A stretch of 42,289 nt of DNA, taken from a virus. The notes under the pieces are model-generated. The model worked only from the letters and a program-made list of their open reading frames with translations, was not told where the DNA came from and searched no databases. The position numbers and the translations under genes are program-made. Positions 1 to 42,289 of the stretch are shown here, piece by piece; positions within the stretch are counted from its first letter, which is position 1, and each line of letters begins with the position of its first letter. Where the stretch lies: positions 1 through 42,289 of the IMG/VR virus record IMGVR_UViG_3300032291_003009; one strand, written 5' to 3'.

Positions 1-123
1 GTTCGGTTTTTGTCTAGGTGCGTTTTTGGTCGGCACATTCAAATAGTATAGCTTCCTTGTGCCGTCTAATCTGAAGTCCATTCAGCGTGTGCCAATGGCT
101 CATGTTTCGGATTAATTTAGGAA
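1..123. repeat. Terminal direct repeat (left copy), circular-contig overlap
   Basis: These bases are identical to 42167-42289. A perfect repeat only at the two ends of a contig is the usual sign of a circular or circularly permuted molecule assembled with an overlap. It runs into the end of the endolysin gene (stop near 14), so the right-hand copy carries a duplicate fragment of that gene. A true short terminal repeat of the virion DNA is a less likely alternative. Confidence 0.9.
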
Positions 124-754
124 TCCCGCCAAGGCTTTTGTCTTTTAGTGCATCGACTATTTCCCTCATCTCCTCACGCCTAGTGCCAGTCAATGAGGTG
201 CCTCGGTTGTAAGCGATACTAAGCAATGCCGTTCTTTGCAGAGGGAGGAGGCCGTCCCAATTCGGCCACAGCTTCCTCGATCTCTCGATCCACTTAGGCA
301 ATGTGTACTTACTGAAGTGAGCCAAAGCGGTGGTGAATGGGATGTATACGGATGAAAGACCAGTTTGGCAGTCCTCAGCATTCCACCCCCTAAAGCCTAT
401 CACTTTCATCAGCTTGTTGAATGTCTCTGGGGCCAAGAACTCCTTCCACTCCCGCTCGAATTCTTCTTTAGATAAGTGGCCGAGGTCGCAACCTATGCCA
501 ATGGTGATTCCGCTATCGCCAGTATTCGGTCTGCACACTCCGCTCAAGTAGTCTTCGTAGTACCTCCCACCGCCCACCTCAAAATCAATGATGGCATCGA
601 TGCCCTCTTGGGTGAGTAGCTCCACTGCGTCAACCGCAACTGGGGCTAAAACTATTGGCGCAGGCTTGGGTTGTGGGGCTGAGGCAACTGGCTTTTTGGC
701 AGGCGATTTCCTCTTCGTGATGCCTCTGCCGATGGTATTGTCGAGCCATCCCAT
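14..754 (-). CDS. Endolysin, pesticin/T4-lysozyme-like peptidoglycan hydrolase
   Basis: This 246-residue protein should cleave host peptidoglycan at lysis or, given its place after the ejection-protein genes, during entry. Residues 1-45 are a basic, Pro/Ala-rich leader with no signal peptide. From about residue 50 a lysozyme-like domain begins. Glu59 in IIDFEVGGG, Asp80 in TGDSG and Thr84 in ITIGIG match the Glu-Asp-Thr order of the T4 lysozyme/pesticin fold, and the IGIGCDLGH stretch is typical of phage pesticin-like lysins. The C-terminal half is helical, with an SIAYNRG motif common in these enzymes. It is the last gene of the minus-strand late operon, 32 bp after the giant ejection protein. 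The catalytic residues are assigned from motif position only. Confidence 0.8.
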   Translation of the reverse strand: MGWLDNTIGRGITKRKSPAKKPVASAPQPKPAPIVLAPVAVDAVELLTQEGIDAIIDFEVGGGRYYEDYLSGVCRPNTGDSGITIGIGCDLGHLSKEEFEREWKEFLAPETFNKLMKVIGFRGWNAEDCQTGLSSVYIPFTTALAHFSKYTLPKWIERSRKLWPNWDGLLPLQRTALLSIAYNRGTSLTGTRREEMREIVDALKDKSLGGIPKLIRNMSHWHTLNGLQIRRHKEAILFECADQKRT

Positions 755-786
755 AAGTAACTAGGATGCGTTGTTACGCACAAAGG

Positions 787-3700
787 TCAATAGAAAAGGC
801 TCTTTACTTGGTCTGATGCTTTATCTCCAGCCTTAGAACCCATGCGATCAACGGCCTTCTTGTATTGGCCAAGCGCTTGCGTCTGTGTTTCTCGGATCAT
901 CTTCTGCACACGAAGCTCTCCCTCGGTGTCGCCCTTGCTCTTGTAGGACTTGGCTTGGGTGCGGAGGCTCTTGAGTTGGTAGTTGATTCGGCTGAACTGG
1001 TCGTAGGAGGCGAGCTCGGCAGGGTACTCAGCCCTAACTCGATCAGCATTCTTTCTATCTCCGTTCTTCATGTAGAGCTTGAGCTCATCTCTTGCGGTAG
1101 AGATGTTCTGCCAAGCTTCCTTAAACAAGACGCTGTCAGACCTATCACTGGGAGAGCCAATAAACCTACGAACAATGGGTAGGTTATTCGGGTCGATGCC
1201 TTGGCTGGTGGACAGGCCCGAGAATGTTTTAGACAAGTCGCTATAGATTGAATAAGGGCCACTGAATACGCTCTTGAACAAGTACTCAACCGACTCTGGG
1301 CTTGCGAATGAACCCATACCGAATGTGCTTAAGGCATCTTCGGCTAGGCTGGGGCGAATCTCGTTGCCACCGCTGAACCTTGCTATCGACTGTATCATAT
1401 CTGCGATTACTGGGTTTGGATTACTCCAAGTCCTAAACGCATAGGGATCGGGGGAAGCGTCAAAGGGATTGTCAGTTGGGTAGATTGGCTGGCCAGCAAA
1501 GTTCTTGTTGATCGAGATGTCAACGAAGGGCTGAGCAACCGCTGGGGTGAGTGAGTTAACTATCTCGGCTCCACCGCCGATGGGATTAAAGGCATTCATC
1601 GCAGCCTTTACGAACTCGCCAGTGGCCTTCAACGGACTCTTGCCCATGCCACCATATTCCTTCGGGAGCATGTCTGCCATCTGTGTTCCCAAGTACCAAA
1701 ACACATTTGCTCCGTAGGCGAGGGGCATCTTGATCCAAGTGGGCACGTTGGGCAGGGCTTGCACCATGTTTGTCGAGAGCTGATAGGCTGGCACCTTGTC
1801 CACTTCCTTGATCCCATTCTGATCCTCGTCCGATAGGTAGCGGGAGGCGAGTCTCTGGAGGAATCCACCAAGCACAATCGATCCTGCGAAAGCCCTTCCA
1901 CGAGGGCTTGTCGAAATGGTCTCAACCATACGAGCACTGCCAGCGAGAGACGCATTGAAGAACATGTAGATTTGGTTGAGGGCTGTGAGCTGACCCCTCT
2001 GAGTGAAGTTCACTGTGAGGTTACGAGAAAGGTTGGCTGCCTTCTGCGGGGATAGGCCACGCTCCCTAGCCGTGATGTATGCGCTTAAGCGGGTGGCGTT
2101 TTCGAGGCTTGAGTTTATGTGCTCTAGGAATTCTTTGTATGGGCCAAGAATAAACTTCTGTCCAACCTCGCCAGCCACTTCGATTGCATTCCTATTTCTC
2201 GGCATGAGTCTATCCATTTTCTTCTGGTAGTACTCCGCATCACGCAAGCCCATGAATATCATCTGGCCTCCGTTCTCTCTAAACTCCTTGTAGTACTTCA
2301 TGGATTCGGCCACTTGAGGGCTCACCCTCTCATTCCATTTACCGCTCCTAAAGGCTTGGCTTTCGGAGTGCCACACAGCCTTCATAGCAGAGGGCATCTT
2401 GAGAGCGAAGTCTCTCTCAAGCCCAGCGATCTCTGTGCTACTCATATTGAAAATGGCTGTCTGAAAATCACGAACAAGATTAGGCACTGAGAATGCGGGG
2501 TTATAAGTCGTGGCCATTGATGCCATCAGTCTCGTGCCCCTACCCATGAGGCTGAATATCTGATCCAGCTGACCCCTAGAGTCTTTGAATGACCTAACGA
2601 GGTCATCGTCCAGCAAGCGTAGATACTTGGTTTGGCCGTTCTCTTTGTAGACAATGATCTCTGGAGTGAGGGTGTTCTCGTTTGCCCTAAGCTCAAACAC
2701 ATTCTCAACAAGTCCGTTGTCTGGGAATTCTCCAGCAAGCTTAGCTAATGCCTTGAGCGTGATGTTGCGCTCGGAACGCACCACAGCCCTCTGCTGTAGG
2801 TGGAATGCGTTGGCCAATATATTATCTGACGCAGTGTATCGTCCTTTGGCTGGCTTGATGTCTCTTCCGATCATGGTCATGCCAGCCCCAATCCCAGTAT
2901 CCATAGAGAATTGCTCCTCCTCAGTGGCCCCAGCTTTGCCAATGAGAGGAGAGTAGTTGGGGTATCTTGTCTCAATGGCCTGCCGAGCTTCGGCAGAGAT
3001 AAGGCCAGCATTCTCCATCATTCGCAGCTTTGTCCTATTTAGGTCATATACCATTCTGGCCACTGTTGAGAGCTGGGCTTCGTATGGAGAAAGATTGGCT
3101 AGAATCGTGGAAGCCTCCGAGTCTGTCATTCCGCTGCCAGCCGTCTTCTCTCCTTCGCTCAATTTGAATATACGAGCGTTCCTCTCGGGCGCATGGCGAG
3201 CATACAAGTAAAGGTCAACCATCCCCATGTTTACTTTTTGTCCACCAACCACCGCATCCATGGTTTTGTTTAATCCTACTTCCTTGAGCGTCCCAATAAT
3301 CGCTTCGTGGGCATCATACAAACCCTCAAGCTTCGCACCGATAATCCCATGCATGTTCTGTTCCTGCGTGTGGAAGTCAGAGCTTTCGGGGAGCAGGGTG
3401 CCACGCTTCTCGAGAAGCTTCTTGAAATCCTTAAAGTCGGCAAACTTATCCACTAAAAGCCTGCGTAGCTTACCAGTGCTGACTCGTAGCGCAGTTGGGT
3501 CTACTTGCCCCTCATAAGCACTGTTCACTAGGTTGGCCACAGCTCCAGCCATCTCAGTGACTTCGGCGGTATGCATACCAAGGGTCTTGGTATAAGAGTC
3601 TTCATCGAAGTTATTGCGGAACTCTTGCTGGCCACGCTCTGACATCTGAGGCTTACCGCTGGCCATCTCGGATGCCTTATCATACGACTCCACATACGGA

Positions 3701-6700
3701 GCCTCCGCACGAGCCGTCTTATAGTTGCCAGTAAACTCACCAGTGTAGCGCATGAACATCACGTCTGGTCTGCCGTTATTGAATTTAGAGTAAGCCTTAT
3801 AGTCCCATCCCTCTGGCCTAAACTCATCGTTAAACTTCAGCTTGGCTACTGGCTCAAATCCGTAGTCCCAATAAAGCTTTGGAAGGATCGTATCAAACCC
3901 ATTCAACCAGAGAGACCTTCCTCCACGCATATGGAGAGCTGCGTCCATTGCCACACGCACAAGAGTTGGAGTTGCATTCTGCGACCTAGTAACAGCCCCA
4001 ACCTCTCCATTCTTCGCAACTGAAACTGTGGCAGTTTCGCCACCCCATGAGGCTTGGATTAGATCGTAGTCTTTATATTGATCTGGACTGAGTACATCTA
4101 CCGATGTGCCGAATTTGGCTTCGGACTTATTCTTGCTGGCGTTCTGAACAAACTCCTCTGGAGTAAGTTCTCTTACATCATAAAGTCGTTGAGCATCTGA
4201 GAGGCTTCCTTCTCGTCCTTCGCCAGACCCTCCTCGATAAGCGACCTCACCCTTGAATCCTGCGAGTAGGATGGGCTTGACACTTCCGTCAGCGCCTTGT
4301 CTCCAGCTTTCTTTATCAGACTCATTAAGTCTTCCTGCTTCAACGAGCGCTTGCCTTGTGTATTCTGAGGAAGGTTCATTTGATACAGCTCCTTTGTAAC
4401 CCGATTTGCCAGTTGCGTCAATTATATAAAACCACCTAAGAGCTTGGAGGGCAGACTCATCTAGCTTTATGCCAGTGCTTTCCTCGAAGTTCCTATTGAA
4501 TGCGGTAGCCCACTTCTGATACATCGCCCTTTCACTCCCAGTGGCAATTCCAGTGTTAAAATTGCCTTCTTCATCAATGGCTTTTCTAAAGAGATTAGGC
4601 CAGTAAGACCTTCCGATCCTAGACTCCCATACGTCTGTGACTGTGAATCGGCTATCACCAAGCCAATTCATCATGTATGCACCAACCTTCGGCCCGAAGG
4701 TGAAGGCTCTGGGAATGTTGATGTCTTGGCCAGTGGCCTCCATTACAACTTGCTTGATCGCTGGGCCATCCACTCCCCCCGAGTAACCCAGCCCACGCTT
4801 CCACTTGTTAAGCTCTGTCAGAGTTAGGGTGGATTGCATGAGTTTGGCGGTGCCAGCATATCCATTTTCTTTAGTGAGACTCTCAAGCACCTTCAGTGAG
4901 GTTGCTTTCGTTCCACCAGTCTTACCTATGAACGTGAACGGAGACTCGAGAACAACTGGGCCTCCGCTCTTCGGAGACTTACCGAGCTTAATTGCGTCAA
5001 AGTTGCCATCCTTAATGAACAATGAGAATGCGGTCACTGTCTCATGCATGTTGTCGCCGAGGGATGTGTCTGGGGATAGAACCGATGCCATCATTTTGAA
5101 CATGGTGGTCAGCTCTGGGTTCTCCCTCACTTCTGGGAAAGCTTTCGTTAGGAGATTCTCGTTAACCTTAATATCCGCAGAGTAGTACCTTGCAAAATCT
5201 GGGTTGCTCGCAACGAATGAGCCCAAGTCAGCCACCGCTTGTTTGGCTGCCGTCTCGATCCCAGCCTTATCCATCTTTAGTCCCTTTTGCCCAAGGCTGA
5301 TTAACAGCTTTGGCCAAAACTCTTCAAAGAATGCGTCTTGGAACTTACCGCCGTTCTCATTTCTCATTGCCACAGCTATCTTAACCGCTTCATTGATTGG
5401 ACTTTTAGGAAGCTCGGCCTTCACCTCTTCTCTTCCACGAGTGGCCTCTTGCTGAGTCTGTGCTGACCCACGAGGAACTAGGCGTGTGGCCACATTCGGG
5501 CTCGCTGGCTCGCCAAACTCTGGCTTGATTCCGTATCTCGGGCCAAGCTCAGCCCAGCTCTTAAACGCATTGTTCATTGCATCGCCTTGGCCAAGTGCTC
5601 CGCTGATCCTCTGCAACACAGACCTAAACACCCCAGCAGTCCGTCCGATAATTCCATCAGTCGTGGCTTTACCCATGGCCCAATCCGCATTCTCAACCAT
5701 GATGCGCTCCGCAAACCATTCCCTTAAGCCCACTGTGTCCCAAGGAGCCACCGATGTTTCTAGCTGTTGGCCAGAGGCAATGCGTGGGGAAATTCCGTCT
5801 TTTATGTTGCCATTAGAATTGAATAGAGGGCCAGTCTTAGTACGCATCTCAGCTGCGTATAGCTCGGCAAAAGACCTCTTTACGTTGTCGGGGAGGGTGT
5901 CCCAGAAAACGTGTCCAGCTTCGTGGGTGAACTCACCAACTTGCTGTCTGAATGTGGCGATGCGATCCGATAGCCAAATCAAAGCTCTGCGAGGATCGTA
6001 AGCTGCTACAGCTCTGTCTGAGTATCCTTCTGGCTTGGGGCCGAGGAAGATTTCCAGCTCGGCTGCGCCTTTTGGTGCGATCCTGCGAAGAGCATTGAGC
6101 AGTGCTTGCCCCATCTTGGAGGCAAGAGACTTCTGCTCTTGCGTGGGTACGCCACGCTCGGAGTATTGCATGCGATCTGGGGCAGAAGGGAAGTAAGGCT
6201 TGCCACTCTTCTCAGCTTTCTTCCTGCCAATCTCTGGCTTCCTGCGTGGGAAAGCTGGTTCCTTCTTTTTTTCTACTGGAGGAGCGCCAGCCTGCGATCT
6301 GTCTGGAGCCGTTGGGAAATAAGGAGTCTTCGGTTGTTCCCTTGGAGCTTCCTGCGGAAGCCGACTCTGCTTGGCAGCCTCAAGAGTTATAGCGTTAGAC
6401 TGAGCTTGAGTAACTGGACGTTCTGCTGGTTGATCTGTCTGAGTGGGCTGCGTTTGGGGAAAGTTTTTGCGGGGCTCAGCCATGTTACTGTACCAAGCTG
6501 AATCGGCCCTATACCCAGCGAGCCTAAAGTTCCTTTCGGCCACGCTCATGGGCACCACGTCACCAATCTTGGGCATCTTAGACGGCTGGCCAGTGGCTGT
6601 GGTGGTGCCTTCAAGCTGTGCAATATCTCCAGCAAGCTCGTCTGGAATATAGGTGATCCTCACTCCCGACTTGTCTGGCAGCACCTCTCCCTCAATAAAC

Positions 6701-8244
6701 GTGGTCTTGCCACCGACTGGGCTCTTTAGATCAAGACGCACATTATCCCCAGCGTTTAGGGGAGGGGGCGTAAAGATAACTCGGCCAGTTACTGGTTCTT
6801 CAACTGTTTCAATCTGACGTGTCTCACGATTGATTCTTTGAGTTGTCTGAGTGCCCACTGGCACTGGCTCACCCTGCCCAGTGTTGGTCTGTGGCTTCGG
6901 AGCTTCAAGAAGAAGGGGATTGGCGGTGACTGTAGGGGCGTTATCTCCAGTAACTTTCAGCGTGATGCGCCGTCCCTCTGGCGTGATGTAGGTGATTTCA
7001 GTGGAGTTTTGGCCAGCTTCGTTCTGAGCATACTTCGTGCTCATCTTTTCCACAGTCGATCCATCTGGGATGCCAGCTGCCCTACGCAAAGCATCTGTAT
7101 TAAGGTTAGCCTGCTTGGCTTGCTCAGTGACTCGGTTGGCTAGGTTGTAAGCTCTGTTTTCTGGGCTGGCCAGAGTTGCTCCAGTATTAAATGCTGTGCC
7201 AGCTCCAGAGATAGTACCGCCCATCACAGCTCCCATCGCCATTGTATGCAGAACGTCCTGCGTTAAAGGTCTGTCTGGAGCTATCTCCATCAGCTTCATA
7301 AGAGTGTTGAGCTCTGTCTGCTGTAGTCCCATCACAACCGATCCTTGGACTGCCCCTCTGCCCATGGACTTCAAGATTTCATTCTTAGCCTGCCCAAGCG
7401 TGAGCCCCTTACCAACGTAAGGAGCTAAGGGCTTGATAAACTTGGCTGCCAGCGACTCGGTAAGAGCCATCTGGGGAGCTAGCGCAAGGGGAGTGTATGC
7501 GTAGGCAGCTTGTCTGGCAGCTTGCTCCGTTGCTCCGTTGTTCTTTGCGTCATCGTATCCCCATTTGGCCAAGAATCCCGCATTCGTTGGGATCGATGCA
7601 GCGCCACGAGTGGCAATGTTGGCACCAACAATCGCAGTTGTGTCGGCAACAAGCTTTGTTGCTTGGCCAGCGAAAGACTGCTTTACAGATTCATCGACTG
7701 GGAGGGCACGCCTAATGTCTTCGGCTGCCTGCTGCTGTGTATTTTTGTAATTGGCGTAGAAAGCATCTAGGTCTTCGTAGCTTGTTTTAAGTCCTTGCTT
7801 CTTTCGGTTCTGAATAAACTCATCGGCTTGCTGCTGAACCCTTAAATTGTCTAGGTCGTTATACCCAAAAGCTTTTTGTACCGCCGACCCCATATCCATG
7901 AGGCTGGCTGGAATTTCTCGTGTGAAGTACTTGCCAAGACCGAACAATCCAGTGGAGCCCTTCTCGGCTTCCAGCATCGGAACCTCTTGCCCAGCGCTTG
8001 TTATGGCATTTCTCTCTTCCTCGCTAAGCAAACTCGTTGGGGCTTGAGGAGGGAGCTCTTGATCTAGTAGCTGTTGGGTAGCTTGATCCTCTTGAATCGG
8101 CTGAGGCGCTGGCAGTGCAGCTTCTGCTTGAGGCGACTTGGCTTGGAATTCCTTTGTGTTCTTAATAGCAGATTCCATCTGCTCTTGAGACATATCATCG
8201 GGGAATTCCAGCTCCCCCCAAGGAGTATTGACTAACTGAGCCAC
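787..8244 (-). CDS. Giant internal virion/ejection protein with HExxH metallopeptidase-like and polyvalent-protein domains
   Basis: At 2485 residues this gene fills 18% of the genome. The N-terminus (GELEFPDDMSQEQM, residues about 10-24) is the short domain that opens many phage ejection proteins. Residues about 560-740 form a Pro/Gln-rich linker. HEAGH at 774-778 is an HExxH zinc-binding signature following a helical segment. Residues about 1150-1700 include a region resembling domains of large polyvalent proteins. The last 600 residues, including VNFTQRGQ near 2078, resemble the C-terminal domains of such proteins that travel with DNA into the cell. It lies last in a gp13-gp16-like series, the position of the T7 gp16 ejection protein. 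I see no N4-type virion RNA polymerase motifs. The function in the host cell is inferred: ejected with the DNA, possibly a protease or host-modifying enzyme. Confidence 0.72.
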   Translation of the reverse strand: MAQLVNTPWGELEFPDDMSQEQMESAIKNTKEFQAKSPQAEAALPAPQPIQEDQATQQLLDQELPPQAPTSLLSEEERNAITSAGQEVPMLEAEKGSTGLFGLGKYFTREIPASLMDMGSAVQKAFGYNDLDNLRVQQQADEFIQNRKKQGLKTSYEDLDAFYANYKNTQQQAAEDIRRALPVDESVKQSFAGQATKLVADTTAIVGANIATRGAASIPTNAGFLAKWGYDDAKNNGATEQAARQAAYAYTPLALAPQMALTESLAAKFIKPLAPYVGKGLTLGQAKNEILKSMGRGAVQGSVVMGLQQTELNTLMKLMEIAPDRPLTQDVLHTMAMGAVMGGTISGAGTAFNTGATLASPENRAYNLANRVTEQAKQANLNTDALRRAAGIPDGSTVEKMSTKYAQNEAGQNSTEITYITPEGRRITLKVTGDNAPTVTANPLLLEAPKPQTNTGQGEPVPVGTQTTQRINRETRQIETVEEPVTGRVIFTPPPLNAGDNVRLDLKSPVGGKTTFIEGEVLPDKSGVRITYIPDELAGDIAQLEGTTTATGQPSKMPKIGDVVPMSVAERNFRLAGYRADSAWYSNMAEPRKNFPQTQPTQTDQPAERPVTQAQSNAITLEAAKQSRLPQEAPREQPKTPYFPTAPDRSQAGAPPVEKKKEPAFPRRKPEIGRKKAEKSGKPYFPSAPDRMQYSERGVPTQEQKSLASKMGQALLNALRRIAPKGAAELEIFLGPKPEGYSDRAVAAYDPRRALIWLSDRIATFRQQVGEFTHEAGHVFWDTLPDNVKRSFAELYAAEMRTKTGPLFNSNGNIKDGISPRIASGQQLETSVAPWDTVGLREWFAERIMVENADWAMGKATTDGIIGRTAGVFRSVLQRISGALGQGDAMNNAFKSWAELGPRYGIKPEFGEPASPNVATRLVPRGSAQTQQEATRGREEVKAELPKSPINEAVKIAVAMRNENGGKFQDAFFEEFWPKLLISLGQKGLKMDKAGIETAAKQAVADLGSFVASNPDFARYYSADIKVNENLLTKAFPEVRENPELTTMFKMMASVLSPDTSLGDNMHETVTAFSLFIKDGNFDAIKLGKSPKSGGPVVLESPFTFIGKTGGTKATSLKVLESLTKENGYAGTAKLMQSTLTLTELNKWKRGLGYSGGVDGPAIKQVVMEATGQDINIPRAFTFGPKVGAYMMNWLGDSRFTVTDVWESRIGRSYWPNLFRKAIDEEGNFNTGIATGSERAMYQKWATAFNRNFEESTGIKLDESALQALRWFYIIDATGKSGYKGAVSNEPSSEYTRQALVEAGRLNESDKESWRQGADGSVKPILLAGFKGEVAYRGGSGEGREGSLSDAQRLYDVRELTPEEFVQNASKNKSEAKFGTSVDVLSPDQYKDYDLIQASWGGETATVSVAKNGEVGAVTRSQNATPTLVRVAMDAALHMRGGRSLWLNGFDTILPKLYWDYGFEPVAKLKFNDEFRPEGWDYKAYSKFNNGRPDVMFMRYTGEFTGNYKTARAEAPYVESYDKASEMASGKPQMSERGQQEFRNNFDEDSYTKTLGMHTAEVTEMAGAVANLVNSAYEGQVDPTALRVSTGKLRRLLVDKFADFKDFKKLLEKRGTLLPESSDFHTQEQNMHGIIGAKLEGLYDAHEAIIGTLKEVGLNKTMDAVVGGQKVNMGMVDLYLYARHAPERNARIFKLSEGEKTAGSGMTDSEASTILANLSPYEAQLSTVARMVYDLNRTKLRMMENAGLISAEARQAIETRYPNYSPLIGKAGATEEEQFSMDTGIGAGMTMIGRDIKPAKGRYTASDNILANAFHLQQRAVVRSERNITLKALAKLAGEFPDNGLVENVFELRANENTLTPEIIVYKENGQTKYLRLLDDDLVRSFKDSRGQLDQIFSLMGRGTRLMASMATTYNPAFSVPNLVRDFQTAIFNMSSTEIAGLERDFALKMPSAMKAVWHSESQAFRSGKWNERVSPQVAESMKYYKEFRENGGQMIFMGLRDAEYYQKKMDRLMPRNRNAIEVAGEVGQKFILGPYKEFLEHINSSLENATRLSAYITARERGLSPQKAANLSRNLTVNFTQRGQLTALNQIYMFFNASLAGSARMVETISTSPRGRAFAGSIVLGGFLQRLASRYLSDEDQNGIKEVDKVPAYQLSTNMVQALPNVPTWIKMPLAYGANVFWYLGTQMADMLPKEYGGMGKSPLKATGEFVKAAMNAFNPIGGGAEIVNSLTPAVAQPFVDISINKNFAGQPIYPTDNPFDASPDPYAFRTWSNPNPVIADMIQSIARFSGGNEIRPSLAEDALSTFGMGSFASPESVEYLFKSVFSGPYSIYSDLSKTFSGLSTSQGIDPNNLPIVRRFIGSPSDRSDSVLFKEAWQNISTARDELKLYMKNGDRKNADRVRAEYPAELASYDQFSRINYQLKSLRTQAKSYKSKGDTEGELRVQKMIRETQTQALGQYKKAVDRMGSKAGDKASDQVKSLFY

Positions 8245-8250
8245 GGCTCG

Positions 8251-9309
8251 TTAGGGGTTCTGCAATTTCATACCACCAGTTGTCGGATCGAATACCCATC
8301 TTTTTTGGGCGGGAGCTTGCGCTGGCTCTGGGGTGAACATCGTGCTTCCACCAGAGGCAATATAGTTAGCGTCTTGAATTGGGTTAGATGCTGGCCGTCC
8401 AAATGAGTACTGAGCGTTTCCGCTTGGGAATGCGTTCTTCATATAGTCCACTGAGTCGGCTTGAGCTTGGGCACCCATTGCGCCATTCGGCATACCGCCA
8501 GCAAAATTCTGTAGGCGATCAATAGGCAGGAATGCCTTAATTTTATTCTGTGGCTCGCCAGTCGTGCCACCTCCAGTGGTTGTCTCCACCTCAAAGTAGT
8601 TCTGCTTAAACTGCTGATCGTTGGCCTGCTTAGAGCCCTCGTTGTCTTTGTATCCAAACTGGGCTGCAAAGTACTGGGGAATGGCAGACTGATATTGCTG
8701 CTGATTCCCCATTGAAATCATCGCAATGTTTTGATGGTGACGCATTGTCTCCCCAATAGTATTTAGCCGAGCATCGGACGCAGCAGCCTCAATAAACAAC
8801 TGCTGATTCTGCGGGTCTTTCTGGAGCGCAGCTTTTAGTGCAGCATTTCTTCCAGCTTCCTCGGCCTTACCCTTACCAAGCTCGCTTTGCATGTAGATAG
8901 CGTCTTCAACCTTCTGCCTATCTTTTCTAATGTAATCTAAACGCTGGGTTTGCTCGTCTGTTTCTGCCTTAACCTTGGCTGCATCAGCTTCGACCTTCAT
9001 CTTTTCTGCCATCTGCTTTTCGGCAATGGCCTTCCTGTAATCATCGCTGTTTTCATAGCTAAGCTTACTTGCCTCAAGCTCATTCTTCTTGATGGTCGAT
9101 TGCTTAACATCAGTTTCGGCGTTCTTGGCACGAATTTCAGCCAGCTCTTCAGCAGTGTATTCACCACGACCCTTGCGGATCACATCATTCATTTTAGCCT
9201 CAGCAAATGCTGCCTGCGCCCTCTCGGATAATCCTCTATCCTTATAGTAGTCGGAGCGTGCTTGCTCGTCAGCGGTTTGAATCCCAAGTAAATCTCTAAT
9301 CATTCCCAT
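8251..9309 (-). CDS. Putative internal virion protein, coiled-coil rich
   Basis: The protein has 352 residues with a start at 9309, chosen because AAGGAG lies five bases upstream and overlaps the stop of the preceding gene. A longer form to 9363 would overlap that gene by 44 bp. Residues about 20-190 are rich in Ala, Lys and Glu, with helical heptad-like stretches typical of virion assembly or ejection proteins; the C-terminal third is Gly/Pro/Gln-rich. No enzymatic motif is visible. By gene order it corresponds to T7 gp15, between the gp14-like and gp16-like genes, so a place in the ejection apparatus is inferred, not shown by similarity. Confidence 0.6.
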   Translation of the reverse strand: MGMIRDLLGIQTADEQARSDYYKDRGLSERAQAAFAEAKMNDVIRKGRGEYTAEELAEIRAKNAETDVKQSTIKKNELEASKLSYENSDDYRKAIAEKQMAEKMKVEADAAKVKAETDEQTQRLDYIRKDRQKVEDAIYMQSELGKGKAEEAGRNAALKAALQKDPQNQQLFIEAAASDARLNTIGETMRHHQNIAMISMGNQQQYQSAIPQYFAAQFGYKDNEGSKQANDQQFKQNYFEVETTTGGGTTGEPQNKIKAFLPIDRLQNFAGGMPNGAMGAQAQADSVDYMKNAFPSGNAQYSFGRPASNPIQDANYIASGGSTMFTPEPAQAPAQKRWVFDPTTGGMKLQNP

Positions 9310-9319
9310 AAAAACTCCT

Positions 9320-10909
9320 TTACCAAAGCTTCCCAACGCTACCCACCATGTTGGCTGCACCATTAAACCAAGATAATGGACTATTGTATTGCTGGTTAGT
9401 TGCGTAAGTAGATGCGTTGTAGTTTAGCAAGCTTGAATAGTTTCTGCTCTGCGTATCGAAGACACCTAAAGCAAACTTTGCTGCATCGTTGCCAGCCGTA
9501 GCTGACGGCCCAAGCAAATTCATTACTTGAGCTGGTTGCCCAGTCCAAACTGGAGATGCTTGCGCTCCTTGAGTCTGGGATGCGATGGCACCAACTGGCG
9601 CTAGCCCAGCGTAAGCAGACATGTTCGCTATCTTCTGTTGCTCCGCAGCATTCCTCTGGCCGATATTGGTAAGTTGGTTCTGGTATCCTTGCTGGGCGAT
9701 TGAGTTGTTTGCTTGGTTCTGTGTTACGGCATTTGCGTAGTCCTGCTGGAAGGCAGAGTTTCGCTGAGATATGCTGTTAAGAAGATTAGAGTAATCAATT
9801 TGAGCCGATGAATTGCGCTGCTGTGTGGTGGCAAGCTTATTAGCCAAGTCTTGTTGTGATGCGCTATTCCTCTGCCCAATGTTTGTAAGCTCATTCTGAA
9901 GCTCTTGCTGGGATAGCGTATTGCCTTCCTGCCGAAGCTTTGATGCGGTGTCATACGTGCTCTGCCCAGACGAGAGCAAGCCGAGAGCTTCAGCTCTCCT
10001 AGACTGCCCCATGCTTGTTCCTAAATCATACTTGGCTGCGATCTCGGCTGCCGTTGCAGCGTTGCCAGTGGCATTGCCTCTGGCGACTTGTGCAGCTCTA
10101 GTCTGTTCCTCGATCTTCTTGATCTGAGATGGTGTTAGGTTTTCACCAGAAGCAAGGTTGTCTAAGATGTCCTGCTCAAGCTTGGATCGAATGGCCTGCG
10201 TTTGGCCACCGCCATCATTGACAGTACCACGAGTAAACTTCGGGCCGTCACCTTCAATCCTTTCAAGCGCAGCTGCATCTCCAACACGCTCTTGTGCTTG
10301 AGCGTTTGTGGCCTTCTCCATTACTGTGGCCCCAATCAGCTTCTCTAACGCTGGCCCATTGCCACTAATTGTCTCGAGCTTATTATTTACAAGATCGCCA
10401 AGCTCTTTCCTATTAGCAGTTCCCTCTGGGTCTAGCCTCTCCATGAGACTTTTCGCTTGATCGATATACTGGTTTCCGTACTGACCAACTAGGTCTAGAC
10501 CGAACTGAGCATTCTCCTTAGTGTTTAGTCTCTGCCAATCAGCAAGTTTGTCTGACGCTCCGATGGTAGAGTTGTCTGCGCTAAACGAAGAATACGCCTC
10601 TTGCCTACTTATTTCCTTTGGCTTCCCGAGCTCCTTCCCATCTGCATCATACTTTTGATAAAACTTACCGCCCGATTCGGTTACGCCATAGTTGAGTACC
10701 TCACCGCCATAAATAGAGGCATTCTCAATGGCCTTACGTGTGGCCAATGAATTGATGTCGGTAATGATCCCAGACCTACTGGCAGCAGAATAGTCTGGTG
10801 GGGGCGGGGGAGGGGGTGGGGATGGAGCTGACCCTCCTTTAGCAACTACATTTGATGCAGCATTCCAAAGAGGTGAATTTATTCCATGGCTTGTTAATTG
10901 CACTGACAT
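9320..10909 (-). CDS. Putative internal virion protein with poly-proline and Gln/Asn repeats
   Basis: The protein has 529 residues. Residues 30-39 form an unbroken proline run after a Gly/Ser segment. Residues about 335-430 contain five imperfect 18-residue repeats of the pattern N-x-L-T-x-x-x-Q-R-N-S-A-x-Q-Q-D-Y-A. The C-terminus (SWFNGAANMVGSVGKLW) looks amphipathic and membrane-active, as in ejection proteins. It sits between the gp13-like and gp15-like genes, matching T7 gp14, the outer-membrane channel part of the ejection machine. The assignment rests on position and composition; no recognised domain was seen. Confidence 0.58.
   Translation of the reverse strand: MSVQLTSHGINSPLWNAASNVVAKGGSAPSPPPPPPPPDYSAASRSGIITDINSLATRKAIENASIYGGEVLNYGVTESGGKFYQKYDADGKELGKPKEISRQEAYSSFSADNSTIGASDKLADWQRLNTKENAQFGLDLVGQYGNQYIDQAKSLMERLDPEGTANRKELGDLVNNKLETISGNGPALEKLIGATVMEKATNAQAQERVGDAAALERIEGDGPKFTRGTVNDGGGQTQAIRSKLEQDILDNLASGENLTPSQIKKIEEQTRAAQVARGNATGNAATAAEIAAKYDLGTSMGQSRRAEALGLLSSGQSTYDTASKLRQEGNTLSQQELQNELTNIGQRNSASQQDLANKLATTQQRNSSAQIDYSNLLNSISQRNSAFQQDYANAVTQNQANNSIAQQGYQNQLTNIGQRNAAEQQKIANMSAYAGLAPVGAIASQTQGAQASPVWTGQPAQVMNLLGPSATAGNDAAKFALGVFDTQSRNYSSLLNYNASTYATNQQYNSPLSWFNGAANMVGSVGKLW
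9626..9897 (-). repeat. Five imperfect 54-bp (18-residue) coding repeats
   Basis: Within the ejection protein gene, units encoding patterns such as TNIGQRNSASQQDLA and TNIGQRNAAEQQKIA recur every 18 residues, five times. Divergence between units argues for an old duplication kept for protein structure (a helical rod) rather than recent DNA slippage. Confidence 0.6.
10800..10821 (+). other. G-quadruplex-capable tract (poly-proline coding)
   Basis: The plus strand carries four G runs (5, 5, 5 and 4) separated by single bases C, A and T. This is a canonical intramolecular quadruplex pattern on the template strand of the late transcript. The minus strand encodes the proline run of the virion protein, so amino-acid selection alone could explain it. 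Confidence 0.45.
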
Positions 10910-10912
10910 AAT

Positions 10913-11326
10913 TTAACTCCTATGTGTTACAAGTCCAGCTGTTACGCTTCTTCGCAAGACTTTGTCTAGCAATCTGCTAGGGAACACGAACACACGTGAT
11001 CCTCTATTTTTCTCAAACCCAATGTAGGGCTTTTTGTCCCAGTTTTCCCATAACATCGTAATCAAGGCTGCCGTGGCCATCTTATTGTCCGAGGCTATTA
11101 AATCCACCCACACCATTTTCCCATCTGGGTTGTGTTTGTAGTGCACTGCTCCGTCTTCCTTTGAGTCCACGATGCGAATCATTGCGACTCCTTGTATGGC
11201 ACCATTATCCTGCACAACGCCGAGTAGCTTCTGTGATCCATACCACTCAACCAAGTCAACTACGTGGGGAACACGCATTGGTGGCCACCTAAGCCACACG
11301 AAGTCAGCTATTTCACGTGTGGTCAT
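10913..11326 (-). CDS. Putative GNAT-fold virion-associated protein (T7 gp13-position)
   Basis: The protein has 137 residues. The pattern of a strand (GVAMIRIV, about residues 46-53), another strand plus loop (MVWVDLIASDN) and a helix (MATAALITMLWENW) suggests a small acetyltransferase-type fold. I see no clear acetyl-CoA pyrophosphate loop, so catalysis is doubtful. The ATGA overlap with the nozzle gene (11323-11326) indicates translational coupling. Small GNAT-like proteins sit at this point in many podoviruses between the nozzle and ejection-protein genes, where T7 has gp13. The role, probably assembly of the internal core, is inferred. Confidence 0.5.
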   Translation of the reverse strand: MTTREIADFVWLRWPPMRVPHVVDLVEWYGSQKLLGVVQDNGAIQGVAMIRIVDSKEDGAVHYKHNPDGKMVWVDLIASDNKMATAALITMLWENWDKKPYIGFEKNRGSRVFVFPSRLLDKVLRRSVTAGLVTHRS

Positions 11327-12978
11327 TGGTTTATTGTAGGCAAGTAGGTGTCGATGTATGCGGAAATTGCTATAGACACGAGATTCATTCGCCCAGCAGG
11401 AGAGTGAATATACAGCCTAACCGCCTTGCATTGCTCGGTTCCTATAAAAGAGCATCCAATTCTCTTTTCATAGGCAGTGCTTAATATGCATTCTGAATTC
11501 AAAAAAAACGGAAGCGTTACTCCGACAGTATCGGTGTCTACATCGGTTATAATTCCAACCTTAGCTGAAGAGTCTCTAATAAGAGACATGTCGATCCCTG
11601 CACTAGACTCAAGAAAATCAATCTCAGCAGAAAACAAGCTCTTCTTGGTCAGATAGTCTCCAAAAGTATAGTCTTTTGTTACCACATAAGACTCATATGG
11701 AACCCCCACATCGTAGTACATGAACGATGCGAAAGAATCTCCTTTACCGCCACCGAACCATCGCCTCACAGTTCCGTCCTGCATGCCCAAGAAGAGGCTA
11801 TCCACAGTTCCGTTTGTATATCTTATGTAGTGAAGAGCATCCATTCCAACCCACTTGCCAGACCAGCTTCTGGTAAGCGTGTTAAAGACGATTGAGAACC
11901 TTGTGCTTGCGTCTGGAATCTTCGGAACCGACAAAATATACCTATTCTCATAAAAATAGGCAGATGATTTCTCGATTGATGGCTGGTAAATATCTCCGAT
12001 AAGAGTATTTATTGGCCTACTTAGTGGATCGCTTACTTGATTCTCTGTTCCAGACAGAGTTCTTACGAGCGTCCTAACCCCCTCGTCCGAAAGCCAGAAT
12101 ACGTCAGAGCCTACTCGTGCGATTGTCCTATGGGAAGCACATCCGACATTCTCGTCAATGTTTTGGATAGACCAGTCTGACACATCGCCAGCTGCATCAA
12201 GAACAAAAGTTGAGTGCCTTTTGAATACGACAAGCTTTGTCCCAGTCCAAGTAGTAATTCCAGTTATAGCATCTCCATCTGATATGGCTCTCAACCCGCT
12301 AAGCGTTGTGCTGTCAACAGAGTTCCAAGAATCTGTTCCAGACGCACTAAGTATAGTAGAAACACGAAGAGTATCTGGGTACTGCGTATCTACTGCAAAT
12401 ATGCGACCAATATGAGTTGTCAGAAAAAGGAGTCCCGATGGGGCAGGGAGGGTTACTGCATTAGCACCAGTTCCAAATACTTGTTGCGGAGCCGTCCTAA
12501 TTACCAGACCGCTTGCTGTGGTGCTTAACGGCTCAATCCACCTAAGCGTGCCCACCCCATCAGAGAAGAACATCTTGCCTTCAAGCATTGTGAAGTAAAC
12601 AGTTGCATCACTGTTCGCAAGATTGAAGTCTGAAGCTTCTAAGTTTACTCTAACCCAAGCAGCTGTCGGGCTCTCGGACTGTTGGCTGTATATCTTTCCA
12701 TCACGTGCAACAATGAGCTCTGTCTTGTTATATGTGTTGTAAAAGCCCATGCCTTGCACTGGCTTTGTGGAGTTTGCGATTAATCCAGTTCCCCAGAGTT
12801 CGGTACCCTTCCTCGTACAGGCAGTCCCGCTCTCGGCGGTGTCTATGTTTACCATCTCGACATACTTGTCGGCTGGGAGGGCTCTAGGTAAAGTCCTAGA
12901 ATCCATCCCTCCATCGAAGGACGTGCTGCCGTCAAAGACGAGAACATCGTCTTGTTGTGTGTTATCCAGTACTGGCAC
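11323..12978 (-). CDS. Tail nozzle/stabilisation protein (T7 gp12/P22 gp10-like)
   Basis: The protein has 551 residues. An opening such as VFDGSTSFDGGMDSR is characteristic of podoviral nozzle proteins: the N-terminal arm embraces the adaptor, and a beta-propeller-like body follows. Repeated beta motifs (KIYSQQS, KMFFSDGVGTLRW, RIFAVD, KLVVFKRHSTFVLD, DVFWLSDEGV) mark the blades. The protein would close the distal end of the short tail tube and hold DNA until adsorption. The gene starts 1 bp after the adaptor stop and ends in an ATGA overlap with the next gene. Position, length and motif style agree well. Confidence 0.75.
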   Translation of the reverse strand: MPVLDNTQQDDVLVFDGSTSFDGGMDSRTLPRALPADKYVEMVNIDTAESGTACTRKGTELWGTGLIANSTKPVQGMGFYNTYNKTELIVARDGKIYSQQSESPTAAWVRVNLEASDFNLANSDATVYFTMLEGKMFFSDGVGTLRWIEPLSTTASGLVIRTAPQQVFGTGANAVTLPAPSGLLFLTTHIGRIFAVDTQYPDTLRVSTILSASGTDSWNSVDSTTLSGLRAISDGDAITGITTWTGTKLVVFKRHSTFVLDAAGDVSDWSIQNIDENVGCASHRTIARVGSDVFWLSDEGVRTLVRTLSGTENQVSDPLSRPINTLIGDIYQPSIEKSSAYFYENRYILSVPKIPDASTRFSIVFNTLTRSWSGKWVGMDALHYIRYTNGTVDSLFLGMQDGTVRRWFGGGKGDSFASFMYYDVGVPYESYVVTKDYTFGDYLTKKSLFSAEIDFLESSAGIDMSLIRDSSAKVGIITDVDTDTVGVTLPFFLNSECILSTAYEKRIGCSFIGTEQCKAVRLYIHSPAGRMNLVSIAISAYIDTYLPTINQ

Positions 12979-12979
12979 C

Positions 12980-13699
12980 TTACAATCCTATGTCGCTTTT
13001 CTGAAGGGCAGTACCAAGCTCCCAATCGTCCCTGCTCCATTCACCACCATGAGATGGTGATACAGTGACCTCGCTGGCCTGCTGGCCCATCTCAAGGTTG
13101 TAAGCAATTCTCAAGGTGGATGAAGCTTCGCCGTAAACAAGCTGGGCTTTCCCATATTGGCGCTCTCTTGTGAGCATATCTCCCTCGGCAAACGCCAAGA
13201 GGGAATGGTCGATACCACGAAGAAACGGACTATCAGCAGGCTCAGTCAATGTTCTCTGTACAGTCGATCCAGACGAGGCTATTGAAGTCACTTTTCTTTT
13301 GCCGAGAACAGTGATTGTTCCGTCTTTTGCAGGCTTCTGCACGAGACGTATAACTGACCCTAGGCTAGTTGAGGCAGGCATAATAACAAATGATGCTGGA
13401 GTCCCAGACTTATCGAAAAGAGTTGGGTCTATGTAGTAGACGGCCTCATGCTGAACTGGAGAAAGAGCGTTAGTGTCCCATCTAACAGCCACAACTCTAT
13501 CTATCGTAGCGCCAAGCGTGATGTCTTGGGTGCCAGCCTCGACAGGAATAGTGACTGTATTGAGAGAGTCCTTCCAAAGCTGACTATCCCATATTAGCTC
13601 ATATCTCCTCGCCAAAAAACCCTTGCAAGAGGATACGCTTAAAGCGTCTGGCCTCCCGACCTTGTTACAGATAAAAGATGCCATGTTTTCTAGGTTCAT
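12980..13699 (-). CDS. Head-tail adaptor/tail tubular protein (T7 gp11-like)
   Basis: The protein has 239 residues. The N-terminal helical part contains RRYELIWDSQLWKDSLN, a pattern typical of podoviral tail tubular A/adaptor proteins, in which a helix packs against the portal. The middle is a beta domain (ITLGATIDRVVAVRW) and the C-terminus returns to helix (LLAFAEGDMLTRERQYGKAQLVYGEA). It would form the ring between portal and nozzle. The gene shares an ATGA overlap with its upstream neighbour (13696-13699) and is followed at once by the nozzle gene, as in T7-like phages. Confidence 0.75.
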   Translation of the reverse strand: MNLENMASFICNKVGRPDALSVSSCKGFLARRYELIWDSQLWKDSLNTVTIPVEAGTQDITLGATIDRVVAVRWDTNALSPVQHEAVYYIDPTLFDKSGTPASFVIMPASTSLGSVIRLVQKPAKDGTITVLGKRKVTSIASSGSTVQRTLTEPADSPFLRGIDHSLLAFAEGDMLTRERQYGKAQLVYGEASSTLRIAYNLEMGQQASEVTVSPSHGGEWSRDDWELGTALQKSDIGL

Positions 13700-14094
13700 A
13701 ATTTTAGTAATGTACTCCCGCTATTTGCTTCGTCATTTAATATCCATCGCTGACCAGCCTCGTCCCATGTTCCACGAGATTCCGACTGGGGATGCTCTAC
13801 TGGAGCTTTCCAATCCGTGCCACTTTCATTAAGTATCCAAGAAGGATACGGCTTTACCCGCATGAAGGCATCAAGCTCGGCGTAGTACTTCATGCCAATA
13901 CCAGCGTAATTCTTTCTGAAGCTTGAATTGTATGATGTCTGTACAATCTTTGCCTCGTCAATCCCAGCTGGAGCAAGATGCTTCTTCCCCAAGCTTTCCT
14001 GCTCAACGCCGTTTTCGTCAGTCATAAATCTATTGTCAACAACGACAACAGCTTTCACGAGGCTGTCTTCATCTAAGATTGCAAAATGTGCCAT
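13696..14094 (-). CDS. Conserved tail-region protein (MAHFAxLDE family)
   Basis: The protein has 132 residues with a start at 14094, where a GGAGG lies eight bases upstream and the start overlaps the TAA of the adhesin gene (TAATG). A five-codon extension is less likely. The pattern MAHFAILDEDS, then VVDN, RKNYAGIGMKYY, FMRVKPYPSWILNE and a terminal W-DEAGQRW is found in a family of small proteins near tail-fibre genes of cyanophages and pelagiphages. The biochemical role is not known to me. It could be a fibre-assembly or virion-surface component. Confidence 0.6.
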   Translation of the reverse strand: MAHFAILDEDSLVKAVVVVDNRFMTDENGVEQESLGKKHLAPAGIDEAKIVQTSYNSSFRKNYAGIGMKYYAELDAFMRVKPYPSWILNESGTDWKAPVEHPQSESRGTWDEAGQRWILNDEANSGSTLLKL

Positions 14095-15245
14095 TAGTAT
14101 TCCCTCCACCTAACAATAATTATCCCCCTACCGCCATTTCCACCGCCCCTATTTCCGTCAGTTCCGACTGCGTTTCCAGAGCCATGCCCTTGAAAAACGC
14201 CATACGCACCACCACCACCACCAGTTCCAGCTAAGTTTACTGTGTTGCCAGTAAAATCAGTTGCAATACTTCCATTATTTCCAAAAAACTTATAGGTATT
14301 TGAAGACGATGAGAACCATCTTCCACCGCTTGCGGAAGAAAACGTAACTTGGTCGGGAGTCCCAGAAAAATAAGTTCCAACAGCTGCGTCTCCACCCAGA
14401 CCAGCGGAGGCATTCCATCCAGAACCACCTCCACCACCACCAAGAATAAATCTAATCATCCTAGATGTGCCCATTACCCAAGTATTATTCTCGTGCCCCT
14501 TGCCTCCATTGCCACCCCTCTGCGTAGTAGCGTTTCCAGCTGTTCCGCTCCCCACGTCACCAGCCCCGCCTCCCCCCCAATACAGCTGTCCAGTCCCACC
14601 TTGAGTATTTGGATTACCAAAATGCATGTAAGCAGTAAAATTTCTTAAGGCTGCACCACCCGATCCATAAGAACCAGCATCATACTGGTTCTGGCTCATG
14701 CCGTCACCACCTTCATATGCAAAAACCTCGGCTCCAGATGCAAAACCATCTGGATATGGGGTCAATATAGATTTAGAGCCACTACTCGAAAGGTCTGCAA
14801 TTCCGTCACCACCAGTAGTATTTCCAGAGCCACCAGCTCCGACCCACAAGCTGAGTGTCCTAACATTATTTAGCGTGCCAGTCTCCACTCTCCCACCAGC
14901 TCCCCCACCACCACCTCCGTTACCACCACCACCTCCACCAGATGACAAAATATACTCTATAGTTCGCTCGGCGGTGAAATAAACCATGCTAAAACCAGTG
15001 TAGACCTCATATCTATACCCACCGCTAACAACGGAATACGCTGATTGGTTTGCTCCAGTTCTGTAAGAAGTTCCGTACAGATTTGAAAATGCTATTACGC
15101 CACTTGTAGGTGGCGTGCTGTAAGAAGTATTAGCCCTCAACGCCCTTACGTTTTTTTCGCCTAGAGATATTTGGGTGCCAGTAGGCAATCCCAGCTCATT
15201 ACCTATCTGCGCTAAGCTTATCGCACCGCTAGAGGGTAGCGCCAT
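14094..15245 (-). CDS. Glycine-rich tail adhesin
   Basis: The protein has 383 residues. An N-terminal attachment segment (SSGAISLAQIGNELG, then SGVIAFSNLYG) is a widely shared phage tail-fibre motif. From residue about 95 to the end the chain holds repeated glycine tracts (GGGGGGNGGGGGGAGG and similar) alternating with short beta stretches. This recalls the polyglycine-II-helix receptor-binding tips of T-even-like adhesins and the glycine-rich fibre domains of other phages. The protein ends IIIVRWREY, a frequent final strand of such fibres. It likely contacts the host receptor. It lies directly after the S74 fibre gene, preceded by GGAG. Confidence 0.7.
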   Translation of the reverse strand: MALPSSGAISLAQIGNELGLPTGTQISLGEKNVRALRANTSYSTPPTSGVIAFSNLYGTSYRTGANQSAYSVVSGGYRYEVYTGFSMVYFTAERTIEYILSSGGGGGGNGGGGGGAGGRVETGTLNNVRTLSLWVGAGGSGNTTGGDGIADLSSSGSKSILTPYPDGFASGAEVFAYEGGDGMSQNQYDAGSYGSGGAALRNFTAYMHFGNPNTQGGTGQLYWGGGGAGDVGSGTAGNATTQRGGNGGKGHENNTWVMGTSRMIRFILGGGGGGSGWNASAGLGGDAAVGTYFSGTPDQVTFSSASGGRWFSSSSNTYKFFGNNGSIATDFTGNTVNLAGTGGGGGAYGVFQGHGSGNAVGTDGNRGGGNGGRGIIIVRWREY

Positions 15246-15248
15246 ATA

Positions 15249-16670
15249 CTAAGCTCCAAGTTTAGACTTTAGATAATCGATCTGCTCTTTTAGGTGGGTT
15301 ACTTCTTTAGCTAGCTCAATACATGCGACAAGAGCTGCATTGCCATAGACAACGCTCAGACTATTCTTCTCATCATTGGCCTGCACGACTGCCTCTGGCA
15401 GCACATTCCTTAAGCTTTGGGCAGATACACCCACTTGTCTGTCTGTCTGGGTGTCGATTCTGTCGTATGTGCCACTCTTTACTTGTGAAAGCTTCTTGAT
15501 GAAGTCGGCATCAAGAGGCTTCCAGTTGTCCTTAACTCTTTCATCCGAAAATGCAGTAATGTTACCGCCAGCATAGATTCCGTTAGCTGCATAAATAGAA
15601 TTTCCAGCCGATGTGGTGTTAGTCCCAACGCCTAGGCAGTCATTTGTTGAATTCCAGTAGGCAGCCCACTTGGTCTCGTTCTCTGTAAGCAGACCTCCGT
15701 TTCCATTTGCGTCAAAAATAACATGGCTTCTGCTGCCAGCGTTAATCTCGAAACCAGCATACCCACCCTTGGTGCCAGTTACTTTCCACGAGCCGTTAAC
15801 AGCTGGGGCGTTGTCAATGCCAAGCGTTCCGTTTGAAAGAGCTTTTGCCGAATCAGCTGCACCAGTAAGAGTGGCGGTTATTGTACCAGCCGTGAAACTA
15901 CCATTTGCATCTCTTCTCACTATTGCGTTTGCCGTATTTAGATTGGTCGCCGTAGTCCTATCATTGGAAAGAGTGCCAGCGGATATATTGGAAGCGTTTG
16001 TACAGTCAGTATTGGGAACTGACGAAAGACCCACCTTTGTCTTGGTTAATGTGAGCCAAGATGGATCACTGTAGGAACCAGTTGTAACCACGCCGTTTGT
16101 AACAGTTCCAGTCACATTGCCAGTCACGTTGCCAGTCACATTCCCAGTTACATTCCCAGTCACGTTACCAACCAGATTACCAGTAATACTGCCAGTACTC
16201 GTAATTGTTCCACCCACTGTTAGGGCACCGCTTGCGTCTACTGTGGTGAACTTTCCAGTGCTTGGAGTGGTCGCACCAATAGAGCCGTTCATTGGCCCAT
16301 TTACGCTGGCCGTTAGATTGGGAGCCGAAAGAGCGCCAGTCACAGTAAGTGTGCCTGCCACGCTCGTATTCCCAGTTGCAGCAGCCACGCTAAATCCGTT
16401 TGTCCCATCGGCCTTCTTTACTGTTAGGTCGCTAATAAAGTCAGTTGAGCCAGAGGCTGCCCGAATCTGCTTCACCCTTGCCTTCTTCAAAGAAGCCGAG
16501 GATGCGTCATATACAAGGGAGTAATCATCAGATGCAACAACAAGTGCCTCTTCTGTTTTGGATGTGATAGACTCTGGTCTCAGCGAGGCAGAGGATATAA
16601 TGTTATTCATCGACTCTGCCGTGACTAAGTCACCAGCAGAGAAGAGCTGTGATGTTGAGAGGTCTGGCAT
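15249..16670 (-). CDS. Tail fibre with C-terminal S74 self-cleaving chaperone
   Basis: The protein has 473 residues. Residues 1-110 form a virion-binding beta region. The middle carries tandem GNVT repeats (about residues 168-190) and further beta-helix-like repeats. The C-terminus has SDERVKDN at 375-382: Ser375 and Lys380 fit the Ser-Lys dyad of peptidase family S74, the intramolecular chaperone of endosialidase-type fibres. Cleavage just before Ser375 would release about 99 residues after trimerisation. The final helix (LAKEVTHLKEQIDYLKSKL) is a coiled coil expected in that chaperone. It is one of three adsorption proteins in this block. Confidence 0.83.
   Translation of the reverse strand: MPDLSTSQLFSAGDLVTAESMNNIISSASLRPESITSKTEEALVVASDDYSLVYDASSASLKKARVKQIRAASGSTDFISDLTVKKADGTNGFSVAAATGNTSVAGTLTVTGALSAPNLTASVNGPMNGSIGATTPSTGKFTTVDASGALTVGGTITSTGSITGNLVGNVTGNVTGNVTGNVTGNVTGTVTNGVVTTGSYSDPSWLTLTKTKVGLSSVPNTDCTNASNISAGTLSNDRTTATNLNTANAIVRRDANGSFTAGTITATLTGAADSAKALSNGTLGIDNAPAVNGSWKVTGTKGGYAGFEINAGSRSHVIFDANGNGGLLTENETKWAAYWNSTNDCLGVGTNTTSAGNSIYAANGIYAGGNITAFSDERVKDNWKPLDADFIKKLSQVKSGTYDRIDTQTDRQVGVSAQSLRNVLPEAVVQANDEKNSLSVVYGNAALVACIELAKEVTHLKEQIDYLKSKLGA
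16106..16171 (-). repeat. 12-bp tandem repeats encoding GNVT
   Basis: About five copies of a 12-base unit of the type CCAGTCACATTG (as read on the plus strand) lie head to tail within the S74 fibre gene and encode repeated Gly-Asn-Val-Thr. Near-identity of the units suggests recent slippage and possible length variation of the fibre. Confidence 0.75.
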
Positions 16671-16675
16671 ATATT

Positions 16676-16921
16676 TTACCTATTTAGTAGTCTTTCTTTG
16701 ATCAGTTCCCAAGCTATTGTAAAACCGATACCAACAACGGCAAGCATTCCAATCATCTTATGCCTTAGTAGTTCTAAGGCTGTAACTCTATTGTGTAAGT
16801 CTGCATAACGACTCAAACTTAACTGCATCATGTCAATCACGCCCTGCTGTCTTTCCTCGATGCGGATCACACGATCACGCACTTCCATTAAAGCCTTTCG
16901 ATCTCCGTAGTCTTCGTTCAC
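16676..16921 (-). CDS. XhlA-like/holin-like protein with C-terminal TM segment
   Basis: The protein has 81 residues. Residues 5-55 are charged and heptad-patterned (VRDRVIRIEERQQGVIDMMQ), followed by one transmembrane helix (MIGMLAVVGIGFTIAWELI, about 56-75) and a basic tail. This layout matches XhlA-type haemolysin/holin partners. The start is a GTG at 16921 that overlaps the TGA of the upstream lipoprotein gene (GTGA). Together they look like a second envelope-active pair, far from the endolysin gene. An i-spanin role is less likely because the membrane helix is C-terminal. Confidence 0.55.
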   Translation of the reverse strand: MNEDYGDRKALMEVRDRVIRIEERQQGVIDMMQLSLSRYADLHNRVTALELLRHKMIGMLAVVGIGFTIAWELIKERLLNR

Positions 16922-17070
16922 TTGGTTTTGCCAGCGTCTTCAGCCGCCCCCATGTCAGAGTAAACTGGTAGAACATTGTTATCCTGCTTGCGTGGCGAGC
17001 AGGATGAAAGAGCAAGGCAGAAAATGGACATGGTGATGAGGTTCAGTAGGTGGCGGTGATGGTTATTCAT
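16918..17070 (-). CDS. Small lipoprotein (Rz1-like candidate)
   Basis: The protein has 50 residues, counted from the ATG at 17070 that overlaps the stop of the lectin gene (TAATG). A hydrophobic signal (LLNLITMSIFCLA) ends in the lipobox LSSC, so lipidation at Cys24 and export are expected. The remaining 26 residues are polar. It is coupled by a GTGA overlap to the TM protein downstream. A small lipoprotein beside a TM protein suggests an outer-membrane spanin or a superinfection-exclusion lipoprotein; the sequence cannot decide. Confidence 0.55.
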   Translation of the reverse strand: MNNHHRHLLNLITMSIFCLALSSCSPRKQDNNVLPVYSDMGAAEDAGKTK

Positions 17071-18809
17071 TACGGAGTTGTGCTGATTACAAGCGTTCCA
17101 GTTGGGTCGAAATTTCCACCATAGTTTACCCATCCAGTTAAAGGTATGGATGCCCCGCTTGCAGTATTCGTGGCTACTGGAAAAGTCTGATCTGACATTC
17201 CGTAGTCTTCTGAGAATTGCTCAACATTACCATAGAGAGTCCAAGTACCTGAACCATATACCAAAATAGCTCCGTTCCCCTCGGTAGACCAAAATGTGTC
17301 GCTTTGTTTTACCAGCGGACTCCCAAGGCGGGGGTTGAAGTAGACTCCAGAGTAGTCGGGGGGGACTGAAAAGGACATTCCAGACACATAAAGATTAGTC
17401 GTAGAGAGAGGAAGAGTTGTAGGAGGAGTTGGGGGTGTAATACCATATTTAGCCATCAGATACGCCTCAACTTTCTGACGTTCTTCTGTTGTGAGTACTC
17501 GGTTGTAAACTGCAACTTCTGCAATTTTGCCTTTATAGTAATAAGCCCCATCAGCATCTTGATACCCAATATATAGTTGTCTTGGGTCACCCATTCCACC
17601 GACTTGGTTGTTATAGACGTTGTTAGGGTCAGAGTGCATCAAAGTACCATTAACGTAAGATTTCCAATCGTTATTAGTGCTATAAACTGAGTATACACTC
17701 CAATTATCTACAATCGGCACAGGAGGGGTAAGGCTATTTTTTCTATTTTCTGTAGCAAAGGCATCATAAACTTTGCAATCACCTCCGTATGGGTAGTGAC
17801 TTTGGGAGGCTGGGTCATTTCCTATTGTATCTCCAAAGTTTCCAAATATCGGCCCACTATCATCATTTGTGGAACACACATCATTAGCATAAGTAACAGC
17901 AAATGCGGTTGACCCTGTCGCACCCATAATGTTGTAATTTTCTCCCAAGGCTAAGGCGTGTCCAGCAAACGTAAGTGAAGGCTTTCCGTTTACGTCATTG
18001 TCATTAAAGCTGGGGCTACCATATGGATACACAGGATTAGAAATTGGACTTTGATCTAGCCAAGTTGTTACTTGATTGGTGACAATAGTAGCGGTTTCAA
18101 CAACTCCTGTCGGGGCAGACCCTTGCGGAAAAAAGCTTCCAGCCCCTACTGGTTCGCCAGTTCCCTCTATAATATCCCACGTTCCAATCCCCCAACCATC
18201 CACCTTTTCCGCTAAAACAAAAAAGCCACCTTCAGTACTAAACAAGCTTGCACTCCCATTTGGGTAAATCTCCATTATTCTGTTTGTGTCATAGCCTCCT
18301 TGCACTTGCTTGTAACTTTGAAAGCTCCCATTTTCTGCCTCCCATTGAAACGCATTATATGTTCCATTCCCAGATGAAGATGTTGCAGATGCACCAGTTA
18401 ATCCAGAGATTGTAACTGAAATAGGTTTTTTGCCTACTACGTACCAAGTGCTTCCGTGAAACGAATTAAAATCGTAATACCAAGGGTTTGGATATGTAAA
18501 ATTAGCAGTATTATACAATCTATATCTCTGGTTGCTTGAGTTAGATGGGGTTACCAGTATTTTATTGTTATTCGGCCCATTCATTGTGTAGCTAGTCGCC
18601 CCATTGCTGGGTATGCCATTAGGCTCATACACTCCATTAATAGATGAATCCGCACCGCTTAATGTTATGCGTGATTTGTAAGTGTAAGATAATCTCGTGA
18701 TTCCAGCATCGGCCTTTAGCCATAAAGACAATCCAGCGGGGGGGATGGGGGATGATAGTCCTCCAGCCCCACTCCGATTAGCCAATGATAGCCCAAGACC
18801 GAGCTTCAT
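17070..18809 (-). CDS. LamG/concanavalin-like lectin virion protein
   Basis: The protein has 579 residues. The start MKLGLGLSLANR is typical of phage surface proteins. Residues about 25-33 (GLSLWLKADAG) and 245-450 (TTWLDQSP, GKPSLTFAG, then GKIAEVAVYNRVLTTEERQKVEAYL) are the standard start and end of a LamG/concanavalin-type jelly-roll domain. Flanking it are two related modules with the phrase S-GVY and PNG/NPRLGS (residues about 45-130 and 470-560), probably carbohydrate-binding beta domains. It is likely a capsid or tail decoration that binds surface or environmental glycans. Codon choice is more AT-rich than in its neighbours, suggesting separate acquisition. Confidence 0.7.
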   Translation of the reverse strand: MKLGLGLSLANRSGAGGLSSPIPPAGLSLWLKADAGITRLSYTYKSRITLSGADSSINGVYEPNGIPSNGATSYTMNGPNNNKILVTPSNSSNQRYRLYNTANFTYPNPWYYDFNSFHGSTWYVVGKKPISVTISGLTGASATSSSGNGTYNAFQWEAENGSFQSYKQVQGGYDTNRIMEIYPNGSASLFSTEGGFFVLAEKVDGWGIGTWDIIEGTGEPVGAGSFFPQGSAPTGVVETATIVTNQVTTWLDQSPISNPVYPYGSPSFNDNDVNGKPSLTFAGHALALGENYNIMGATGSTAFAVTYANDVCSTNDDSGPIFGNFGDTIGNDPASQSHYPYGGDCKVYDAFATENRKNSLTPPVPIVDNWSVYSVYSTNNDWKSYVNGTLMHSDPNNVYNNQVGGMGDPRQLYIGYQDADGAYYYKGKIAEVAVYNRVLTTEERQKVEAYLMAKYGITPPTPPTTLPLSTTNLYVSGMSFSVPPDYSGVYFNPRLGSPLVKQSDTFWSTEGNGAILVYGSGTWTLYGNVEQFSEDYGMSDQTFPVATNTASGASIPLTGWVNYGGNFDPTGTLVISTTP

Positions 18810-18824
18810 TTACTCAATCCAGAC

Positions 18825-19085
18825 CTAGCGATTGTATGCAAGCACTTTTCCACTCGTTAGAGTGAAAGCAGTGAATTCGCCAAAGATAGATGCGCCAGCT
18901 GGGAGTTTAAGCCCAGCAGTGGAGTCACCAGTCCAGTTAGAAGCAACGAGAATAGAGAATACCGCATCTTCAGTTGCTTGGATTGCCCCAAACTTTCCAC
19001 TTGATCCTCCAGCGGTTACGTAATGAGCTCCGTTCTGTCCTACTGATAGTCCTGTGTCTTGATTAATATCTGCAAAACTTGACAT
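18825..19085 (-). CDS. Small head-decoration-like protein
   Basis: The protein has 86 residues, with GGGGGA upstream of the ATG. It is Gly/Ser/Ala-rich with a beta-strand pattern (AVFSILVASNW, LPAGASIFGEFTAFTLTSGKVLAYN). Small proteins of this kind, ending in a 'G-xx-TLTSGKVLAYR'-type strand, are common between capsid and tail genes and may decorate the head. The function is inferred from position and composition. Confidence 0.5.
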   Translation of the reverse strand: MSSFADINQDTGLSVGQNGAHYVTAGGSSGKFGAIQATEDAVFSILVASNWTGDSTAGLKLPAGASIFGEFTAFTLTSGKVLAYNR

Positions 19086-19088
19086 AAA

Positions 19089-19328
19089 TTATATCCCCCA
19101 AATACTTTTGATTTGATTCTTGGTGTAGTGACTACTTACTTTCTCGCCTTTCAACTCTGTCTCCCGATAGTACCGCTTGGCCCCAGCTTCCGCTGAGTTA
19201 GGGTCTTGAGCTCCGCTTGGTACGTAGATGGATGTGAGAGTGCGGGGAAACTTCCCCTTGTCCCGATCCTCCACGTTGCGAATCTCGTCTACTGGGCCAC
19301 TTGGAGTTTGGTAGGTGTAGATTGGCAT
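19089..19328 (-). CDS. Small hypothetical head-region protein, FmdB-like N-terminus without cysteines
   Basis: The protein has 79 residues. It begins immediately after the stop of the upstream gene (TAA then ATG). The opening MPIYTYQTPSGPVDEI resembles the first strand of FmdB-type zinc ribbons, but none of the ribbon cysteines are present. The C-terminal half is charged and basic. No function can be assigned; the location among head genes suggests a minor structural or assembly role. Confidence 0.5.
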   Translation of the reverse strand: MPIYTYQTPSGPVDEIRNVEDRDKGKFPRTLTSIYVPSGAQDPNSAEAGAKRYYRETELKGEKVSSHYTKNQIKSIWGI

Positions 19329-19610
19329 TTAGTCAGCGTACCCCATTTCCTCATCCATTTGTTTTGCGTAGGTACGAGCATCCTCTTCGGAGGGCTCGGT
19401 CTCTTTGCTTGCGATCAGTTCATACTTCTCGCATCCAAGAGTGGCGGTTTCGCCATCAACGCTTTTGATTTCGCCTTCAAGCCTCAGCATGCTTCCAACC
19501 TCGGCACCCTCGGGCACCATCGACATTGGAATCGTGAATGACTTTTCGGCCATGTTTTCTTTCGGAGTCTCTTGAGTTTCCTCTTGAGCCATCGCTTGCA
19601 TGTTATCCAT
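19329..19610 (-). CDS. Small acidic hypothetical protein downstream of capsid gene
   Basis: The protein has 93 residues with the chosen start at 19610, where AAAAGGA lies upstream and the sequence turns protein-like (MDNMQAMAQEE). A longer frame to 19790 would overlap the capsid gene and read through a strong hairpin as Gly/Lys-rich sequence, so I set it aside. The body has a beta segment (MLRLEGEIKSVDGETATLGCEKYEL) and an acidic C-terminus. Similar small acidic proteins follow capsid genes in other podoviruses. Function unknown. Confidence 0.55.
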   Translation of the reverse strand: MDNMQAMAQEETQETPKENMAEKSFTIPMSMVPEGAEVGSMLRLEGEIKSVDGETATLGCEKYELIASKETEPSEEDARTYAKQMDEEMGYAD

Positions 19611-19637
19611 ATTCTTTTTTCCTTTTGAAGTAGGGGA

Positions 19638-19667
19638 GGGGGAAGAGCCCTTGCGAGCTCCTCCCCC
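19638..19667 (-). terminator. Strong hairpin 45 bp after the major capsid gene
   Basis: Read on the minus strand, an 11-bp stem (GGGGGAGGAGC with GCTCTTCCCCC, one G-U pair) closes an 8-nt loop. There is no U tract, so full rho-independent termination is doubtful. It could protect the 3' end of capsid mRNA or attenuate transcription into the distal late genes. Confidence 0.5.
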
Positions 19668-19711
19668 CGATCCATCACCAACCACGATGATTAATCCCCC
19701 ACCCATTGCTA

Positions 19712-20743
19712 TTAGGAGGCAACGAAACGAGACTTGGACTTGACCACCACCGCACGCTTGCCGTTCAACAGCTTCGCAGCGTAGTAGCATTTGTAACCAG
19801 CCTTGATAGACTGATTCAAAATGTCGCTCTTATCGGGCGCAGTCAGCACAGTCACCTTGGGTGACATGGGCGAATCGCCAGCGAGCTTCACAACTCCAAA
19901 GGCATTCTCACCCAGCACCAACGTGCTGAAGATATTGCCAGCAGCAGCGTAGGTTCCTTCAGCAGCAGCTGCGGAATCTTCGATGAAGGGGTTGCTTGCT
20001 TCCACAATACGGACTCCGTAGAAGGTTCCGATTTCGCCTTTTACAATGCTTCCGACTCCCTTTTCCCCACCATACCAGATGTTGTTGAGGAAATCGGTAT
20101 CACGGAACATATCACGGCTAACTTGCGGAGGCACGATAGCGGTGAATTTTCCGTTGTACGGATTGGCTTTGTTGGCTTTCAGCTGAGTCACTGCATCGAG
20201 CAGATCAGTCGAGCTGATGAATGAGTTTGCAACTGTGGCTGCTTTGATGTTCGCAAAGCTGGAATTACCAGTTCCGCTTCCACCAGCATAACGCTTCGCA
20301 GCGCCATTGCCTTGGATGTCAGTACCAGTGACGAGTGTGTCACGACTGATGTTGTCAGCTTTCAAGGCTGCATCCTGCCCAAGAACCTTCACTCCTTCTT
20401 TCAAAACGTCCAGCAAGCTGGTCGCCGAGAGGAGATCGGAAACTGTGAGGATTTCACCATACTGCGTCAAATCAACCGAAACAGTGTTTAGGCCGAGTTC
20501 ACGATAGGTGTTAGCAGCGGGGGCTACGCCTTCCGCTAGGGTTTGAACTTTCGATGCATCGGCAACAACATCGAACTGGAAGAACTTGACGCTTTTTGCG
20601 CCGAGGTTCTTCGGAAGGTCAACTTGCTGAGCGAGCTCGTTAAGCTTGAGGGTTTCTGAGATGCGGTCAATCAACTGCTTGTTGAGAACTGGCTGAAAGT
20701 AGCTCCCGAGCGAAGCAGGATTTGTCATTTTCATGTCTGCCAT
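19712..20743 (-). CDS. Major capsid protein, N4-gp56/HK97-fold family
   Basis: The protein has 343 residues. Motifs such as LNKQLIDRISETLKLNELA, an N-terminal basic strand, SVDLTQYGEILTVSDLL (about residues 88-104), a P-domain segment (TAIVPPQVSRDMF) and the late NIFSTLVLGENAFGVV strand are characteristic of the N4-gp56 family of HK97-fold capsid proteins. An AGGAG precedes the ATG. It lies 5 bp after the scaffold gene, the usual scaffold-capsid order, and is followed by a hairpin that may raise mRNA stability. Confidence 0.88.
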   Translation of the reverse strand: MADMKMTNPASLGSYFQPVLNKQLIDRISETLKLNELAQQVDLPKNLGAKSVKFFQFDVVADASKVQTLAEGVAPAANTYRELGLNTVSVDLTQYGEILTVSDLLSATSLLDVLKEGVKVLGQDAALKADNISRDTLVTGTDIQGNGAAKRYAGGSGTGNSSFANIKAATVANSFISSTDLLDAVTQLKANKANPYNGKFTAIVPPQVSRDMFRDTDFLNNIWYGGEKGVGSIVKGEIGTFYGVRIVEASNPFIEDSAAAAEGTYAAAGNIFSTLVLGENAFGVVKLAGDSPMSPKVTVLTAPDKSDILNQSIKAGYKCYYAAKLLNGKRAVVVKSKSRFVAS

Positions 20744-20748
20744 AAAAT

Positions 20749-21786
20749 TTATACTCCTGTTAGTACGCCGTTGTCATAGTCACGCACGAGCTTGTTGAGG
20801 AAATCCTCTTGCTCTTTTCCGTCCATCTTCTCAAAAGACTTTTTGCCTTGTGAGGGTTTGGATGGACTAGAAGAGCCAACGCTCAAGCGCTTCTTGAAAT
20901 CGGCATTTTCTTTCTGAAGTTTCTCCACCTCTGACTTGAGGGACGCAGCAGATTCCGCAGCGATCTGCATCTTTGCGATCTGGGCTGCATAAATTAATCC
21001 ATTGGGGTGATTGTTAATGAAATCACGGATGGACTGATCTTCCGAGTTTGCAATGCCTGCCACTGCTTTATAAAGAGTGCTGTTCTGATCTTTAAGCTCT
21101 GGATTTTGATCAAGCACTTGCCGAGCTGTGCTCTGGCGAATGTCATTGATCTCCCTCATCTTGCGATCATCACGCTCTTTCTTCATCTCATTGGCACGCT
21201 CGACTTGGTCGGCCATACGCCTTGCTTCTTTAGCTAGATCGTCTTTGCCTTCGTAATCCCAGTCTTTGGCAAACTTGCGGAGCTCTTCGGCGCTATACTG
21301 AGAATTGCCACCAGCAGCTTTAATGGCTGCTTCTTCGGCTTTCTCCTTAGCGATCCTAATCTCCTCAGCCTGCCTGCGTACAACGGCCTTTTCTTCCTCA
21401 AGCTTTTTCCAGCTTTCGGAAAGGCGAGCATTGTCTTTTGCAAACTTGGAATCCGTTTTGTCTACGGATTCTGATGCGCCCCCTTTGTCCTTGGGGAGTT
21501 CCTTCGTTTCTTTTGCTTCCACTTTGTCCTGCACGTCTGGTGTAGGGGTGGTTGCTTTTTCTTTATTTTGCTCGGACTTATCGGCTGCACTCGAATCCCC
21601 ATCGGCGATTTGGGTTTGCGCCTTGGGCTCTTCGGGCTTGGCCTCTTGAGCTGCTTCCTCGACTTTCGGAGTTTTAATTCCGTCCATCTCGGCGAGCATC
21701 TCACGAAGCTGAGCTTCCGTGATCTCCCCAGATTCTTGTGTGACCCCAGCGTCCACTGGTGTCGTATTCTCGGTGCCTTGTTCCAT
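20749..21786 (-). CDS. Capsid scaffolding protein
   Basis: The protein has 345 residues. It is strongly acidic and Lys/Glu/Ala/Gln-rich, with long heptad stretches (about residues 115-200 and 260-310) and low-complexity Pro/Thr/Glu spacers in the first 100 residues. It ends in FEKMDGKEQEDFLNKLVRDYDNG, a compact terminal helix like the capsid-binding tail of scaffolds. Position directly before the capsid gene supports the call. No protease domain is visible, so a separate release mechanism is likely. Confidence 0.78.
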   Translation of the reverse strand: MEQGTENTTPVDAGVTQESGEITEAQLREMLAEMDGIKTPKVEEAAQEAKPEEPKAQTQIADGDSSAADKSEQNKEKATTPTPDVQDKVEAKETKELPKDKGGASESVDKTDSKFAKDNARLSESWKKLEEEKAVVRRQAEEIRIAKEKAEEAAIKAAGGNSQYSAEELRKFAKDWDYEGKDDLAKEARRMADQVERANEMKKERDDRKMREINDIRQSTARQVLDQNPELKDQNSTLYKAVAGIANSEDQSIRDFINNHPNGLIYAAQIAKMQIAAESAASLKSEVEKLQKENADFKKRLSVGSSSPSKPSQGKKSFEKMDGKEQEDFLNKLVRDYDNGVLTGV

Positions 21787-21814
21787 AGGGTTTGCGGGTT
21801 ATCCCTCCCGAAGT

Positions 21815-22168
21815 TTAGGGTCTATACCTTTCAATTAGAGACGAGGCGACCCCACTCTCATCTCCCGAGGAAAATTCTTCATTCGGATTCGACATACGCA
21901 TAAATTCTAAAGCAGCTATTGCTTCTCTGAATCCTGCGACTTTGCCAGAGGCGAAAGAACCACCCCCTCCGCTACAAGCGTGAACGGCACGATGTTCGAG
22001 CATTTGGTTGAGCAAGACCCAGAGCTTTTTTCCTGCGTAGCTGTCCATGAATCTTGAGTACTCTGTTGCGTCTGCATCTTCCCAAGTTGGTTTGCCTCCG
22101 CTCTTAACATATCGCAGCAGATGTAATGCGAGCTTGAGTGACTGCAACATATTTTTGATCTTACGCAT
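21815..22168 (-). CDS. Conserved small protein between portal and scaffold genes
   Basis: The protein has 117 residues. The middle region (FMDSYAGKKLWVLLNQMLEHRAVHA) and the later KVAGFREAIAALEFM helix resemble small helical proteins found beside portal genes in many podoviruses. The pattern GxKLxxxL...GxxxGFxxAI recurs there. I do not recognise a biochemical activity. An in-frame ATG at 22150 is an alternative start. It may act in head assembly. Confidence 0.5.
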   Translation of the reverse strand: MRKIKNMLQSLKLALHLLRYVKSGGKPTWEDADATEYSRFMDSYAGKKLWVLLNQMLEHRAVHACSGGGGSFASGKVAGFREAIAALEFMRMSNPNEEFSSGDESGVASSLIERYRP

Positions 22169-22173
22169 ATTTG

Positions 22174-24012
22174 TTACGCCTGCTGGGGAGCAGGCTGTTG
22201 TCCTTGTTGTTGAGCCTGTTGCTGAGCCATGGCTTGGCTCATCTGTGCAAGCTGTTTCCTAATAGCTCTTTCTGCGTTCTTGTCTCTCTGCCCAAGAGCC
22301 TGCAAGTGCTGTTCTAGGTGCTGGGCGTAAAGCTGTTGAGCCTGCGGGTTGCCACCGCCAGAAGCCTGCACTTGCTGCACTCTGCCAACCAGAGTCTGGA
22401 TATGCACCATGTGGTCATCATTTCCGTCCACTGATGCTGGCACTCCGCTCTCCATAACAAGATTCTCCATGGCCTGCTCTTCACCTTCGGTGAGAGCCTT
22501 GGCTCCATTGTCCACGATAAGCTTGTTTGCAAGAGAGGGATCATCCTGCTCAAGAACGGAACGGATGAGTCCAACTTGGTCAACTGTGGGATTGTTGGCG
22601 AACATCTGCATCCTCGCCACTGCCTTCTGGAATTGAACGGCCTTGTTAACTCCGTCAGCACTTCCACTGGGCATCACGGAATACTCGGCCTCCAGAGCCT
22701 TCTCTGGGAGAATCCCGAACTTGCCATTAAACATGAACACCAAGTCATTCTTGGCAAACTGGCAAAGGATTGACCACGCCTGCCGATAAACTTGTCCCAG
22801 CGAAAGCCTAAACACCCGAGCACGAAGGTCTGTGCTTTGTCCCATGAGTGCGCCGATCTGGGAAATCTCTGTGGCGGTACGAGCATTCTTTGAGCTCTGT
22901 TGTTGTCCCATTCCAAAGTCGGGCATGGCCACCAGATACTCGGCGATCATTCGCTGGTTTATCATCTCTTGATCAAAACTGATCGGAGGCTGAGGCATTG
23001 GTACTGGGGCCACCCCGACTGGGAGAACTGTGGCTGGCCCGAATCGGAAATTGTTTGAGTTAGGAATGTCCTGCTCACTGCGGAACATTGGACGATTGTA
23101 TAAAGTGATGGCATCTGCCTTTTCATTCATCAGCTTGCAGAGGTAGCTCTCGAAAGGAGCCACCACCTCGCAAATACCACGGCTCGAATAAACGCCCTTG
23201 TCCTTCACTTCCATAACAAACGGAACAAAGGGAACTTGTCCGTGTGAGAAGGGGAGCTCAAACGTGGGTCGCACGTCCAGCTCTGGGGCAACTGGTGAGA
23301 ATGTATGTACGTAGATAACACCCTTCTTGGGGTCACGCTCGTAAACTTCCCACACCACAACTTGATCTTTATCCACGCCCACAGTGATTCCTTCACGCCG
23401 AAGTTTCACGTCCTCGTAAGTAGTGAGCTTGGCTCCGTCAGCTTGACGGCCAACGATCTGGCTTAGAATCTCTTGGTTGTATAGCGAGTTGCCTTTGTAG
23501 GCATCATGGCTCATGTGCATCACGTGAGCCACACGCTCCACGTTCCGCATGTCATCAGTGTAGTAAGGTAGGATTACGTGGATTGGATCAACCGCATCAA
23601 AGCGAACAGAGCCAGTCTCCGCATCAAAGCTGGTCTTCAAGAAACCAAGACCGCTCGTGAGAAGGTGATCGATGCAAGTGAGAATCTCTAGCTCGATATT
23701 GCTCTTCTGCTTTAAGTGGTAATCAAACCAGATGCTCACCGCACGAGAGAGCTTCTCATCGGCGTATGGGCTAGATTCCGCAAAGGTTGCGATCAGCTCA
23801 TTTCCGTAAATCTGCTGATAATAAAAAGGCTTTAACTTCGAGACGATACTATCACTTAAGGGATAATGCAGATCGGCCTGCCAAGGCAAACGGCGTTTAC
23901 GCCGAAGGCCACCATGACGCATCTCGTACCACAGCCTCTGCCGTTCTTCCCAACCAGTGCGAGCTTGGATGTCTCCGATGAGTGCAGTGAAAAGTTCGTT
24001 ACGTTCTTTCAT
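22174..24012 (-). CDS. Portal protein
   Basis: The protein has 612 residues, the usual size for a podoviral portal. It has WQADLHYPLSDSIVSKLKP near residues 44-62, a long wing region, KSNIELEILTCIDHLLTSGLGFLK, and a stem/crown region with Pro-Gln motifs. The C-terminal 60 residues are Gln-rich (QAMAQQQAQQQGQQPAPQQA), as in barrel-forming tails of other portals. The ATGA overlap with the upstream lipoprotein gene (24009-24012) couples it to the lysis-like cluster. It would form the dodecameric DNA channel. Confidence 0.82.
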   Translation of the reverse strand: MKERNELFTALIGDIQARTGWEERQRLWYEMRHGGLRRKRRLPWQADLHYPLSDSIVSKLKPFYYQQIYGNELIATFAESSPYADEKLSRAVSIWFDYHLKQKSNIELEILTCIDHLLTSGLGFLKTSFDAETGSVRFDAVDPIHVILPYYTDDMRNVERVAHVMHMSHDAYKGNSLYNQEILSQIVGRQADGAKLTTYEDVKLRREGITVGVDKDQVVVWEVYERDPKKGVIYVHTFSPVAPELDVRPTFELPFSHGQVPFVPFVMEVKDKGVYSSRGICEVVAPFESYLCKLMNEKADAITLYNRPMFRSEQDIPNSNNFRFGPATVLPVGVAPVPMPQPPISFDQEMINQRMIAEYLVAMPDFGMGQQQSSKNARTATEISQIGALMGQSTDLRARVFRLSLGQVYRQAWSILCQFAKNDLVFMFNGKFGILPEKALEAEYSVMPSGSADGVNKAVQFQKAVARMQMFANNPTVDQVGLIRSVLEQDDPSLANKLIVDNGAKALTEGEEQAMENLVMESGVPASVDGNDDHMVHIQTLVGRVQQVQASGGGNPQAQQLYAQHLEQHLQALGQRDKNAERAIRKQLAQMSQAMAQQQAQQQGQQPAPQQA

Positions 24013-24227
24013 TTTGTATTATTCAGTTTGATTTGAGTTTCTAGGTCTATGATTGTGTTGAGTGCGTCTTTGCACCACATGGGTGCAGCTTTCCTTGCGC
24101 TCTCTGCATCTGGTCTATCCATTAACCTTTCAGCGTTTCGGCTTGTCACCACTCTCGTCTGAGTCGTGGCGCAACCCGCCATTAGCAATCCACCAGCTAA
24201 CAGCAGAACGATTCTTTTCAGCTTCAC
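24009..24227 (-). CDS. Outer-membrane lipoprotein, Rz1-like (o-spanin candidate)
   Basis: The protein has 72 residues from a GTG start at 24227 that lies inside the preceding reading frame in another phase. The N-terminal signal (KRIVLLLAGGLLMAGC) carries a clear lipobox, so the mature lipoprotein begins at Cys19. The mature part is short, polar and partly helical. Embedding of a lipoprotein frame within a TM-protein frame is the hallmark of Rz/Rz1 spanin pairs that fuse inner and outer membranes at lysis. It ends in an ATGA overlap with the portal gene. It lacks the proline richness of classical Rz1. Confidence 0.6.
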   Translation of the reverse strand: MKLKRIVLLLAGGLLMAGCATTQTRVVTSRNAERLMDRPDAESARKAAPMWCKDALNTIIDLETQIKLNNTK

Positions 24228-24324
24228 TTACAATATCCCTCACGCTCTTTTCGGAACGAGTTGGGATGAGTTTTTCAAGGATGCTGAGTATCGCACTGAG
24301 TATGCCAATGATTGCGCTGATCAC
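24130..24324 (-). CDS. Small inner-membrane protein, Rz-like (i-spanin candidate)
   Basis: The protein has 64 residues from a GTG at 24324 directly after the holin stop (TAA then GTG). Residues 2-20 (ISAIIGILSAILSILEKLI) are an N-terminal membrane segment, followed by a charged helix (SEKSVRDIVSEAEKNRS). The last 33 codons overlap the lipoprotein gene in a second frame, as in Rz/Rz1. It is short for an i-spanin, so an antiholin or a second holin is an alternative. The tight spacing argues that it is translated. Confidence 0.5.
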   Translation of the reverse strand: MISAIIGILSAILSILEKLIPTRSEKSVRDIVSEAEKNRSAVSWWIANGGLRHDSDESGDKPKR

Positions 24325-24492
24325 TTATTTGACAGCGTCTTTGGCGAGGATCAGTCCCACGCCAGCAGTGATGGCAGCGATGAGCGTGCCGATCTCTGGA
24401 ACCGATCCAGTTTTCAAGAAGGTGAGCCCAGCGTTAGCGAGAGCCACCACGATTGATAAAATTCCAGCCACAGTAGTTTTCCAGTTATTCAT
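24325..24492 (-). CDS. Small holin-like membrane protein
   Basis: The protein has 55 residues. The ATG at 24492 touches the TAA of the terminase gene. The translation starts MNNWKTTVAGILSIVVALAN, then a polar turn (KTGSVPEIG) and a second hydrophobic stretch (TLIAAITAGVGLILA) ending KDAVK. Two short TM helices with a W-K-T-T start and a GL-LAKDA end are typical of a widespread family of very small phage holins. The stop is followed directly by the GTG of the next gene. It probably times lysis together with the Rz/Rz1-like pair. Confidence 0.65.
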   Translation of the reverse strand: MNNWKTTVAGILSIVVALANAGLTFLKTGSVPEIGTLIAAITAGVGLILAKDAVK

Positions 24493-25923
24493 TTATTCAC
24501 CTCCTGCAAAGATTCCACAGTCAGCGTAGAACTCACGTTCCACCTCTTGATGTGGGAAGTACTCATTGTTACGCACGGATGTACTGTCTGTTTCAAATTC
24601 CGTCAACACCCCTCCAATGGGAACGGCCCCACACACTCCAGCTACTGCATCAGCTCGATCTGGACTGGACGCTCCACGTTTCCGCATTTCGTCTTTCGGC
24701 TCTAAACCAAGCTTCCCAGAGGAATTCACCCGCACCCTTCTTGTGACTAGCTGTGTGTTAAGCAGCTCATCGTCTGGTAGGATGACTTGCTTCTTCTCAA
24801 CCAATCTTGCGAGCTCCCACCAAACCTCAGCCCCTCTGTGCATATAGGCTGGATTGCGTGCTTTCGCCCCGAAGTTAAACCTATGTACGCTCCATCCTTT
24901 TTCGGCCATTCGATCATTCATCGGTCTGCCTAACCCGCCATCGTCTGCCCATACTCCGTCTTTAGGTACTCCAAGCTTGGTAAGCTCAGTCATAGCTCTG
25001 CCTACAGTGCTCATGGTGTCCTTAGCCACCCAAGCAATCAAAGGCAGTACCTTGTTGCCATTACGCACCGCAATCACTGTTTCGTCACCGCCACCTCCCC
25101 AGTCGATAAAGGCGAGGGGAGTGTCTTTAAGTAGTGATGGGGGCTTGTCTTTTAGGTCACGTAACTTGCTCATATTAAGAACAGTGTCACCCTCATCCCC
25201 AGCCAAGAACTCGGAAAAGATCATACTGCGTACTAGAGGGTGATCTGCTCCATATTCATCGATCTGGTCTTGGATGTAAGAGCCACGATCTACGAGATGC
25301 TTGCAGTCGTAAGCCGTCACGCTGTGTTTAAGCCACTTGCTAGTAGGGTTTAAGAAACACTTTGCGAATCTTGTGTCGATGTTCCCAGTGCTACTCATGG
25401 CCAGCCAAGATGTTGGCTGGCAACGCTCTGCTGCGTGCCATATCCCATCTGGGATAGATTTAGCTTCGTCAAATATCATAAGCAGTCGGTCATTGTGCCA
25501 CCCCTCGAATCGAGTGGGTTCGTCTGTGCTAAAGCCAATAGCCTTCGATCCGTTGGGGGCTGCTAAGTCAGAAGCGTTAATAGCCCACCCATTTAGCACT
25601 CCACCCCATTGGTGAATTTGCTGCCATAATTGATCACGGACTTGGCGAAAAACTCCTGCGGTGGTGACTACTTGGCTTCTTGGAAATCTAGCGCACCACC
25701 ATACAACTAACGGCGCAGCCACCATACTGGTCTTCCCAGAGCCGTTTGCAGCCTTTAATGCGACTCGGTTAAAAGATGCCAAGTCATCTAGCACCTTCTT
25801 TTGCCAATCGTACTGTTGAAGCTTGAGGAAGTGCTCTGAGAATGCAGAGGGGCTCTTGCGGAAAAGACTGTAGTCGATTGCGGGGGCTGGCCCAGTGCTT
25901 ACGGCTCGCTTCTGTACAGCCAT
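24493..25923 (-). CDS. terL: Terminase large subunit
   Basis: The protein has 476 residues. The ATPase domain has a Walker A (ANGSGKTS, Lys64) and a Walker B (LLMIFDEAK, Asp152-Glu153). The RNase H-like nuclease domain has Asp274 in FIDWGGGGDET and the late acidic motif SPDRADAVAG near residue 420. This ATP-driven motor cuts concatemeric DNA and packs it through the portal. It lies 6 bp after the small subunit gene and abuts the holin-like gene. All key residues appear present, and the length is normal. Confidence 0.9.
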   Translation of the reverse strand: MAVQKRAVSTGPAPAIDYSLFRKSPSAFSEHFLKLQQYDWQKKVLDDLASFNRVALKAANGSGKTSMVAAPLVVWWCARFPRSQVVTTAGVFRQVRDQLWQQIHQWGGVLNGWAINASDLAAPNGSKAIGFSTDEPTRFEGWHNDRLLMIFDEAKSIPDGIWHAAERCQPTSWLAMSSTGNIDTRFAKCFLNPTSKWLKHSVTAYDCKHLVDRGSYIQDQIDEYGADHPLVRSMIFSEFLAGDEGDTVLNMSKLRDLKDKPPSLLKDTPLAFIDWGGGGDETVIAVRNGNKVLPLIAWVAKDTMSTVGRAMTELTKLGVPKDGVWADDGGLGRPMNDRMAEKGWSVHRFNFGAKARNPAYMHRGAEVWWELARLVEKKQVILPDDELLNTQLVTRRVRVNSSGKLGLEPKDEMRKRGASSPDRADAVAGVCGAVPIGGVLTEFETDSTSVRNNEYFPHQEVEREFYADCGIFAGGE

Positions 25924-25929
25924 GGTATT

Positions 25930-26637
25930 CTAGGGCTGGCTCTCTGTAGAGGTAGGGGGCTTCTTTTTATATGAAATTTTTTTCGAAGGGGGGGATACTG
26001 TAGTGGTGGCGGGGGGAGGGGGGGTGGTGGGGGGGGCTAAATGATCCGATTCTGAAATTTCTGCATTCTGGTGATCTGCGGAATCTTTTGAGAGAAGGAT
26101 GGATCGTTCACTGACCTCTCCAGAATTTTCAATCGAAATAGTTTCCCCAATACTATTCTGCTGAGAGGGAAGAGTGATAACTTTGTCTGGTTCTTCGTCA
26201 GCAAGACGAGAGAGAACTTCGGCACCGAGGGCTTGGGACATGGTATGTCCTATGGCTATCTCTTGTGCTCTCGAGAAGTACTTCGGTTGACACCGCTCGA
26301 GTAGCCACGCTCGAGCCTGCCACGTTTTTTTTGCGACTTCATTGATGCCACTAAGGTGCTCCTGCACGAATAACGCACGCCCTCGATCTATCGCCTCTTG
26401 CCACTCGGGGAATAACGTCCTCCACTTCTGCACGCTGGTCTCACTCACTCGGAGCAGTGAGCACGCATGGCTCATCGGCATTCCCAGCTCCATGAGCTTG
26501 GCGAAACTCTCAGCGAGCTGTGGAGTGGGTTTCGCTCGTGTACCGCATGCCAGCCTCGCCCCCTCACATTCTTTCGCCACCAGTGCGATCCGATTCTCCT
26601 CGGGGGCTTCCACATTCTGAGCAGTCTTCTTCGGCAT
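25930..26637 (-). CDS. terS: Terminase small subunit
   Basis: The protein has 235 residues. Residues about 40-80 form a helix-turn-helix (FAKLMELGMPMSHACSLLRVSETSVQKW), followed by a helical core with ARAWLLERCQPKYFSRAQE, the W-LER-P-Y pattern of many TerS proteins. The C-terminal 70 residues are Pro/Thr/Ser/Lys-rich and probably disordered. It would recognise the packaging site and load TerL. It is the first gene of the late operon and contains one GGACA-N5-TGTCC palindrome. No strong ribosome-binding site is visible before the ATG. Confidence 0.75.
   Translation of the reverse strand: MPKKTAQNVEAPEENRIALVAKECEGARLACGTRAKPTPQLAESFAKLMELGMPMSHACSLLRVSETSVQKWRTLFPEWQEAIDRGRALFVQEHLSGINEVAKKTWQARAWLLERCQPKYFSRAQEIAIGHTMSQALGAEVLSRLADEEPDKVITLPSQQNSIGETISIENSGEVSERSILLSKDSADHQNAEISESDHLAPPTTPPPPATTTVSPPSKKISYKKKPPTSTESQP
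25988..26036 (+). other. G-rich, quadruplex-capable tract in terS
   Basis: The plus strand holds G runs of 7, 6, 7 and 8 bases, the last three within 26 bases (26011-26036). The minus strand codes for the Pro/Thr tail of TerS. A quadruplex on the template strand could slow transcription between terS and terL, but proline coding alone may explain it. Confidence 0.4.
26236..26250. promoter_or_regulatory. Operator-like palindrome copy 1 (in terS)
   Basis: The site reads GGACA-TGGTA-TGTCC and is followed by TA. It shares the consensus GGACA-N5-TGTCCTA with three other sites. The coding context means its conservation as an operator is less certain here. Confidence 0.45.
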
Positions 26638-26703
26638 ATGGGTTGGTGATCACGCATGTAATCCCGCTCCCGAATCGGTCAAGATTCTCCTCGAGGAATC
26701 GCA

Positions 26704-26722
26704 TAGGACATGGCGTGTCCTA
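26704..26722. promoter_or_regulatory. Operator-like palindrome copy 2
   Basis: A perfect inverted repeat, TAGGACA-TGGCG-TGTCCTA, lies nine bases upstream of a TTGACA hexamer and 67 bp before terS on the other strand. Its position suits repression or activation of one or both divergent promoters. Confidence 0.6.
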
Positions 26723-26731
26723 CGTTTATGC

Positions 26732-26759
26732 TTGACACGTGTTTTCGTGGTCGTAAATG
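26732..26759 (+). promoter_or_regulatory. Weak candidate promoter beside operator copy 2
   Basis: TTGACA at 26732-26737 matches the -35 consensus. A 16-bp spacer leads to TAAATG, a poor -10. The first plus-strand gene is 1.1 kb downstream, so a long leader would be required. The call rests mainly on the perfect -35 and the adjacent palindrome. Confidence 0.22.
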
Positions 26760-26930
26760 CATAGGGCATTGCCTTGGTGCATCAAAAAGATACTGGGGAA
26801 GGTGATGCAGTTGGTTCTGGCAATCGCACCCACTCTCAAAAACTTTTCGTGCCCACCTTGGCCACTCTCTCACCGCTCTTCTCGGCCTACTATTGTGATT
26901 ACTTCACATGTGTGAACTAATTTCACCCTC

Positions 26931-26945
26931 GGACATTGCATGTCC
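26931..26945. promoter_or_regulatory. Operator-like palindrome copy 3
   Basis: GGACA-TTGCA-TGTCC followed by TA lies 225 bp from copy 2 within the control region, close to the TTCACA/TGTGAA inverted repeat. The shared consensus supports binding by the same dimeric regulator. Confidence 0.55.
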
Positions 26946-27450
26946 TATCTTAAACCACGTAATATCTAGTACGTTAAATTTGGAGCGAGAATACCCCTAG
27001 AATCGATTTCACCCCCCTTTCTCGGGTGGTCTACTTGGTACGCATTCCAACGCACCGCCACGCCGATCCTACGCATTCTCCCCTCGGAAAACGCCGTACA
27101 TTACTCAAGGGGCACATACTATTCTTGTGTCATAATAAAAAAATAATTGTTGACCTAGTTACGCACTCTCATGCAATGTGGTCGAAGTTCTTTCGCACCC
27201 GCTCGTGTAACGCCATGGCACGCATCCAGCCCCAAGCAGATGCCCCAATGGGCTCGAGCCAAATTATCGGGAATACGCCAGAACGGCGGGTAGTAAGTGG
27301 GTCGATATATTCACCCACGCTCTTATGATCCAGAGCCACTCACAATAGTGAGCCCAGCTCTCGGGGAATCTCGAAGCGAATCGGTAGGGTATCTATTACG
27401 ATCCTCTGACCAGCAACCTTCGAAGTCTCAAATTCTCCACGATCCAACTT

Positions 27451-27468
27451 CGATCCCTTCGGGGGTCG
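27451..27468 (+). other. UUCG-loop hairpin in control region
   Basis: CGATCCC and GGGGTCG form a 7-bp stem with one G-U pair and a TTCG tetraloop. No U tract follows, so it is not a terminator. It may be part of the 5' leader of the plus-strand operon or a structured site for packaging or replication. Confidence 0.4.
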
Positions 27469-27867
27469 ATCAAGCCACCTCTCCCCGCCAAACAGACATG
27501 GCACTCAGTGCGGTGATCCAAGTGATCATGGTGACTGAGCGACACTCGAGAGTCTTCCCCTCTCAAATTGTGAAAGCAGTAGGCATCACACTCTCCCCCT
27601 CTTGCATCATGTAAATGCAAGGGGAGGAGCAGTGATTCCTAGCGTTACATTGTGCCCCCAGTGTCACCAAGTGCGGTGGCTGGAGATGGGGGACTAAACG
27701 TGAAACAAGCGAGAGGCAACTCCGACCCTCTCATCAAACAGCTTGATATTGAGCCGTGAGATACTGGAGCAATCCAATTCACTCGAGTGGAGATCGGTCA
27801 TGGCACACGTTAGGAATCGCAATCTTACCCGAGCAGAAAACAACCAACCAAATAGGAGGCACATAAC

Positions 27868-28731
27868 ATGAATAACACACTCAACAAGTCGGCGGTACTC
27901 GCTGACCTCACCATCCACTCAGCGGTCACTGCGAGGACAGACCTCAAGGTGACGGCATCAGTGGAGAAAGATCACAAGACACTCAACGCTGGGCGGTGGG
28001 TGAAAAACTTGTACGACAAGAAGTTCTTCAAGGAGATTCTTGCCGTTGACTACGAGATTCGGGAGCTGTTCTCCCAGTCCTCGTTACCCTACCGCAAAGG
28101 CTCTGAGAACATCATCACCTCCCAGCTCTTGCCGATCTTCCTCGAGAAGTTCCGCTTGCTGGTGGCGAAGCGTGACAAGCTCGCAGACGCACTCGCAAAG
28201 CGGTTCAGCGAGCTGGTCGATGACGCACGCTCGAGGCTCAACGGCACGTTCAAACCCGCTGACTATCCAGTCACGGCTGAAGCGTTCCGCAATCAGTTCA
28301 GCGTGAGCTTGGACATCTCGCCCATCCCTCGGTTGGATGATCTGGAAGACCCGATCCTCCGAGCGAATGCCGAGAGGGCACTCGCCACTCGAGTGAATGG
28401 GGCACACGAGGCACTGGTGACTCGGCTCGCTGAGTCGCTGGCTCGTCTCGGTGACACGCTGAAGGATCACGAGAAAGTTTTTCGTGACTCCACGATCACC
28501 CAAGCACGGCGAGCTCTGGCAGATGCAGACGCTCTCAACGTGGGCGGGAATCCCGAGATCACTAAGGCAGTGGCCTCGGCTCGTGATGGGCTCGAGAAGT
28601 ACCTCGCCGAGGGGAAAGAGGACGAGCTCAGAGATCAGCCAGCAGTCAGAGAATTAGTGGCAGTCACTGCCACGAAAGCAGTCAGTCAGTTCGAGCAGTT
28701 GGCCAATGCCTTCCGCTCGGCCAATCAGTAA
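27868..28731 (+). CDS. DUF3150-like helical protein of the MoxR/VWA operon
   Basis: The protein has 287 residues; AGGAGG stands 8 bases before the ATG. It is almost entirely helical and charged: KFFKEILAVDYEIRELF (about 53-69), LEKFRLLVAKRDKLADALAKRF, and a long coiled segment (AHEALVTRLAESLARLGDTLKDHEKVF). The pattern and the place before a MoxR ATPase and a VWA protein fit DUF3150-type proteins that accompany such pairs in other phages. No enzyme motif is visible. It may be the substrate adaptor or scaffold of the ATPase complex. It is the first gene of the plus-strand operon and is preceded by a CCAACCAA tract. Confidence 0.6.
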   Translation: MNNTLNKSAVLADLTIHSAVTARTDLKVTASVEKDHKTLNAGRWVKNLYDKKFFKEILAVDYEIRELFSQSSLPYRKGSENIITSQLLPIFLEKFRLLVAKRDKLADALAKRFSELVDDARSRLNGTFKPADYPVTAEAFRNQFSVSLDISPIPRLDDLEDPILRANAERALATRVNGAHEALVTRLAESLARLGDTLKDHEKVFRDSTITQARRALADADALNVGGNPEITKAVASARDGLEKYLAEGKEDELRDQPAVRELVAVTATKAVSQFEQLANAFRSANQ

Positions 28732-28762
28732 ACCAACCAACCAAAAAGGAATACCAACCAAC

Positions 28763-29830
28763 ATGAAATCAAAACTCAACAGCATCAAAGTCGGTCAACT
28801 CGCTGGCACTCTTGCCAGTGCATTCAAAAGCAACTTCTCCAAGCTCCTCCTCGTGGGGAGTGTGGGGGTAGGCAAGACGGCGAGCGTCCTCTCCGCATGG
28901 AAGAAGATCGCTCCCACGATTGACGGCGATCCCGAGGTGCTGGTGGAAAACATTTCCACCGCATCCCCCGAGGACTTGCGTGGTCTCCCAGTGAACGTGA
29001 ACGGCAAGGCAGTGTTCCTACCGCTCCGACTCACTGAGATTCTCACCACCGCCAAGCGTCCCAAGCTTGTGTTCCTTGACGATCTGGGGTGTGCCCCCAC
29101 GAGCGTCCAGTGTGCACTGCTTCACCTCATCCATGGTGGGGTGACTGAGGCTGGGCGGGTGAGCGAGCACATCCGATTCATCGGTGCGACCAACGACAAG
29201 ACGCATCGTGCTGGTGTGAACGGCATCATCGCCCCTCTCACTGGTCGCTTCTCCACGATCCTCGAGGTCGAGCCCGACCTAGATTCGTGGAGCGAGTGGG
29301 CTCTGGGTGAAGGCAATCTCCCCGCTGAAGTGGTGAGTGCAGTTCGGTTTCGTCCCGAGCTGTTCGCAGTGGAGCAAGTCCCGCAAGGGATCACTAAGTT
29401 CCATTGCCCTCGTAGCTGGGAGCATGCTGGTCGGCTGGTGCAAGACGGCATCACCGATCTCCCGCTCCTCGCTGGCACGTTGGGTGACGAGGCTGGGCTG
29501 TTCCTCAGCGGATTCGTGGGCATCTATAAAACTTTGGCGGGTCTTCCCGACAAGGTGCTCCTCGATCCGAAGGGCACGCCGATCCCCGAGAAGTACGAGC
29601 ACGTATGGGCGTTGGCTGGTGCTCTGATTAGCAGGGCAACGGCATCCACCTTCGCTCCGATTGCCAAGTTTGCAAAGCGGATCGGCTGTGAAAACGGCAA
29701 GGCAAACAAGCCCGAGATCGAAGCGTTCATCATCCGAGGAATCATCGCCAAGGGCGGTGCTGAGATCAGCTCCTCGAATGACTTCGTCACGTGGTCTCTT
29801 AAAGAGGCCAAGCGTGTTCTCGGTGCGTAA
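28763..29830 (+). CDS. MoxR/CobS-like AAA+ ATPase
   Basis: The protein has 355 residues from the ATG at 28763, about 12 bases after AAGGA; a longer form would overlap the previous gene. Walker A is GSVGVGKT (residues 32-39). Walker B is LVFLDDLG (Asp106-Asp107, DD rather than DE). Sensor 1 is GATND with Asn144, followed by an LTGRF arginine segment. This order fits the MoxR/CobS branch of AAA+ proteins, which act as chaperone-like remodelers working with a VWA protein. The VWA partner is encoded next. The target is unknown; candidates are a virion protein, a host metal-dependent enzyme or a defence component. Confidence 0.8.
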   Translation: MKSKLNSIKVGQLAGTLASAFKSNFSKLLLVGSVGVGKTASVLSAWKKIAPTIDGDPEVLVENISTASPEDLRGLPVNVNGKAVFLPLRLTEILTTAKRPKLVFLDDLGCAPTSVQCALLHLIHGGVTEAGRVSEHIRFIGATNDKTHRAGVNGIIAPLTGRFSTILEVEPDLDSWSEWALGEGNLPAEVVSAVRFRPELFAVEQVPQGITKFHCPRSWEHAGRLVQDGITDLPLLAGTLGDEAGLFLSGFVGIYKTLAGLPDKVLLDPKGTPIPEKYEHVWALAGALISRATASTFAPIAKFAKRIGCENGKANKPEIEAFIIRGIIAKGGAEISSSNDFVTWSLKEAKRVLGA

Positions 29831-29849
29831 GAATAACAACCAACCACAC

Positions 29850-29875
29850 GAGGGGCGTGCATTCGCACGTCCCTC
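29850..29875 (+). promoter_or_regulatory. Intercistronic hairpin before the VWA gene
   Basis: GAGGGGCGTGC and GCACGTCCCTC form an 11-bp stem (one G-U pair) with the loop ATTC. It ends 12 bases before the ATG, with AGAAAGG between, and no U tract follows. It is more likely a translation or mRNA-stability element than a terminator. Confidence 0.5.
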
Positions 29876-29887
29876 AGAAAGGCAACC

Positions 29888-31153
29888 ATGGCAACCAAGA
29901 CAGAAAAAGAATTCACGATTGCTGACGCTGAGAAAAAGCTGAGCCAAGCGAGGGTGAGGCTGGCTCTGGATCACAAGTTCTGGGGATCAATCTCGGCGAG
30001 TCTCACCCACGAGGTGGACACAAAAACCAAGTCAGCGTGCACTGACGGAAAGCGGATTCGGTATGGGGTGGAATTCCTCTCGAAGCTTTCAGTCACTCAG
30101 CTCGTGGGCTTGATCGCTCACGAGGTGGCACACGTGGCACTGGCTCATCATCTCCGCAAGGAGGGGCGTGACCACCGCACGTGGAATAAGGCCACTGACT
30201 ACGCTGTCAACCATCTGCTCACCGAAGCTGGGTTCGAGATTCCCGAGGGGGGTCTGGTCGATCCCACTCTGGGCAACCAGTCGAGCGAGGCTGTCTATGC
30301 ACAGCTCTCTCAAGACGAGGAGCAGGATGACAAGTCGGATGACAAGGACGAGGACAAGCAACAGAACGATGAGCAGGATGGTGGCGGTGACGGCGGTGGG
30401 AATGATGGCAGTGAGGAGGGCGATGATGGCATCCCCTCCGATGCTCCAGAGGGATGGGGCGAGGTGGAAGAACCGAAGAACGATGACGGCTCTTCGCTCA
30501 GCCCCGAGCAGAAACGTGACCTCGAGAAGGAGCTTGCCCAGAACATCTCCTCCGCTGAGTCAGTGGCTCGGATGGCTGGCTCGCTCCCAGCTGAAGTCGC
30601 TCGCCTCCTCGGGCTGGCACGTCAGACCAAGATTCCTTGGACTGATCTGCTCCGCTCCAAGCTGGTGAGCTTGGCTCGGGATGACTACTCGTACCGCCGT
30701 CCTAATCGTAGGTCGAGCGGTGACGTGTTCCTCCCATCGCTGAGGAGTGACTCTCCTCCCAAGGTGGCGGTGTTCATCGACACCTCTGGGTCAGTCAACG
30801 AGGACGATCTTGCTACGGCCATGGAAGAAGTGGCTGAGGCATCTGACATCACTCGACTCCCAGTGGTTGTGGGTGGTGTGGATACCAAGTTCCACGGCTG
30901 GAAGGAGTACTCCAGCGGTGATCCGTTGCCCGACATAAAGGGCGGTGGAGGCACTGACTTCTCGGGGGCATTCGAGCATCTCGAATCCGAGGAGGCTGGT
31001 GACGTGGGCTTGGCAGTGTTCATCACTGACGGCTACACGAACAGCTGGGGCACACCTCCAGACAAGTGCGATGTGATCTGGGTGATCACTCCCGCCAACG
31101 AATCGATCAAGCCTCCATTCGGAGACGTGATCTACACCGACTACGCAAAATAA
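29888..31153 (+). CDS. HExxH metallopeptidase-like plus VWA domain protein (DUF2201/CobT-like)
   Basis: The protein has 421 residues. The N-terminal domain carries HEVAH at 78-82 followed by WNKATDYAVNHLL, the zinc site pattern of DUF2201-type putative metallopeptidases. Residues about 143-215 form a highly acidic Asp/Glu/Gly linker like that of CobT. The C-terminal VWA domain has a MIDAS motif DTSGS (298-302) and a later Thr356-Asp357 in GGGGTDF, and an FITDGYT strand. The acidic linker plus MIDAS suggests that the MoxR ATPase binds and drives this protein. It is the third gene of the cassette. Whether the peptidase is active cannot be told from sequence. Confidence 0.8.
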   Translation: MATKTEKEFTIADAEKKLSQARVRLALDHKFWGSISASLTHEVDTKTKSACTDGKRIRYGVEFLSKLSVTQLVGLIAHEVAHVALAHHLRKEGRDHRTWNKATDYAVNHLLTEAGFEIPEGGLVDPTLGNQSSEAVYAQLSQDEEQDDKSDDKDEDKQQNDEQDGGGDGGGNDGSEEGDDGIPSDAPEGWGEVEEPKNDDGSSLSPEQKRDLEKELAQNISSAESVARMAGSLPAEVARLLGLARQTKIPWTDLLRSKLVSLARDDYSYRRPNRRSSGDVFLPSLRSDSPPKVAVFIDTSGSVNEDDLATAMEEVAEASDITRLPVVVGGVDTKFHGWKEYSSGDPLPDIKGGGGTDFSGAFEHLESEEAGDVGLAVFITDGYTNSWGTPPDKCDVIWVITPANESIKPPFGDVIYTDYAK

Positions 31154-31160
31154 ACCAACA

Positions 31161-31196
31161 GAGGGGGCTAGGACAGCACATGTCCTAGCTCCCCTC
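31161..31196 (+). promoter_or_regulatory. Hairpin overlapping operator-like palindrome, before the 31207 gene
   Basis: A 15-bp stem with one bulge is built around TAGGACA and TGTCCTA (31169-31187) and extended by GAGGGG/CCCCTC. GGAAAGG follows, then the ATG. It has the same plan as the hairpin before the VWA gene, and no U tract. Confidence 0.5.
31171..31185. promoter_or_regulatory. Operator-like palindrome copy 4
   Basis: GGACA-GCACA-TGTCC followed by TA lies inside the plus-strand operon, 18 bp after the VWA gene. Its match to the sites at 26236, 26706 and 26931 suggests an internal regulated promoter, or an RNA element that resembles the operator. Confidence 0.5.
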
Positions 31197-31206
31197 GGAA
31201 AGGCAC

Positions 31207-31653
31207 ATGATGAAAGCAGTACCGATTGATCCGAAGGAAAGATTCACTCGCAAACGCAAGGCACTCAAGATCGCCAAGCGTACACTCAAGCTACTCACTA
31301 GTGAGCTGGGTTATGTATCGGCATGGGAGTCATTGCGTCCAAGTGAGTCGGCCATGATGACTGAGCAGAGGGGCGAGTTCTTGCTCCGCTGGGGCGATGC
31401 AGATGGCAGGCACATCTACTTGCAGTTCAAAACCATCATGGATAAGAACCGCAAGCGTCACCCAAATCCTCAGCACATCCCATTTGAGCGGGTGATGATT
31501 AAGGCTACGGCTCTAAGGCCAAAGCTGAATCCGTCATTGCCAAATGAGAAGGAGATCATCCTCGAGCCGAGGGCACTCATCTTCACTGGGAAAACTCCAG
31601 TGACTCGTGTGAAAAAGTTCCACGCCCAGCTAGTGGCGGGGCTACTCACATGA
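31207..31653 (+). CDS. Hypothetical basic protein
   Basis: The protein has 148 residues; the start is either of two adjacent ATGs after GGAAAGGC. The first 35 residues are basic and helical (KERFTRKRKALKIAKRTLKLL). The rest alternates strands and loops (EFLLRWGDADGRHIYLQF, EIILEPRALIFTG), suggesting a small alpha/beta nucleic-acid-associated protein. I do not recognise the family. It ends in an ATGA overlap with the next small gene, so it belongs to the same operon as the MoxR/VWA genes. Confidence 0.6.
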   Translation: MMKAVPIDPKERFTRKRKALKIAKRTLKLLTSELGYVSAWESLRPSESAMMTEQRGEFLLRWGDADGRHIYLQFKTIMDKNRKRHPNPQHIPFERVMIKATALRPKLNPSLPNEKEIILEPRALIFTGKTPVTRVKKFHAQLVAGLLT

Positions 31654-31817
31654 CAAAGGTGCTGGCAGAGGCACTGCCAAGGCAGTCGATAAAGGTGGGC
31701 AACCTCCGCATTCGTGCGGGGGTTGTCACCTACAAGCTGAAGAAAACCAACATATGCACACGCCTCGGATGGCTGAGAGACGTGGCTTTAATAAAACTAA
31801 AGGAGGCATTCAAATGA
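31650..31817 (+). CDS. Hypothetical 55-residue protein coupled on both sides
   Basis: The frame opens at an ATGA overlap with the previous stop (31650-31653) and closes at an ATGA overlap with the next start (31814-31817). That double coupling is the main evidence. The translation starts MTKVLAEALPRQSIKVGNLR and ends ALIKLKEAFK; it is basic with a mixed strand/helix pattern. A strong hairpin (31694-31730) lies inside, so the interval might instead be an untranslated structured leader. Function unknown. Confidence 0.5.
   Translation: MTKVLAEALPRQSIKVGNLRIRAGVVTYKLKKTNICTRLGWLRDVALIKLKEAFK
31694..31730 (+). other. Long hairpin with TTCG loop
   Basis: The arms (GGTG, CAACC, CCGCA paired with TGCGG, GGTTG, CACC) form a nearly continuous 16-bp stem with one bulge and one wobble, closing a TTCG loop. 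It resembles the intercistronic hairpins at 29850 and 31161, but falls inside a small coding frame. Confidence 0.45.
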
Positions 31818-32053
31818 GCATTAAACTAAACGATTGGATAGAAGTTAAGTGGTGGATCGAAGACGTGCGTGAGGCTCGTGACCAGAGCCCATCGCTAAAA
31901 AAACTAAAGCTAAGTGATGAAGATTGTCGTGCGATCCTCGCTCGGGTGAGGGTGTGTCACGATGCAAACATCGGCATTAACTGGGAGGTGCTTCAGTCGC
32001 ACATCCAAGATTACTGCCGTGTGAGGGATGCGGTGAGGAGGGCGAAGCGATGA
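31814..32053 (+). CDS. Hypothetical 79-residue protein
   Basis: The start at 31814 is fixed by AGGAGG seven bases upstream. The protein is helical and charged (DWIEVKWWIEDVREARDQS, then LSDEDCRAILARVRVCHD). It ends in an ATGA overlap. The helix pattern with acidic turn might be a small regulatory or adaptor protein; no family was recognised. Confidence 0.62.
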   Translation: MSIKLNDWIEVKWWIEDVREARDQSPSLKKLKLSDEDCRAILARVRVCHDANIGINWEVLQSHIQDYCRVRDAVRRAKR

Positions 32054-32190
32054 GCGACACACTCTACACCATCCACACCATCGCATCGTTCAGCTTCTTG
32101 TTCCTCGTGCTGGGTTGGTGCGTGCGTGGTGCACTGCAATCAATCGGCGGCGAGGTGCGTAACAATAACACGAAAGGAAAACAAAAATGA
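32050..32190 (+). CDS. Hypothetical 46-residue membrane protein
   Basis: It is joined to both neighbours by ATGA overlaps (32050-32053 and 32187-32190). The translation has one clear transmembrane helix (IASFSFLFLVLGWCVRGAL, about residues 11-29) and a polar basic tail (VRNNNTKGKQK). Single-span peptides of this size are often phage-encoded inhibitors or envelope modifiers, but nothing specific is recognisable. Confidence 0.58.
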   Translation: MSDTLYTIHTIASFSFLFLVLGWCVRGALQSIGGEVRNNNTKGKQK

Positions 32191-32408
32191 ACATCAAGGC
32201 AGAGCTCAAACACGCAGAATCAGAATTAAAGAAAGCGTACAAAACGCTAAAGGCATTAGGAATTAGCAAGCCCAAATCCTTTGTTCGAGATAGTTGCGGT
32301 TACAATATAGAGGACGAGTTGGGATATGCTCAGTATCAGATTGGGAAAATTGAGATTCTCAAAAGACTTGCTCGCAAAGCAAGCCCCAAGGGAGGAAAGA
32401 ACAAATGA
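32187..32408 (+). CDS. Hypothetical 73-residue helical protein
   Basis: An N-terminal heptad-like helix (ELKHAESELKKAYKTLKAL) is followed by a linker and a second helix (LGYAQYQIGKIEILKRLARK). It is lysine-rich, with coupled start and stop. It could be a small helical hairpin that dimerises. I do not recognise a family. Confidence 0.6.
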   Translation: MNIKAELKHAESELKKAYKTLKALGISKPKSFVRDSCGYNIEDELGYAQYQIGKIEILKRLARKASPKGGKNK

Positions 32409-32593
32409 GTAACCAATACACAATCGAAGACATCCGTCACCTATGCGAGACGCACGAGTGGTCATCACTCGAGGGGCTCGATGGTGGCTTGATAGAAGTG
32501 AGTACACACGAAGACAGCGATGCCTTTGGTGTGTTCACGCCTATCGGATGGAAAGTTAAGGACACATACAAATTCAGACTATACAAAAAATGA
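32405..32593 (+). CDS. Hypothetical 62-residue protein
   Basis: An ATGA overlap sets the start. The protein begins with a short helix (TIEDIRHLCETHEW) and then shows a beta pattern (GGLIEVSTHED, FGVFTPIGWKV, YKFRLYKK). It is a compact alpha/beta fold with balanced charge. No function can be given. Confidence 0.58.
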   Translation: MSNQYTIEDIRHLCETHEWSSLEGLDGGLIEVSTHEDSDAFGVFTPIGWKVKDTYKFRLYKK

Positions 32594-32602
32594 GGAGGCA
32601 AA

Positions 32603-33526
32603 ATGATTAAGTTCAGATCACTAACGAACCCCGCTCACATCAAGTCCATCTTGGGTGAGAGGGCGTACCGCCGAGTCAGAGCCAGTGGCGTGGCCTTTGA
32701 CTTGAGCGATGCGGGAGCACAGCTTCGCACTGCGAAGCATGTGCATACAATGCATGAGCTGGTTAAACAGCACGTCAATGAACACAATGCGGTGTGGGCT
32801 AAGGAGCACGAGGAGGACTTGGCAAAGTACTCCAAGCTCCTCAGAGCTAAGGCTCCGTCTCATGTGTTCACTAAGTTCGACTTGGAAAGGTTGGGTGGCA
32901 GGGGGGAAAAAGATCGCAGAACCATTCTGGCGATCACGATCCTCTCCAAGTGGAACGAGATCGTACACACCAAGTGGTACGTTGAAGAGGGTGATACAGC
33001 CCATCGTTATCTTCTGCCAGTGGTGATGGCAGAGTTTAACCACTACCTAACTTGCAAGTGGTATGAGATGCTGGCGAAGCAGTCGGGCACATTCTTGACC
33101 GATGACAGCTACGTCCTCAAGGATTACAAGGCTCATCGCCAGACCAAGGATACTGGCGGTGCTGGTTTTATCTTTAGGCGTGCTCGTGCACTCCCGAGAC
33201 TAAGGGAGAAAGTTCTGGCTTGGTTCGGAACGCCACTAACTCCAGCAGAGTTTGATAAAACAGAATCTCTCATCCATCCAGAGAGAGCTGATGCTCTCTG
33301 CGATAACGAGCAGAGGTGCACACGTACCGACTATAAGGTCGGAGACTACGGAAGCTTGGAGCTGGTGTTTCAGCCTAGGTGGGAGCCAAAAAGCAAGAGT
33401 GGATGGAATTATGGTGCGACCCTAGACATTGAGGCACACATCGACATACGTGATGAAAAGGGAAGGGCGTTGGCCAGAAAGATTGCCAGCCTCATCTCTG
33501 AAGCTAATAAGGAGGCAGGCGTATGA
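32603..33526 (+). CDS. Hypothetical 307-residue protein of the accessory operon
   Basis: A GAGG lies before the ATG. The protein is mixed alpha/beta with many aromatic and basic residues. The central part (LSKWNEIVHTKWYVEEGDTAHRYLL) is helical, and the last third carries strands (YGSLELVFQPRWEPK, GATLDIEAHIDIRD). I see no classic catalytic motif. It is the largest unknown of the operon and shares an ATGA overlap with the final gene. It may be the operon's effector or a DNA-associated protein; this is a guess. Confidence 0.62.
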   Translation: MIKFRSLTNPAHIKSILGERAYRRVRASGVAFDLSDAGAQLRTAKHVHTMHELVKQHVNEHNAVWAKEHEEDLAKYSKLLRAKAPSHVFTKFDLERLGGRGEKDRRTILAITILSKWNEIVHTKWYVEEGDTAHRYLLPVVMAEFNHYLTCKWYEMLAKQSGTFLTDDSYVLKDYKAHRQTKDTGGAGFIFRRARALPRLREKVLAWFGTPLTPAEFDKTESLIHPERADALCDNEQRCTRTDYKVGDYGSLELVFQPRWEPKSKSGWNYGATLDIEAHIDIRDEKGRALARKIASLISEANKEAGV

Positions 33527-33780
33527 ATACTAAGGAAGCCTCAATAGTGTTGGGCAAGCTTGCATTCATATTTATCGCAAGCTGGTTCGCCATCGCTGGT
33601 GGGTGTGCAAAGGCACGAGGCGATGACGGAGTGTGGGGAACAAACGGAGAGTGGATAGGACACTCTACGGATAACGGAAGCTACTCGTCCCTATGGGATA
33701 GGAATGGCGAGTGGAGGGGATTTATCCAGAACGACTGGGTGAATCCTCACGTACCTAAGATTGATCGTGGGAGAGATTGA
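33523..33780 (+). CDS. Exported or lipoprotein-like protein with NGEW repeats
   Basis: The protein has 85 residues. Residues 10-28 form a hydrophobic signal (LGKLAFIFIASWFAIAGGC) ending AGGC, a weak lipobox, so it may be a lipoprotein with Cys28 or simply a membrane-anchored protein. The mature part repeats a motif: WGTNGEWIGHS and WDRNGEWRGFI. It is the last gene of the plus-strand operon, 19 bp before the terminator. A cell-surface role, such as exclusion of other phages during lysogeny, is possible. Confidence 0.6.
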   Translation: MNTKEASIVLGKLAFIFIASWFAIAGGCAKARGDDGVWGTNGEWIGHSTDNGSYSSLWDRNGEWRGFIQNDWVNPHVPKIDRGRD

Positions 33781-33799
33781 TGCCTAGTTGGTGGTAGAA

Positions 33800-33838
33800 G
33801 AGGGACGCAAGGACTGCAACTTGCGTCCCTTTTTTTTT
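33800..33838 (+). terminator. Rho-independent terminator of the plus-strand operon
   Basis: AGGGACGCAA and TTGCGTCCCT form a perfect 10-bp stem (33801-33810 with 33821-33830), followed immediately by eight T. It stops transcription after the last plus-strand gene and lies between convergent operons. In the minus direction the T tract is absent, so it works one way only. Confidence 0.9.
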
Positions 33839-33871
33839 GGCTTCTTCGCCCCGAATGGGGCTGTCTTCCAC

Positions 33872-34063
33872 CTACCAAACTTGGGGGGGCTCGAGTTCAT
33901 CTTCATCCATCCTTAAAGCCACTTCGCTCAGTCTCACGCACGGATCGCCGTCAGCATCGTAGTAAAGCGTGATGAATCCCTCATCGATTAGATACTTAAG
34001 GCAAGCCATGAGTTCCTCTGGGTCTGAGAGACCAAGCTTTTTGAGATCGTCTTCCTCGCTCAT
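33872..34063 (-). CDS. Small winged-helix-like hypothetical protein
   Basis: The protein has 63 residues and is acidic. The pattern DPEELMACLKYLIDEGFITLYYDADGDP resembles the recognition-helix-plus-wing part of a small winged helix ('YLIDEGFI-YYD-DG' is the wing). It could be a DNA-binding or antirepressor-like regulator, although its acidity is unusual for direct DNA contact. It is the last gene of the right-hand minus-strand operon and is followed by a GCCCC/GGGGC hairpin at 33848-33861. Confidence 0.5.
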   Translation of the reverse strand: MSEEDDLKKLGLSDPEELMACLKYLIDEGFITLYYDADGDPCVRLSEVALRMDEDELEPPQVW

Positions 34064-34120
34064 CGGGTCAGCTCTCCTGCTGTCGCTGCCACGAAAGTGG
34101 ACTTTGTACAGAGAGGAGGC

Positions 34121-34264
34121 TCACCAGTTCCCCTTTTCCCACGCTCCGTTGGTTGGCGTGTCTGGATACTTGGTCGGCTCTTCCCGCCAGTTCGCCCAGT
34201 CTGGATCGTGCATGGTGGAGCACGAGGCGAGGGAGAGCAGGGGAAGGACGAGAATGATTCTCAT
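34121..34264 (-). CDS. Small lipoprotein
   Basis: The protein has 47 residues from the ATG at 34264, which overlaps the TGA of the oxygenase gene. The signal MRIILVLPLLSLASC ends in the lipobox LASC. The mature part is Trp/Pro-rich (DPDWANWREEPTKYPDTP). Proline richness and small size are Rz1-like, but no TM partner overlaps it and it sits in the early operon, so superinfection exclusion is a rival idea. Confidence 0.58.
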   Translation of the reverse strand: MRIILVLPLLSLASCSTMHDPDWANWREEPTKYPDTPTNGAWEKGNW

Positions 34265-34812
34265 TGCCACGGCTCGCCAGTGAACCAGCACACGAGAGAC
34301 CACCTATGCCCGAAGAATGGGGCGTTGGCTTTATGCTTGAGGTACGAGGGGAAGAAGACTGCCGATCCCTGCTCGTGCATCTTGTCCATGTCTACGTGGT
34401 CTCTTCCGTCCAGCCACAATCCTCCACCCCAGTACTCACGAGGGGATGAGAGTTGAACCACCATCGTTGCTTTCCGATTGCTCCCAGAGTACGTATCGAA
34501 ATGTTCTGCAAACTTTTGGAGTGGCTTGTACCTCAGCACTTGTAGCGTTTGCATCCCGCCGATCTTGCACTGGGTGTGGACGTTGGCCTTTGCCATCGTG
34601 CTGATGAGTCTGTCCTTTAACCACTGCCACGTTCCGTCTGGCTCATCGAGCCATCCGTAATCACAAGTTCTGTCCCTCGTAACTTTTGCACTGCCTTGGA
34701 CAAGAGTGGTGGCTCTAGTCATTCTATTGAGGCTCTCCCTTTTTATGTGCTCACACTCAGCACGAGAGAGAACCTCGGGGATGCACACCCCAGCGAGTGG
34801 CTTCTGGATCAT
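34261..34812 (-). CDS. 2-oxoglutarate/Fe(II)-dependent oxygenase, PKHD-like
   Basis: The protein has 183 residues. The double-stranded beta-helix core holds an iron site: His104 and Asp106 in AEHFDTY, distal His160 in LKHKANA, and Arg170 in GHRWSLVCW for the 2-oxoglutarate carboxylate. The strand GGGLWLDG and the phrase SAVFFPSYLKHK are typical of phage prolyl-4-hydroxylase-like (PKHD) enzymes. It should hydroxylate a protein side chain or nucleic-acid base; the substrate is unknown. It has ATGA overlaps on both sides. Length and all key residues are normal. Confidence 0.8.
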   Translation of the reverse strand: MIQKPLAGVCIPEVLSRAECEHIKRESLNRMTRATTLVQGSAKVTRDRTCDYGWLDEPDGTWQWLKDRLISTMAKANVHTQCKIGGMQTLQVLRYKPLQKFAEHFDTYSGSNRKATMVVQLSSPREYWGGGLWLDGRDHVDMDKMHEQGSAVFFPSYLKHKANAPFFGHRWSLVCWFTGEPWQ

Positions 34813-35054
34813 TTCACTTCACCAGCTAGGTCGCTATCCCAGCGGTTTCCAAAGTTGGATTTGATGAAGGCATCCAATCCCTGTAGGGCGATCTTCGCTT
34901 CACGAAGATCATACCTCGTAAGGTTGTGTAGGTTAGTGTTCCTAACGCCCCTCTGGATAAACGATCTGATCCAGTCCCACTGCTCAGCTCTGGGGATGGG
35001 GCACTTGTTCTTCCGCACCTTCATTGTATTTAATGCGATTCCTTTTGTACTCAT
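34809..35054 (-). CDS. Hypothetical 81-residue basic protein
   Basis: It is basic in the first 35 residues (KVRKNKCPIPRAEQWDWIRSFIQRGVRN) and helical after that (RYDLREAKIALQGLDAFIKSNFG). A GGAGG lies upstream (read on the minus strand). It is coupled by ATGA to the oxygenase gene downstream. No family was recognised; it could be an accessory or substrate protein of the oxygenase, by context only. Confidence 0.58.
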   Translation of the reverse strand: MSTKGIALNTMKVRKNKCPIPRAEQWDWIRSFIQRGVRNTNLHNLTRYDLREAKIALQGLDAFIKSNFGNRWDSDLAGEVK

Positions 35055-35063
35055 TTGTTCCTC

Positions 35064-35651
35064 CTATTTGTCAGAACAAAACGTGACCACCGCTTGAGCG
35101 GTAGGGTTGGTTTTTGTCCACGTGTTCTTAACAGCTTTCACCGCAATAGCTTTGGCCTCTGCATAAGGTTGAGAGACTCCATAAGGTTGAGAGGCAGGGA
35201 TAGGTTGAGAGACTTGATAAGGATGAGAGGCATCAAACTTCCGCATCGTGAAATCTTTGATAGGTATATCGAGCATCCACTCTCTGTCGTTCTCGCTACG
35301 CATCGTGGAGAGTGATCGTCCACCGAAGGCTACCTTGTAGGTTTGGTCGCCGACTTCCACCCATCCCCAACAATCTGTCCATCCAGCCACAAGGAATACC
35401 TTTGAAGCCAAGTGTCGTTTGGTGAAGACAAGGCTGTCCCACTTACGAGCACTGTAAGCGAGGGTTGGATACTTGTTGCTAGGGTTGTTGCGTTGTCTGC
35501 ATTCGACTGCGTATGTTCTCCCGCCAAACTTTGCGAGGAAATCGAATGGCCAATACAAAGGAGTTTGCTCGCAGCGCATTTTGAATTCTTGCGACCACAA
35601 GCTGGCGAGCCTTTCTTCGGCTTCGATTGATGAGGTTGTCTCATACCCCAT
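35064..35651 (-). CDS. Putative PD-(D/E)XK-like nuclease with repeat tail
   Basis: The protein has 195 residues; the ATG at 35651 begins MGYETTSSIEAEERLASLWS and overlaps the upstream stop by 11 bp. A longer frame to 35735 adds a sequence antisense in character and is less likely. Glu in EAEERL, Asp in PFDFLAKFGG and Glu in YAVECRQRN suggest a PD-(D/E)XK core, with Arg in the usual lysine place. Residues about 145-175 hold SQPY-type tandem repeats. Possible roles are a resolvase-like or defence-like nuclease; the divergent motif makes activity uncertain. Confidence 0.5.
   Translation of the reverse strand: MGYETTSSIEAEERLASLWSQEFKMRCEQTPLYWPFDFLAKFGGRTYAVECRQRNNPSNKYPTLAYSARKWDSLVFTKRHLASKVFLVAGWTDCWGWVEVGDQTYKVAFGGRSLSTMRSENDREWMLDIPIKDFTMRKFDASHPYQVSQPIPASQPYGVSQPYAEAKAIAVKAVKNTWTKTNPTAQAVVTFCSDK
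35163..35240 (-). repeat. Imperfect tandem repeats (AAGGTTGAGAG type)
   Basis: Four units containing ATAAGGTTGAGAG or close variants recur about every 22-25 bases and encode the peptide pattern SQPY/SHPY. The DNA units are similar enough to suggest slippage. Confidence 0.6.
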
Positions 35652-35937
35652 ACATGTCCCGATCTTCAGTGAAAGCAGGAGTGCCTTCGCCCATCCACGA
35701 ACAAACCATATTAAACTCGAACCACTCAACGGCATCCAAGTGGGGGTCAGCTGATCCGTCTTTTTTGCACTGCTTCTCCAGCTTCTCGATCACCTTATTG
35801 CTGTCGTAAACAATGAAGGCTGGTCTGCCCCACTGCCTTGCCACCCCAATGATGCAGTCATCAAAGCCATCCATCTTGATGAGAGGCTCTCCCTCATCGT
35901 GATCGTGGGGCTTGAACGTGCCGTTCTTTCCGCTCAT
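35641..35937 (-). CDS. Conserved small phage protein of unknown function
   Basis: The protein has 98 residues. It contains DGFDDCIIGVARQWGRPAFIVYD, then KVIEKLEK and AVEWFEFNMVCSWMGEGTPAF. This pattern (D-FD-CIIG, then a late FEFN-W-GE-TP) recurs in small proteins of many unrelated phages. No enzyme motif is known to me. It lies between two nuclease-like genes of the early operon. Confidence 0.65.
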   Translation of the reverse strand: MSGKNGTFKPHDHDEGEPLIKMDGFDDCIIGVARQWGRPAFIVYDSNKVIEKLEKQCKKDGSADPHLDAVEWFEFNMVCSWMGEGTPAFTEDRDMYGV

Positions 35938-35966
35938 AAGAGTGACAATGTAAGCCAGTTACGCAT

Positions 35967-36371
35967 TTAGGCCAGTCCCAATAAGCTCCAGCCAGCATCA
36001 CCCAGATCAGATTTTCGAATGCATACGCTAATCCTCCCCCTCACAAAAGATATTGGCCTAATCACCCAGCTCTTGAATGGGTCAAGCCACATGGCCATCA
36101 CGTCCACATCGGAGGATCGGTACGTCAGCTTCTTTGAATTACCAGCGGAGGAAATTATTCTGCAACGATTGGGGTTCCGATACCCAAGATCACCCATCAC
36201 TGTAATCCAACTGCTTTTTACTTGGACTTTAAACACCCCCAGCTTGGTCACGACAACCCAGTCAAAACGGCACGAATCTCCTATTGGCTTGCATGGGATA
36301 CCACCACGCTTAAGTACCTCCACAGCAAACATCTGCTCTGCCAGCTCTCCAAGCATCTTGCCCCTCTTCAT
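35967..36371 (-). CDS. PD-(D/E)XK endonuclease-like protein
   Basis: The protein has 134 residues. Motifs in order: Glu9 in MLGELAEQMFA, Asp in CRFDWVVVTKLG, and FKVQVKSSW with QxK in place of (D/E)xK, as in the PF11645-type PD-(D/E)XK family, followed by strands. It may be a Holliday-junction resolvase or homing-type nuclease. It overlaps the helicase gene by ATGA, suggesting a part in replication or recombination. Confidence 0.62.
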   Translation of the reverse strand: MKRGKMLGELAEQMFAVEVLKRGGIPCKPIGDSCRFDWVVVTKLGVFKVQVKSSWITVMGDLGYRNPNRCRIISSAGNSKKLTYRSSDVDVMAMWLDPFKSWVIRPISFVRGRISVCIRKSDLGDAGWSLLGLA

Positions 36372-37675
36372 TTTGCCTCGGGGATTATCTCTTTGAATGT
36401 TTGGGTATCGCCGTTGAATCGCATCGCAATTCTACCAGTGAGCCCCGATCTGTTCTTGGCTATCCGAAGCGTCTTCACTGTTGGGTCTTTAGGGTTTGTG
36501 GTGAGCAGCATTACCACATCTGCATCTTGCTCTATGTCTCCAGACTCTCTGATCTGATGCACTCCAGCGTCATCACCTCCTGCTGCGTCTCGGTTCAACT
36601 GAGCGATAGCAAACACCACACAGTTCAGCTCTTTGGCTAAGGCTTTGAGGCCATGGGAAACTGTGGCCACCTCACGCCACCTATCTCTTTCCTTACTCTC
36701 TCCACCAACTTTACCTATCAAGTCTACGCATAGCACCTCCATCCCATGCCTCCGCTTCCAGCTACGTGCCTTCGCTCGCAAAGCTCCAAGCTTCATGCGG
36801 GGAGGGGCATCAACAAAGAAGGGGAGATTATGTAAGGTTGAGAGGGCTTGCTTCCCATCGGCCAAGTCCTTGTCCGTAAGCTTGCCAGCATCACGAAGCT
36901 TCCAAAGCGGGGGGCCACCAAGGTGGGCCACGGCTCTCTGAGCTACTTCTTGTGCCGTCATCTCAAGTTCTACAAGGCAAACTGGGAATCCCTTGGAAGC
37001 CCAGTCCTCACGAGCATCATCCCACTTGTAGCGGGAAGCGTGCAGAAGAAGCTGGGTTGCGAGGGAAGTCTTGCCCTCACCAGTACGTGCTGCGATCACA
37101 ACCATCTGTCCACCTCTCCACCCACCAGTCAAGTTGTCGAGCCCATGAATCCCAGAACTTATCCCGCTGAACATTGCCTTGCGCTTGCTCGCTCTCTCAC
37201 TGTCCTCTAGGAGCTTCTGTGCTGCGCTTCCGATAGTTTGTATCTCCTCGTTCCCATCTGAGCTGAGGTCTCGAAGCTTTGTCTCAAGCCTCACAGCCAC
37301 ATCAAGCGGGGTTTCTCCAGAGCCAAGCTCTTGCTCGGCTTGCTCACACGCAGAGGCGATCTGCACCCTCTGGCAACGCTCGCTTGCCGACTTAACCACC
37401 GACCTAATGCTTATCTTCGAGAGCGACATCTTCCCAGATAGGGTTGCCACCCTAGACCTAAGCTCGGGATCGGCATTCGTAAGAACCGAAGACCAGCTTG
37501 GTAGTCTGCCATTCTCCAGCTCTGCCGTTGCTAATCCATACAGTAGCCTTCCAGAGTTTGTTATAAACCAGTCTGGCCTAGCTGACTCGAGAACAATGTC
37601 CCGCTCCTCTGTATCTCCATTGTAGATACAAGCCAAAAGGTCATCCTCAATAGGGATGATATTGGAATCAATCAT
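36368..37675 (-). CDS. Replicative DNA helicase, DnaB-like
   Basis: The protein has 435 residues. It has an N-terminal helical domain (1-150), a linker, and a RecA-like core. The Walker A is RTGEGKTS with Lys202. The Walker B is VLCVDLIG with Asp318. Motifs CVLF-like FAIAQLNRDAAGG and SGDIEQDADVVMLL follow, as in DnaB. It would unwind DNA at the replication fork, with host primase or polymerase since neither is seen here. The ATGA overlap with the downstream nuclease gene and a coupled upstream gene place it in the early operon. Confidence 0.85.
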   Translation of the reverse strand: MIDSNIIPIEDDLLACIYNGDTEERDIVLESARPDWFITNSGRLLYGLATAELENGRLPSWSSVLTNADPELRSRVATLSGKMSLSKISIRSVVKSASERCQRVQIASACEQAEQELGSGETPLDVAVRLETKLRDLSSDGNEEIQTIGSAAQKLLEDSERASKRKAMFSGISSGIHGLDNLTGGWRGGQMVVIAARTGEGKTSLATQLLLHASRYKWDDAREDWASKGFPVCLVELEMTAQEVAQRAVAHLGGPPLWKLRDAGKLTDKDLADGKQALSTLHNLPFFVDAPPRMKLGALRAKARSWKRRHGMEVLCVDLIGKVGGESKERDRWREVATVSHGLKALAKELNCVVFAIAQLNRDAAGGDDAGVHQIRESGDIEQDADVVMLLTTNPKDPTVKTLRIAKNRSGLTGRIAMRFNGDTQTFKEIIPEAK

Positions 37676-37857
37676 TTAGAACTCTCCCTCCTCTTATATT
37701 CCGCTTCTAAAATATCGTTAAGAATGTGGTGGGCTGAGCATATCCTCGTGTGAAGACTCTTCGTGGACTCATTCTTTTTGTCCAACAAAGCTGACTCATC
37801 CTTGCATGCCTTAAGGATGTCCAGTACCCAGCCCACCTTCTTTACAGACAAGCTCAA
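37672..37857 (-). CDS. Hypothetical 61-residue protein
   Basis: I prefer the TTG at 37857, which overlaps the TGA of the upstream small gene (TTGA) and has AAGGAG eight bases before it. A longer frame to 37890 lacks such support. The chain is Lys-rich and helical (KKVGWVLDILKACKDES, HILNDILEAEYKRRESSK). It ends in an ATGA overlap with the helicase. A helicase loader is an idea from position only. Confidence 0.52.
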   Translation of the reverse strand: MSLSVKKVGWVLDILKACKDESALLDKKNESTKSLHTRICSAHHILNDILEAEYKRRESSK

Positions 37858-37991
37858 TACATCATCTCCTTGAATCTTTTGACCGCCCAAAACAATGAGC
37901 CTACGGCAAGAGACATGATGAAGATTGCTGAGCTAGCTATTCCCGCAACTATCCCAACGAATACTGCGTAGGATAGTAGTTCGCCCATCAT
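37854..37991 (-). CDS. Hypothetical 45-residue membrane protein
   Basis: ATG at 37991 makes an ATGA overlap with the upstream stop. The translation begins MMGELLSYAVFVGIVAG and has hydrophobic stretches that fill residues 6-35 (one long or two short TM helices), ending FWAVKRFKEMMY. The stop overlaps the next start (TTGA). A single envelope peptide among early genes could inhibit a host membrane function; this is only a suggestion. Confidence 0.58.
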   Translation of the reverse strand: MMGELLSYAVFVGIVAGIASSAIFIMSLAVGSLFWAVKRFKEMMY

Positions 37992-38263
37992 TCACACCTC
38001 GTTCCGCACTCATCTCTCTTGGCGAGCGCCATAGCCACACGCACGAGCGCATTGGCAAGGTGATCATCTCCGTCAGCAGTCTTCTCGCCTAGAGCTTGAA
38101 GCTGGTAGGTGAGTAGGTGGCGGGAAGCAAGTAGAGTTTGACGAGTCATAGACTCATTCTTAAACCAAACATCCTTCCCATGGCTTGCCACTCCATCATC
38201 CATGATTCGATGGATAATGTTGTAGGCTAGTGTGGCTACGTCTTTATGACTTGGTACTGTCAC
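37988..38263 (-). CDS. Hypothetical 91-residue protein
   Basis: The start is a GTG at 38263 that overlaps the TGA of the nuclease-like frame (GTGA). It is helical and His-rich (KDVATLAYNIIHRIMDDGVASHGKD, ASRHLLTYQLQALGE, then GDDHLANALVRVAMALA). The GEK-ADG-DH-xNAL-R pattern is seen in several small phage proteins. No activity is known to me. Confidence 0.55.
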   Translation of the reverse strand: MTVPSHKDVATLAYNIIHRIMDDGVASHGKDVWFKNESMTRQTLLASRHLLTYQLQALGEKTADGDDHLANALVRVAMALAKRDECGTRCE

Positions 38264-38492
38264 GTTTTTCTTTTCCTTTCTTTCTTGGCTTGAGAACTTT
38301 TCCCTTGCCGATTATGAATGTGCTGTGATCCAGTGACGGAACTCCCTTTTTGCGGAGAAACTTTTCCAGCTTGGCCTTGTCCTGCTTGGCCATCTCTCTG
38401 GTGTAGTAATCCGCTTTCGGGTGTCCCGATAGGCTGGACTGGATTCCCTTGTCGTGGGTTAAACGAGATTCTGCCCAGTATGTGTCGCACAT
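38244..38492 (-). CDS. Putative second-frame gene overlapping the nuclease-like frame
   Basis: The frame of 82 residues starts at ATG 38492 (MCDTYWAESRLTHDKG), with GAAGG just upstream. It continues SLSGHPKADYYTREMAKQDK, KLEKFLRKKGVPSLDHSTFI and IGKGKVLKPRKK, a convincing basic alpha/beta protein. It lies almost wholly inside the C-terminal part of the nuclease-like frame, which reads as low-complexity Gln/Gly/Lys there. It may be a separate gene, or the true continuation after a frameshift. Confidence 0.45.
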   Translation of the reverse strand: MCDTYWAESRLTHDKGIQSSLSGHPKADYYTREMAKQDKAKLEKFLRKKGVPSLDHSTFIIGKGKVLKPRKKGKEKRDSTKS

Positions 38493-38772
38493 AACCTTCG
38501 TTAACCAATGACGTGGGAAACCGATACAGCTTCCAACCCAGCAACTGAGCTGCGTTGGCCTTCTCTGCATCTGGCCCCAGCCTTCTGGCATGCCTCCCAA
38601 AAATGAATTCGCCTCCGTCTATTTCGAAGGCCATCCATGGAGAGCCATCCTCCTTGAAGATGGCGAAGTCGAATCGCCATTTTCTTTCGGGAGTGACCCG
38701 AACCTCCACTTGGAGATTCGGGCCACCGCATTCCTTCCATAGGCTGTACCATTTGTCGCTCAGCTTGCTCAA
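38260..38772 (-). CDS. PD-(D/E)XK nuclease-like protein with overprinted C-terminus
   Basis: The frame of 170 residues starts at a TTG (38772) that overlaps the previous stop. Residues 1-105 form the domain: VTPERKWRFDFAIFKED, then MAFEIDGGEF, then GRHARRLGPDAEKANAAQLLGWKLYRFP. This matches small phage PD-(D/E)XK enzymes (D..ExD) related to Vsr/DUF559, possibly resolvases. Family members usually end near 105-110. Here the frame continues 60 residues with Gly/Gln/Lys-rich sequence overlapping another frame, yet its stop couples by GTGA to the next gene. The extension is probably overprinted or due to a lost stop. Confidence 0.55.
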   Translation of the reverse strand: MSKLSDKWYSLWKECGGPNLQVEVRVTPERKWRFDFAIFKEDGSPWMAFEIDGGEFIFGRHARRLGPDAEKANAAQLLGWKLYRFPTSLVNEGYVRHILGRISFNPRQGNPVQPIGTPESGLLHQRDGQAGQGQAGKVSPQKGSSVTGSQHIHNRQGKSSQAKKERKRKT

Positions 38773-38984
38773 AACGCTGATGCTTCTTCGGGGTTAGCAG
38801 GACGATCATCCACCTTTAGGGAGATGAATGGGCCAAACTTGCCATCCCTCTGCCATCCCACGATCTTGGTCTTGGTTGCGCCACCATCCGTGGAGAACCA
38901 TCCACGATGGGAAGGTGCCTTTGGGTTGGTTGCTTTAGTGTTTAGGTTGAGGATGCATTGCCATGCATTACTTGGTGCGTTCAT
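38769..38984 (-). CDS. Hypothetical 71-residue protein
   Basis: The N-terminal half is polar. The second half (TKTKIVGWQRDGKFGPFISLKVDD) has the strand-turn-strand look of small single-stranded-DNA-associated or OB-like proteins seen near phage recombination genes. It lies between the exonuclease and the nuclease-like gene, with TTGA overlap downstream. The similarity is weak; I do not assign a function. Confidence 0.52.
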   Translation of the reverse strand: MNAPSNAWQCILNLNTKATNPKAPSHRGWFSTDGGATKTKIVGWQRDGKFGPFISLKVDDRPANPEEASAF

Positions 38985-39717
38985 TCTTGTGTGCCTCCAG
39001 TTCTCGTCCGAGTGCGAGCAGTTTTAGGAATACGTCCCAGTACCTAGTTAAGGAACTGGCTAGCCGAGCATCGGTCTCGACATCCTTTGGTTTCTTCTTG
39101 CCGATTCGGACAAGGATCACCTTGTCGATGGGGAAGGTGGGGTAGCGCTCAGCCCACAGATTCACGTAGGCTGATTGCTGGTAAAAAAAGTCATCGTAAA
39201 TTTTCCCGCTGGTCTTGTAGTCGATGAGGACAACGCTTCCTTCTTCGTCAATGGCAACAAGGTCTAGCGTTCCACCAAACTTGTGCTTCTCGGATACGAG
39301 CTGTGCCTCGCAGGCAATAGGGAAGAGCTTGTCTTTATGCTCGTCCCAAAAATCGTCAGCGTTCTTAGTAGCGATGTTGATCTGGTTTGCTTCTTCGTGC
39401 GTGCATGAGAAGGATTCCGAACCCTTCACACCAGTAGTGCGTCTGTGCAAGTGATGGTGAGTTGCAGTGCCTACACGCCCAGCCGACTTCTTAATATCAT
39501 CGTACTTATAGCCACGCCTTGTTACGCTAGCCACCCACGAAAAAAGGTCTTTGGGGATTAGGGAAGTGTAAGTCGTTGCACCATAAACTTGTTCGCCACT
39601 AGCCAGATAGTACTTCTGGTGGGGCTCATCAAAGTCCAGAGGCTTGGGCTGCTCGAGCAGTGGCAGTCCTGCTCGAGTCAGCTTGGCCTTAAGGCTCTTA
39701 GTTATTTTGGGAGCCAC
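38968..39717 (-). CDS. RecB/Cas4-like PD-(D/E)XK exonuclease
   Basis: The protein has 249 residues. The catalytic core is in the usual order: His in ATHHHLH (about residue 87), Asp152 in GGTLDLVAID, Asp166 and Lys168 in LIDYKTS, and the QxxxY motif QQSAYVNLW. This is the RecB-nuclease/Cas4/lambda-exonuclease type. It would chew double-strand ends to make single strands for the annealing protein encoded just upstream, with which it overlaps by 16 bp. Such exonuclease-annealase pairs drive phage recombination. Confidence 0.82.
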   Translation of the reverse strand: MAPKITKSLKAKLTRAGLPLLEQPKPLDFDEPHQKYYLASGEQVYGATTYTSLIPKDLFSWVASVTRRGYKYDDIKKSAGRVGTATHHHLHRRTTGVKGSESFSCTHEEANQINIATKNADDFWDEHKDKLFPIACEAQLVSEKHKFGGTLDLVAIDEEGSVVLIDYKTSGKIYDDFFYQQSAYVNLWAERYPTFPIDKVILVRIGKKKPKDVETDARLASSLTRYWDVFLKLLALGRELEAHKNERTK

Positions 39718-40289
39718 GTAGTGAAAGCCTTCTTAAACTTTGGAAGGTTGCTGAATATGGACTTGATCGTGGCAGTTGGCAGTGACTCCACGCCAGTGGC
39801 ATCTCCAATGTCCTTGCCCTTCGTTCTTAGGAACTCGAGAACGCTAGCCTCTGGCACGTCCTTAACTTCCTTGAGAATCGCATCGCACATTTCGCCAATA
39901 GTCTCTTCGGCGCTCGGGAGTGTCACAACATTCTCTGGCTTTGGGGCTGAGATAGCTGGAGCTTCCGCTCTGCGCTGAGCTTCCTGTATCTCCTCGAGCG
40001 AGGCGATACCACGAGACGAGCTGATTCCTGCGAATGCTATGGCTCGGCCTAGAGCACTCGTCTCCGCATCCTCGAGTGGACATGTGGCTTGTGCTCGCTG
40101 TCCAGTAAGATCAAGACGGAAGCTTGCCGTCCCAATATATTTCTTTCCGTCCAATGAAATAGTTACTTGCGTGTATCCCCACTTTTCCTGCACCATCGTT
40201 ATGCGTGACTCCAACACTTCCATCTGCTTTTGGTTCGCTAGTTGCACTCTCTCTGCCACTGTCACATACTGCGCTGGATCGAATCTCAT
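39702..40289 (-). CDS. Single-strand annealing protein, ERF/Sak-like
   Basis: The protein has 195 residues from the ATG at 40289, ten bases after AAAGGA; an in-frame TTG at 40328 is less likely. Motifs include the strand pattern GYTQVTISLDGKKYIGTASF and AETSALGRAIAFAGI, the hallmark of ERF- and Rad52-type phage annealing proteins (S/T-A-x-GRA-x-x-x-AG). A helical, charged C-terminus (VVTLPSAEETIGEMCDAIL) may contact partners. Its neighbour is the exonuclease, giving the classical recombination pair. It is preceded by an HTH gene that overlaps its start in another frame. Confidence 0.72.
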   Translation of the reverse strand: MRFDPAQYVTVAERVQLANQKQMEVLESRITMVQEKWGYTQVTISLDGKKYIGTASFRLDLTGQRAQATCPLEDAETSALGRAIAFAGISSSRGIASLEEIQEAQRRAEAPAISAPKPENVVTLPSAEETIGEMCDAILKEVKDVPEASVLEFLRTKGKDIGDATGVESLPTATIKSIFSNLPKFKKAFTTWLPK

Positions 40290-40545
40290 CTTTTTTATAT
40301 CCTTTCTGGATTGATTTAATTCTTTCAAAACGATTCCTAATGGCTTTGGTTAACACCGCATTTCCGTTAAGAACTGCAATCACATCCCCGAGATTTACCA
40401 GCCTTCTATTTGCTGGGCTCCTTGGAATCTTATTTCGAAGCAACCATGAACGAACAGAGCTATCTGAGTTAACTGCAAGTAGGCTTTTCAGCCTATTAGC
40501 TGGCACCCATTCTGTGGTATTGTGGCTGGCGATCACTGTGTGCAC
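40111..40545 (-). CDS. Helix-turn-helix DNA-binding protein (excisionase/repressor candidate), long overlap
   Basis: From a GTG at about 40545 the frame gives about 144 residues; the exact start is uncertain and a longer frame extends to 40818. TTEWVPANRLKSLLAVNSD, SSVRSWLLRNKIPRSPANRR and LVNLGDVIAVLNG form a MerR/excisionase-type winged HTH. It is next to the integrase, but transcribed away from it. The last 60 residues read through the beginning of the annealing-protein gene in another frame and look non-protein-like, so the true product may be shorter, or joined to it by a frameshift. A reader of the GGACA palindrome is an appealing but unsupported role. Confidence 0.5.
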   Translation of the reverse strand: MHTVIASHNTTEWVPANRLKSLLAVNSDSSVRSWLLRNKIPRSPANRRLVNLGDVIAVLNGNAVLTKAIRNRFERIKSIQKGYKKDEIRSSAVCDSGRESATSEPKADGSVGVTHNDGAGKVGIHASNYFIGRKEIYWDGKLPS

Positions 40546-40687
40546 GCTAGCCACGCATTGCACATTATGTATAGTACCAAAGTGTCTTAGTGCGTAAGTA
40601 GAAGTTTTAGCAAGTAGCAAAATTAGATTCCCTACTACATGAAAATAGAGCTTGCAACGCATAATGCCGACTCCGTAGTGTTTGGCT

Positions 40688-40951
40688 ATGCAACACAGAA
40701 AAACAGCAATATCGAGACCAGCGGGGAAACCCTTGGCTCCTAACATTGGATGGCGTGCTCCCGCCGAATTGCGGGATCGCCTATTGAAATTCAGCCAGAC
40801 CACTGGCTGGAGCTGCAATCATTGTGCAGTGGACTTGGTCGAGGCAGCTCTCGACATTATTTATAACCCAGAAAAACCACTTCACCGCTCCATCGTAATT
40901 GGTCGGGCGCTGATAAAGGAGACTGGCCATGGCCTCACTCAAAAAACGTAA
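40688..40951 (+). CDS. Ribbon-helix-helix-like protein upstream of integrase
   Basis: The protein has 87 residues from the ATG at 40688; a TTG two codons earlier is possible. NIGWRAPAELRDRLLKFSQTTGWSCNHCAVDLVEAAL has the strand-helix-helix arrangement and the W/G turn of RHH DNA-binding proteins. The last 23 bp overlap the integrase start, so expression is linked. It may autoregulate the integrase or control lysogeny; RHH dimers usually bind short palindromes. Confidence 0.55.
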   Translation: MQHRKTAISRPAGKPLAPNIGWRAPAELRDRLLKFSQTTGWSCNHCAVDLVEAALDIIYNPEKPLHRSIVIGRALIKETGHGLTQKT

Positions 40952-41921
40952 CGGAGTTTGGTACGTAGGATACAACGAGCTTGGCAAGTGGAAGCTTGTC
41001 ACCACCAAGATACGTACTGATGGCAAAGAGCCACCAGCAGAGGTGCTGGCCATACGCAACGAGATAGAGAGAAGGGTGGCTGGTGCCAAATATGGGGTGA
41101 CTTCTTTACGCAAGGTGAGCGTAACAAGCGCAGCTAAAGAGTGGGTACGTTGTGGTGCAAGTAAAAGCACGAATCAGTGTAGGGTCACTGCTCTAAAAGG
41201 CATTGAGAGATGGGCTAATCGAAACGTGGACGAGATAACTAAGGTGGACGGAGCAGAGTATATAGCCGAGTTATGCTCTAGCGGTTTGGCCCCAAACACA
41301 GTGAAGGTAAGGGTACAGCTTCTCAGAGCTTGGTGGATGTGGTGTGCAGACAGGGGCATGTGCGATGCGATGTTCTGCCCATTCAGTCAAAAGCTTGTCA
41401 CCCTAAAGAATGTGCAAGTGCGTCCGAAGAGGGCGCTAACAAAAGAAGAGCAGGAAAAGATTATTCACCACCTCAAGGGGAAGACGTTAACAGTTACGAT
41501 GATTGGCCTTTATTCTGGCAGTAGGATTAGTGAATGTTTGGGGGTTACCCCAGACAGCGTTAGCTATGAAAAGAAGCTCATCACTATCATTGATGCCAAG
41601 AGTAAGAGGCAAATCTTTAAGCCACTTCACCCTAGGCTCATGTCATATCTTCAAGGTATCAGCCAAGAGGATTGGCCTATGGGTCTATCCACAAGCATGG
41701 CCTACTTCCAGTTTAAGGCTGCTGCCATGGCTGCTGGGTGCCCAGAGGCAAGCCACCACTACCTTCGTTACACTCTTGCCCAAGAGCTCCTCCATGCTGG
41801 CGTGGATGCTAGGCAAGCTTCGGCAATCGTTGGCCACTCAGTGCTTGTCCACACACAAGTCTACGCCCATGCAGATGCCCAGCGATTATCCTCAGCGCTG
41901 GACAAATGCTTCCCGCAGTAA
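40929..41921 (+). CDS. int: Tyrosine recombinase, phage integrase
   Basis: The protein has 330 residues. GGAG stands 9 bases upstream of the ATG. Residues 1-60 form the arm-binding domain (LKKRNGVWYVGYNELGKWK), 65-160 the core-binding helical domain, 165-330 the catalytic domain. Catalytic residues: Arg199 in GSRISECLG, Lys near 228 in AKSKRQ, His277-xx-Arg280 in HHYLRYTL, His303 in VGHS, and the nucleophile Tyr312 in QVYAH. It integrates the phage at a host att site and, with an excisionase, reverses this. A repeat-rich non-coding stretch follows, the likely attP. Confidence 0.88.
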   Translation: MASLKKRNGVWYVGYNELGKWKLVTTKIRTDGKEPPAEVLAIRNEIERRVAGAKYGVTSLRKVSVTSAAKEWVRCGASKSTNQCRVTALKGIERWANRNVDEITKVDGAEYIAELCSSGLAPNTVKVRVQLLRAWWMWCADRGMCDAMFCPFSQKLVTLKNVQVRPKRALTKEEQEKIIHHLKGKTLTVTMIGLYSGSRISECLGVTPDSVSYEKKLITIIDAKSKRQIFKPLHPRLMSYLQGISQEDWPMGLSTSMAYFQFKAAAMAAGCPEASHHYLRYTLAQELLHAGVDARQASAIVGHSVLVHTQVYAHADAQRLSSALDKCFPQ

Positions 41922-41958
41922 ACTAGTATCAAACCGATACAAATACCGCACAATCGAT

Positions 41959-41974
41959 TGTTCGGTTTTGTCTG
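41959..41974 (+). repeat. Arm-type direct repeat (variant copy)
   Basis: TGTTCGGTTTTGTCTG is a one-base shorter form of the 18-bp repeat at 41981. It lies 22 bp from it, in the same orientation, just downstream of the integrase stop. Confidence 0.45.
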
Positions 41975-41980
41975 ATTTTT

Positions 41981-41998
41981 TGTTCGGTTTTTGTCTAG
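41981..41998 (+). repeat. Direct repeat TGTTCGGTTTTTGTCTAG, copy A
   Basis: The 18-bp sequence recurs exactly at 42166-42183, 185 bp further on and in the same orientation. It is a candidate integrase arm-binding site or att-associated repeat. Confidence 0.6.
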
Positions 41999-42117
41999 TC
42001 GAATGGTCTAAATTTACAACGCACCGCAACTCAGAACAACGCAGTGAGACGATTGGACTCAATAAGCTTGGTACTATTTATGCGTAACAGAGTGGGGTTT
42101 TAATATGTCGGATAGTC

Positions 42118-42137
42118 TGTCCGAATACTGACGGACA
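42118..42137. repeat. Inverted repeat, candidate recombination core
   Basis: TGTCCG and CGGACA arms flank the 8-base spacer AATACTGA. Inverted arms with a 6-8 bp spacer match the layout of tyrosine-recombinase core sites. A nested TCGGA/TCCGA pair overlaps it (42108-42124). A transcription-stop hairpin is an alternative, but no T tract follows. Confidence 0.35.
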
Positions 42138-42166
42138 CTTAAAATGCAGTGTTTTACAGAGGCTCT

Positions 42167-42289
42167 GTTCGGTTTTTGTCTAGGTGCGTTTTTGGTCGGC
42201 ACATTCAAATAGTATAGCTTCCTTGTGCCGTCTAATCTGAAGTCCATTCAGCGTGTGCCAATGGCTCATGTTTCGGATTAATTTAGGAA
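42167..42289. repeat. Terminal direct repeat (right copy), includes duplicate endolysin 3' end
   Basis: Identical to bases 1-123. The copy of the endolysin end here is part of the same gene on the circular molecule and is not a second gene. Confidence 0.9.

Follow-up and report, generated by a model that had tools for sequence, protein, structure and literature searches.

Genome organization and gene layout

The DNA analyzed here (hereafter the window) is a 42,289-nucleotide stretch that comprises a whole virus record (IMGVR_UViG_3300032291_003009). It carries an exact terminal repeat of 123 nt and is therefore circularly closed at approximately 42.2 kb. The late genes on the minus strand occur in the order TerS, TerL, g1, g2, g3, and a portal-like gene (Table 1).

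Table 1. Features of the terL-portal region and of other candidate lysis loci in the window.
Feature	Positions	Strand	Description
TerS	25930-26637	-	Late gene preceding TerL
Terminase large subunit (TerL)	24493-25923	-	PHROG_2, E 1e-22
g1, holin-like	24325-24492	-	ORF, ATG start, 55 aa, two hydrophobic helices
g2, candidate inner-membrane partner (i-spanin-like)	24130-24324	-	ORF, GTG start, 64 aa; N-terminal hydrophobic helix with 16 charge-free residues
g3, candidate o-spanin lipoprotein	24009-24227	-	ORF, GTG start, 72 aa; signal peptide with lipobox LMAGC (residues 15-19), mature part 54 aa
Two-frame coding region, g2 frame and +1 g3 frame	24130-24227	-	98 nt; both frames open in 30/30 distinct modules
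Portal / head-tail connector protein	22174-24012	-	PHROG_332, E 1e-10; 40 related viral loci
Endolysin-like gene (Pesticin / T4-lysozyme type)	14-754	-	Weak Pfam and PHROG matches; signal peptide: none seen
XhlA-like protein (our own reading of the sequence)	16676-16921	-	81 aa, coiled-coil-like, C-terminal membrane helix
Second small lipoprotein frame (SSC)	16918-17085	-	Just before the XhlA-like gene; tail shared with G001 and G002

A preliminary description of this DNA had recognized a 55-residue gene with two transmembrane segments at the terL stop, and the start of g1 (24492) does abut the end of terL (24493). The same description proposed that a GTG gene follows directly, with a second GTG inside it opening a lipoprotein frame in another phase, and the sequence bears this out. 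The g1 stop and the g2 start are adjacent (TAAGTG), and the GTG start of g3 lies within g2 in the +1 frame, 10 nt after a GAGG. The two genes share 98 nt, and g3 then extends 121 nt beyond the end of g2, its last 4 nt overlapping the portal start (ATGA). Because g3 continues so far past g2, the pair belongs to the overlapped class of spanin genes, and the embedded Rz/Rz1 plan that had been suggested is excluded by the coordinates, as g3 is not wholly inside g2.

The cluster had also been placed 24 kb from the endolysin gene. An endolysin-like gene is present near the end of the window, but its family support is weak (Pfam Pesticin, E 5e-4, below the Pfam cut-off; PHROG endolysin, E 0.006), and with circular closure it lies about 23 kb downstream of the module on the same strand. 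Relatives of this gene occur in 10 of 15 records. Just upstream of it, a 2485-aa protein (787-8244, minus strand) matches several large phage families without known function (PHROG_14770, E 1e-94). On the plus strand, a 330-aa frame (40929-41921) resembles a tyrosine integrase by eye, which would suggest a temperate phage, and an opposite-strand region holds an 85-aa lipoprotein-like frame (AGGC; 33523-33780) with very weak similarity to the Pfam 4-fold beta flower.

Conservation and selection in both reading frames

A search with the portal protein yielded 40 viral loci, 35 of which include enough upstream sequence; in the others (L016, L035, L044, L045, and L047) the sequence breaks off at the module or close to it. 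Both g2 and g3 are located between terL and portal in 34 of these 35 loci. The module is absent from this position in L046, which at 43% portal identity is the most distant locus with upstream sequence. Together with the window, the 34 loci provide 35 modules, corresponding to 30 distinct but not independent g2-g3 sequences that fall into six clades. In every one of these 30, g2 is open and the overlapping +1 frame is open with a lipobox. Stops in one of the frames, which the preliminary description had named as grounds for abandoning the proposal, were looked for in the same modules and none were found. When the synonymous codons of g2 are shuffled, an open +1 lipoprotein frame arises in 2-21% of the shuffled sequences, depending on which of the 30 distinct modules is used.

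Substitution patterns likewise indicate that both proteins are maintained. Outside the overlap, g2 has a pN/pS of 0.19 and g3 one of 0.11 (65 pairs, six clades equally weighted). Within the overlap, synonymous change (pS) in the same 65 pairs of the window group is lower in either frame, at 0.17 instead of 0.30 for g2 and at 0.19 instead of 0.44 for g3. Two clades deviate: pS does not drop in the g2 frame of the L011 clade, and it drops only slightly in the g3 frame of the L023 clade. The same trend is evident among 50 distinct modules of a third phage group described below, where pS goes from 0.35 to 0.24 for g2 and from 0.57 to 0.28 for g3. The portal gene was considered as a yardstick, but one clade starts its portal at a different site, which distorts the pN/pS, and the value was left out. 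These results establish the three genes as a real and conserved cluster with dual coding, and the purifying selection in both frames that had been proposed as support for it is evident in these values.

Use of GTG as the start codon had been claimed for both spanin-like genes and is seen in the window for g2 and g3 alike. For g2, this conserved weak start is found in 19 of the 30 distinct modules in the window group and in 50 of 50 in the third group (e.g., L243, position 3178).

Distribution among phage groups

A search with a g3 profile (A2) recovered 59 related loci, including 25 distant ones (L072-L096) from a second phage group, which we call "marine" in a loose sense, from the look of the source sets. 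Wherever the contig shows these genes, the order is again terL, g2, g3, and portal, and the overlap is +1 in all 16 of the 25 marine loci that were measured. No g1-like gene was found between terL and g2 in L078, L080, L082, and L096, with L080 having a doubtful 39-aa hydrophobic frame. In three of these relatives, an HExxH-like protein of 91-92 aa is encoded in the interval from terL to g2 (L078, 5412-5690; L082, 5380-5655; L096, 5444-5722). Record G008 has two small membrane genes near its tail genes.

The g1 slot is filled by an unrelated protein (type B) in other relatives, and a search with this protein led to a third, large group, labeled "freshwater" on the same loose basis. The best 80 of 215 relatives were kept, and 65 loci were examined outside the contigs set aside. 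The +1 g2-g3 pair is present in 64 of these 65, and the remaining locus ends too early. Two of the 64 contigs were already in the first group, leaving 62 further loci. The pairs of this third group are flanked by TerL, TerS, and a portal of the SU10 type. The terL-g2-g3-portal order is found, then, in two phage groups beyond that of the window.

Optional cargo is evident at some loci. Eight members of the window group (L012, L013, L014, L019, L029, L031, L039, and L043) carry a 54-aa lysine-rich protein (PHROG_34011) between g1 and g2, and some of these add a 78-81-aa protein (PHROG_7595, weak DUF5754). In L001, a 35-aa basic ORF before g1 takes the place of this g1-g2 cargo.

A tblastn search of 50,697 phage records revealed no named homologues of g2 or g3, and bacterial genomes scanned for a host with the portal and type B g1 proteins gave no match. 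The closest named TerL proteins are from Akkermansia phages, and their identity of 35-36% is too distant for a host assignment.

The holin-like gene g1

For g1 itself, neither PHROG nor NCBIfam gave a match, and nothing in Pfam passed the cut-off. Two unrelated proteins alternate in the slot: type A, which has two helices and is the form found in the window, and type B, of 56 aa. For example, L011 carries a type B g1 (2655-2828) where the window has type A, although its g2 and g3 are closely related to those of the window. Exchange within one slot is common for holins. The type A family (A6) extends to 437 viral stretches, of which the best 80 were kept and 71 loci were examined. Among these 71, the first following gene with 80 codons or more encodes an Amidase_3 / PHROG_435 endolysin in 10 loci, a 179-aa PHROG_3000 family without known function in 20, and a lipoprotein-like product in 13. 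Holins are small proteins with 1-3 transmembrane helices that permit endolysin release, and g1, with its two hydrophobic helices, is a candidate that most likely acts as a holin or a holin partner.

The candidate lipoprotein partner g3

Across relatives, the mature part of g3 after the lipid cysteine measures 54-60 residues, and its stop usually lies on the portal start. A 26-member alignment spanning two groups has invariant columns at C19, P39, W51, A55, L56, D61, L62, and E63. AlphaFold predicts helices at residues 30-71 with a pLDDT of about 90. Of 30 g3 members, 21 match PHROG_812, which is annotated as an 'Rz-like spanin' (best E 1e-4), a marginal homology. PHROG_3580, whose function is unknown, is matched by 25 members (best E 1.3e-4), and many other PHROGs of unknown function are hit as well. 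The window g3 itself reaches spanin PHROGs at E values of 0.03-0.06 only, and PHROG_812 is not among its listed families. A fold search with g3 produced nothing below E 4.9, and its PDB profile matches (15 residues of the repeat protein BurrH and a non-significant peroxidase) were judged spurious.

Features expected of an overlapped-class o-spanin are present, namely a lipobox in 30 of 30 modules and an out-of-frame overlap that extends past g2. The +1 overlap itself recurs in the 30 distinct modules, the 16 marine loci, and the 64 loci of the third-group search (best 80 of 215). A unimolecular spanin was considered and rejected, given that g3 has no C-terminal transmembrane helix and ends in a polar segment (ALNTIIDLETQIKLNNTK). 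From its sequence features, g3 is a good candidate for an o-spanin.

The atypical candidate inner partner g2

The assignment of g2 is more difficult. An i-spanin is expected to have an N-terminal transmembrane helix in N-in/C-out orientation. We compared the g2 helix with those of lambda Rz, T7 18.5, P2 LysB, and phiKMV 46, a small control set (n = 4) taken from annotated records, by using hydrophobicity scales; such scales do not prove topology. The four control i-spanins have no charges in the best 18-residue window, helical moments of 0.01-0.12, a net charge of +1 in the N-terminal flank, and 19-23 charge-free residues. The window g2, by comparison, has two charges near the end of its best 18-residue window, a moment of 0.44, 16 charge-free residues, and an N-terminal flank without charge. 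Its relatives depart further from the controls. The longest charge-free stretch is shorter than 17 residues in 80 of 85 distinct g2 proteins and at least 17 in the other 5, with values of 6-15 in most relatives. Stretches of 16-19 charge-free hydrophobic residues are found in the window g2 and in two marine types. The commonest g2 types of the third group, MIGAILNIIASILRLIPG and MLRAILEIIAAVFRIIPG, are clearly amphipathic, with moments of 0.5-0.6 (0.61 for MLRAILEIIAAVFRIIPG), and another g2 helix, MFRAILEIISRLLGFLPN, has a moment of 0.62. AlphaFold returns two helices for g2 at a pLDDT of 62, with no confident fold. The preliminary description had named a lack of membrane insertion as a further ground for abandoning the proposal, and for part of the family it looks likely from these sequences that g2 does not insert into the membrane.

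Other properties of the pair can be set against a published survey. A non-lipid cysteine is present in 14 of 45 pairs from the first two groups (window counted) and in none of 47 pairs from the third; the window pair has one periplasmic cysteine, located in g3 (...MWCKDAL). On these counts, a periplasmic cysteine is not a feature of the g2-g3 family, whereas the survey reported at least one in 507 of 528 spanin pairs (PMC6139136). Counted from the end of the membrane helix, the two proteins together have 98 residues in the window and 91-103 across the 45 pairs, which falls inside the range of 62-300 that the same survey gives for the combined periplasmic length of known pairs (PMC6139136).

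A second candidate lysis region

A second possible lysis spot lies beside the tail-fibre genes (16676-17133, minus strand), where the small lipoprotein frame (SSC) and the XhlA-like gene are found. Besides g1 and g3, the window thus contains one further candidate each for the holin and the o-spanin, the latter without an N-terminally anchored partner.

Proposed function and alternative explanations

We consider it probable that g1, g2, and g3 form a compact module for membrane lysis that belongs to the overlapped spanin type, in which g2 and g3 are best read as a new, divergent family of spanin-like pairs whose inner partner is atypical and short. As a holin or holin partner, g1 would open the inner membrane to a cytoplasmic endolysin. 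After export, the g3 protein would receive a lipid on its lipobox cysteine and stay anchored in the outer membrane, while the N-terminal helix of g2 would keep that protein at the inner membrane. The C-terminal part of g2 might then meet the helical end of g3 and, once the wall has been cut, the pair would disrupt or fuse the outer membrane. The membrane topology, the g2-g3 contact, and the role in lysis are what we infer here, whereas the frames, their dual coding and conservation, the gene order, and the lipobox are direct results of the computation. The original suggestion of a lysis-like cluster is retained on the strength of the dual coding, the Rz-like PHROG matches of the lipoprotein in relatives, and a holin-like g1 family found beside an amidase endolysin, and it is shorn of the embedded plan and of the claim that the location is unusual.

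Several other explanations merit consideration. Perhaps g2 is not a transmembrane i-spanin at all, but a short amphipathic, membrane-active protein that is retained in the cell until the membrane is opened by the holin and then escapes alongside the endolysin to perturb the outer membrane, where the lipoprotein g3 would be its receptor. The amphipathic helix with one to three charges in most clades is consistent with this idea, as are the moments of 0.61 (MLRAILEIIAAVFRIIPG) and 0.62 (MFRAILEIISRLLGFLPN) versus 0.01-0.12 in the four i-spanins, the short charge-free stretch, the lack of a positive N-terminal flank, and the mostly absent cysteine. However, the 16-19 charge-free hydrophobic residues of the window g2 and two marine types suffice for a short membrane span, and both the export route and the activity assumed for g2 are hypothetical. 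We regard this explanation as unlikely. A smaller probability is given to the possibility that membrane lysis really depends on the XhlA-like protein and the neighboring small lipoprotein, which would leave the terL-portal module with some other envelope function, such as superinfection exclusion by a lipoprotein. Relatives of the XhlA-like protein do occur in 8 of 15 records, one of them matching the PHROG_689 holin (E 8e-4), and the second lipoprotein has a conserved tail (LPxYSDMxAAxDAxxxK) in the window, G001, and G002. Yet this spot is less widely kept than g2-g3, its lipoprotein was seen in three genomes only, the membrane helix of the partner is C-terminal rather than N-terminal, and the g1 family adjoins endolysins elsewhere.

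Several phage lipoproteins have exclusion or moron-type roles, and g3 could be a stand-alone surface lipoprotein of this kind, like Bor or Llp, with g2 as a coupled regulatory or leader peptide. The constant coupling of g2 and g3 would fit such an arrangement, and the GTG start in 19/30 and 50/50 distinct g2 genes suggests tuned translation. Nonetheless, the module sits inside a late morphogenesis operon, and the purifying selection on the g2 protein sequence would be needless for a mere leader, so we find this explanation improbable. Finally, the locus also contains other short ORFs and a 155-aa antisense ORF, which raises the matter of whether the g2 and g3 frames are themselves chance ORFs. 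This reading is contradicted by the conservation of both frames and the purifying selection acting on them, which rule it out for practical purposes.

Our preference thus remains with a spanin-like pair, although g2 departs enough from known i-spanins to count as a variant, and it may act by a mechanism that is not transmembrane. In its most speculative form, which we think has a modest chance of being correct at best, the system would lack a transmembrane i-spanin altogether. A mostly cysteine-free, amphipathic partner of 52-68 residues would dock on an outer-membrane lipoprotein, perhaps after exiting through the holin lesion. In several phage groups its gene, placed between terL and portal, would be permanently overlap-fused to the lipoprotein gene. 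If g2 does work without a proper membrane span, then the accepted picture of spanins bridging and fusing two membranes would need a second route.

According to the survey by Kongari et al. (2018; PMC6139136), approximately 13% of the Gram-negative phages examined there have no recognisable spanin. The g2-g3 family shows where some of these missing spanins may hide: outside the endolysin neighborhood, in overlapping frames that carry no annotation, and with an inner partner that does not satisfy the standard criteria for a transmembrane segment and a cysteine. With its three genes contained in 484 nt, the module is small enough for a direct lambda lysis assay.

Comparison with known systems

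The preliminary description regarded a position between terL and portal as unusual, and our literature search for an overlapped spanin at this site found nothing relevant, as judged by title. Comparison with named phages shows, however, that the location is not exceptional. The T7 pair gp18.5/gp18.7 is likewise a +1 spanin pair beside the terminase genes, and it is far from the lysozyme gene, as in the window. It differs in being embedded, in lying between TerS and TerL instead of TerL and portal, and in having an i-spanin of 143 aa. In the TerL-holin-lysozyme-Rz block of phiKMV, the holin start abuts the TerL stop just as g1 does, but the endolysin is inside the block and no portal gene comes next in the stretch shown. 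In Akkermansia phage Chantilly, whose TerL is 33% identical, an endolysin gene lies just upstream of portal and is itself preceded by genes for small membrane proteins, although a homologue of g2-g3 was not recognised there.

Other likenesses concern the proteins themselves. Through 21 of its 30 members (best E 1e-4), the g3 family touches the 'Rz-like spanin' PHROG_812, which is not among the families listed for the window g3. The disruptin gp28 of phiKT is a small membrane-active protein that is used in place of spanins, and it is not known to have a paired lipoprotein; its likeness to g2 is one of kind only. P2 LysB/LysC differ in adjoining the endolysin gene and in the size of LysB, which has 141 aa and a clean 19-residue transmembrane domain, compared with the 64 aa and the 16-residue, partly amphipathic helix of g2. 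In its gene plan, though, the P2 pair is like g2-g3: both are short pairs in which the o-spanin lipoprotein frame starts in the +1 phase inside the i-spanin gene and runs past its end.
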